Origin: Ptychodera flava
Taxonomy: Eukaryota > Hemichordata > Enteropneusta > Ptychoderidae
Direction of reading: 5' to 3'
Assembly: GCF_041260155.1 (NCBI RefSeq)
Contig: NC_091941.1
Location: 38,264,747-38,328,746, forward strand
Length of the DNA: 64,000 nucleotides
This document shows positions 1-64,000 of this stretch, in pieces. A program made the position numbers and the translations under genes. Position 1 is the stretch's first letter; every line of letters begins with the position of its first letter. The notes under the pieces were generated by a model that worked only from the letters and a program-made list of their open reading frames with translations, made no database searches and was not told the origin of the DNA.

Positions 1-924
1 ATTGGATTGTATCACCAAAAAAATCGACGTGCATATCTATGACATTGGTCAATGTCCTTGTACCAACTTTGAATAAAATTGGTTGAAACATGTCTGAGTT
101 ATGGCTTTGTACATGAAAAAATCATAGCAAAATGGCCGCATGGCAGCCATATTGGATCGTTTTACAAAACAAATTGATGTGCATATCTACCACTATGACA
201 TTGGTCAATGTCCTTGTACCAACTTTGAATAAAATCGGTTGAGATATGCTTGAGTAATGGCTCTGTACATGAAAAAATTGTAATAAAATGGCCGCCAGGC
301 GGCCATATTGGATCGTATCACAAAACAAATCGATGTGCATATCTATGACATTGGTCAATGTCCTTTTACCAACATTGAATAAAATCGATTGAAACATGTC
401 TGAGTTATGGCTCTGTACATGAAAAAATTGTAATAAAATGGCCGACTGGCGGCCATATTGGATCGTATCACAAAACAAATTGACATGCATATCTATGACA
501 TTGGTCAATGTCCTTGTACCAACTTTGAATGTAATCGGTTGAAATATGTCTGAGTTATGGCTCTGTACATGAAAAAATTGTAATAAAATGGCCGCCTGGC
601 GGCCATATTGGATCGTATTACAAAACAAATCGACGTGCATATCTATGACATTGGTCAATGTCCTTGTACCAACTTTGAATCAAATCGGTTGCAACATGTC
701 TGAGTTATGGCTCTGTACATGAAAAAATCTTAATAAAATGGCCGCCTGGCGGCCATATTGGATCGTATCACAAAACAAATCGACGTGCATCTGTATGACA
801 TATGAAGTAATCCTTGTACCAAGTTTGAATGAAATCGCTCCCTGCATCTGAGATATCTGGGTGAACGGACGCACGGACATGACCGAACCTATAAGTCCCC
901 CCGGACGGTGTCCGTGGGGACTAA
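1..924 (+). mobile_element. Pearl-like (Helentron-related) non-autonomous element, tandem core and 3' end
   Basis: At least five head-to-tail units of 150 bp (landmark AATGGCCGC at 131, 287, 437, 587, 737; the first gap is 156) run from the left edge. They are followed by a diverged end with GAGATATCTGGGTGAACGGA and ACGG-type short repeats, then a terminal hairpin at 894-922 (AGTCCCC..CGGAC / GTCCG.GGGGACT) and CTAA at 921-924. The left end is outside the window. Since 150 is a multiple of three, the minus strand stays open through the array, but I regard that frame as non-coding. Confidence 0.65.
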
Positions 925-3079
925 ATATGATAACAATTCCAGACATATTACTTGAGTAGTGTGAAGGGTTGTGAAATGTTATCATACAATCACCAAAACT
1001 CTCTGTATTACTCTTCTTTCACAGGCGTACTCAGAGGGTTAATGGGCTGTAAATTAACTTGAACCTCTCACAGGCTTGTATGAAAAATTGGGTGGTAAAC
1101 AGGTTGAACGCAACTGGATGAAAAATACATCGACTAAAACTTCAGCAACTTCTGACACAAAGTGCAGACACATTTTCAGCTACAATCATAACACTTTATT
1201 TCAAACTGTGATTTTCTCAAATTGCTACAGCAAATTGACGAATAAATTACAACTCTGAATAAATTATTTAAAATGTTATATAATTATTTGACAATATATG
1301 TTATATAGATAGGATAAAAATTTTACTGATGAAGTAATCTCAAAAGGAATTAAAATTCATAAATTACATAGATAATTGAGGTAGCATTGTCACAAATTTG
1401 TGAAAGGTAAAATAAGCGTTGAGATTTTAGTTTGAAAGATACAGCATTGAATGTGTATATGTGTGCACATGTGTTGGTGCAGAAATACACATAAGAATAG
1501 GTTCACTATATACCTATGTCAGACTACAGACATAATGGTTTTGACAGATTCCATGAACTTCATTGCCTTTATAGCCTAACTAGCATTTCTCTGTTCTATC
1601 AAATATCAAATGTGGTAACATCATGGCACATGAAAGTGAAATGACAGCAAAATTCCTGCATGAATCATACATCTTTATCATAAAGAGACAGTAGCTGTAA
1701 CTTTTATGATTATATTATCGGTATTTTGACTTTGCATGTCAATTACCAGTTCTACTTGTTCTACTACTAAAAGCATGTTGAAACATCCACGGTTTAGTTT
1801 GTTGGCAAAGTGTTTACACATGTAAATGCACTGTTATTGTTTATATTTGAATCCTAATCAGGTACAAGAATTCACCTTTCAACGATAACCATGCAGTCTA
1901 TAAAAATACAAGCTGAGTTGAAAAACTGAATACTCTGTATTTCAGTGTGCTTCAGGGGGCAGAACAAGAATCTGTAGTTGATATTAAACCCAAAAATGAT
2001 GAAAGCAATGTTTAGCAGCAAAAGTCATCCAAATATTACAGCTACTGGCCGTTTAATCTTGACAACTATGAATTGTGAATTATATCAGACTATTTGGATA
2101 GCAGAGCTATTGCTTGGGGGATATTTTCTTTTATTAAATATCTGACTCAGTGACTGAAGTAATTCTGTGGGATATGATATCACCTGCTAGCTAATCTTGA
2201 TGCTATTGTTTGCAGAAGGAAGGAAGTTGGAATGTTAAAGATCTTAAAGCTTTGGAGATTGTCTTGCATTTTGCAAAGCTAATGAACATAGTAAATAATA
2301 GTTTTGCAAACCTGTACAAGGAATACTGGTTAATTTTAAGTTTGTAATATTCCACGAAAACAGAACATACATGTAACATTGACTTCAAATGGTTCCAGAG
2401 TTTTGCAAACTTCAAGGCTCAATGTTTCAGTCTAATCACACTGCAACTATCCAAATTCTATTTAACTGATCGCGAGACTCAGTGGTGTCATATGTTTGTC
2501 ATGACAAATTTCCTTAACAGTTGAAACTCAGTCTAAACAAATTAAGAGATGTGTTTTTAAAATGAATGTGGATAGGAAGAAAGCCTATCATGGGGGATCA
2601 TTGTAAACTTAACAGTACATGTGTACATGAAAGGAATACAAACAAAATCCCAGTTTGGTGAGTAAAAAAAATCCTAGTTTGGTGGGTAGACACAAGACAA
2701 AATATGGAAATACAATCAGTTGTAGACTTGTAGAGTATCAATCAGCTAAAAATAATACAAACATACATACAATAATTCTGTTACCCTCAAGTCAAATCAC
2801 TTTCTTGTTGTCCATTTCTGTTTTCATCAATTATCAAGAGCAGAATGACTTGATACTTTGGAAATTTGACATTTGTAAAAGCAATGAATGGAATGATATC
2901 AAAAGTTAAAAGTTGTACATTTTAAACAAATCACACAAAATAATTCATCCTCATATTACCCAATTTTCTGATTTTCATCTTTAAACATAGGGCCAAAGTC
3001 CCTGAAGCTACTATAGACATGGATACAAAATTAAGTATTTCCTTACTGTATGAAATTATCTCACTAAGGTCATCCTACG
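925..3079. other. No gene seen
   Basis: AT-rich sequence with short open frames only and no splice-supported coding run; contains the foldback-family fragment listed at 1685-1875. Confidence 0.6.
1685..1875. mobile_element. Partial copy of the TTAA-flanked foldback family
   Basis: ACAGTAGCTGTAACTTTTAT, GTTCTACTACTAAAAGCATG, TTGAAACATCC and GTAAATGCACTGTTATTGTT occur in the same order as in the 26.5-kb copy. Diverged; the borders are not visible. Confidence 0.45.
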
Positions 3080-4280
3080 GACAAGTAAACTAAATATTAA
3101 AGCTGTCTGACCAGCGGTTTTGAAAGAACAAGCAACTCAACAGTTGACAGAGCTCTGTTGAGTTATGTAGAGAATAACCTTTTGTGACACATGTATTGAT
3201 GAAGAAGGTGGATATCTTTGATTAACATTGTGAGTTCTGTTTAATAAGTTGAGACTGTACATACTCAGAGAAAGCACACTGAAGAGACAAAGGTTCGAAA
3301 CTTAAGAAGTTCAAGGTCACAAAGCATTATAAGGAATCATGTTACACTTTCATTGCACTGTTTACACAGATTGCATAATTGCTATAAATAGCACATGAGG
3401 AATCTTTATACAGCCCAGCTTTACCATAAAAACCCTATCACTTTGACCACTCTTTTAATTGACCACTCTATTTTTTCCTCAAAAAGTAATTTTATTTTAT
3501 CCTTACCAAGTCAACCATAAATGGAAATTAGAACTTTCTCTATCTCTATCTCTATCTCTATTGACTATTTTGAGCAATTTCTTTTAGATAACATACAGGG
3601 CACAATAAATGACGGTTCAGAATATGTCAAAGTTGGGATTCAGGAAAGTTGCCTTTACATGTTAAATCCTCCAAGATGGTAAGCATTTCACTATGAACTG
3701 TCAAAAAAAGTTGAACTTTCTGATAATTCTACACTAAAATTATTTTGGCTTTGATGATTTCCTAATTAATTCAATTATTTAAAATCATATTAATTATTTT
3801 TTTCTGGGTGAATTGATAGGGTTTATACAGTACAAGTATTACATACAATGTAAGTCAAATTTTGACCAAAAATGACAAAAAAATTCCTTAAAAATACAGA
3901 TTTGCATATTTCATCACAATTTGCACAAGTCTAAGTTGGGTTACCCCTAGGGACCTGTATACCAAATAACAAAGCTGTCTGACCAGCGGTTATGAAGAAG
4001 AAGATTTTTTACCAAAAACACCTTTTTTTGGCATTAATTTGCCTATTTTCAAAAATATCAAAAAATTAAAAAAAATAGTTTCTCAAAATAGTATTTTTCA
4101 TCTACACAACAAATATCAAATCAGTAAGTACTGCGGTTCTCAAGATATTTGAGTGGACGGACGCCTCACAAACGGACATACATACATACATACATACATA
4201 CATACATACAGACTGACGACGGACGCCGGACGGATACCCATCCCAATAGCTTCTATAGACTATAGTGTATAGTAGCTAAA
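3080..4280 (+). mobile_element. Pearl-like non-autonomous element with terminal hairpin
   Basis: Two diverged copies of the core motif AAAGCTGTCTGACCAGCGG (about 3100 and 3972) frame an AT-rich body. Then come GAGTGGACGGACGCC, a (CATA)n/(ACGG)n microsatellite at 4160-4235, and a terminal palindrome at 4248-4277 (AGCTTCTATA ... TATAGTAGCT) followed by CTAAAAA. The block around 3140-3215 (ATGTAGAGAATAACCTTTTG) recurs at about 43330 in another element. The left end is not defined. Confidence 0.55.
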
Positions 4281-4316
4281 AACTGATTCATAAAAGTTGG
4301 TACATGACATAAAAGT

Positions 4317-4479
4317 CTATCTGATTAAAATCCAACTTAGAGACAGGTCAGTCTTTTACGCTATCATATTACGGTCTTTATTTTTCTGCATAGTGAGGAG
4401 AGGACTGTAGGAAAATAAAGACCGCAATACGATAGCGTAAGAGATAGAACCATTTCTACATTGAATTTTAATCAGATTG
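4317..4479. mobile_element. Mutator-type MITE (163 bp), 10-bp target duplication
   Basis: Inverted ends CTATCTGATTAAAATCCAAC and (reverse complement of the right end) CAATCTGATTAAAATTCAAT, flanked by 10-bp direct repeats ACATAAAAGT (4307-4316) and ACATAGAAGT (4480-4489), one mismatch. An inner inverted pair (TTACGCTATC...ATAAAGACCG) fills much of the middle. Its ends match the MITEs at 40740 and 45388. A 9-11 bp target duplication is the Mutator hallmark. Confidence 0.65.
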
Positions 4480-4899
4480 ACATAGAAGTAAAAAAAATAC
4501 CGCAATTATACGATGTCGCTCAAATTTCATCAGAATTGGTACATACCAAAGATCAACAATAAGTGTTATTTCTATCTGTTCAGTGCAGGAAAATTATACG
4601 TTGATGTTATGACAATTTCTGCACAGTACAACCAGAAAAACAACAAGAAATATTTAAACAAGAAAATTAAGAACGACAAAAGTAAATACGGTCTGAAACT
4701 TTAGGTACTGAAGGTCAACTTTAGCAACATGCATAGCAGGGAATCTTTCAACCATGGATGTACAAACATAGACATCCATGGTTTCAGCAGATCTGTTAAT
4801 ATGTCACAGTTCATCAACAGTGACAGGAAATGACCAATTAGCTGTTTCAGTGACTGCTACCACTCCGAAACATAATAGGTACCCTGCATACAAATAGGT

Positions 4900-5225
4900 T
4901 AAAGGTCAAAATCCTCTTATTCAGATGTGTGGGCTGATTCAGTTCACTGCCACCACTCCTGCACATTTGCAGGATTTCCCTTTTTCTTACCTCATTTGCA
5001 CATTTTTGACACTGACGTGTTCATTTGAACAAATTCACATCTCAACCCCTACATCTACCTGTACACCAAATACTGAGACGCTAGCTTTGGCGGTATGGGA
5101 GCCTTTGTGTGTGACGGACATACATCCTCACATACATACCCACAAATATACTGACATACAGACTCCACCGACTCATCATATAAGCTCTTTTTGGTATTTA
5201 TATATAAAACCAAATATGAGCTAAA
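4900..5225 (+). mobile_element. Pearl-like element 3' module (copy 1 of a family seen again near 44.2 kb)
   Basis: The stretch CATTTGCAGGATTT ... TTCATTTGAACAAATT ... CACCTGTACACCAAATACT-type sequence followed by a CATA/ACGG microsatellite matches 44280-44460. It ends in a hairpin at 5183-5222 (AGCTC..TTTGGT / ACCAAA..GAGCT) and CTAAAAAA. The open frame over this part is shared by both copies only because they are the same repeat family. Confidence 0.55.
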
Positions 5226-7088
5226 AAACTGTCAAAGAAAAACTTTTCTATTTCAAATATTATGGCACAAACATACCTCTGTAATATGAGTCGAAATCTT
5301 CCATCTCTAAAGTCTCAGTAATTAATACATGTATGAGATAAGATATGTACGTTGCAATAGACCCTACGTCAATATATCAGTTTCTGTATATTCATCCAGT
5401 GTATCAGTTTATAGCAAACATAAATTGTTTTAATATGGACCAACAACGTAATGGGTTACTACAGTTTTAACAAACTATATAAAATCACACAATCTCTATA
5501 TCCTTAATGCTGAAATTTCAAAACTATGAGGTAGATTTCATGCTTTGTGTTCAGTGTTCAATAATATTCATATCATAATATGAAAAGAATACTTATGATA
5601 TGTTCAAATATTAATGGCAATCCTAGATCCAGTAATTACGTTCTCTGATTAGTAAGTTCGTTTCCTCACTATCCCAACATCTGATAGGTATCAGGAAGGC
5701 AGAACATTATGGGAAGACTGCATTAACTTGCATGGTACCTGAAACCCGAGTCCTTGCCTGACCAACTCGGGTGACAAACAGAAGATTTTTAATCCCCAAG
5801 GTGTGAATGTTCCATTGTTATCTAATCCAGCTGGTGCCATTGTAGTGCCATTGTAGGAAAGGCAGGTCTATGAAATTGATCCTCATAGGGAAGTAGGGTA
5901 TTCCTAAGTTAATGGAGCCTTCCCGTAATGATTAATTTCAATTAATTTAAAACTAATTTCAAAATACTTTCAATTAGTTTCAAAGGTATACCGACAAAGT
6001 CAGTAATTGGTAAATTTCAATATATATAATTTATGTTATTATCCATGGAGGTAAAAAATCAATCAGAATGAGTGAATATTAAGATTTTCAATTAGTTATC
6101 ATTGAAGTTGAGAATAAAATTAGAAATTCAAGATTGGTAATAACGCCTTGGACAGAGTTTGATCTTGATATAACCTAATTCTTTCACAGCAAAATCAATG
6201 CTTTAATATTGAGTAACTTCATTAATGTAGACAAAATTGTCAACCACACTGCGCTGTCATAGAAAGTAAATACAAGTAAAACTCAACCATTTTCCTGTGT
6301 GTTCTGTGCAAATACAAAATAAGTATGGATCAATAAACTAAAAGCTGGTTAAATCATGGGCAGTCAGTCTGTCGAAAACAGACAGTACATACCGTGGTGT
6401 TTCATCTTGGACACTACAGAAACGTGCACTCTTAGCACATTTTAGGGATGGAATTTAGAATTATTCATGGGTATATAAAATCTTTTACACTATGTATGTA
6501 TCCACTGTATGTTTGTTTGTATATATCCACTTACAAAACGGCACCAGTGTAACAAGTATAGTAAATGAAGATTATGCCTCAAAAACTATTCAACACATTT
6601 CCTTTTCGTTTGAAACGCCATGATAAACATAACAATGCTAATAATATCAAAAAAAAATTATTTTGGGTATTGACAATTCAAACCGTACTGGTAGTTGCAC
6701 TGGTTAACACTGATAGGGACACGAAGTGTCACTGCAGGGCATATTGAATACATCAATCCTTGTTTGACAGGGATTTATGGAGGCTAACTTACACAAAAAA
6801 TGCCATTGTACAACCTGGGTAAAACTGTGTATCTGTATAAAGTGCTAGGCTACAAATATGGGGAGTTTACACAGCACGTAAAAGGTACAAGAGGCTCTGA
6901 AAAGATATTGCAAATAATTCCAGAACTTTGTGTGAACTCACTTGAAGATCTGGCTTGACAGATATGCACATAGCAAAACACAGAGACAAACAGAGAATCA
7001 GAGAGTGTTAGCACTTGTACGATTTGATTCAAGGACCATAGGCTCTCTATCCATTCTTATACTTTCATCTTTATATTGTTGCATCAGC
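5226..7088. other. 3' flank of the LTD-repeat gene, no other gene seen
   Basis: Should include the 3' UTR of the LTD-repeat gene (downstream on the minus strand). No clear poly(A) signal could be assigned. A short inverted pair (CCCGAGT/ACTCGGG) lies at about 5747-5772. Confidence 0.5.
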
Positions 7089-8707
7089 CTATGACTTGGA
7101 GTCATAAACTGGATTACCAAAGCTATGGAGGGTATTGCCATTACCAGCAATATTGTCAAGTTCACAGGCATCAGAAAACTTGAACTTGTCTTCAAAACCA
7201 TACAGTCCACCATAACTGAGGGGAGATAAAAAGGAACACAAATGATGGGATCAGTTTTTTAGGAGTTTGTTGCATAGAAAAACAAATTTGAAATGATAAC
7301 ATTTGAAGGCTGTTTAAACATTCACACTGGACACTACAAAGATGAGCACACCCCTCTCTTCATCTGCCCTAACACACAAATGTTATGAGGCTTGGGTTTC
7401 CGACCAATTTCTCTGTGCTCCCTAACCCAAGCAAAACCACTAATTCTGATATATACATATGTAAAGAAGTTATAGATTCGCATGACAATACCAAATGTCT
7501 CTCACAGGTATCATGTTACCACAACACTGACATCTACATGTGCACACCATCAAATTTGCTGCTGCATAATTCTGGTATAGGCCAAAAACTTACCTAAGTT
7601 CTATAAAATATGCAAATTAGCAGATTATTGATATGAATAAAGGGCTGAATATCATGGCCTATCATCATTTCTCTCTACAATTAATATTTGGAGAGTTACC
7701 ATTGATTTGAAATATTCCATAGCTATTTTATGGAAATGTTGATTTCTGAATTATTAAATGAAAATAAGCATCACATTTTTTAAATAGACCCATCTAGACC
7801 ACATCAGTTCTTGCCATATAGAAAAAAGAATGTAAATTCTACATTTGATTCAAATCCAATGATATCTTCATAAGGTATGATATCAACAGACAGACAATAT
7901 AAGGTACTTATGAATAAATATGAGAATCAAAAAATCTTGTTGATTGGATCTCAGGGTTGAAATTACAGACACTTCTTTATTTCAAATCTTCAGAAGACTG
8001 CACTGCACTCAATCATAACTTTCTAAAACATATGTATTGTTATGATGGTACATTGTAATTCTGATTTCATAAAGAGAACAAATAAACCAAACTACTGCAT
8101 GTTACAAAATGTTGCACAGAGTTTGATATGGACGAAGGATAAAGGTAAATTTCTCCTCGAAGTGTCCCTAAATGAAAATTTGCAAGCATTTTCCAAAAAT
8201 AAACTTACCTAGTGTCTCATCTTCTATATAAAGCACACACAGACAAATATGAATAAGTGAGTCATTTGTTTGTGTGCCCATTACAGACATTAATGAAATA
8301 CTAAAAAGCAAGTGGAATATCAGACAAAACTTTAAACACAGCGGTAAAATATTATTCACATACTGGAAAGTACCTTGAGGTTTTGCAAAACAACATAAAA
8401 AGATCTGAAGGGTTCAACATTGCTTATTATGACAAAAATCAGAAAAAATCTTTGGCATCATGATGAAAGTGAGGAGAATTTAGTTGACATCAACCTGAAC
8501 TGGAAATTATAAAGAAAAATTACAGCAATTGTGGTATATTAAAATGGGGAAGGATTCTGCATTGACAATACATATAATGATGAGACACATTAACGTGCAC
8601 TGACCTTTTATGTCTTTTCAAGTAGAGAAATCCAGCAATTGCAATCACCAAGACAACTGACACCAATACAGCGATCACAATACCAGCGATGGCACCACCA
8701 GATAAAC
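7089..8707 (-). CDS. Transmembrane and cytoplasmic-tail exons of the LTD-repeat gene (exons 17-18)
   Basis: Exon 17 (8707-8605) encodes a clean single-pass helix (GGAIAGIVIAVLVSVVLVIA, continuing to GFLYL) followed by the basic stop-transfer KRHK. Exon 18 (7215-7089), after the strong acceptor TTTATCTCCCCTCAG, encodes a 42-residue acidic tail ending GNPVYDSKS and a TAG stop. NPxY motifs in such tails bind PTB-domain or endocytic adaptors in other receptors; here that is inference. A possible optional exon at 8300-8209 (acceptor TTGCTTTTTAG, donor GTAAGT) is open in the right phase, but would put exon 18 into another frame that also stays open and gives a longer hydrophobic tail. I prefer the direct splice. 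Confidence 0.8.
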
Positions 8708-11700
8708 CTGAAAGAGAAGAGGGCATTGATAGTGGGTTACATCTAGAAGCAATCACTGCATAGGCATGCTCAGTTGTCATCCATTATCTCCTACACAGAT
8801 ACCAGAGAGTACACTTACAGCTTTTATCAAACAAGGCAGTATAATAAGCACCTCAGATATTCTGAAAGATGTGAAATAATATGCTAGCTTCTCTGTGGAA
8901 ATCAATATGGTCTACCTTCATAATACACCCTACCAATTATGTCCAACGTTTTCATCATTTGTAGTCTATTTTTGCTTCATGATAGTTCGCAACGATAGTC
9001 AACAGGCGAGGGTGTATTTGGTTTCCCTGTAGAGCGTACTGGATCAGATGGACAGATGTCAAAATTTTGCTGTTTACAAACAATTATTTACCAAAGTCCA
9101 ATTACTGTTACTCATATTTTGACCTTAGCAATATCAAAGTTACCTGTTTACTGTGGTTGAAAATGTCTGACAGTATAGGTCTTGCAACCATACTGCAGTA
9201 ACGTCTGAGTTCAAAACAAAGGCACGACAAATTTGTATTCACATAATATATCCTTACTCTTCTAAACTATGACTCTGTCAGAAGCTGCTTGTAGTAGTTG
9301 GCTGTATCAAACAGCGAAAACTCATTTTCATTTGTAACATATCAAAATTTTTTTACACAATATCAAGTTTTTGTAGAAGTATGTTGTTAGCAACACTGTA
9401 GTAATCATATACACAAATGACTGCATGGGACTTGCATCTAATATACTGTAGTGAAAAGCTGTGCTCTTCAACTTAAAATACAGTTTATTTAAATCACAAA
9501 CAACTTAGTATAGATATATGTTGCCTTATAAGTTTCAATACTTTTAATTTCCAACTAACAATATTACACTACTATATTGTACTAGCTATATCTTGCCAGC
9601 CTCAAGACCATATTTATATACTTTACCTTGTGATAACCTTTCAGGATCGGGTGCACAGTCTGAGACACACAGATTGTCTACTGTGTAGGTATTACCCAGT
9701 ATTTCCACATACTGTGTCTCAGTGATATACTTTGTGTAGTTGGTAAATAGATAGTCCAGTTGTTCATCAGACATGGCAAGCATGTTGGCCTGGTATACCA
9801 CGCTACCACAGAATATCTTGGAGTCTACAGGCAATACAAACATTTTGGAAAGCTCACATCCATTGGGAACTTGTAATCAAGTTGTGATGAAGTATTTGTG
9901 ATTTTCAACAGCACTTACAACTTTCTGTGCAATTTTTTTTTTCAGAGAAAGAAAATTCACTTTCAACAATATACAAGAAGATAGCCTTAGTTATTAAACA
10001 TCAAATGTACAGTGTAAAAATTTCATTTGATTTTGCTGACCTGATACTGGTTTACCATAATATCACTGTACAGCATGGTGGCAATGGACACTTGAAAAAT
10101 ATTGTTTAATCTGTGAAGTAGCATTCAAAGAATCTTTGTATTCTATTATGTCATGTACTAGGGTGAAATTTTTACTGTTCTTCCCTGAGATGTTTGAGAG
10201 TTTCTTAGTACATCAATATCTAAGAAAATGTGGTATTTTCAGAAGAATTCTGATGACAAAACTGTTTGAAAAGAGTCAGAAAAAGAAAACCAAAACCACG
10301 GACCAACTCTTTACCTTGTAAATAGACTGGAGTAAATCCACACTGACACCCTGCCTCAACACCATCTACAATCTCATTTATCAAAGCCTGTATATATCTG
10401 TCATCAGACATCCACACTTCACAATCAGCATCCACAAGTCTCATTTGAATGCCTTGAGAGTAGGCATGGCTGGGACAGTTGTTCTCATAACCAGGGCTAG
10501 GGTAGGACAATGCATACACAGCGGAGGTCCTTCTGTCACAGCAAGTACATCTGTTGATGGATTCGTCCTGAGTCTCATGCCATCTGTAATACAGTATGCC
10601 AGATTCAATTCAGTGTGAAACTTTAAAATGACATTGATTCTTCAATTATTTCAAAATATCATAAAAGAGCTTAATTGACATTCATATGCAATAGGGACAC
10701 ACAAGGTCATACAGATTGAGACACATTTACACTATATCTGCCGTATTGCAGTCATCATTACCCTCTATTCTCATCAACTTTTAATTTCCTTTCAATCACC
10801 AAATCACTGATATTATGATATCAATATAACAGATTGCAACTTGTTCTGTTTTCTCATCCAAATATGTACGATTCAACAGTTCAATTCAACTACTGGTACA
10901 ATTCAACCATCGAGCATCCTGCAGCTAGCTGGACAAGCTAAAATCTTGAGATGGGCCTGTGTTCTGAAACTAAATGACTATCAATTTAGTCATGAGTTAA
11001 GTGCAGTACTTTACGATCATAGCTCTGATGTTGATTTTTCTATCGTTAATGCGAATGACTTCATAATAAGTAATTTTTGCAAATCATAAAAAGTAAACCA
11101 CTGGCAATGTTTTCTTTTAAATAACATTGAAAGAACAATTATTCCTCGATTTAAAAAACCCTGAAATTAAAGTACAACCAGTAATCCTTAGAACATTCTT
11201 TATCCCTGTATGCTAGGATTGAATTTAAATAAAGCTTTAGACAAGCTTCAATGGAATCATTTTCATGCAAATTAATTATACAAGCTTTTGCTGTAACATT
11301 ACCTAGGAATTCACCTTAAATGCAACATGTAACAGTCAACACTTTTATAACTGGAAAATATTTCTGCAAGAGCTATAGTTCCAAGGATGAAGAAAATATT
11401 AATTTTTATTCCTGCACCTTGACAATGGTGTTAAATTCTAGGTGTTTCACATTTACCGGTATATTGACTTCACTCCTCTGTCAAAAATTTCAAGTTATTT
11501 TAAAATGCTGGTCACTTGCATTTCTGACCAATGAGTGAAAATAAAGACAAACACTCCAAGGTATTTGTTGCATGTGTTGTAGCCATGGAAACCTTTGTGT
11601 CACTCAGCAAAAATAAGAATATTACGGAAAATCATCAGAATCTTCACCTACTTGTCATTTTCCACAAATATATCACTGTTTGGAGTCAAGACATCAAGGA

Positions 11701-14700
11701 GTGCCTGGCTTGTTTTGCTTTCATCATTGGTATAAACCAGAGCATCTATTAAGTTTTTGTTGGTGACAGGAGTGCCATTAGGAAAATCTGTCATGCTGGC
11801 TTTGTAGACAGCCACTGCATCGGCTCCATTCTGGATAATTCCAGAGTCCTGATCCGGTAATGTGACTTGTGGGGGAGGATTCAAACTGACTGAGCCAATC
11901 ACAAGGAAACCCTGGCTATTTAACTTTTGTCCTTCCAATCCAATGGTGTAGTAAGAAGTTGGTGGATTCAGGTTACCGTTATACAAGACCACGACCATTT
12001 CACTGAGATCAAGTCCTGCTGGTCCGTACAGCTCTATGAACTCACTGATGTCGTAGCTGGGATTGTCAGGGTTGACTTCATTGATGACTGCTTCAGGTAC
12101 AGTTGGAGGAACTGTGGTGATAGTAGTCACAGGAGGTGGTGGTGTGTACACACCTTCAGTACAGTTATTTGACTCTCTGGGAGACGGAACACCAAGTCCA
12201 AATAGAGAAGCCTTCAGTGGTTCACAACAGATGCAGCGGCTTATACTCTCATCACCTTCCATGAAGTCACCATTCTCATCAACCTGATGTTGCCCAGGCA
12301 ACAGGGCATCCACAAGAGAGGTATCCGTATTGTCAGTTGTTCCATAGACAAGTGCGTCCATAAGGTTTTCCTGGGTTGGTAGAGTACCATCAGGGAAGTT
12401 TCTGGGATCATCCCGGTACAAAGCTATGGCATCTGCACCATTCTGAAGGAAACCATTGTCAGCACTGACTATAATGTCCACATAGTCAGATACTCCTTCA
12501 GAACCAATGATAAAATACCCATCACTGAAAATTGACAAAATTGAGAATTACTTTGGATCTCCAACAAAAAACTATCTTTTGAGTATGAAACATGGCATTT
12601 TCTCGGAAGTACTTGATTGGGTGTTCATCAAATTAAGAATCAAAAAACTTTCAAAACTTTTAGTGACTACTGTAGAGTTGCATTGGCTTACACAGTAATC
12701 TTTCTAGTTCTGTGTCTGTGGAGCCCTGTTGTGTCTTAATGCAGCCATGACTGTTATCAAGCAATATGATTTACTAGTCATTTACTGAAAGTTCAAATTT
12801 TCTTTGACATCAACAACATTACATGGAAATTAGTACAAAATTGTCTATCAATTGGCAGAATTAATAGAAAATCTTCTAAACTTATTTATTTTGACAATTC
12901 TTACAACGCAATAGATTCTTGTTAACACGTGAAAATGACCATGACTTCACTGTCTAATGAACTTACCTGTCTGTTCTGTAGTTCTGCAATGGAATGGTGC
13001 TGTAGGATTTATCATTGTCCTGTCCATTGAATAGTACTATAATTAGTGAATCAAGGGATGTATAGCCTCTGCCACCATCATATAACTCTATGAATTCTTT
13101 CTCATCAACACCAGGTTGGTCAACATTCAACTCATTGATCACAATAGCAGATAAAGTACAGTTGTTGGCCATTCCTGTGAAATGAAAAATCAAACCCAAC
13201 TGGCAGCAAGTTGCTAATTTTCCACTGTATTTGAGCATTGAATGCGAAGCTCAAGACTTTTGAAGTTTCATGCCCGCCACTGTTATCTCACTTGTTGTAA
13301 CCAGCAGACAATGAACAGCTTACAGATGGAGTTCTACAGGTGCAGCGCCCTCAATATAAAATAACTGTTGACTTTGTTTTTTTACACTCAACCAAAACCT
13401 ATCCAGGATGAATGGTCAAGATTACACACAAGTCTTTCAAGGAAGATTTATTTGAAGACTAAATTTACCAAGTAACACTTATTGTTTATGATCTAGTGTT
13501 CATCATCATAATTCACTTTTAACTCCATCAGAGTTTATTTCAATTTCCAACACTATCGGGCGCACTCACTTCATAAGAGGGTGGCACTGTAACCATTGAC
13601 TAGCTAGTTGTGACTTTACAACATGTGTTACATAAGTAAAGAAGCCATACCACTATCATTGTGAACTGCTCACACACAAAAACCAACATGTTTGTTAACA
13701 GTGTTCAGTTCTTACCTGGGGTGGGTTGAGACACTATGTATGCAAATAAATTCACCACATCATTTGAAAGACACCTTGACAGTGATTCATCTGTACTGAG
13801 ATGACCATCATTCTCGTTCACTTGGATCTGTCCTGGTGTCAGGATTGCTATAAGACTGTCATCCTGATCATCATTGGTTCCATAGATGATACAATCCACC
13901 ATGTTATCACTGGTTGCCATGGTACCACGGGGGAAGTCAGCAATGTTGGCATTGTATAAGACTGCAGCATCAGGACCATTCTGCAGAAAGTTGAAGTCAA
14001 CTACAACATCTGGAGACACATTGTCACTACCAATGACAAAGAAACCATCACTATTTGTCCTGCAAATAAAGAAATGTTGAGTGTATGGTACATTTTAATT
14101 GATTTGAACTGTAAGCGATGCATTTCCGAGATAACAGACACCGATAGCTTGGGTCAATATTGATTAGTAGATTATTTAATGACTGCATTTAAAGGTATGG
14201 AACAATTCAAGGTGACTATTATTAATTTACTAGTACATAGATGGACTTTGATACACTACTACTAAGCTGGACTGCCTTGTTTACTGACAATATGTCATAA
14301 TCTATAAAGATTAACACATGCTCTGTTGTAAATGTCTGTGGCAACACTTGGCAACACATTACGAGTGACCTGGCCACTCTAATTTTTAACTTCAATACAA
14401 TTTCCAAGGTAGACATTGTATGATTTCATAGTTCTGCGCACCGACTGTTTGAATTTCACTCATGTGTATTAATTATTCATCCATCTTGACTATAAGTGTT
14501 GAGCAACATTATGCATGGCATTTACAATGCACCCTCCCGAAGAGTATGATCTTCCCATCCTAGATCCATTTTAACGACGTTCCTATAATCTTCCTAACTG
14601 TAACCAGTGAGATTGATTTCAAAGTACAGTATACTCACCTGTAACCAGTGAGATTAATTTCAAAGTACCGTACACTCACCTGTAACCAGTGAGATCCATT

Positions 14701-17700
14701 TCATAGTATGATTTATCATCATCAGCACCATTGAAGAACACCAGTATGAGACCATCTAATGGTGTATTACCAACGCCTTTGTCATACAACTCAATGAATT
14801 CATGAGTGTCAGTTTCTGGACTGTCAGCATTCATTTCATTGATTATTATGTCTGCAGAGAAAATTCATATATTTCATATGTTTTGTCATTTCAGAAAACA
14901 TTCCAGTCACTGCAAAGTTTGACATATCTCATAAAAACTTTTTTAGTGTTATTCTGAACAGACATTAACTGTTTGTCCTTCCATTGTAGTATAAATTTTG
15001 TCCAGATATTTGGATTTTAAACTAGGCACAGCACTGTATTCCTTTGAGTGCTGTAATTATTCCCAACAAAATTTTAGTGTAACATTTTATTAATTTTTAT
15101 GAATTTTTATGTAATTCTTTTGATAATTTTGGACTAAATGGACATAACTATTCAATAGCTACAGTTTTTGATCAAAATTTTTGGGAAAATATGAAAAAAT
15201 AATTGGCTGGATCTGAAAAAAAAATTGGAAGGGTTTATATTTTATAAAAGTGACAAAATTGACTTTAGCACTCAAAGGGTTAATCACTCTACACAGACAT
15301 GAAAGACACAAGTAAAATATTGACTAACGAACAAAACAGAAAGAGCACAGCTTGTCTGATAATTTCTTCAAACAACACACACTACTTTAAACAGCTTACC
15401 TTCGGCCTTAGGAGGGGGACTTGGACAAGAGTTATTGGATTTTGGAGTTGGAGATGCTAACTTATAGCTTGATGTATCAAATCGCATGTTGCCATTGCAA
15501 CGGCTAATACTTTGATCATTTCCAGAAAGATCTGTGGTATCTTTGACCTGTCTTCCTCCTGTTGATGAACAATGAATGTATTTACTAAGATCACAATTAA
15601 GCCAGTTCACTGAAAATTCATTACGCAGCAGGAATACACATGAAACTCAGGCATCTACATTAATTTTCTACTTCCAAAACCTACAGTTGACCAGTACTGA
15701 ATGAGTGATAGCAGATGCGTAGACAGACACATCAATGTTTAACTTGTAACAGCAACAATTACCGGTGACTTTCTGGGATTGTCTAATTTGTCAGGACTGT
15801 TTCAATGAAACAAGGAATTTATTTACAATTATTGTAAACTTTTTTTTTTATGATAAAGGCTTAAAGATCCTAGTAGAATTCTTTTCCATCAATCATAAAC
15901 AAATGTAATTGAAGATTACAAGTACTAACTTATTAACATTTCTGTTAAGTTTCATAGGAATTCACAGGAGTGTCTGTGCACTTACTCTGAACTACTGGTG
16001 ATGATAGTAATGTTGGGTGTGATAGTGTTTATATAGGATGATATGACCATCTCTTTTTGACACATATAGTTCAACGGACTTTTGACACTACCTAACACAC
16101 ATATCATGAACGTTACAAGATATATTAATCGATGCAAGAAATTTAACAATGTACATTTTGTAAAATGAGCCAAATTATATTTAAAGGAGAAAGCAAATTG
16201 TGCATTGGTCTTAATAAACCAAACAACAGACCTGGTGTAAGTGTGTTCAGTAAAACTTGATCCACATTGTCGTTGTTACTATAGACTATAGCATCTAATA
16301 AGCTGACATCAGTGACTGGTGTACTGTACGGAAACGCTGTGGCCGGAGCACGATGGATGGCTATGGCATCTGGTCCATCCTGTAGGAAACCACCACTTCC
16401 TGAGTCAAGTACAATATCTGCAGCTGTGAGAGAGATTAAATTCCAGGTTAAAGTAGGTACTGTGATAAGCCTTGTGTCAGGTCGGTGATTATATAACAGA
16501 GGAAAGACAGGTGTTGGGGTTAAGAAGGGAGAATATACCTCAATACTAACACGTAAAATACACAATTTCTAAGACGAAACCAGTTTTCTCCCTGATGCTG
16601 CTAATGACAAGTGGATACTGCAAGGCTGCTGCTGCTGGACTTTAGGGTGAATTGAACCAAGCTACAATCAACCTACAGATATTAGTGCTTGAACTTAGAC
16701 TAAGTCCCCCACAAGGGAGCAGTAAAGCATACAAACTTTAAGTAACCAGAAAGTACAAGACTCAGGTAAAAGACAAAAAATAAATGTGAGTAAAGTTTCA
16801 TAGCAGGGTGGGAAAGTGTAGGTGGCAGCAAGGACTTGCTCTTGCTACGGTGACAGGACATGAATGACCTCTGATTGAGGCTGGTTGAAATTTTGAAGCT
16901 GATGCTCTTACCTGGCAGTACATTAGCAGATCCAATGACAAGATAACCATCAGCATTGGTAGTGAAGCCATCAAGGTCAACAGCAATGTACGAACTGTCA
17001 AAGCCATCACCATTGTACATTACAAGAGTGATGTAAGACAACAATGTATTGCCTCTACCTCCATCATACAACTCTACAAATTCCATGTCATCATCTCCGT
17101 CCTGATCTGGATTGATTTCATTGATGATGATGTCACTATCATACACTGGACACTTATTGAGAGATCCAGGAGTCAGAACACCTGCCACGTATGCATTAGA
17201 ATCAAGTCTATTACTGGACAGACATCTACTGATGGTATTGCTTCCTGTCTGTACATCATCAGAATTCACCTGTTGGTATAGCGTCAGAAAGTCTAATTAC
17301 AGAGGAACAAAAACATTTTATAACTTTTCAATTGATTGTAAATTCTCTTCCTTCTGTACCTAATAAGGATGAAGGTCTTTCAAGTTATTAATTTTTGGTG
17401 ATGTTTCTGCAGATAATTATTTAAAGGACCAGTAGCAGTAACTTTTGATGATTTTTTTCACTATTTTTGGTTTGTATTTCAATCACAAGTTCTTGTTCCA
17501 TCCCAAAAGCATGTTGAAATTCCTACCATTTAGCCTATCAGCACAGCATCTATAAATATAGAATGAACTGTTATTGTACATATTGTAATTCTAATCTGTG
17601 CCATGTCTTTGAAAAACATTATTAGGCGCCAAGTTTACCCCTGATTTTACATTTTTAGATGAGTATCAAGTTGATATGAAACAGTATTGAATGTTAAGAA

Positions 17701-20700
17701 TATTATAAAGTTGGGCATTCTGAATGTTAATGAAAGTTCAATAACTTTTGACAACCTTGAGGATTGAAAGACTGTACCGGTACATGGTGGTCACTTGAGA
17801 GATATACCAGTAGCACAATATTTTCTGAATTTACTCACCTGTTTAGCACCTTGGGAACCGAGCAATTCTTCAGCCAGACTATCAGCAGAGTTTCCTTGTT
17901 GACTGTACACCACTGCATCTACAATGTTTTCTGCTGTCGCTGATGTATCATTGGGGAATTGTAATGCGGCGGCTTTGTACACAGCAACACCACCATTCAC
18001 CATGGGTAGGAAATCTGAAGATAATGACAAAATAAAATGAGGTTAATTTGTACGAAAATACTGCAAAGGATGCACAAAGACAGAAGTGCAGTACATCAGT
18101 ATAATGCCCATAACAAAGTGGAGGGACATGTGCGGCACAAAAAGTGTCAAATTTAAATACTGAGCATTGAAATTGAGCATTGATGTATTTATGATGATGA
18201 CATTGGCTCATTGATTTCAGGAGATGTTGACACAGAAGGGAGAAGACCATCATACATAATCAAGAAGTTGAAATTGTATCAATTTATGCTTATCTGGGTT
18301 CTATTTTTGATGATAAATTAAAATGGGATTATAACACTGATGCCATGGTGAAAAAGGGTCAGCAGCGCTTATACTTTCTCAGAAAACTGGATTCATTATA
18401 GTTGATAGAAATATTTTATCCCTATTTTATAAAACATTCATTGAAAATGTTTTAACTTTTCCTTTATTTGTTGAATGCATAATTTGTCTGTTAAAAATAA
18501 AAACTCATTAGATAAGATCGTTTCAATATGCTCCAACATAAAATCGGTACTCCTGAGAGAAATTTCTCTGTTTTTATAACCAGCAGGTGCTCCGGAAGGC
18601 TCACTCTATAATATCATGTACAACCAACGTTTTATCTTCAGAGTTTGTTGTACTTCCTTCCGGTCAGCGTTTTCAGTCCCCGGCTTGCATGTCAAATCGG
18701 CGCAAACATTGTTTTATTCCAACCGCAGTGCGGCTTTTAAATGAAAAGAAATGATGTCAAGCTTTTTGTCCAGTGTCTGTCTGTTGTTTGTTTTTATTTA
18801 TTTCTCTTTTGTAGATTTCTTGTTCGTGTGTGTAAGTTTTCTCAGTCACCATTTCAGTTGCCCAGAGTTTGGGATGAATAAAGTATTGATTGATTGATTG
18901 ATTTTGTCACTTTTTTTATTGAAACAAACTCAAAAAGCTAGTTTCTGGAGCTCTCTCTCCTCATGTTGCTTGGTCAGAAGCATCTTGCATAATGAATGTT
19001 GCCGCCATCTTTCTCTTTTTTATCTCCCACCCACCCCTTTAAGTCCTTCACCAGGGTGTTGGAAAGTCTTGTTACATTTGGAGCTTATCTCACCTTGATC
19101 TACTGCCATTCCAGGCTGAACACTGCTGTCTGATCCTATCACAAAGTATCCTTGCTGATTGGTTGTGTAACCAGTCAAATCAAAGGTAATGATTGACAGA
19201 TCATTATCATTGTAGACCACAATAATATAGCCGTCTGGAAAATTGGTAATAAATCAGTATTTTTAGTCAGACACATATATGTATTTTCACTAATCCTTAC
19301 AACTTTGCTCTGATACATTTATCATCTTTTGTGGTAGACTAAAATGTTCATATGAAGCTATTATATACATGGTTCTATGATCAAATATAACTTCAATAAT
19401 TTGACAGACATGTCAATACCAAACCTCAATTTACCATTATACTGCTTGTTGTTTACTCCCAAATATATCAGTAATTTGCACATTTACAGAGTAGTATTCT
19501 CACAGTGATAATTATCAGAGAATTAGGGTTTCAAAAAACCTGACAATCTTGGAAGAAGTCAGGTTGAATTATCTACACTTGAAATCCTTAAACAAAGCCT
19601 CATTGGTACATCAGCTAGACAAACAACAATTAATCACTGTTCATATTACAGAATATTTCTAAATCCCGAGGTAGAGCAGCATGAGTCCTCCTTGATTTTC
19701 ACTTTGGGCACATAACAACAGGTTGAAATCCAATGGGAGACACTTCATAGGGTTGTACCGGTATGTGTGCATTTAGAGCCACAAAACAGGGGTGAGCAAA
19801 TCCTACAGTCAAAGTTTATCAGCTAGTATTTTACAGTAAGGCCAGCAGTGTTTTGCTTGTACAAGCTGTGGTGGCTTATTGAATTTCAGCTGGCGACTGT
19901 GAGCTAGTCATTTTCCAAGGGATCTGAAAATGATTTGATTATCCCTTATGAAATATTCTTACATTTACTAATACAGTTGATAAACATATGTGTATGCACC
20001 TACCAAGAAGGGCCTCTCCATATCCATTGTCCCAAACTTCTATCAAATTTTTATTTTGAACCAATCCAACTTCATTGATGCTGAGTGTAATGTTACCACT
20101 CAGTGGACAGATGTTCTTTATCTTAGGTGACAGATGGGACACCACGATACTGACTTCATCATCAACACTGCAGCGATTAATGGATTCATCACCATCATGA
20201 AATCGATCATCTTCAATGACTTGTTGCCCGTCTGGTGTCAATATATCAACCAATGACTGTGCAGGTGGGTCATTCTCTGTGGTATAAACAATCGCATCGA
20301 TCAAACTCTCATTTGTAGCAAATACGCCATTTGGAAAATCAGACACACTTCCGAGGTATACGGCCACAGCATCTGGACCATTCTGTATGAATCCATCGGC
20401 TGGTGCATTTATGATCAGATCTGGGATGACTGACACTTGATTTGAGCCAATCAGGAAGAGGCCATTGTTATCTGTGCGATGACCGTCAATTCCAATTGAA
20501 TAGTACGACAGGTCAGTTTTGCCGTTGTACAACACCTAATGAAACAAAAAAAATATTGCATCTGAAGATTCAATAATATTGTATGGTATTAGGTGTATTG
20601 AGCATTTATAATTGACAAATTGTCATCTAATCAACAACCAGGATAGCACTGTGAAAAGAGAAAGCTAGGAACAAAATTGACTGAGTACATTCCATACCAT

Positions 20701-23700
20701 ACAAACAGTTCTAGTTTCTGTATTTGCAGCAGGAAATATATCATTTGTAAAAACTTCATTGTAATAATAAAGTCAAACCTACTTTACATGTGCTTTCACC
20801 CGGTAACAATAGACTTCAAATATTGATAACATGGTCACAAAATTATATCCAATGAAAAGTTTCCTATTGCTTGAAGTAAACCCACAAAATTTGTGATTGA
20901 CAAAGATGATATAGATGCAATATTCAGTTTGATTTAACTTACCACTACGAGATTATTGAGAGGAAAACCAGTCCTGTCAAGACTTTGTATCTCAATATAT
21001 TCAGCTTTATCTGATCCAGCCTGGTCTACGTTGATTTCACTGATCACAAGTGGTGGTAATGGACATGAGTTGATGACACCAGGTGATGGGTGTCCCGGTG
21101 TAAATGCCATCAAGTCAATGGCATTATTGGAATAACATCTTATAATGGACTCATCACCTATCCAAGGAATAAAATACATTTCATGAGTCCAAATAGTTAC
21201 TTTGTTGATGACATTTCTTTTGAATGTCATTCGAAAGTACGAACCACATGTAAAATAACTATTCTAATTGTGACAATGTATCAATTGACTAGTGATACAC
21301 ATTCACCGTTCGGTTCAAAATGGCTACTCCATCAAAGGTGAGAATATCTCACTCACTTTCATTCATTTAATTTCCGGATAAAAACAGTCAAAACAGATCA
21401 CGGACTAACCATTCATTTCAATTTTTATTTCACAATAACCTTATTCAGTTAAGCATATCGAATGTAAATCAACAATAAACTGAATTCAATGATACAGGTA
21501 CTAATGCAGAAGTCAAATTCAATATAGAGTATACCTGGCTGATGATCCCAATCTTCATTAATTTGATCCTGTCCTGGTGATAGGACATCTAACAATTCTT
21601 GATCTCTTTTATCATTTGTTCCATACACAATGGCATCAATTAAACCAATGTCAGTCACATAGGTACCTCTTGGAAAGTCAGATGACTTGCCCTGCATATC
21701 AAGGAAACAAATGACGTAAAACAAAAACATAAACAAAACACTTTCAGACCTACACTTTCCACACTACACACGACTTAATACCTTTACGAAGTGCACTTGA
21801 CATAGCTTTTATGCTGCCCATCTGTGTATGTTAAGCATTTGTATGTACCAGTACATTGTAACTAGCAACTGACCTTGTCCATTTTTTTCAAAGAGAAAAC
21901 TTTCTGCTGACAGTGAACATCAACACAAAGTTGACAGATTGAAATGTCTTTCAAAATACTTTACAATTGAAATAGGTAGAGTATGGCATTTATGAATACT
22001 TAATTAATACAAATTCTTCATTTCGAAAAATCACCCTGGAAGGTTCAGTGCTTTTGGTTTTTGAGGAAGATCACTTTCATTATATATAGTATTGGGAAAA
22101 ATTCAAAGTAGCTATGCATGAAATGATTGCAAGTAGCTCTACCAACTCTATGAACAAAAATGCTCTCAATAAATTTTCAGGCACACTATTTGACAAAGTC
22201 AATACATTATGGTGATACCTTGTGCAAGGCCACTGCATCAGGACCATTTTGAATCCAAGACTGTTCACTGACCACCACATCTGGTGTTGGAGTAATCATT
22301 GATGACCCTAATGTGAACAAACCATTCTCATTGGTCTGGTAGCCCGACAAATCAATTGTCTTGTACGATCTGTACCAGGAAGACAGTTACAAGATCTATG
22401 ATTGGCTATGATGACAGTGATAGATACTTGTTTGCTTCATAACATTTGTTGAGATCAGAATTCATAGAGAAAGATGTTCTTGATTGACAGAAAGATGCAT
22501 AATTCATGCTCTTACAGTGATGAGAGACTAGTAACATGCAAACAATTGAAGTCTCCATATTTTGTCAATTCTTGTATGTTTTAAAAAGACCATAAAAATC
22601 TGTGCATAAAAGAGCATATCCACTGTTAACATTAATTATGTTAAGCATATTAAAAAGTTATCATTTTACAATAAAGGTCACAGGCTTTTTTGACAATAAC
22701 TTGTAAGAGATCTGTTCAACTTTTACCTGTCATCTCCTCCACTGTAAAGAACCAATACAATGCCATCTAATGAAACAGACTTGTATGGACTTCCAATCTC
22801 TATGAATTCATGCATATCATCCCCTTCTTGGTCAGCGTTGACTTCATAGATTCTCAGCAAATCTTGCAGCACAGGCAAGGTTTCAGTCACAGTTTCATTG
22901 TTACGTGTACAACTAACACTGAGTGCACGGGGAGTGACTGGAGCTAAGCCATAAACAGATGAATTCAGCGCTTGGCAGCATTCGCATCTACTGATGCTGT
23001 GGTCTTCGGGTTTGAAGTTACTGTTCTCATTCACTTGATGTTGTCCAGGTAGAAGTGCGTCCAACAATTCCAAATCTGGGTTGTCATTGGTGCCATACAC
23101 AACTGCATCAATGAGATTTAAATCTGTCACTGGTGTGCTTGTAGGGAATTGCTGGGGTGGGGCCAGATGTAGAGCCACCGCATCAGGACCATTCTGGATA
23201 AATCCCTGTGGATTATAAGGAACCTTGATTTCAGGGTCAAGTTCACTGTCTACATCTGCCGCAATGATCAGGTAACCATCTGCATCAGTACTGTATCCAG
23301 TACAATCTATAGTAAGGTATGACACATCACCATTTCCATTGTAGAAAACAACCAAGACACCATCCAGGCTTTGATAACCTATGCCACCATCAAAAAGTTC
23401 AATGAACTCATAATTGTGGACTGACTGACCAGAAAAAGCTACATTGACTTCGTTAATCCTGACGGCTGGTAGAGTGCAATTGTTGTCACTACGCGGAGTG
23501 GCAGATGTTTGAAGGAATGAAGAAATCTGCACTGGATGCCATCCTCTGCAGCGACTGAAGGATCCCTCCTCTTGTGAGATTGTTTCATCTTCAACAAGCA
23601 CATCTTGACCTGTTGTGAGTGTTGTGGTGAGAGGGTGGTTGTCGAAATTTCCATCCACTGATGAATAGACCAAGGCATCAACAAGGTCTTTGTTTGTCAC

Positions 23701-25899
23701 TGATGTGCCCGGTGCAACATTGGAAGCTGGTGTGTAATACAAAGCTATGGCATTGATTCCATCCTTCTTGATGAGATCAGGCAAGACTAAGATGTCAGGG
23801 GTCCACTCTGACTGGCTGGTACCAATACCAAAATAGCCATTTTCACTGGTTTTGTAACCATTCAGATCGTAATGCAAGTAGACAGTACTTGTTACCCCAT
23901 CATACAGAGCTATGACCAACCCATCTAGAATGGTATCACCAACTCCACCATCATAGAGTTCAATAAACTGAGCCGATGCATCCACATCAAATTCATTGAT
24001 GACTATGTTGGGTTGCAGTGTTGGATCAAGAGTTGGAAGAGCTGGGCTTGGCGAAGACAGGGTGAGATTACAGACATTGGTGGCACCTGGCGTTGGCACT
24101 GTGAGAGCAAACTGTGACAACTTCAAAGGATCTGTACCAGTGCAGCGACTCAGGCTTTCATCTTCAGCAAGATGGGCACTATCTTCATGGAGAGTATCTT
24201 CACCAGGTGTTAGCACATCTGTCAGTGTGTCATCATGTTGACCACCGTTGTCATAAACTATAGCATCGATCAATCCAGTGTTGGTGACACTCATACCAAT
24301 GGTGTAGCTTGCAGGATTGCCATAGTACAAGGCAACAGCATCTTCGCCGTTTTGAATTGATATGCTGCCATCAAGAATTAGGTCTGGAGTTGGGATAATA
24401 TTGCTTGATCCTACAACAAAGTGGCCTCTTGCTGGAATGGTTTGATCATTTGGTAATGCTATCACAGCATAGGCTGTGTCACTGCTGCCTGTGTAGAAAA
24501 CAAGAACATAATTCTGCAGCTGCACTTGATAATTTTCGGTGTTGAATAGTTCAACAAATTCTTGGTCATCAGTTCCAGGGTTATCGGCATTGAGTTCGTT
24601 GATTACAATAGGCGATGTCACAGGTATTGATGGAGTTGTTGACTGGGAAATACTGGTTTGTTGTGATGACGTAGTAGATATCACTGCTGTAGGGTATGGA
24701 AAACTGCAGTTGTTGTCTGAGCCAGGTGTTATTGGACCTAGCCAGTACTGAGAAAGAATTCTTGGATCTGTACCAGTGCATCGACCAAGAGACTCATCAG
24801 GAAAATCATAAAAATAATCATCTTCATGCAGTGTCAGTTCTCCTGGAGTTAAAATGTTTGTAAGGCTGTCAGAATGGTCTCCATTGTTGTCATAAACTAT
24901 GGCATCTACCAAGTTATCTGTCGTCACTGTCATACCAACTGTGTACAGTGATGGACTACCATAGTACAAAGCAACAGCATCAACTCCATTTTGTAAGATG
25001 TGTTCATCACCTGGTAATAGTCTGTCTGGCATTGGATCAACCAATGCTGATCCAATAACATAATAGCCATTGGCACCAATACTTCCATTCAATGCTATCA
25101 CCATGTAAGCTCTATTGGCATCATTTCCATTGTAGAATACTAAAACATAGTTGTCAAGATTGACTATGGAGTCTGCTGTGTTGTAGAGTTCAATGAATTC
25201 TGCCTGATCTGTTCCTGGGTTGTCAGCATTCAATTCATTCAAGATCACTGTTTTGGGAACGCAGTTGTTGCTACTTCCTGGTGTGTGAGGAGTCAGCAGG
25301 AATTGTGACAGCGTCAATGGATCTGTTCCGGCACATCGACTCAAAGACTCATCCACATCATCTCCACCGGAATCTTCATGTAGAGTCCTTTGTCCTGGAG
25401 TCAGGACATCTATCAGTTTGCTGTCGTCATGGTCACCACCTTTGTCATAAACAATAGCATCCACAAGACTGTCATTGGTCACACTCATACCAATGCTAAA
25501 CTTAGAAGTGTCACCATAATACAGAGCTACAGCATCAATGCCATTTTGTATTATGTTTGTATCCCCTAGAAGAACATCTGGTGTTGGAACAACATTGGAT
25601 GAACCAATCAAATAGAAGCCCTTGGCAGCTATACTTGAACTGCTACTAAACGTGATGACATCATAGGCAGTTTCTCCGTTTCCATTGTAGAGAACCACAA
25701 CATAGTTTTCTAATGAGACGGTTTGGTCAGCTGTGTTGAAGAGTTCAATGTACTCCTTGGCATCAGTGCTGGGATTGTCAGCATTCAGTTCATTAAGAAG
25801 TACACTTGCATGACTGGTGAGAGGTCCTAGCAATGTAAGTCCAAAGATCACCAAAGTTACCATCTCTGAAACTTTTGGAAACTTGTTTGTGAGTCCCAT
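7089..25899 (-). CDS. Giant LTD-repeat type I membrane protein (18 coding exons, ~2515 aa)
   Basis: Coding exons (minus strand, 5' to 3'): 25899-22727, 22369-22219, 21691-21535, 21157-20943, 20535-20004, 19234-19094, 18014-17839, 17269-16912, 16423-16232, 15558-15400, 14851-14680, 14059-13716, 13174-12967, 12524-11652, 10583-10315, 9824-9627, 8707-8605, 7215-7089. Every junction is GT-AG and every phase matches, giving 7548 nt with one terminal TAG. The start is the ATG at 25899, just after a good acceptor (exon edge 25905), so a 5' UTR exon probably lies upstream; an in-frame ATG at 25935 lies inside that putative intron. The product has a signal peptide (about residues 1-31), twelve repeats with the lamin-tail-domain signature (INEhNxDxPGxDxxEFIELY, then GYFxIGS, then IQNGxDAVALY, then LxDAxVY), each ending in a DESxSRC...TPGxxNxC tail, then a ~150-residue membrane-proximal region, a transmembrane helix and a 42-residue tail. 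LTDs are known in nuclear lamins and in secreted bacterial proteins; a role in adhesion or extracellular binding is inference. The exon model is firm; the function is unknown. Confidence 0.9.
9627..10583 (-). CDS. Membrane-proximal exons of the LTD-repeat gene (exons 15-16)
   Basis: Exon 15 (10583-10315) closes LTD repeat 12 with the QDESINRC tail and a CTCC cluster, then moves into a different kind of sequence. Exon 16 (9824-9627) continues it to the edge of the transmembrane segment. This part of about 150 residues has motifs such as LVDADCEVW, INEIVDGVEAGCQCGF, SKIFCGSVVYQANMLAMS and NTYTVDNLCVSDC, at least six cysteines and an NYT glycosylation site. It does not resemble an LTD, and I do not recognise its family. 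Its place just outside the membrane suggests a small disulphide-bonded stalk or SEA-like module, but that is only a guess. Confidence 0.8.
14598..14720 (-). repeat. 41-bp tandem triplication over the splice donor of LTD exon 11
   Basis: CTGTAACCAGTGAGAT begins at 14598, 14639 and 14680. The copy at 14680 forms the end of exon 11; the other two lie in the intron. The middle copy keeps a perfect donor (CAG|GTGAGT) and the outer one has decayed (GTTAGG). Using the middle donor would add 41 nt and shift the frame. Confidence 0.75.
17425..17610. mobile_element. Partial copy of the TTAA-flanked foldback family
   Basis: After TTAA (17421-17424), AGGACCAGTAGCAGTAACTT, then TTCACTATTTTTGGTTTG, CAAAAGCATGTTGAAAT and GAACTGTTATTGTACAT, as in the left half of the 26.5-kb element. 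The right arm is not evident. Intron 7 of the LTD-repeat gene. Confidence 0.5.
18240..18908 (+). mobile_element. 5'-truncated LINE (CR1/L2/Rex-like) 3' end
   Basis: Plus-strand remnant of the end of a reverse transcriptase ORF: pieces read as EVEIVSIYAYLGSIFDDKLK and KKGQQRLYFLRKLDS, and, after frame breaks, LLPSGQRFQSPACMSNRRKH and AVRLLNEK. This is the usual tail of CR1/L2/Rex-type LINEs. It ends in GGATGAATAAAG and a short (ATTG)n tail near 18880-18900, typical for those clades. It is broken by several stops and frameshifts and lies in intron 6 of the LTD-repeat gene, antisense to it. Confidence 0.7.
22727..25899 (-). CDS. First coding exon of the LTD-repeat gene: signal peptide plus LTD repeats 1-5 and the start of 6
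   Basis: A 3173-nt exon without introns. After the signal peptide (hydrophobic core MVTLVIFGLTLLG, likely cut after SHA near residue 31) come LTD repeats at about residues 32-213, 216-399, 431-610, 631-807 and 812-996; repeat 6 begins near 1014 and runs into exons 2-4. Repeats 1-3 are close copies sharing NELNADNPxTD, DAVALYYG and TDPxxLSQ, which points to recent internal duplication. A Ser/Thr/Pro linker (about 400-430) separates repeats 2 and 3, and another lies near 612-630. Repeats 4 and 5 are more diverged; repeat 5 carries an extra CxCC cluster after SISR. The exon ends in phase 2 (AG|GTAAAA). Confidence 0.9.
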
Positions 25900-26036
25900 C
25901 TTGACCTTGAAACAAAAAGGATTAAAAACATTCAACTTATACTGACTAGATCATTAAACCATGTCTTGTAGTTGTTTACACTATGTGTAACATTTCCCAT
26001 TGTGGAAAGAAACACACATTTACAGGAAAAATGTAT

Positions 26037-26170
26037 TGGTGACAAAACAATGTAAAATGTACTAGTGACAATGCAATGTGAAATGTACGGGTGACAAACA
26101 GTGATACATGTAATAGTGATAAACAGTGTTAAACGTACTAGTGACAAAATGTTGAATGTACTGGTGGTAA
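26037..26170. repeat. Minisatellite upstream of the LTD-repeat gene
   Basis: About five imperfect copies of a ~30-bp unit (GTGACAAAACAATGTAAAAT, GTACTAGTGACAA and variants), 130-270 bp upstream of the first coding exon, probably in the 5' UTR intron. Confidence 0.55.
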
Positions 26171-26537
26171 AACAATCTTTACATGAACTATATGACCAGT
26201 GATATTCAGTACCTTTGCAGATGACAAGGCAGTAACGCTTATTTCAAACAGTTGTGCACAGACAAAATACCATTAGATACTGGCAATGTGAGTTCAGTTC
26301 TGGATGAGATTGTGCAAACAGTAATACTCCCCTAAAACAATTTTGAAATAGTTCCTTTCAATTGGATTCATTAATTATCACTGACACGTATCAACTTGGT
26401 TTTATCAAGCTTGATGCTGTCACATAGCTTTCACAGCTGTTGAGAGATGATCCTTCAATAGCTAAATCCATGTGCGCATACAATGAAAGTTTCAATATGC
26501 AACTTTATATTTATTTCTGGTGCATTAAACTTATTAA

Positions 26538-26888
26538 AGGGCCAGTACTATGCTTACTTTCAATATTTTTCACTATTTATGTTTTAAATATCAACTATAC
26601 ACATAAATTCTTGTTCTACTCCCCAAAGCATGTTGATATACACAGTATTCAGCTTGTCAACTCAGCCTGTGCATGTGTAAAATGCTTTGGTATTGTTGAC
26701 AAGTGAATTCTGTTCCAGACTTAAATTCAAGTGTAAACAATAACAGTACATTTTACACAATATACATGTCACTTGACAAACTAACAGTTGATGTTTGAAC
26801 ATTCTTTTGGAAGTAGGACAAAAACCTGCTATTAACATGCAAAATAAAAATAATGAGAAAATCATTAAAAGTTTGAGTTCCTTGCCCT
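26538..26888. mobile_element. Foldback MITE with TTAA flanks (351 bp)
   Basis: Starts AGGGCCAGTACT after TTAA (26534-26537) and ends with GCCCT before TTAA (26889-26892). The two halves are imperfect inverted copies (left TTGTTCTACTCCCCAAAGCA, right complement TTTGTCCTACTTCCAAAAGA). Relatives occur near 1690-1880, 17425-17600, 32340-32570 and 53010-53250, recognisable by AAAGCATGTTGAAA and a GTAAA(T/A)GCACTGTTATTGTT-like motif. Confidence 0.6.
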
Positions 26889-26892
26889 TTAA

Positions 26893-31557
<4,665 letters not shown>

Positions 31558-34015
31558 TCACTTTGCAGATGTGGTTTCTTCAGCCATGGGAGTACTTGAG
31601 CTGAGCAAACTTTCTGCGCCTGGCTCCTTCACTTGACCCCCTAAGTTATTGTGTGTCTGGTAGCAACGGTAACCTTTCACCCACTGCCGTCGATCCATCC
31701 ATCCAGGTTTCAGCAAGTTTCTTCTGCACGGTATAGGCCGACAACGCGCACGCGGCAGACACGCTAACCTAACATTGGTAACAGTGACAGACAAGCAATC
31801 ATAGGCCTAAGCGTTTTACACCTAAATGTACTTATTCAACGTATTTTGAACAAAATTAAAATTTAGAGAGGAAAACAATAGTTGTTCGTATTACTGCCAT
31901 CCCGCCGCTACCATTAGAAGAAATCCCTCTCCCCGCGCTCATCCGCCAAGAAAGCGCTTTAAGCTGTGTCCACAAAAAACGGGGGGGGGGAGGCTGGAGG
32001 AATTCAGGGGGGACTCGAAAATTTATGGGGTAGTAGAGGGGGACTTGAAAGTTTTGCTTTGTCTATAGGGAGGACCTGAAAAATTTTTGGTTCCCTTTTA
32101 CTTTTTACATTTTCCGATTCCAAGGTTTGGTAGGTAATTAAATGAATACCATTTTAATGTAACTAAATTGTTCTAATCATACAAAATCTAGAACTATTTT
32201 GTCACATTTCATGACTTTTATCTCTAAAAAATCCAAACATCTAAACAAATTGTCGTAAAAAATCAAACTTAGGCCTTGGTAACAGGGCAGAATCGAAGCT
32301 GCGACTGTTGATGATTTTTGCAATATTTGTACGCATAGGCCTATACCATCCACAGTTACTTGCTGTCTCCCTACAGCATGCTGAAACACACAATATTCAG
32401 TTTGTCGACAAAGCCTGTATATGTAAATATGTATAGGGTAATAAGTTAATTAGAGTCCAGACTGACAGTCATTTGTCAATGATACAAATGCATGGTACGC
32501 ATACACAGGCTGTGTTAGCAAGCTGAATACTGGACAGTTCAACATGTTGTAGGGAGTCGAACAAGAATGGAATTATTTATTTTTAACCAAATTTGCCAAA
32601 ATTTCAGAGATTAAAACGTTTATGTGATGGACCTTCCAGTATTGTCAATTTTGAGTAGCATCTAAATCATCATATATGTCTTGTACTTTAGAAAGAAATT
32701 TTGAGTAGGTCACTGTGCTCAGTTTTTTACAATTTGGCAATCAGTCACAATTCGCAGACTCTCTCATGATCTTCATTTTGTGTGCTCTTCAGGAGGTGCA
32801 ATTGACCTGGCCAGAGTTGGATTAACTCAAGGTGGCTTAGACTGATAAATCCAAAAATTCCATTGACGCCTTAAAAATGAATCAATTTAAGAACTTGCCT
32901 TAGGAATACGACTCTACAAACTGCTAATAACAGGTACAGCGTTGAACATCTGCGAGCAGAACTGCGCGATACATGTTTATTTTTTCTGCGCGCACATCCC
33001 TTGCCAGTGATAGTTTGGGGGACTTGAAAAATTTTGATCATATATGGGGGATTTGAAATTTTTTTGAGGGTATTGTGGGGGATCAGAAAAAAATTTCAAT
33101 CGCGAATTCTCCAGCCCCCCCCCCCACGTTATTTGTGAACGCAGCCTCATACAGAACAGCTTTGTTTGACTCTCTCGACGTTTTCTTATGATATCATACC
33201 TGTACACAGCCATACTGACAGTGGTATATAAGCTTTAAGTACCACTTCTTTGCATATAGATATCCGTACCTTCTTGGACAAGAAATCCTACAGATTTTAA
33301 TACTGAACACAGTAGGCCTAAAAGGCCTATTTAAAAGCAATTGCCATAAATCATGGCTTACATTTTCGCGATCGTCCTGTACTATTTGAATATTTTCTGA
33401 CGGAGCCGCGGAGGAAATGTGTTGCGAAGTCACAACTACGACCGTCTTTCCTAGTCTCTCTCATTTCTATTTTCCATCGTGACCATTTTCAGAAACTGAA
33501 TATGCACAACTCGAATTAAGAATCAATTAGCGAACATAATAAAGACCAAAACGGATTTTGGCAGCCTTCAGAAAAAGGAACAGAGAAATAATTACGTCAA
33601 ATTAACTATATAACCAAGGCCTCGTCACATGCGAAATATAGCGATGCACTCGAACATGCAACCAGAAAAGTGACTTTGACTATACAACATGTCAACACAT
33701 ATAATCATTCGATCAATACAATCTATCAAGTTTAACATCAAGCAACTGAGGTCGGAACAGCTACTCTCACCATGGTTAATCATTAAACAGAACAGTACTA
33801 CCGAACAGAATCCATATTTTAGTGAAAACTCAAACAACACAATTATGATCGATGTGTGCAATCACTTTCGCGTTTTTTTAAATGATACTATCATATTTCT
33901 TTGTGTGCGTTTTACTGATTGCTGTTGAAGCTTACCATCTTTCGGCTTTGACCGTCACAAGATAGCAAGCCTCAGTGATGCTCAGCACACTGAACACGGT
34001 CATCACCTTTGGCAT
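31558..34015 (-). CDS. Candidate small two-exon gene, 96 aa, family not recognised
   Basis: Exon 1 (34015-33936) starts MPKVMTVFSVLSITEACYLV, a hydrophobic N-terminus that could be a signal anchor, and ends in phase 2 at a good donor (ATG|GTAAGC). Exon 2 (31768-31558) follows an acceptor with a fair pyrimidine tract (TTGTCTGTCACTG...TTAG) and is read in the matching phase to a TGA: a basic, Cys-rich stretch, then GWMDRRQWVKGYRCYQTH and an acidic Ser/Thr-rich end (MAEETTSAK). Exon 2 is clearly more GC-rich than its surroundings. A DNA transposon of about 1.2 kb (31963-33146) sits in the intron. Further exons between the two cannot be excluded, and the exons could belong to something larger. 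No function is proposed. Confidence 0.45.
31963..33146. mobile_element. 1.2-kb DNA transposon with inverted ends and G/C tracts
   Basis: Left end GCTGTGTCCACAAAAAACGG with a G10 tract; the complement of the right end reads GGCTGCGTTCACAAATAACG followed by a G tract and GCTGGAGAATTC, matching AGGCTGGAGGAATTC on the left. Ends resemble those at 55646-56737 (GGCTGCATTCACAAAC). Flanks TAA / TCA. A foldback-family copy (about 32340-32570) sits inside it. No transposase frame. It lies in the intron of the candidate 96-aa gene. Confidence 0.6.
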
Positions 34016-34671
34016 TGCCGGTAAATATGTGATGTGTAAGTCACATATAAAGTCCTCCGTCTTGCAGCTTATTTAATACAAAACCTATCGATAGTTAGAG
34101 TTTGATCGGAATTAGCTTTTCAAACCTGAATGATAAAACATCTTACTTTTAAATATTTTTTGGCAGAATAATATCGGTAAGACAGTCGGCACCGGCATGA
34201 AAACAGCTGCTCTAGGGCCATATTGCACTGTTGCCCGTGCGTTGCCAGAGATACATCGCTACTTCCAGAGGCCATATGCCGTAGGCAATGCATTTCTTGT
34301 AAGGTATGGCACCTCCTGTGACGTGTCATTATTTAATCTAAATGAAAAAAAAAATGTTTATATTCAAATTCGTATTCCCGTAGGCCTAAATAGATAAAGT
34401 AACGAAAGTTACGCTGAACAGCGCCATGAACAAAGGATATAGGCGAACACACACTATAGTTTATTCCGTCAATGGATGCTACATTAAGATTTAATTAAGG
34501 CTTTTTTATACGTTCACGTATGTTTATTGAAGATATTCCAATGCTTGAAGTATGAAATCCGTGACGTTCAGATGTAGCTTTCGGAGGTTTATCACGGCTA
34601 AGTTTCTTCTTGCATTGATGAATAATGCATGCGTTATTTTTATTCGATGTTTACATGTGATTTTTTCAGAG

Positions 34672-34859
34672 CTTCCACGCTCGATAGGAGAAGTTCCCCT
34701 AGTGCGCTAAAAAGACGAACTTCTGGCGAATTGCCGTCCCCGATTAGCAAGGAGCAACATCTTACAGACGAATGTTCACGGATTAACCCGCGCGCGTTTG
34801 CCGAAGAGCCCTTGATAAATGGGCGAGGCGTCGATAGAACTTTTACCCAATCATATTAA
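34672..34859 (+). CDS. Possible terminal coding exon, unrecognised
   Basis: After a convincing acceptor (GTGATTTTTTCAG) the plus strand stays open for about 62 codons to a TAA: hydrophilic, rich in Ser, Arg and Pro (STLDRRSSPSALKRRTSGEL ... GVDRTFTQSY), like the cytoplasmic end of a protein. Base composition is richer in GC than the flanks. I could not find convincing upstream exons on this strand, so the gene it would belong to is unknown; it may be a chance open frame or a pseudo-exon. Confidence 0.25.
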
Positions 34860-35563
34860 ATGCTTTATTCAATCGTTGACGTCACACACAGCTGCATCGA
34901 AATAACGACCGAAGAGCTTGGTTAACATGCTCTCTGTGCTTGTCTCGTGTACTTTAGTGTCTGACAGACTCGGGCACTTTTTAAAAGTCTCGCAAATACT
35001 TTAATTTTCTGTCATAACATCTTCTTGAGCTCAACTGAATGAATATTACGCATTTGGTTGAGAAAATGAAACGTAAAATTGCTCCAGATGTGAACTGTGT
35101 CAGTGATTGTCATACATGTGCCAAGCGAAACAAAGTATGTTACATCAACATCCTTTTGCATTCTCTATGAATTGTCTTTGTTTTTTGTTTGTCTGTTTAA
35201 ATGTTTCTAATACTTTCACACAGTTAATTCTTTCACAGTGGATTCTCTCATGGGTATGTGACAATTCAGAATCCGTGTAACTCTACATGCAACTTTTCGG
35301 ACAATATGTGCAATTTAAGCATCCCGATTAATATATTTTTCACCAAAAATACTACGTATAAAAGCAAAAGTAAACCCTTGAAAATTGAATATTTATATGG
35401 TTTCATCGAGGAACTACGTTAACGGGGGGAAATGTCGTTGATTAAAAACATATCGTCACACATTTGAAAGAGTGCAAAACCAACCCTTTGACTATTTATG
35501 ACCATTTCAATCGTTGGATCAAGTAAGCCATCATGGCCTGCGTCAATGAGCAATACAAACTAA

Positions 35564-36548
35564 GGGACTTGTCAGTTTCTTCGGCCTGGGGGGGGGGGCG
35601 GTTGGATTCATGGGGGGGTCACCCTGTTTTTGACTTTGGTGATAGGGTGGTCACCATGTTTTTGAAATGCCCAATAGGGGGGGTCAGTGTGTTTTTGAAT
35701 TTTGACACAGGCTCATCATTGCCTAAAATGCATCGTGTCAGCCACAAATTTCATCCAGTTGCATTTTTCGGCGCGCCCTTCGGGCGCGTAACTTTAATAA
35801 TCAGACATATTTTTCAGCACGCCCAACTTTAACATATCAGGCATACATATATCAGAGATATATGTATGTTCAATATTTTTTAGCGTGCTCTTCGAGCGCA
35901 TTACTTTAATACATCAGACATTTTTCAGCACACCTTTCCTGTGCATTACTTTGCATTACTTTAATTATACAAGACATATATATCAGAGATATCAGGATGT
36001 TTCATATTTTTCTCCGCGCCCTATACTTAAATAATACTTAAATAAATCAGAGATATATGCCAGAGATATCTTGATGTTTGCTTAGTGAAAGTGTACTATT
36101 ATGAAATCTGCATTTCATATGAAAAGCATGACAAATTCCTGATACTTTTCTTTTCTCTCTATGAGAATTCAGTATGAGAAAGCAACATGCACAAATATCA
36201 ATGTTACAAGAAAAGGTCATCTCAGACTCTGCACTCATCAGATTTGGATAAAATGCCTCTCTATGGTTCCTCAGGAGATTTAATTGGATGGCTGGCAAGT
36301 CTTAACACCCATCAAAGTTTTTGATTTACTGCTTTTTCCTGTTTGATATTAATGATTGACATCCATTTCTGTACAACAGTTCAGGACATCTGGTTAAGCA
36401 TAGAAAGTGTGAAATACATTCACAGCTCATTCAAAATGTACTGTATTCAAACTTTAAGATTGACACTTTGAAATTCCTATTTTACAACTGACATGCCAAC
36501 AATTTCATTAAAACACAGAATGACTGTTGACATATAAAGGTATGTAAA

Positions 36549-36645
<97 letters not shown>

Positions 36646-36841
36646 TACAGTATTATATTATTACATATTACAGTTGTCGCGTGCAGGGGGGAGGTCACCC
36701 TGTTTTCAAAATTTGGAATAGGGGGGGTCACCCTGTTTTCAAAATTTGGAATGGGGGAGGGGGGGTCAGCCACTTTTTGACGTCGGCAAAAAATAATCCA
36801 CCGGCCCCCCCCCCCCCCGGCCGAAGAAACTGACCAGTCCC
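35564..36841 (+). mobile_element. 1.3-kb G-rich DNA transposon (copy 1)
   Basis: Ends GGGACTTGTCAGTTTCTTCG and complement GGGACTGGTCAGTTTCTTCG, both next to long G runs; TAA flanks on both sides (35561-35563 and 36842-36844). GGGGGGGTCACCCTG-type repeats lie at both ends and an (AT)n tract near 36555-36650. Matches 49816-51258 in the opposite orientation. No transposase frame; Harbinger-like by flank only. Confidence 0.7.
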
Positions 36842-37056
36842 TAAAACCCAAGGTTATATTTTCGTTGCGAAATACTTTCATTTTCATACTGAACCTGATG
36901 TTGGAGAAATTCAACGTTAAAGCATACATACCTGACCAATATTTTCTACGTTTACTCGCATCTGAAATCGCCTTAACTCTAACGTGGAGTATCCTTGTTA
37001 TGAAATTTGCGAACAGCTTTGGTATTCTTCAGTTATTTTGTTTTTGTTTCTTGCAG

Positions 37057-37125
37057 AGAAGAGAAGTAGACTTCTATAAAGACGTTCAGATCAAAACATG
37101 GCGTGGTAGTCTACGAGATAAATGA
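37057..37125 (+). CDS. Possible terminal exon behind a strong splice acceptor
   Basis: A very good acceptor (TTTTGTTTTTGTTTCTTGCAG) is followed by a short open stretch (RREVDFYKDVQIKTWRGSLR, then DK and TGA). All three frames stop within the next 75 bases, so it could only be a last coding exon or a UTR exon. No matching upstream exon was found. Weak candidate. Confidence 0.18.
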   Translation, partial: RREVDFYKDVQIKTWRGSLRDK

Positions 37126-37129
37126 AGAT

Positions 37130-40100
37130 AATTTATCCAGGCAAGATGATGTTGAGTAAGTTACGAGTTCCACGCTTTCCTATTTGCTTGACATGTGTCT
37201 GCAGTCCGGAAGGTAAATTTAGATGCAGGTACGCGGTAACGACTCTGATTTCCATGGCAACAACAACGATTAAGAAATTTCATATCTACTTATCCTCAAA
37301 CTTAAAAAATGATAGATGCATTCAAAATTTAATCCATTCACTCATTCGTTACAATTGTATTTAATTTACCGCTTGAATTTTTGCGATTAAATTTTTTTGT
37401 CATTCTACGTCTATAGGAGTCACTTTATGGAAAAATAAAGTTTGGAAATATATGATCACATGAAAAGGAGAGTCCTACCGTTTTAATCCCGTCTCACGGC
37501 CAAAAATAACAGGAGAGTGATTTCTTCGTTCTGTGTCGACTACATTCACACTTGTCAATTGAAAGTGCAGTCACCTAAATAGTGTACGAGCCGGAGGAGG
37601 AAAGATCGCTTTAATGCATACTCAGAAAAAATTTGTATATTTATTACGATATGAATGGTCGAATCATCACGTGGTGTAACATGCCAAGCACCGACGTTTA
37701 GTCGCTTCATTTTTCACCAGATAATGCGTTCGTTTGATCACATTTCGGGCAGAGTGCTAGCCATGGATCAGAACTCTCAGAATAAAATGCATCGGGAATT
37801 AAAACATGACAAAAGTGGATGCATTTATCAAAAACGACTCTACTAACATAACAGTAATGAGGACGTTACAAAGTTCTACAACTTTATACCAAGATATGAA
37901 TAAAAATTTAAGTAGACTGCAAGGAAACCAAGTTCCACTGAAAACATGGGACACATTTGAGGTCTCCACACACGTTTGTGTCCAGTTACAAATTTCCTTG
38001 TCCGGTCATTCCCCCAAAGAAGACACCAATATCTACCCACAGACTGTCAAGCGGAAATTTACTGGTTTATCTCAAGACTGTGTCTCCATGTTCAGGAATT
38101 TTACAGTACCACCATTAAATGTCATGCAGATAAGCTTATTCCAAGGAGGACATATCTCTTTATTAAACCATTTTGATATTTTATATAGTTACGCCATTCA
38201 TGTTCGAATATCTTCGAAAGAACTTCATCGTCCAGTGCATCAGCATCTTCAGTTACATCAATCCAGTCACTGACTGAAAATCCCCTTTTAAAACTTTCCA
38301 GTATAGGTATATTACTCAGTGAAGGCGCTGCCTGCTGAGTTTGGTGGATTCTTTATCAGTCTTAAGACAATAAAGCAGTCTCGTTTTGGTAAACGCCAGG
38401 TCATATGGCAAACTGCTAAGCGAAGTAGTTGAGTAATTATCTAATTTGGTGTGCCAAGTACACGCGTCTACTGTGTATTGAATTGTCTTTGTGATAAAAA
38501 TGTTCTCAGCAAAACAGTGCTCCCAGAGAACTTGTTATAGACATATTGATGCAAAAATGTCATGTGTTCATCTTCAAGGTGCGATTCAAAATCGCTATAG
38601 TTTGATTATTGCTGCTATTTTTGTCTTATATGACCAACTATTCTTGTAGTTTTGCTCACTGAAACGAGCTAACTTGCCAGTCGTCAGGCCGCTCCCTGCT
38701 TGTAATCATATGAAATGCTTAGATGACATTTTAACAGTACCATACCGGAAATGATGTCATCAGCATATTTTAATGTTATCTGTATACGAAAAGTGCGAGT
38801 AAAGGCTAAGATGATTGGCAATTCAGCATGTACGAGGAATGAGGAAGGTAGAAACTTTTGCATGAATATTTACATGCAATTTCATTCAATAGAATACGTA
38901 TACCCAGTACACCAGTTAAGTTTGTAGCTTTTCGCACAAAGCAGAGTGCATATATGAATATCAGAATCCTGTTAAATACATTGGAGAGAGGACTTAGTTT
39001 TGAAATGAATGCTGGATTATGTGTCCAGAGTCAAATTATGACGGCCTTCAAATTCCACATCAAAGTAGGAATCGCCGATGGTATCGCCATCCGACAACCT
39101 GTAAACTTTCAAGGAGAGCAAATAAGAGTCATACTAAGTCTGCATATCGTCTGAAATGTTTATTCTTCCTCACAAAAGACTGTGTTTACTTTTCTCATAA
39201 GAATGTTAGTCATTCAATTCATAGGTAACAGTTTAAATTATGAATATCTTTTATTGGCTTCACACTTCGAAAGAGAGACAAGAAATTCAAAAGTGGAGTG
39301 ACTGGAATTAGCAAGATGTTTTCTCGCGTAACAAAATTGATACTTCGGGTTAATTCAGATATAGTCAGTTTCATTGATGGGCAAGCTGGGTGGAGGGGGT
39401 CAAATGGGAAATCAGTAACAAACAGTAACAATAAAATGAGGACATGCGACAATGTTTAGATGAAATTTACATGGGAAACAATGAAAAATGTTTTATGGTT
39501 ATTAACTCTTTGAAAACAAATTGCATTTTTTTCATAAATGATATCGTTATATACTCTGTCTGTACACACATTCACAGTAGTCGTGCTGCTGTAAGTCATT
39601 CGGAAAGATGAATCCTCTGCAGTTTTCAGTAAGTTAAAACTTTAAACTTGCAAAATTCCATAAGACAAACCAAGTTAGTACTATACATTTATAAAGGTTT
39701 TAAATAAGAATAGACAGGCTTGTGGAAGCAAATTCATGTGTATAATAGTCGATAGAATTCCTACATCATCTACAATTAAGAAGCTTTCGGCAATAGTTTT
39801 AAATGTTCAGAAAGTCCTCGCCAGTGGGGAAAGGTAAACATTTGCCAGAGGCAAAACGTGTCCCCTACCCCTTTATTTTATTCACACAAAGACGAGAAAT
39901 TTCGAAGGCCCGTGAAAATAGAGTAATCGTAAACATGGTTTTTACTGACTATACCTGCTAAAACATACCATGCTAAGTAGGTGAAAATACTCTAGGTTTT
40001 GGCTCAATACCGTCTGGTACTGTCTGGTGGGATATGGGTGAAAGCTGTGTATCAAACACAGTTACACGATTTAATATTTATACGTGCCGAAAAAGCCATG

Positions 40101-40460
40101 CACATCACTACAACAAAATACAGGGCCAGTGTGAAACCTTCCGATGTTGGAACTTTTAATAGTTTTACAAGTGAACGTGATCAAGTGATCACGAGACAAA
40201 CTACACAAAGGGTGTGGCTTTAGGCAATAGTAGGCTATAGGTTATGTGCTTTTGTAACATTGTAAGTTTGCGGTAATTTTTAATGCAGCATGGATGCCTT
40301 GACAAGAATTGCAAGATTGGTCAACGCAAATCTTCTTGGTGACACTGACAGATCATAGATGGGTATGATATGATTTAATTTGCTGAACTATTTACAGCAG
40401 TTGAGAGAATTAAGCTTTGCATGCTTTTCTCTTTATCTACTGTTGATAGTTGTTCAATGA
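37130..40460. other. No supported gene
   Basis: Several open frames of 60-155 codons on the plus strand (for example 37806-38273) lack splice support, domain motifs or composition change; the longest overlaps the minus-strand coding-like fragment. I treat them as unsupported. Confidence 0.45.
38125..38360 (-). pseudogene. Coding-like fragment of unknown origin
   Basis: On the minus strand an open stretch of about 75 codons without an initiating Met, bounded by stops, reads like real protein: acidic segments such as VSDWIDVTEDADALDDEVLS followed by KIFEHEWRNYIKYQNG. The Asp/Glu-rich pattern recalls the region after the catalytic domain of Tigger/pogo-type transposases, but no catalytic part is visible on either side. 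It could be a remnant of a DNA transposon or a lone exon. Plus-strand open frames over the same place look like shadows. Confidence 0.2.
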
Positions 40461-40465
40461 TGTTT

Positions 40466-40468
<3 letters not shown>

Positions 40469-40535
<67 letters not shown>
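40469..40535. repeat. (GA)n microsatellite
   Basis: About 33 pure GA units. Similar pure tracts occur at 53985-54055 and 61963-62046. The Ser-Leu open frames read through them are spurious. Confidence 0.95.
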
Positions 40536-40538
<3 letters not shown>

Positions 40539-40627
40539 TCACTGTGATTGTTGGAGCAGTCATTTAATACCTTCGGTACGTCGTGTTGTTCAACTTTTGC
40601 AAGAGTTTCACAGTGGGTAAACTTTAA

Positions 40628-41109
40628 AGGGACAAAGTCGGCCATTTTTCATGAATTTTATTTGATACGAGATACTACTTTATTGTTTGACATGTTGAAA
40701 GATACTGAATGAATGGGTGACCATGCGTATATTCGACCCCAATCTGATTAAAATCAGATGTAGAGTACGGCGACGTCTCTGTACTTGCGCGGTTTTCTCT
40801 TGCTGTCGCCTCTCACTAGTGAGAGGCGACAGCAAGAGAAAACCGCGCAAGTACAGAGACGTCGCCGTACTCTACATCTGATTTTAATCAGATTGATTCG
40901 ACCCCAGTTCTAGCCACGATACATGAAACCATTGCGAAAATGAATTAATGGTCATGACCATTAATTCATTTTCACCATGGTTTCAGTTAATTTGTCTAAA
41001 ACCGGGGTCGAATATATGCATGGTCACCAAGTATCTTTCAACATGTCAAACAATATAAGTTGTATCTTGCATCAAACAAAATTCATGAAAAATGGCCGAC
41101 TTTGTCCCT
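40628..41109. mobile_element. Foldback element with TTAA flanks, carrying a nested MITE
   Basis: Long inverted arms starting AGGGACAAAGTCGGCCATTT pair over more than 100 bp with a few mismatches and meet at a palindrome near 40937-40975 (GAATTAATGGTCATGACCAT). TTAA lies at both edges (40624-40627, 41110-41113). Without the nested 156-bp MITE and its duplication the element would be about 317 bp. TTAA flanks suggest a piggyBac-type origin, but the ends are not the usual ones. Confidence 0.7.
40740..40895. mobile_element. Perfect-palindrome Mutator-type MITE (156 bp), 9-bp target duplication
   Basis: An exact inverted repeat from CAATCTGATTAAAATCAGAT to ATCTGATTTTAATCAGATTG, centred on ACTAGT (40815-40820), with no mismatch that I can find over both arms. 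It is flanked by the 9-bp duplication ATTCGACCC (40731-40739 and 40896-40904). It is inserted into the left arm of the foldback element 40628-41109. Confidence 0.85.
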
Positions 41110-41768
41110 TTAACGAGTCAAAACGGACCCATGGGATCTAGCCCTTTTTTAAGCCCATGTGTGCCAATGTGTTGGAAAGTGTGTAATAAACCTGCACGAT
41201 TCTGGCCACTTGTGTTCGATCTTACGGAAACGATCCGGTGCTTTTTCAGTTAGAATTGCAGCGACCACATGCCAAAGAAAAACCGTAATTTCCATTCAAG
41301 ACCAATTCTATCACGGGAGGTAAAATTGTTAATCAGACTCCGGCTGTAGCCCTGTGGTAATTTTCCGTAGTGTTCGTGTAAAGAAGACGACTTTGATTAA
41401 ATTATTAGTGTTCATCACGTTAATTATAAGTGATTGATGTATCGTGTACCGCAGAGACAAAAGCTCCGAATTCCTCTTTCTGTTTGCATGATGTTATAAT
41501 GTGTGTCAGAGCTGAGCACCATGGAACATGTTAGCGACTGTGTGAATATATTCTGAAATTCAACCAAGATGAGAATTTTTTGTTGAGTTGCTCATCTGTT
41601 TAATTCATTAAGCCTGGACAGAAGAAAATCCCCAAACCAAAAGAATATGAGAATTATATCTTTCGAAAGAAGAAAATAACGTATATTCCTTATCCCAAAT
41701 AATAGTTGGACATCCAGGCAATTTCAAGCGCTAGTGTCCATTAGAAATACAAGATCCAGGTCGGGTCA

Positions 41769-42089
41769 TTATATCAAGGAGTAGGTGGCGCTGAATCCTT
41801 GGAAGCTCATTGAGAAATCCGAGTACAGACTCAGCATCATCTTGTTGTCAATGGATTCATGTGTCTGTCCCTGCAGAGTTCCGGCACAGAACCTGAGTGA
41901 GCGATGAGAAACAAAATAGTTAGTGTCTTGGCATTATCAAAACAAGCAAACAAACAAACAAACAGACAGAAAAACAAATAAACAAACGTTAGTTCACAAG
42001 AAAGAATAGTCGCATTGTATGTATGTATGTATGTATGTATGTATGTATGTATGTATGTATGTATGTATGTATGTATGTATGTATGTATG

Positions 42090-42121
<32 letters not shown>

Positions 42122-45100
42122 TGTATGTATGTATGTATGTATGTATGTGTGTATGTATCACACGATTGGAACTAATTTGGGATAATTGGATGGTGAAGTA
42201 ATGAACTAATTTGGGATAATTGGATGGTGAAGTAATGAACTAATTTGGGATAATTGGATGGTGAAGTGATGTCGATTTAATCCTTTTTATATTACACACT
42301 TGTTTTTATGAGTTATTTGCAATATTGTAACATTCAGCTATATGGCACCCAATGTATGGCACCTAACACTTTTGAGAGATTTGCAAAATATGAAAATCCA
42401 ATTATCCCAAATTAGTTCCAATCGTGTTGTATGTATGTATGTATGTATGTATGTATGTATGTATGTATGTATGTATGTGTATGTGTGTGTGTGTGTGTGT
42501 ACATGTAAATGCACATGTCTACGCAAAGGAGACTTGAAGAGCTCTCATAGAGATATCCACATACAGCCTATAAAGCCACAGATTTTGAGTGTGAAAACTA
42601 CCAATATGTTAGCTGACTTACAATGACATACACGTGTCGTGATCGACTTCTTTCCGGACTTCAAACCTGTCATAGACACAGTCGCTACCACCACTTTCTA
42701 CGTAGAAAGAGTCGAATCGCAGAGATATTCGCGTACCAACTGGTGCCTGCAGAGGACAGAACGTCACCTGTCAGTTTACTTGAGTAAAAGGGTGACTTGT
42801 TTAAGTATCAACAGGGATTCTTTACATGATTCAAATGATTGTAACATGATCAAAAATAGTGACAATGTCACTGTTCGCTCCCATATAGTTATCAAAACAA
42901 GCCAACAATTGTATGAAACATGGACATATACATACAGACAGACTGACACACACACAGACTAGCACAGAGTGATGACATTGGCCCCTAAGTGTGCATTGGC
43001 CAATGGAGAGTGATAAAAAAATAACAAACAACTGAATGTAATGATAAAATAGTTAAGTATAAGCCTGCAGGCACTGAGGGTGAATATGTTACAGCAATTT
43101 GATTAGTTTCTTTTCCTTATCTACTTCTGTGATAATTTTTAAGACAATCAATCTGCAAGGCAGTTTATGTATTGACAAATATGTTATCTTTTAAAAGCAC
43201 ACTGCAAACTGTTCTTGATTTTTCATTTTGTGGGAGCTAAAAACTTTACCAAAACACAAAATTTTAAATATTTGTCTGAAAATTTAAAATAAGTAACCTA
43301 GCAGTTGATAGAGCTTGGTTTACGTTATGTAGAGAATAACTTTTTGTGACGCATGTGTTGATCGAGGAGGAATCTTTGCAAGTCAACTTAACGTCGGCCT
43401 GACAAAAATAGCAAAAATAGCTGCAAAAATACCTATGGTAATTAAAGATTTTACCATAATTTGAGCATATTTAATTAAAATCATCTGTAAGAACTGTCTA
43501 CTAAACATCAAAGCTATCAGGCAAGTGGTTTTTGAGAAACAAATTTTTGACCAAAATGGCAAAAATTGCCCCCAAAATTTAAAATTCCAGATTTCAACCT
43601 AATTTCAATATATCATATTAATATAAACCCTAGAAACCTGTTTCCTAAATAAATATCAAAGCAATCAGACTGGTAAATTTTGAGAAACAAATTTTTTGAT
43701 CAAAAAAAGAGAAGAATTGCCCCCAAAAATACAAAATTGCAGATTTCATCCTAATTTCAATATATCTTATGAAAATAAACCCCAGGAACCTGTACACCAA
43801 ATATCAAAGCTACCAGATCAGTAGTTTTAGGAGAACATTTTTTTTACCCCCCAAAAAGGGGCAAAAATTGTCCAAAAATAAAAAAAAATTGCCAGTTTCA
43901 ACCTAACTTAAATACATTATATCGAGATAAATCTTAGATACCTGTATACCAAATATCAAAGCTATCAGATCAGCAGTTTTTGGATAAAAAAATTTTTGAC
44001 CAAAAATTGGGAAAATTGCCCCAAAATTACAAATATGATAATATTAATACAATATGTACAAACTTGACTGAGGTCATCCCGAGGAACATGAATACCAACT
44101 TTCAAAGTGATCAGATGAGCAATTTCAGAGAACAAGATTTGTTGGCTAAAAACTGAAAAAAACACCTTCAAAATACAAACATGCAAATTTCACCCCAATT
44201 TGTGCACACATAATTTAGAATACCTAAAGGAATCTGCATACTACGTTTCAACCCAATCTAACCAATGCCTACTGAGTTTTAGCCATTTGCAGGATTTTTC
44301 CTTTCTTCCCCTCATTTACATATTTTTGGCACTGACATGTTCATTTGAACAAATTTACATCTCCACCCCTAGTTGCACCTGTACACCAAATACTAAGGCG
44401 GCAGCCGTTGCGGTTTAGGAGTTTTTGATCTAGACGGACTAACAGGCATTGATACATACATACACACAGACGCCATTTTGGCACCTTATAAGAATACCTT
44501 CCATTTGCATATATACATATGCATGTATGGGAGCTAAAAATGAAAATATGGGTTCACAGTATTATCTCATATCTACTGATATTAAAAGTTCACGATTGAA
44601 ACAAATCTCTGTTTTAATTCTACGTTGAAATTAAACTTCGGTGTCACACAATTCGAAAAACTGTAAGGTTTATTTCCTCAACCGGTTTCATGAGTCAACA
44701 CAACATAAACCAGAAGTGCAGCATTATGTCACATTGAGAGACCGACATTGAAGAGGTATGGATGGGAAGTCCACCAGAAACAATAGTTTGTCTTTGATTG
44801 AAGAATTCAATACATATATTAACTGTTTACTACTCTTGATTTGATTCCCTGGAGAAATTCCAGCACAGCTTAATTTACACTTTTCCTAATGAATGATAAG
44901 ATATATAACATTTACCTCTAACAGCCAATGACATTCCTGATCGTCTCCATAGTTACCAGGGTAGTTGGGTGACGTCACTGTACCTGTCGACGTCGCCGTT
45001 ATCTTGCCACCACACACTATTAAACGAAAAAAGAAGAAGAAGCAGGAAACATATCTTCAGGAAAACAAATCCAGTTCGGTTGAATATCTAACCTTGTGTA

Positions 45101-45971
45101 CCAAAGTCAATCTCGGCGCAAATTTCAAAGATCAGATTGCTATTTTTGTGCATCGCGATCCAACAGTTAGGTAGACAGTGTGCTTTGCAATTGTGTACGT
45201 TCCCTCCGTCGTTTCAGAAATAGTATTGACGGAGATATCAATTCTTTCTGCTGTGACGTCACAAGTCAAGATATTTGTTGGTTTATTTTTGCTCTATCAT
45301 GTTGAATATCAAATTTCTTTGGTGATGTGGGTCTTACATGCTGGGAGATGGCCAACCCCACAATACACAGGTATGCTTGGAATATTGCAATCTGATTAAA
45401 ATCAGATGTAGAGTACGGCGACGTCTCTGTACTTGGTACTTACTCTACATCTGATTTTAATCAGATTGGGAATATTGCAAAAAGAGAGCGGGAGGGCCTC
45501 CACTTCTCCCTGACATGTTGATATGTAGAAGAAGTATCTGCGTGTCTCATATTACAACTCATAATACGCTTCATTTTATACTTTGTGAATGGCACTGACC
45601 TGATTGGTTCACCAAGTCGTCACACGTGGCACCTGTGAAGCCACTGGGACAGACGCATGTGCATTTCTTACCGACATAACCACCGTTGGAACAGACAAGA
45701 CCGCTTTCACAATGTTCTAAAATATGCAAAAACGTCGAAGTTGGCGTCAGTATCATTTTGAAAATAATATTCATAAAGTAACATCAAGGTCAAGTTATAA
45801 TAAGTTGTGATATCTAGCGTTAACTCTCCTGCTGGCATATTCGACTTTGCATCACGACCACCGATCCTAGTTTCACAAACAAACAGACAAACAAACAAAC
45901 AATCTAACACAGAGAAAAATAATTGTCTTGATAAATAAATGTCTCGACAAATAAACGAGTAAGCAAATATA

Positions 45972-46019
<48 letters not shown>

Positions 46020-46037
46020 CACAAGTAAGCAAATATA

Positions 46038-46097
<60 letters not shown>

Positions 46098-49000
46098 TAA
46101 ATAAATAAATAAATGAATAAACTAAATAATTGTTGTCATTAAGTGAAGATTCTGACTGTGGATACATGAAAGTATAAATTAATGAGTAACCCTTTCAATC
46201 AGAAATTACATTTCTTTAAATTTGTTACATTTCCTGGATAACTCGTCCCCTATATTGAGTAAACTTTGCATTTCGCTTCTTCCATGATTAGTGATTTACC
46301 GTTACAATTGTAGATGTAGTTAACCATCTCGTGGTCGTAATGGGAGAGTTTGCTCTGTCTGCCCATAATATCCTGGTAGTCTGGATGGTTAGCAATGATT
46401 GTTGGCTGTCCATTTTTGCTGAATGCCTGTACAAAGTAGAGATACAACGTTGTTTAATGTGAACGTTTGATTTGAACGTTTAATTTTAATTTGCTGCAGT
46501 AGTATTACAGAAAGTGGAATTTGACTTTTGATATTCTTTCACAGGCTATGCAAATTGTCTTTGGCATCATTGAAATTTAAACTTAACTTCTACTTCGCCC
46601 GTCGACTTTTGTTCTAAAATGGAATGACTAGCAGGAAAGCCTTAGAAAAAGCTTGATTTTTCTGAGGTTCATACACGCTAATTCAGTTGCTCAGAATTTA
46701 TTAGTTGACAATGGTGAAAATTCCACCCAAACTTTCCGCGAAATCACCAAATAATTTCTGAACATAGTCTCGCCATTGAATATCTTTTCATGTAAATATG
46801 TCTTCTATTAATTTAAAGATTTACTGAGACAAAGCTGGTAGTATGGCTGTACAACAACCAAACCTCGTGAGGTTTGCTGGTGCGTGATTTAACCAGATAT
46901 GAACTAAAAATGCTCATGTATTTCATTATATATTGCATTTATGTGCAAATTTGAACCTTTGTCAAATGTTTGCAACTTCATTGAAAGTGTTATGGTCAAC
47001 ATGATGAACAATATTCACCACAAATCAAATTTAAAGGTCATTAATTATTCAAATATGTAATTAGCTTAAATAAAAAGAATTAATTTCTTTGAGTACTGTT
47101 ATTGTATCACCACTTATATAATGTAGCACATGTAATTGCCTTTGGTTAAGTCCTTCAAGCTATATATGCCAAACTGTGAAAGCTTATTAGATATGCAAAT
47201 TATGAATTAGCTGACATGAAAATGTGAAATGACTTTCAATATTGTTATAATCATTAATGTACATAGTATGTTTTGCCAACTTAGATCAAGTAAATCCCAG
47301 TATATATCCCGAATTAGGAAAGTTCATTAAATATGCAAATTAGGACTTGACTGAAATGTTCTCATTAAATGTGCAAATTAGAAATTTGCTGAAATAAAAA
47401 TGTTAAATGACTTTCAATAATCTTATATCATAGTATCTTTAATTTATATAGCAAGTTTCGTCAACTTTGGACTAGTCGATACAGATAAACATCCCTCATT
47501 AAGAAAGTTCATCAAATATGAAAATTAGAAATTGGCTAAGTAAGAATGCTTAACGACTTTCAATAATGTTGTATTATAGTATCTTGAAAATATGTAGCAA
47601 GATTCATCAACTTTGGTCGAGTCAATTCAGATACATATCCCTAATTAGAAACGTTCATTACATGTACATATACAAATAAGGAATTGGCTGAAGTAAAACT
47701 AATTAATGACTTTCAATAATGTTATATTATAGTATCTTCAATGTACATAGCAAGTTTCATCAACTTTGGTAGAGTCAACTCAGATATATATCCCTAATTA
47801 GGAAAGTTCATTAAATATGCAAATACGGAATTGGCTACAGTAAAATGCTTAATGACTTTCAATAATGTTGTATCATTGTATCTTTAACGTACAGATCAAG
47901 TTTTATTTATTTTGGTCGAGTCAATTCAAATATAAATCCCTAATTTCAAAAGTTTATTTAATATGAAAATATGGAGTCCGATGAAGTAAAAATGCTTAAT
48001 GACTTTCAAGAATATTGTGTCATAGTATCTTCAACATATGTAGCAAGTTTCATCAACTTTGGTCTAGTCAATTCAGATATATATCCCTAATTAGGAAAGT
48101 TCATTAAATATGCAAATTAGCAATTATCTTTCATGTTAACCCTTAATATCTTTCATGGCATATACATTTTGGTGTGATCAACATTTGTAGCAAATCTCAT
48201 CAAATTGTGTTCAGTCATTCTCAATGTATATCCGTTTTTCTAAAATCATTAATTATGCAAATGAGCAAAAAGTAAGCAAGCCGCACCCGCCAAAAACTAA
48301 TCAGTTCTTGCCATTTGCAAACTGTATCTATGTACCAGATTTGATTCTGATCTGATGAGCCGTTTTTGAGATATCGAGCACACAGACAGACAGACACACA
48401 CACAGACACACAGACACACAGACAGACAGACATCGCTGCGACATATGCTTACGTGTGTGAACACGTGAGCAAAAAAAATGTAGCATGTGATTTAGCAGGT
48501 TTCTAGTGGGGAAAGTAATCGCACAGGTCAGGATTTCTGAGTAAGAAAAGCTGGACTGGCCTTCTTAAAAACTCGAACCTTAAAGTGTATGTGTTTTAGC
48601 CAGGCTCAGTTTTGATTTCAAATATTTAAATTGAAAGATGGATGTGTTCTTACCCTTTCATTGTAGTGCATGACAGAACAGACATCGTAAAGGATTAGTT
48701 TGGAGTCGTCTGCCACAGGGTCCCTCAGAGCAAAGTTTCCCTCCATACCCGGCACTATGTTTTGCTCGTTGATGGTCACGTAGCCATCCCTATGATAACG
48801 GACGTGTTCGTGCATAAGGCCGATGGCATGGCCAATCTCGTGCAATGCTACACCATCCTTTGGGGAGAAAAAAATTGAAATGGAAACTTGCCCAACGACA
48901 AAAACAACAATCATTGGATTGTTTCTGTAAAGACCGCCTGATTACGCTATGATGTACTGGCCTTGTACGCACATTTTCACCGTCAACTAAAGGCAACAAC

Positions 49001-50009
49001 GTCATACAGCTCTAGGATTTTATGAAAGTCATTTGCGTCTTGTAAATGTGTATATTTCGATCATGCAAGTAGACAGTTTTTTTTCCACTGTTGATAAACA
49101 GTAGCTGCGCCGAAAGGTTAAATTAACCGACATCATTTTGCTATGAACGCTAGAAGTGACGACAGGTAGCCCAGTGTTTTCTCTGCATGTTCACTGAAGG
49201 GGGCAATTTCTGCTCTCTTCATTAAAATTAGGGGACAGATTTGACATTTAAGGGGGCAGAAACAATAGCAAATTCACAGGTCACTACACTATGCACTTTG
49301 GTCACAATCATAATCATATCCTGCATATCGGCGTCTTTGCTTGCTGTGTTTTGAGCGCGATTTTCGCGCTGTCAGTAACCTTTAAAGGGCGGAATGCGCA
49401 ATTTGCGCAATTGCGCAGTCGAAAGAAAACCTTGGTAGCCTATATGTGAATCTTTGTATCAAGTACTCAATATTCAGTATCTATGACTTCATTCGGTAAA
49501 TGTTGACCGAGAATGGAACTGAAAAACCTATACGTAAGGGTTTGGATAAACGGACAAGGTTTGACTTACTGATTGACAGGCAACCTTCTGCAGCGACACT
49601 TGACGTGTTTTGTTCTTGTATCCCATGTACGCATAACATCTGCAAAAATGACAGTTAGGTACCATAGGTACATAACACATGATCAATAGTATCCCATGTT
49701 TTTGACTTTTTCCCTCAATATCCTACAAATGCATTGCTCATGTTTCTATTCAACAAACGAAATATTGCATAAGGCCACTATATTTTTCGGATTCAAACGA
49801 TTTCCGATGATGTAAGGGACTGGTCAGTTTCTTCGGCCGGGGGGGGGGGGCGCGGTGGATTTTTTTTGCCGACGTCAAAAAGTGGCTGACCCCCCTATTC
49901 CAAATTTTGAAAACAGGGTGACCCCCCTATTCCAAATTTCTAAAACAGGGTGACCCCCCCGGGCGCGACAAAGGTAAAACAAAAGATGGACATAAATTAT
50001 ATATATATA

Positions 50010-50095
<86 letters not shown>

Positions 50096-53000
50096 TTACA
50101 TTTTACATATATTTATATTTTAAATAGTCATTCTATGTTTTAGTGAAATTGTTGACATGTCAGTTGTAAGATAGGAATTTCAAAGTGTCAATCTTAAAGT
50201 TTAAATACAGTACATTTTGAATGAGCTGTATTTTGAATGAGCTGTGAATGTATTTCACACTTTCTATGCTTAACCAGATGTCCTGAACTGTTGTACAGAA
50301 ATGGATGTCAATCATTAATATCAAAGAGGAAAAAGCAGTGAATCAAAAACTTTGATGGGTGTTAAGACTTGCCAACCATCCAATTAAATCTTCTGAGGAG
50401 CCATAGAGAGCTTTTTAGCCAAATCTGATGTGTACAGTGTCTGAGAGGACCTTTTCTTGTGTAACATTGAAACCATAAAAGCACAGCTAATAATGACAAA
50501 AACTGCCTTTTTTAACTGTTATTTTGTTCATAAAAAAGCATCTTTCTACAGAAAACCTATGAAACAAAGGAAAATAATTGCATCAATGAGAAGGAAAGAT
50601 ATCTTGTCATTTTTCTATCTCTAAAATAAGTCACTGTATCAAATATATATTGTGAAATATTTGTGCATGTTGCTTTCTCATACTGAATTCTCACAGAGAG
50701 AACAGAAAAGTATCAGGAATTTGTCATCCTTTTCATATGAAATGCAGATTTCATAATGGTACACTTTCACTTAGCAAACATCAAGATATATCGAAAGTAT
50801 GGCGCCCGAAGGGCGCGCCAAAAAATATGAAACATCCTGATATCTCTGATATATATGCCTTGTATATTAAAGTCATGCACCTGAAGGGCATGCTGAAAGA
50901 TGTATGATTATTAAAGTAATGAGCTTGAAGAGCACGCTGAAAATATTGAACATACAGATATCTCTGATGTATGTATGCTTGATATGTTAAAGTTGGGCGT
51001 GCTGAAAAATATGACTGATTATTAAAGTTACGCGCCCAAAGGGCGCGCCGAAAAATACAACTGAATGATGAATTTTGTGGCTGACACTAGCATTTTAGGC
51101 AATGATGAGCCTGTGTCAAAATTCAAAAACACACTGACCCCCCCTATTGGGCATTTCAAAAACATGGGTGACCCCCCTATCACCAAAGTCAAAAACAGGG
51201 TGACCCCCCCCCCCATGAATCCACCGGCCCCCCCAGGCTGAAGAAACTGACCAGTCCCTAAAATGCTAGATCACGTGACAATCGAAAGTCCACGGCATGT
51301 TTCTAATATCACAGAAAATAACTTCGGAAAAAGTGACATGATTGCCACGTCTACCACCTTCATGAAGGTAATAGAATGTGCAACTCTAAAGGGCTCAGAT
51401 GCAATGCTTCACGGGGGTTGAGGTTTTTCACGCGAGCCGGGGGAGCCTAGTTTTAGACAATAATTCTTTGACATTAAATTCCAAGCGAAATATCTTTTTG
51501 ACTGATAAAGATTTTAGTGCAACAACCTTGCATTACAAAACTTAACGTAATGGTCATTTTGAGATGTGTTATTCTTCAAGAATCCTACTGCTTAATACTT
51601 TGAAGTAAACAATTGTAATGTTATGATATCAATCCTACTGCTTAATACTTTGAAGTAAACAATTGTAATGTTATGATATCAATCTGACGTTGGATAGGGG
51701 CTGTGGGACGCTGACGCCACAGCCCACACCATTTCAGTATTCATAACATGACTGGCGCAAACGTGCCGGTGTAAACAATAGGTGAGAATAAGGATAAAAA
51801 GGATTGAGAAAAAGAGAGTAGGAGAATCGACGTTGGAGGAGATCCCTTGACGACCTGGAGACCACGCAGGACCAGACAACTGCTCGACACTTCTCTCCTC
51901 CACGGGTTAGACATCTTGCTTCCCGCTACCCCCCGCACTGTTTTGTTAGCTTGGCCATTATTTGTCTAGGCAGTAGTTTACGTAAGTGCTAGCGACTTGG
52001 CTATTTTATTAAATTGTACACATTTCAATTTGCACCGTAAATTCCAAGTTCGTGTCGATCTATTCGGATGTCAGCACGATTCTGTGTAGGTACCTCTCAG
52101 CTCAGTCTTAGCCAAGCGAGTTAGCTCTAGCTCTATATTTCCCCGCTCACCCTCCCCCGCCCACGTGACAGTAAGACGACTTACCCAACTCCATCGATGA
52201 ATGATATTTTCCCCACGTGATTAAGTCCTGGGTAGGGGTATGGCACAAACTGTATACACGTCTTGTTGGCCCACTCGTCCATTGCAGCTTCGACGTATGG
52301 TATCATACTTGCGTCTGAAAGACGAGACAATAAAGTGTCACGAGTTCAAGTCATACTCGATGTAAGTGGTAATATTTTCATGATTGTTGCTCTACAAAAC
52401 AACTTAAATTTCTTTTCCCTGAAGTATTTTTCAATATGGAGTATTAGCTGTACAAGCATAACTCCTTTTGTGCAAAATATACCATGTTGTAAATTTAACC
52501 AACTGAAATGAATTTCAACTTTTGATAATATGCATTTGTACGCTGCGTACATCTTTACCACTTGGCAATTCGGTAGAACATCTAGAGTAAGTAAAAGAAA
52601 TTGCTTACTAATAAAAAGCAGTAAATACATCGAAAATGATGGCTTAGAGAGCTTTTGTTACAGTTTGTTCACTACACTAATGCTATGGTTAATGCAAATA
52701 ACAGTGTACAGTAATTCGTGTTGGACATGTAAGTGCTCATTCCAAAAGGCCGATTCCTACATATTGACGGCAAGATGGAGGGTTTCTGAACGACTGCATT
52801 TGGTTTACAACACAAATGAAATCGTAGACACAGTTACAGGATACAAACGTATCGTTTGCTTAAAGCCTGAATCAAAGTCACCGCCGCTTGACTCAACGAA
52901 ACTGTCTGTAGACTAATTGTTGACTAATTTTTCACTACTCTGTTTCAACGTATCAACCACAGAATTTTACTATAATCCGATCATCATGACCGATGCCCGG

Positions 53001-53979
53001 TGTCCTTCTTGCCAACACCGCCTGTATATGTGAAATGACCATTGTTATTGTTGATAAATGTATTCTAGTCCGGACCTGAATACAAAATTTAAACAATAAC
53101 AATGCAGATTATACTCATGTAGGGTATATTTTTGAGCCAAATATTACCAAATATTAGGAATTTCGCCACGGTTTAGGGATTCAAACCAGAAACTGCAGAT
53201 GATACACATAAACAATCAATTTTTTTAAAAATGACCAATGTTACAGCTAATGGATCTTTAAGAACGACTGACAGAGCTGACAGAACAAATGAAACATGCA
53301 AGTAATTTCATAGGCCATTTAACAGTTACTGTGTGGTCGCTAGTCGTCATACGTATACACAGCTACGATTGGAAGAAACTCAGACATTTTGAATGAAACA
53401 CTGTATAATCCTCAGATTCAATACTCGAAGGATGTATGCTGTCAATGGTTGACATGGAGCCCTAAAGGTATCATGACGGCGCGCCACAGCTGAATTAGTG
53501 GTGTCACGTTTTCTTCATTAGTCAAAAGCTACGATGTAAATATTACCTCATAACAACTCTCTTTACCTTAAAAGGAGCTCGCCAGTGATTGGAATGCAGA
53601 AAGAAAGATTGATATTGCAGTGAAAATAATACACCGACAACGATGAATTGTTAAATACCTAAAGTGTCATACTCGTAAGGAATGATACCACCGGGCCACA
53701 TGAGTTCGTATACTGCGGCTTTACGTTCTGATAGTCTTCGCTTGGGTCCTATTTTCCATCTCTCGTACTCTTCAAATTCTTCAGGCGACATCATGATGTC
53801 GCCCTCTACACCCTCTCCCGCCGTCTCGGCGTCAGTGGGGATTATTTTAGGAAAGTTCTGGCTGCAAAAACGTTTCACAAGTCTTTCCTGCAATCAAAGA
53901 AATTGCTCTCGCCATTAAGATAGAATGAACATTTCCTCCAAGTGAGCGGTTCCGATAGGATCCTCGGAAACGATATAGG

Positions 53980-54056
<77 letters not shown>

Positions 54057-55023
54057 CTGAGCAGTTTTGTGTAACGCTCAAAATTACGTGAAAGAAACAT
54101 TTTTCAGGTCTAAAACGTCTGACATACAAGATGACTACCTGTGTGCATGTCTTTCTTTCGACACGAACACTTACGCTCATGTTGAAACGTACTGCGTTTG
54201 GTCATCTGAGATACCGGCGAATTCGAATGATTCCTATGGTGTACACAAGAATGTAGGAATAAAGTTTCATTTTTTAGCTTTGAATTCTGATACATTCTAC
54301 ATGACCTTGCTCTGATGTAAAATACTTTTCTTGTACTAGTTAATAAGTCATGTCGAAAATCTCGAATGATCAGCTTGTCGACATATCCTGATTTGTCAAT
54401 AATTACGCAAAATTAATTTCGTTCCGGAAGCTAATTCTGTGTTCTTCAACTTACTTTAGAGGAAAAACAACACGATTTAACTGTTCTGTGCCACAAAAAT
54501 TATGTATATGTCATCATATTTTTTGCTCAAGGACTGAGTTTGTCACTCGAGCATGCGAGAAATTTAAGTACTTCACAGTTATTAGCACACTACGGGATTT
54601 CCGATTAGGAAAATCTTTTCAGTGATATAACCGAGCCAAAATGGTCAAAAGAAGAATTTATGCATCGTTCCTGTAAGCAAGGGGAGAAAATAACTGAGTC
54701 TGTAGAGATCGAGCTTATTCCATTGATATCATGCACGATTTAAAACAGAAGACTGGTTAAAAGCGATATCGCAAGCGATGTTGTCTGGTTACAACGATGT
54801 AGCTTTTTTGTCACAGTCAAAGTGTTAGCCACAATAACTATTTTGCAAATTTACACTTGGTTAGTTTATTGTTCACTGGCAGTCACGCAATCGTTACACA
54901 TATCTTGCCTTTGACAACAATGGTTCCCCTCCCAGGCCCACTCACCTTCTCCTTTTTCGACCTTGGTTGACCAGTAGCTTCAAGGATGACGACGATCAGC
55001 ACCAACAAGGCGAAAAGCTTCAT
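41769..55023 (-). CDS. Astacin-family zinc metalloprotease with EGF and CUB domains (10 exons, 434 aa)
   Basis: Coding exons: 55023-54946, 53887-53659, 52314-52185, 49639-49570, 48857-48654, 46426-46300, 45716-45600, 45016-44916, 42746-42622, 41892-41769; all junctions are GT-AG and in phase, 1305 nt in total with stop TAA. The ATG at 55023 starts a signal peptide ([18 protein letters not shown]). The propeptide has EGDI, whose Asp56 matches the astacin aspartate switch that blocks the zinc. The catalytic domain begins near residue 82 ([19 protein letters not shown]), has the zinc motif [12 protein letters not shown] (His175, 179, 185, with Glu176 catalytic) and the Met-turn SVMHY (Tyr234), and shows the four conserved cysteines. 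An EGF-like domain (about 282-311, six Cys ending CxCxC-x8-C) and a CUB domain (about 320-434) follow. It is a secreted protease that would be activated by removal of the propeptide; its substrate is unknown. The set appears complete and intact, as for BMP1-like or hatching-enzyme-like astacins with short tails. An upstream in-frame ATG at 55146 is less likely. Confidence 0.93.
42017..42158. repeat. (GTAT)n microsatellite
   Basis: About 35 GTAT units with few interruptions; interrupted by an inserted element and continuing at 42428-42478, then (GT)n to about 42500. Confidence 0.95.
42160..42427. mobile_element. Small inverted-repeat element inserted in a (GTAT)n tract
   Basis: Exact 32-bp inverted ends beginning ACACGATTGGAACTAATTTG (42160-42191 and 42396-42427) enclose about 200 bp; GTAT repeats continue on both outer sides (42017-42158 and 42428-42478). 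The left end is followed by further direct copies of a 34-bp unit (GAACTAATTTGGGATAATTG at 42169, 42203, 42237). The target duplication cannot be defined in a microsatellite. Intron of the astacin gene. Confidence 0.65.
43240..44537 (+). mobile_element. Pearl-like element with ~150-bp tandem core and terminal hairpin
   Basis: AAATATCAAAGCTATCAG-type landmarks near 43503, 43652, 43798 and 43948 give a period close to 150 bp. They are followed by the 3' module shared with 4900-5225 (CATTTGCAGGATTT, TTCATTTGAACAAATTTACA, CACCTGTACACCAAATACT), a CATA/ACGG-type stretch, and a hairpin at 44501-44530 with GAGCTAAAAA. The block at 43330 (ATGTAGAGAATAACTTTTTG) is shared with the 3.1-kb element. Located in the last-but-one intron of the astacin gene. 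Confidence 0.6.
45388..45468. mobile_element. Mutator-type MITE (81 bp), 9-bp target duplication
   Basis: The same ends as the 40.7-kb element (CAATCTG ... CAGATTG; the left arm is identical through GTACTTG) but shorter, with an unequal middle. Flanked by an exact 9-bp duplication GGAATATTG (45379-45387 and 45469-45477). It lies in the intron of the astacin gene between the EGF exon and the first CUB exon. Confidence 0.85.
45968..46095. repeat. Two (AT)n tracts in duplicated context
   Basis: (AT)n at about 45968-46014 and 46032-46095, each preceded by AAGTAAGCAAATATATATAT, so the tract and its left flank were duplicated. Astacin gene intron. Confidence 0.85.
47030..48478 (+). mobile_element. 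Pearl-like element with six ~148-bp tandem units and terminal hairpin
   Basis: The landmark AATGACTTTCAATAATGTT recurs near 47237, 47408, 47552, 47706, 47850 and 47998; each unit also carries TTCATCAACTTTGGT, CCCTAATTAGGAAAGTTCAT and TAAATATGCAAAT. After GAGATATCGAGC come (ACAG)n/(ACAC)n repeats and a 24-nt hairpin (48447-48470, GCTTACGTGT / ACACGTGAGC), then A8. In the astacin intron between the exons at 48857-48654 and 46426-46300. Confidence 0.6.
49816..51258 (-). mobile_element. 1.4-kb G-rich DNA transposon (copy 2, inverted)
   Basis: The same family as 35564-36841, reversed: starts GGGACTGGTCAGTTTCTTCG, carries the (AT)n tract at about 49999-50093, and ends CTGACCAGTCCC, with TAA at both borders (49813-49815, 51259-51261). 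Lies in the astacin gene intron between the exons at 52314-52185 and 49639-49570. Confidence 0.7.
51581..51680. repeat. Exact 50-bp tandem duplication
   Basis: Two identical adjacent 50-bp copies starting AATCCTACTGCTTAATACTT at 51581 and 51631. Intronic (astacin gene). Either very recent or an assembly effect. Confidence 0.8.
53985..54055. repeat. (GA)n microsatellite
   Basis: About 35 pure GA units in the first intron of the astacin gene. Confidence 0.95.
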
Positions 55024-55645
55024 CTTGGCTCTAACCTTGCTTGGTACAGAAAGGGAAGATTGAAAATTGTGAAATCCACAGCACCTTTTATACCTTTGCA
55101 GTACAATTGAGTAGTTTGAAGTTAATTGTGATTTATTCAACTGCAAATATTAAGATTGAAGCCGAACTACTCGTTGTTTATCTACAGCTCTCAGGATATG
55201 TGACTCTTCAAATCACAGCATGCGTTCTTGTCAACGGTTGCCAACGATTATGGAAAATTTTTGTAATAGGAATGAATGGATGTATTTGAAATACAGTTCT
55301 GGGACCGTTGTTGATGTTTAGTCCAATTGCGACTCATAGTTCTGTATTTCAAAATGAAAAATCCGTCGATGAATGGTTGTATCTCTCAAGAGAGATAATC
55401 TTCCCAGTCGCTATAATTATAAACGATGTCTATGTCTCTACCAAGATATTTAATTTACAAACGTATTGACACTGATGGATAAATGGTTTACTGTGAGCCA
55501 ATGTAGCTATCAAGGGGGTGAAGTCTTGCTTTGCGAAGGCTGTCTTTTCAGAACTGTCGTGTCTGACATATTCCTCAACGAGCTAACTGTAGCTAGAGGA
55601 ATAATAGAACAAATTTTATTATGTCTACAGGTTATGTCACAATAA

Positions 55646-56737
55646 GGCTGCATTCACAAACACCTCCGGAGGGGGAGGGCGGGAAATTCCAAAAAGAGTT
55701 CTCAGAGTTTTTCAACTACCCACTAACAAACTCACAATGTGTTCAATACCCCCTTCTGACTTGGTAAAATTTTGAAGTCCCCCTCAAAGGAAGGCAAAAT
55801 TTTAATAAGGCCGATATAGAGCTTCGTCCCAAAAACCCTAAATAATAACACATGGGAGTCTAATGGGCAAACTGTTAAAATTTTTACCATAAAAAGCTAC
55901 ATCTGTACATTTATATGTGTATAATAATTGCTTGAAGTGGCAGCTAAAACGTGGACGTGTGTACAAAAATTTGAGTTTTGGATTTCATCGATGTTGATTC
56001 ACTATACATGGTAGTCTATGAGAAAACTATGTTTTCCAATACAAAACTAGCAATATCTCTTCATCTATAGACGTTTGATAACTAATATAAATGTACTTAT
56101 AAGTATAGGGTGTTTACAAGTGCACATGTGTACAAGAAATTTAATTGTGGAATTTTGCCGAAAATATCGATCCGCTATACATGAGTCTATGACAAAACAG
56201 TGAATATTTTTTCCAATATAAAACTTGCAATATTTGTGCATATATGGACTGTGAATAATTGACATAATTGTACTTGATTAAAAGAGGTTGGGTACACGTG
56301 CATACAAGAAATTTGATTTTGGAATTTCGCCGAAAATGTTGATCCATTATACATTGCAGTCATTGAGAAAACTATGATTTTTTTACAATACAAAATTAGC
56401 TAAGTCTGTGTATTTATGGATGTTTGATAATTGATATTTATGTACTTGATTAGACTAAGGTGGTTTCAAGTGCATGTGTGTACAAGAAATTTGATTTTGG
56501 AATTTCACTGAAAATGTTGATTCACTATACATTGTAGTCTATAATGAAACTATAAATCAAACATAGGTTCTCATCTCCCAATTTTTTATTAAAAGGCTGT
56601 TTGGCCTGAAGCTTCCAGTTGTTATTGATGACACTATGCACTATTCTCAATAGTTTGTATTCTGTCAAGGGCCTCAAAAATTTACGTACTGCGACATTAA
56701 ATCTCCCGACCCCCTCCAGAGGTTTGTGAATGCAGCC
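55646..56737. mobile_element. 1.1-kb DNA transposon with TAA flanks and an inner tandem array
   Basis: Ends GGCTGCATTCACAAACACCT and complement GGCTGCATTCACAAACCTCT, each next to a GGAGGGGG run; TAA on both sides (55643-55645, 56738-56740), as in the Harbinger superfamily. Inside are about four direct repeats of roughly 170-175 bp (landmark GTGTACAA(G/A)AAATTT near 55955, 56126, 56303 and 56478). The three overlapping minus-strand open frames here are by-products of that array. No transposase is visible. Confidence 0.65.
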
Positions 56738-58639
56738 TAAAAGTAGTTTGCCGAATTATAAAGAAAAAACATAAAGTTAAATCATGAAAAACACCAAATC
56801 TGTGAGGATACGACTTGAAACATCCCCACAAATTCGAACAATTCATTTTATCTTAACCGACTTCTTGGCATCGTTATTAATTGTTACGCCAAGTAAAATA
56901 GTCAAATCGGTCACTTAATGAGGTTAGTACCGAAAAAAATGCAATTGTTTACAGATATCCACCTTGGCCTCCTTCGTGTGCTTCATAATCAATACCAGTG
57001 GAATAAGGTAAGGAAAGACAAGTGTGTTTCAGTTATTAACCAAACTTACTATTAACACTTCACTTTTCCTACTCAGATCCTACAATTATTGCAAGGAATG
57101 ATACTATTCCACCCAAAGGCCGAACAAAGAGTGTTCACTTTCTTTCACAAGTTTCTACAATGTGGACATGTCTGTAATACATGTTAAAACATTGCTTTAG
57201 ACAAATTTATTCCTTATGAACATATCATTTCTGTAAAAGAAACGTTATATCGCTGTCGATAGTTCTCCTAGCATTGTTTTATAATGCAACCTGATTCTTC
57301 CATTGTCAGGGGTACCTATCGTCAGAAATACTGTCATTTCCTTACAATTTTGTTCTCTTACGGTTTTTCACTTTTGCAAAAGTAATGTCTCCACTGTCTC
57401 AGCGAGTTGTAATACATCTCCGCTGATTACGCCTTGGAATGTCTTTTACATTGATACCGGAGGCGCATCATTTCTGATACGCCCATAAGCATCCTCAACA
57501 CCGATATTAACTTAAGTTTTCTAAGGCAATAAATGCATTTTCGAATAATCCTAATGGGTACATCAAAATTCTCAGCGAAGTATACCTTGCAAAACCTTTC
57601 TGGCGAATATTGCCGACGAAACACATGAATCACCACACATATGGCCATCCTTCCATGTTCGTACAAATTAAAAGGGCTGGCATAGCTATTTTAGTACTGG
57701 ATACTTTGCTGTTATTACTACACTAGATAAGATTAATATTTATGACTTCGACAGTGTACGCAATATAACACATTGTAGTGAAATTACACAGAAGGAAAGT
57801 TTCGGTGAGATGATGACGTGTGTGATCGCACCAAAACGTTGATTTCATCAAATAAATGATGATATTTGTGCCGCTTTGTACAAAAAACCTGGGAAACTAA
57901 GTTTTCCACTGTTTTCCCAGGAATACGTAGGAAAGAACGAGTTGTAGCATACATTCACATTGCGAGACAGTAGAAACTCAAATCGCACGTTGGTTGTCGA
58001 CATGTGCGTGAATGATAAAACAATCTCTATATGGATTCTAACAGATATAGGCTATTAAGGTTAGAAGGAAAATGCTACAATTGAAAAAGTGAGCATGTAT
58101 CGAAATGAAGAGATAGTGTTCATAAATCATTATTTTTAATTAACATTTTTTACATGACAAAGAAGGGAAATCTCAAAAGTTGAACAAATCTAGCACAGTT
58201 GAGGAAGTCGGGGTAATTACTAAAACCAAACGAATATTAAACGGTAAGAGACGTCACGCTGAATTTATCGCCGAGAGTTCACGTCGCATTTGGGTGGAAC
58301 CCAAACAAAAGAAATTATGTTACCATGCCCTGTCCATTGCGTTTTAATTTGTCGAGCTGAACAACGTGACTGCCCACAAATACACAGTATTGGTTTGTTT
58401 TCATGCCCCGTGAATGTGAATAATAACGTAAACACAGTATCTTTACGGCTAAAACGAAAATAGTGATTTGTACAAAGATCACAATCAACCACAAAATAAA
58501 ATGGAGCATTTGTGGGCCAAGTTTAGACGCTTTTTTTTTTAAATCTCCGGTTTTGCCAAAATTTTTGCAGCGCGCGCACTACTAACTGACAGGTTTGGGG
58601 CCCGTTGTCGTTCGCACGAGAAATTTTCGTAAATTTAGA

Positions 58640-58705
58640 CGAAAGGAAAGCCAAATTAACGGGCTCGGCAAGCCTCGCCCGTTAATTTTTGGCTTTCCTC
58701 TCGCC
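58640..58705. repeat. Inverted repeat (hairpin)
   Basis: GGAAAGCCAAATTAACGGGC and, after a 12-base loop, GCCCGTTAATTTTTGGCTTT pair almost fully. It may be the centre of an old foldback element; no target duplication was found. Confidence 0.5.
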
Positions 58706-60709
58706 CTTGCCTATAAATAAACGTTAATGGTCAGCGCGTCGCCCGTTATTTCTATAATAGAAACACAGTGACATTCAACTGAAACTTTTAATACGTTTGG
58801 ACTGCCAGTCCCCTAGCTGATGTTCACCCTTGAATATATCAGTCTGTCTGAAAGATACAGTTGAATAGGTGCTACCTTCAGTTTGTTACCATAAACTTTC
58901 TTTATTTTGAGTATCATTATCTGACACTGAAATTAAGACAAAAGTCATCAATAAATGTAACCACATAAATTCTGCTCACAGGAGGGTTTGAAATGTGCGT
59001 ATTCGTACCTCCTTTCGAATGTAAGCGCCTCCAAATTCCGTCTCGTGTTCCTAACTACCACATTATATATCCAATGTAAACTTCGTAAAACGTGTCTGAA
59101 AGTTTCAGCTGACTTTCATAGCAATTTTATCGAACGAATGACTTTCAATTTTTACACGTTTGGTCCTTATTCACGTGAACTGGAATCCATAAATGACCTT
59201 TTTGTGTAATTATTTAGCCAGACTATTTAATTTTCCTCTCCATATTTTTTGTAATTATCCATAAACATTATGGGTTGTATATGAAACATTATATGTACAT
59301 GATAATACTCAGCGTGATCGAGCTCTGTACTAAACGAGTTACGACTTTGCCTTGGAGCGTCTTTGACATGCTAGTACTAAGACTCCGTGGTACACGGTAT
59401 ACTGTGTCAAAGAAACCTGGCATTTAGTGAGTTCGTCAAGAGATTGGCAGATCATTGCTGCAATAAAGTCAGGTATACAGTCATGAGACGGCGAATTCAC
59501 ATTATAAAATGACTCCACACCAGGTGAGATTAGCTTTCTCTACATAGATATAATACTGTTATCCTAAAACGAACGTGATAAGTGTCACGATTTACGAGCA
59601 CACCGCCAAAATAGAGGATGCAGCAGGATACGAGTAGCACTTGATTACTAGTGCATTTGTGCTTCCTTAACTGTTACAATTATGTTTAAAACTTTTCAAT
59701 CCTACTGACTACTGAGATGAAACTAAAATTTATGTCATTTTTCTATAAAAATAGAGTAGAAACTTATAGGCGAGTGCTTTTACGACACGGCAATAAGGAT
59801 TAGGTTAGATACCTGAAAGTGAGAGACAATCAAAATGTCAACAGCGTTTTACGAGTTGGGAGCCACGACCAGCTTATCAACCAAATTCACTGGAAGCCAT
59901 TTTTACATCACAGTCCAATTAAATGAACAAACACTCGTTTGCTAAAGTATAAATCTAACCTAGGAAAAAATGTTGCGGTGTTTTTAAAATTTTGACAAAA
60001 AAAGAAATTAAGTCGAGCGCTGCATACTTCAACTCTGTTGGCCTTTATTAGCCTTTATTAGCCGCCGAGAGGGAACTATGGTTTACCTCACCAAGTGGTG
60101 AGCTAGATCCAGAGTTTCGGGTCATAAAATTATCTCATTGAGTAAATTGCTCAGCAGAGCTGATTAATTTTTCTCCTAAATCTTTGAAATGCTGGGCAAC
60201 TGCTGTATGATAGGTTGACTCGGGTTTCACTGCTCTAGTTTTCAGTTGACAATTTGAACGTGTACAGTGCATGTTACATATCTTCCCAAGTCTTTATCTT
60301 CTATGTCTACTGACGTATTTTTTGATGCCGTTTTCAATCTGTCAGTCATTGCAAGGGCGCGATTGCTGCTAAGTGTGATATGCATGTGTTCTCATTGAGA
60401 CGACAACTCGATTTTAGTTGCCTTTGTACGTCTCAGTTTACACACGAGGGGATAGTACTAGAGTTGAGACAATCATATTTTCTCGATTGTTTGAGAGATC
60501 CGTTGCGTCAAATGACGAAGGCAAAACAGATTTGAAAGCAAACAAACAAACAAACAAATAAACAAACATGCAATCAAACGACGTATTTTTACACAACGCC
60601 TTCTTGTATCTTTATCAAACTTGTGAATTATTTTTAAAGTTCCATCGGCTGTATGTTTTTGCATTTTTCTCGTTAAAGATAGTTTGAAATTATATGAAAT
60701 TGTTTGAAA

Positions 60710-60940
60710 TTGTATAGACTGTAGTCTACTATTCTCAACAGAGACCATTGCATCGCTGATAACAGCGTTTCAAAAATATATATTATAATGCAATAACGTT
60801 AATGCATTTAACAAAAACTGGATTGACACATCCTGTGTGAGGGCACAGTAGTCAGCGTTAAAGAGTCAGCTTTTCAAAGCTAAAATTGTATAGACTGTAG
60901 TCTACTATTCTCAACAGAGACCATTGCATCGCTGATAACA
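60710..60940. repeat. 57-bp direct duplication about 174 bp apart
   Basis: AATTGTATAGACTGTAGTCT through GCATCGCTGATAACA occurs at about 60710-60766 and again at 60884-60940 without visible changes. Intergenic, between the two astacin genes. Confidence 0.7.
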
Positions 60941-61959
60941 TAATCCTGAGCGAATATTTTGTCATCATGGGCAACTGATGTTTCTTTTTTCCGAATCGCA
61001 AGTTGTACTCCATACGTTTCAACCATTCAATATGTTATAAGGCTTCGTAGATCAATAAATAGACAGAATTTATTCTTCAAATAATTAATTTCATCAATAT
61101 CAATTTCACTACAATCCTTATCTTCTGCAAAATACCGACGTGATTCATACCAAAAATGTCTTGGTATCATCTTCTGTATTCGCGATACCCTCAATGGTCA
61201 CAGAAACAGATTCAACAGATGGCTTTACAACATTGTAACCGTTCGGGGAAGAGCTTCGGCAAATGTCTCCTCATTTACAAAGGTTAATTGCCGTGAGCGT
61301 CAAGACAAATTTTGCTTCACAGATGTTGCTATGCTGGAGACATGCCAATTGTATCAGATGACGGTGAATATGAAAATGATGATGATTGTGATTGATAGAT
61401 GATGCTGCTGCTGTTGCTGTTGCTGATGATGACGATGCTGATATAAACATCATGCCACGTTAGTTCAATGATGCATTCAAAATAAAGTCGATGATTAACT
61501 TGACAAACAGCAACATGCTGAAAGACTCGTTTAACTTTCGAAACAATGTCTCAACTGATTGTCTGAGTTGGACTGTTTCTTTCACATTGCTTGTTGTATA
61601 TTAAGTGTTCGGCAGACGGCTGACGCATCTGTGGTTACTATCAAGTTCTGGTAGTGTAATACAGAAAAGTTAGAGCATATCATACTCTAGTATAGTAGGA
61701 TTCTAAATTTGCCATCTATATGTCCACCAAAGCAGCAGAGATATTATAGAAACACACTTTGTATAATGCACTCTGTTTCCTTTCACGCCTGCAAAGACCA
61801 TGGAACTGACGAGTGGTGGCGCTGTCACAATGGCGTTCTGGTTACTTCAAGTATGAAGTAATAATATGTAACTGAAGTTTCATGCTTTCTGCAATCTTCA
61901 GACTGACAGTCAGAACTAAAAGGATTCTTAGCTGTAACTCTCGTTTATATGGTTGGGAC

Positions 61960-61962
<3 letters not shown>

Positions 61963-62046
<84 letters not shown>
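61963..62046. repeat. (GA)n microsatellite
   Basis: About 42 pure GA units, some 480 bp downstream of the paralogous astacin stop codon. Confidence 0.95.
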
Positions 62047-62048
<2 letters not shown>

Positions 62049-62529
62049 CTGACTTTCCCCTCATCGTGACTGTAGTTCTGTGAGCAGTCTATTCTATTAA
62101 TACCAACATTTGCCAATGCAGTGGAAACCAACACGGTCCACCACTTGTGTTCGATCTCTCTAAAACACGTCACAGTAAAGGGTGCTTTTTGTGTGTTTGA
62201 TTTCACGTCACAGTGTAGGGTGTTTTGTGCGTGTGTAAGAGTTAAACACTATGCGTGGAACATACGAGGGAGGGTGTCTGTTCTGAAATTTGAAACAAAC
62301 AGGGTTTTTTATTTTGCTTTGTTCATTACTTTAATGAATTTCGGTTTGGACAATAAAACCCGCAAAACAAAACCAAAATGATATAAGAAATAGATATTCT
62401 GAGATCAGAAAAAATAATGTATGGGCCTAGTCGCTAAGTAATGGGACATCCTGGTAAGTACCCTGTCCGTGACCAGCACAAGATCAGAGTAGGTAAAACT
62501 GCGATGATCATATCTTGGAGATAGTCGGT

Positions 62530-63882
62530 TCAGATCAAGGAGTAAGTGGCGCTGAATCCTTGGAAACTGAGAGAGAAATCCGAGTAGAGACTCAACATGA
62601 TTGTATTATCAATGGATTCATGCGTCTCTCCTTGTAGAGTTCCGGCACAGTACCTGTAAGTCAATGATGAAAAAAGTTATAAACTTGGCCATTGTGAACG
62701 AGAGACGACGTTTTTCAAAGAAGTTGAAGCTACAACTATTCGTTCATCTTTTTTATTCAATGGTGCAGTGAAGTGAAGTGTAGTGTAGTCTGTTGGAACT
62801 TTACATCTCTTTGCCAATGCAATATAGGCGGAAATATAGGTCAAAGAGTAAACATATACTGGTAGAGCTGACTTACGTTAACATACACATGTCGAGGTAG
62901 ACTTCTTTCCGGACTTCAAATCGGTCGTAGATACAGTTGGAACCACCGCTTTCTATATAGAAAACGTCGAACTTAAGAGATATTCGGGAACCAGGTGGTG
63001 CCTACAAACGGTAGTTTATTGTAGGTTAGTTATGATGTACGTGTACTCCATGGAGAGATATTTAGTCTTTGCGTGCACATTCATTATGTATACACGCATT
63101 CATGTGTATGTACACATGTGCATGATGCATACACATATACACGTACACACATTCATACACATGCACACATACATACATACACACATACACACACATACAT
63201 ACATAAATACATAAATACATACATACATACATACATACATACATACATACATACATACATACATACATACATACATACATAAATACATACATACATACAC
63301 ACACACGTACGTACGTACCGATAGTATATTACGTTAAAAAGAATATGACAGTGTATGTTTTAGGTTATTCGCACATCGGAAATGTAATTCAAACTTTTTT
63401 CAACCATTCTCACTTATAAATCTCACATAATTCACAGTTCCAATTAAGATATTCAATTACCTCATCGTGAATATTACAAGAAATTCAAAATGTCTACCGT
63501 TTTCTTTTTGAATTACATAAAGTAAAAATCAAACTTTTGAGTTTCACACAAAGCTTTGTTCCTCGATGGGTCAAAATAGCCTAGTGAAGAATTTTTATAC
63601 ATTGAGAGTTCGAGACTACTGTATAATCTTGTTTAAATGAAGGGATGGCCGGCAATTAGATGGCCAGAAACAATCATTTTCTTACAAGCTACGTAGTATT
63701 CTTGACTTGACCATTCGGGGAAATTCCTGTGTAGCATAATTGACATGTTTTAGAATGAATGATAAGAGATAGTCAATTTACTTGTAACAGCCAATGACAC
63801 TCTTGATTGTTTCCATAGTTACCAGGGTAGTTTAGTGACGTCACGGTACCTGTCGACGTCACTGTTATCTTGCCACCACACA
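62530..63882 (-). CDS. Tandem paralogue of the astacin gene, last three (CUB) exons; continues off the right edge
   Basis: Exons 63882-63782, 63001-62877 and 62653-62530 match the last three exons of the 41.8-55.0 kb gene in length (101, 125, 124 nt), phase and sequence; they include [24 protein letters not shown] and the terminal [10 protein letters not shown] before a TGA stop. Together they encode one CUB domain with its expected cysteines. Protease and EGF exons should lie beyond position 64000. Introns flanking the exons can also be aligned with those of the first copy (for example the AATGAATGATAAGA stretch just after the first CUB exon). Same strand, head to tail: a tandem duplication. 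Confidence 0.88.
63070..63312. repeat. (CATA)n microsatellite
   Basis: CATA/CACA repeats in the intron between the two CUB exons of the partial astacin paralogue. Its opposite-strand counterpart (GTAT)n sits near the equivalent intron of the first copy. Confidence 0.95.
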
Positions 63883-64000
63883 CTAGTAAACGGGAAAAAA
63901 GGGAATCAGGACGCATATATCGTGGGCAAAACAAAGCTAACTTGGTTAGAATTTTGACATATAGTGTACCAAGGTCAACCTCGATGTATAATTTCAAAGA

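Follow-up and report, generated by a model that had tools for sequence, protein, structure and literature searches.

In the window analysed here (the whole 64-kb stretch of DNA), a minus-strand gene encodes a predicted surface protein carrying twelve repeats of the lamin tail domain (LTD) family, and the question is where such repeats come from and what they would do outside the cell. In the literature consulted, LTDs of animals figure nearly always as domains of nuclear lamins; that the lamin LTD came from prokaryotes is put forward no more firmly than as a possibility, and LTD-like non-lamin proteins are noted in several eukaryotes (PMC5630835). The preliminary description of the locus could not name an architecture of this kind, and none was found in print either: among the matches listed, the published literature held no twelve-LTD surface protein.

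Gene structure and domain architecture

Eighteen exons spliced in frame, from an ATG at 25899 to a stop at 7089, yield a protein of 2530 amino acids (Table 1). Start and stop are those of the preliminary description, whose gene model was reproduced in full: all 17 donors are GT, all 17 acceptors are AG, and the reading frame stays intact. From N- to C-terminus, the product is composed of a hydrophobic N-terminus, twelve repeats of about 180 residues, a Cys-rich juxtamembrane region, one transmembrane helix and a tail. A profile built from bacterial domains only, whose sequences do not depend on the splice model in any way, provides a second test of it, and its local matches cross 13 of the 13 splice junctions lying inside repeats, with the caveat that the bacterial domains were selected with the animal profile and the two are not wholly independent. 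The dN/dS ratio was 0.20–0.50 in five of seven tested repeat pairs (those with a finite dS), with dS near saturation.

Table 1. Exons of the LTD-repeat gene (window positions) and extents of the twelve repeats (protein residues).
Feature	Coordinates	Strand	Content	Basis
Exon 1 (3173 bp)	22727..25899	-	ATG, hydrophobic N-terminus, repeats 1-5 whole, start of repeat 6	Pfam LTD 143.4 bits, 5 stretches
Exon 2	22219..22369	-	middle of repeat 6	splice model + bacterial profile
Exon 3	21535..21691	-	third quarter of repeat 6	splice model + bacterial profile
Exon 4	20943..21157	-	end of repeat 6 (Cys pair), start of repeat 7	splice model + bacterial profile
Exon 5	20004..20535	-	most of repeat 7, start of repeat 8	splice model + bacterial profile
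Exon 6	19094..19234	-	repeat 8	splice model + bacterial profile
Exon 7	17839..18014	-	repeat 8 (lowest-scoring repeat)	splice model + bacterial profile
Exon 8	16912..17269	-	end of repeat 8, start of repeat 9	splice model + bacterial profile
Exon 9	16232..16423	-	repeat 9	splice model + bacterial profile
Exon 10	15400..15558	-	end of repeat 9; donor starts the sole intron between two repeats	splice model
Exon 11	14680..14851	-	start of repeat 10	splice model + bacterial profile
Exon 12	13716..14059	-	repeat 10 (closest to bacterial domains, <=52% identity)	splice model + bacterial profile
Exon 13	12967..13174	-	final residues of repeat 10, start of repeat 11	splice model + bacterial profile
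Exon 14 (873 bp)	11652..12524	-	end of repeat 11, Thr/Pro-rich linker, most of repeat 12	splice model + bacterial profile
Exon 15	10315..10583	-	end of repeat 12 (CxCC...C), first half of Cys-rich juxtamembrane region	splice model + bacterial profile
Exon 16	9627..9869	-	second half of Cys-rich juxtamembrane region; phase 1 introns either side	splice model
Exon 17	8605..8707	-	predicted transmembrane helix (residues about 2456-2484), basic KRHK	hydropathy
Exon 18	7089..7215	-	cytoplasmic tail and stop; FGNPVY at 7121-7104	splice model; FXNPXY motif class (PMC2882754)
Repeats 1-6	residues 32-213, 218-398, 431-610, 633-808, 813-997, 1016-1192			
Repeats 7-12	residues 1198-1375, 1383-1555, 1562-1743, 1753-1929, 1935-2114, 2138-2320			

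For the Pfam-A scan, the protein was cut into six pieces and matches were taken to E ≤ 10. LTD (PF00932) was the top family in four of the six, with ten matched stretches, scoring 143.4 bits for repeats 1–5, 38.8 for repeats 10–11, 30.5 for repeats 8–9 and 29.1 for repeats 6–7. The Pfam assignment thus stands above the curated cut-off of 34.3 bits in two pieces and falls below it in two; the other two gave no LTD match, the exon-14 piece (half of repeat 11 and most of repeat 12) matching no Pfam family at all and the C-terminal piece lacking LTD. The earlier count of twelve LTD-family repeats is nevertheless upheld, as the bacterial-only profile recovers all of them, and the landmarks INE, EFIELY, QNGxDAVALY and DAxVY, singled out earlier, are conserved columns of the repeat alignment. 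All twelve repeats are strongly acidic, with net charges between −14 and −25, and three linkers rich in Ser/Thr/Pro occupy residues 399–430, 611–632 and 2115–2137. No further LTD copies were detected in the window, where the best match outside the gene had E 1.8; in six-frame translation, each of the 20 stretches that the bacterial-only profile matched at E < 1e-3 lay on the minus strand, from 25950 to 11651.

A cysteine pair in the C-terminal extension of the module is invariant in all twelve repeats (11 of 12 in the joint alignment with bacterial domains, where the second Cys of one repeat is off its column). Among 155 bacterial domains, from the best 80 of at least 409 relatives, 40 have both cysteines, one has a single cysteine and 114 have neither, the second Cys being sought within two columns; these counts are not independent of descent, and no weight is placed on Fisher's p of 2e-36, which relatedness inflates. 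All-or-none in bacteria and invariant in the repeats, the pair behaves as expected of a disulfide.

Relationship to bacterial modules and to lamins

The bacterial set was drawn from at least 584 pattern matches with at least 409 relatives, of which the best 80 were kept; the search pattern demanded QNGxDAVALY-like letters, and this motif is therefore present in the set by construction. From 185 domain matches in 81 open frames, the 155 that exceeded 160 profile positions and 90 bits were used and 30 were dropped. Viral contigs, scanned as well, returned six pattern matches and no relatives. The resulting profile found 12 of 12 repeats with E-values of 1.1e-37 to 7.5e-65 (database size 1) and scores of 115.6–204.2 bits, and gave no match on 200 shuffles of the protein. 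The match runs along the ~180-residue module, with repeat 7 reaching only profile position 157 of 189, and takes in the C-terminal extension with the cysteine pair, which falls outside the 109-position Pfam model. Identity between repeats and bacterial domains rises to 52% (repeat 10; among the best 80 of at least 409 relatives), and the repeats resemble bacterial domains as closely as they resemble one another.

Exported bacterial LTD modules include the N-terminal LTD of the ExeM nuclease and form arrays in Bacteroidota, Acidobacteriota, Chloroflexota and others; tandem LTD repeats are already known in bacteria (PMC6085458). With them the animal repeats share the module length, the conserved residues, the tandem spacing with short linkers and, in the 40 of 155 copies noted above, the cysteine pair. 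Eight bacterial proteins of the 81 open frames were scanned, four of which end in a sorting or anchor domain scoring over its cut-off (Por_Secre_tail or IPTL-CTERM) and three (L029, L045 and L076) an Exo_endo_phos nuclease domain. In the bacterial arrays, at most five closely spaced modules follow one another (among the matches listed), whereas the animal protein has twelve and also differs in its transmembrane helix, its FxNPxY tail and its 17 introns.

The preliminary description had compared the repeats with nuclear lamins, which is misleading, since they match the exported bacterial module over ~180 residues including the Cys-pair extension. Descent from a lamin or another intermediate-filament protein, with a signal peptide gained later, draws on the Pfam family name (PF00932) common to both, whereas the repeats are set apart from the lamin tail domain by predicted export, the Cys pair, a longer module and the lack of a Filament domain (PF00038 was absent from the six pieces at E ≤ 10 in the Pfam-A scan). 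A single repeat searched by sequence against the PDB gave one unrelated match (E 0.82), and of the profile searches one gave no matches and another eight unrelated ones (E ≥ 0.61); no lamin appeared at E ≤ 10 in these sequence searches, which had no positive control. Taken with the bacterial match at up to 52% identity, these searches speak against lamin descent, which we consider very improbable; by sequence, the repeats are much closer to the LTD module that bacteria export than to the domain of nuclear lamins.

Published reports of secreted LTD proteins in animals were considered and set aside. All three mentions of PF00932 in Perna shell proteins accompany a Filament domain, the octopus mucus proteins have as many LTDs as IF rods (nine each), and the flatworm protein combines Filament with LTD, so that all of these look like intermediate-filament proteins. 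The Pinctada study mentions just a transcript annotated as lamin tail domain-containing protein 1. CotH proteins secreted by the ichthyosporean Creolimax, a unicellular holozoan, carry an N-terminal LTD, and the family is described as laterally acquired; they differ in that the LTD is joined to a CotH domain, and the available text describes neither an array nor a receptor tail (PMC4739763).

Membrane topology and proposed function

Hydropathy predicts one transmembrane helix (Kyte–Doolittle maximum 3.24 over 19 residues from 2464), in agreement with the single-pass topology proposed earlier. The signal peptide is predicted from the hydrophobic N-terminus only, and translation could also start at residue 13, where a further ATG lies in frame. 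The tail, 46 residues long, ends in FGNPVYDSKS; its FGNPVY (residues 2521–2526) confirms the NPVY tail noted before and constitutes an FxNPxY motif in the cytoplasmic tail of a predicted type I membrane protein. The tail looks like an uptake signal, and FDNPVY is the LDLR form of the motif. Because FxNPxY is short and NPxY motifs also serve adhesion receptors, uptake is not proved by it. Type I topology and FxNPxY in a short tail are shared with LDL-receptor-type endocytic receptors, which differ in their LDLa, EGF and beta-propeller modules, not found here in the Pfam-A scan. FXNPXY signals interact with the PTB domains of Dab1, Dab2, ARH and Numb (PMC2882754).

The juxtamembrane part contains no convincing Pfam domain in the Pfam-A scan and matched nothing in the PDB better than E 0.33; the best Pfam match of the C-terminal piece was PARM, at 24.1 bits (cut-off 35) over the transmembrane stretch. 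A SEA-like pattern in this region is an impression only, and the region could be a cleavage site from which the protein is then shed.

The best reading of the sequence is an endocytic or adhesive surface receptor whose building block is a bacterial-type module, perhaps acquired by gene transfer. As a complete explanation, to which we assign a probability of about 50%, we propose a type I receptor of an animal, presumably invertebrate, with twelve modules, expanded in a lineage-specific manner, that captures ligand and undergoes clathrin uptake driven by FGNPVY. Each module would form an Ig-like beta sandwich with its extension clamped by a disulfide, and the strongly acidic ectodomain would extend some tens of nanometres as a rod, catching soluble or particulate ligand. 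The FGNPVY tail may then recruit PTB-domain adaptors of the Dab2/ARH/Numb kind, leading to clathrin uptake.

The same architecture could serve as an adhesion or matrix-linking rod, in which the ectodomain attaches cells to one another or to matrix and PTB proteins gather at the NPVY tail, as they do at integrin beta tails, with little endocytosis. The long, uniform array with its three Ser/Thr/Pro-rich linkers is consistent with this, as is the lack of an enzymatic or lectin domain recognised in the Pfam-A scan, but the tail is short and the only clear motif in it has a Phe, like the endocytic FxNPxY class, and we consider such a rod unlikely. Decidedly more doubtful is a microbe- or DNA-sensing receptor whose modules retain bacterial LTD binding, for example to extracellular DNA or bacterial surface polymers. 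The nuclease domains in three of the eight bacterial proteins scanned point in this direction, as do the match of exon 1 to the N-terminal part of the ExeM model (at 61.3 bits far short of the whole-protein cut-off of 1300), the requirement of the ExeM LTD for full in vitro activity (PMC6085458) and the DNA-binding role proposed for LTDs in halophile DNases (PMC4486849); however, the acidity of all repeats is unfavourable to DNA binding, and in a strain test the degradation of extracellular DNA did not require the ExeM LTD (PMC6085458).

Origin of the array

The twelve repeats fall into a single clade, separate from the bacterial domains, both in FastTree with the full set (155 + 12; support 0.999) and in IQ-TREE with 26 of the 155 bacterial domains and the 12 repeats (SH-aLRT 96 / UFBoot 97). 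Their sister is L036+L064 in the former and two modules of bacterial locus L002 in the latter, so no donor is named, and the trees have no outgroup, so the direction of transfer cannot be read from them. Mean identity is 38.7% from animal to bacterium and 55.0% between bacterial loci (in a partly redundant set of best matches), which counts against recent transfer. The high similarity of the bacterial domains could also suggest bacterial contamination or a model artefact, against which stand the 17 canonical introns, the GC content of exons (0.43) versus introns (0.33) and the astacin/EGF/CUB exons within the same stretch; given the introns and this adjoining animal-type gene, we regard it as scarcely credible.

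Thirteen introns lie within repeats, none of them in repeats 1–5, which share one exon, and no two of the 13 coincide in both alignment column and phase, where chance would give 0.11 pairs. These two features suggest that the array is older than its introns: one ancestral module would have multiplied in this lineage, and most of today's introns would have entered afterwards. Tentatively, we hypothesize that a bacterial LTD entered the animal or holozoan lineage by horizontal transfer, multiplied to twelve copies while intronless and was joined to a Cys-rich stalk, a transmembrane helix and the FxNPxY tail, giving an endocytic or adhesive receptor of non-lamin descent, which would be a class of surface protein new to animals. 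If so, a second, non-lamin kind of LTD would be present in animals, intron positions would serve as a marker for its spread, and the protein would offer an expressible system for asking what the widespread, functionally unexplained bacterial LTD modules bind.

Intron loss in exon 1 is an alternative account of the intronless repeats. The introns of repeats 10 and 11 have the same phase and lie at most three columns apart (one such pair seen, 0.84 expected), and could be one shared intron that slid.

Gene model and protein architecture

The gene comprises eighteen minus-strand exons between an ATG at 25899 and a stop at 7089, as read from stop-to-stop frames and the minus-strand sequence. A scripted splice found GT donors at 17/17 and AG acceptors at 17/17 joins and preserved the frame, giving a product of 2530 residues and bearing out the eighteen in-frame exons of the preliminary description. 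The protein opens with a hydrophobic stretch and contains twelve successive LTD-like repeats (173–185 residues each, pairwise identity 25–63%); it also has a Cys-rich stalk, and three of its linkers are rich in Ser, Thr and Pro. A strong transmembrane helix is predicted at about residues 2456–2484 and is followed by a 46-residue tail ending in FGNPVYDSKS; the single helix and NPVY tail described earlier are thus upheld at the level of sequence. Repeats 5, 11 and 12, counted from the N-terminus, carry CxCC (residues 972–975, 2090–2093 and 2296–2299) where the other repeats have one cysteine, and these two extra cysteines per repeat could possibly form further disulfides.

Assignment of the repeats to the Pfam LTD family stood in part: LTD was named in four of six protein pieces, only two of the four exceeding the cut-off. 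Bacterial relatives were found with a profile built from the twelve repeats, and a second profile of 189 positions was then made from 155 bacterial domains alone. Run on the spliced protein, this bacterial profile recovered twelve domains and no more, at E values from 1.1e-37 to 7.5e-65, which is the number given in the preliminary description; it matched none of 200 shuffled versions. Its local matches crossed all 13 splice junctions inside repeats, with repeat 7 aligned only up to position 157 of 189, beyond its junction. In the unspliced six-frame translation of the window the profile marked 20 stretches with E below 1e-3, every one of them within this gene and on the minus strand. The bacterial set was chosen with the animal profile, which makes this test partly dependent on it; nevertheless, splice-site choice cannot have moulded the bacterial letters.

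Relationship to lamins and bacterial modules

Pfam's broader LTD model does place the repeats and lamins in one group. PDB sequence searches, run without a lamin positive control, returned one unrelated match and no lamin for a single repeat, no matches for the twelve repeats, and eight unrelated matches and no lamin for repeats plus bacterial modules.

LTD matches were present in 5 of 14 well-known control genomes, and the domain is, judging by such matches, common in prokaryotes. With the animal profile, the 155 bacterial modules, from the best 80 of at least 409 relatives, scored 95–195 bits, and the weakest animal repeat 187. The bacterial modules retain most of the columns that the animal repeats conserve (INE, EF(I/V)EL, QNGxDA, DAxVY, Glu, SxxR, P...N), the QNGxDA motif by construction, as the bacterial search pattern demands QNGxDAVALY-like letters. 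Repeat 10 reaches up to 52% identity with one bacterial copy. The C-terminal extension is bordered by two cysteines in 12/12 animal repeats; among the 155 bacterial modules both occur in 40, one in 1 and neither in 114, and 23 of 80 bacterial loci have at least one copy bearing both. Such a both-or-neither pattern is as expected of a disulfide, and the coupling would fit an oxidising, extracellular location.

Five tandem modules resembling the animal repeats occur in Sulfidibacter corallicola and Acanthopleuribacter pedis; the former locus also encodes an Exo_endo_phos_3 domain and a partial match to ExeM/NucH (128.9 bits against a cut-off of 300). Nuclease domains shared a protein with LTD modules in three of eight bacterial proteins scanned, from 81 open frames.

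Origin of the array

Against the bacterial modules the twelve repeats form a single clade (FastTree 0.999; IQ-TREE 96/97; no outgroup in either tree), which suggests that the array grew within this lineage from one module. A bacterial gift of that module to the animal lineage would fit, short of proof: bacterial arrays have the same short linkers, in runs of up to five among the relatives listed, but the trees lack an outgroup and disagree on the sister group of the repeats, and the animal sequences lie farther from bacteria than the sampled bacteria from one another. Animal repeats are on average 39.5% identical to one another and 38.7% identical to the bacterial modules; bacterial copies from different loci, a partly redundant set selected as best matches, average 55.0%. 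LTD-like non-lamin proteins were noted earlier in several eukaryotes (PMC5630835), and in an ichthyosporean an LTD is described on CotH proteins that were acquired laterally (PMC4739763).

In animal modular proteins that arose by exon shuffling, the borders between modules usually carry introns of matching phase. In this gene just one intron falls between two modules, and the 13 inside repeats are all in repeats 6–12. No pair of the latter shares column and phase (0.11 expected under random insertion), and one pair lies within three columns (0.84 expected). Because the repeats have no intron position in common and repeats 1–5 are intronless, the simplest reading would be that the array was assembled before its introns. 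Exon 1, which holds repeats 1–5, may instead have lost introns.

Proposed function

The LTD module itself is known, as are its tandem arrays among bacteria, and eukaryotic LTD proteins other than lamins have been noted before. A twelve-module transmembrane receptor with FxNPxY was not found in the LTD literature, covered in part and with few subscription papers, in agreement with the earlier statement that the architecture cannot be named. The tail motif FGNPVY is of the FXNPXY type, a signal that PTB adaptors bind and that counts among the three motifs known to suffice for clathrin uptake (PMC2882754). Considering this tail together with the acidic array (net charge −14 to −25 per repeat), the Ser/Thr/Pro-rich linkers and the Cys-rich stalk, the best reading appears to be a long, rod-like receptor for endocytosis or adhesion, whose tail may recruit PTB adaptors, in the endocytic case for clathrin uptake. 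Alternatively, the repeats could bind DNA, as one paper proposes for LTDs (PMC4486849). In ExeM, a bacterial nuclease, the LTD is reported to be required for full in vitro activity, but DNA degradation in a strain test proceeded without it (PMC6085458), and the acidic charge of the repeats also speaks against DNA binding.

Other features of the window

The astacin, EGF-like and CUB exons support an animal source of the window, and their layout recalls tolloid/blastula-protease-like enzymes. The inverted unit beside the TA run is perhaps a mobile element; both pairs of open frames are likely interspersed repeats rather than genes.

Further features of the window
Feature	Positions	Strand	Details
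Astacin metalloprotease gene exons	44889–48941	minus	astacin 76 bits; CUB 31.5 bits; EGF_2 21.1 bits, slightly below its cut-off of 22.1
Unit like GGGGGGGTCACCCTGTTTTC... beside a long TA run	36549–36757; 49887–50094	opposite orientations	two copies
Similar open frames, first pair	42627–42962; 62882–63214	plus	one carries FFPDFKSVVDTV
Similar open frames, second pair	4898–5224; 44119–44418		one carries TCSFEQIHISTP
Satellite-like tandem arrays	1–837; 43503–44026; 47362–48125; 55951–56553		units of about 146–172 bp
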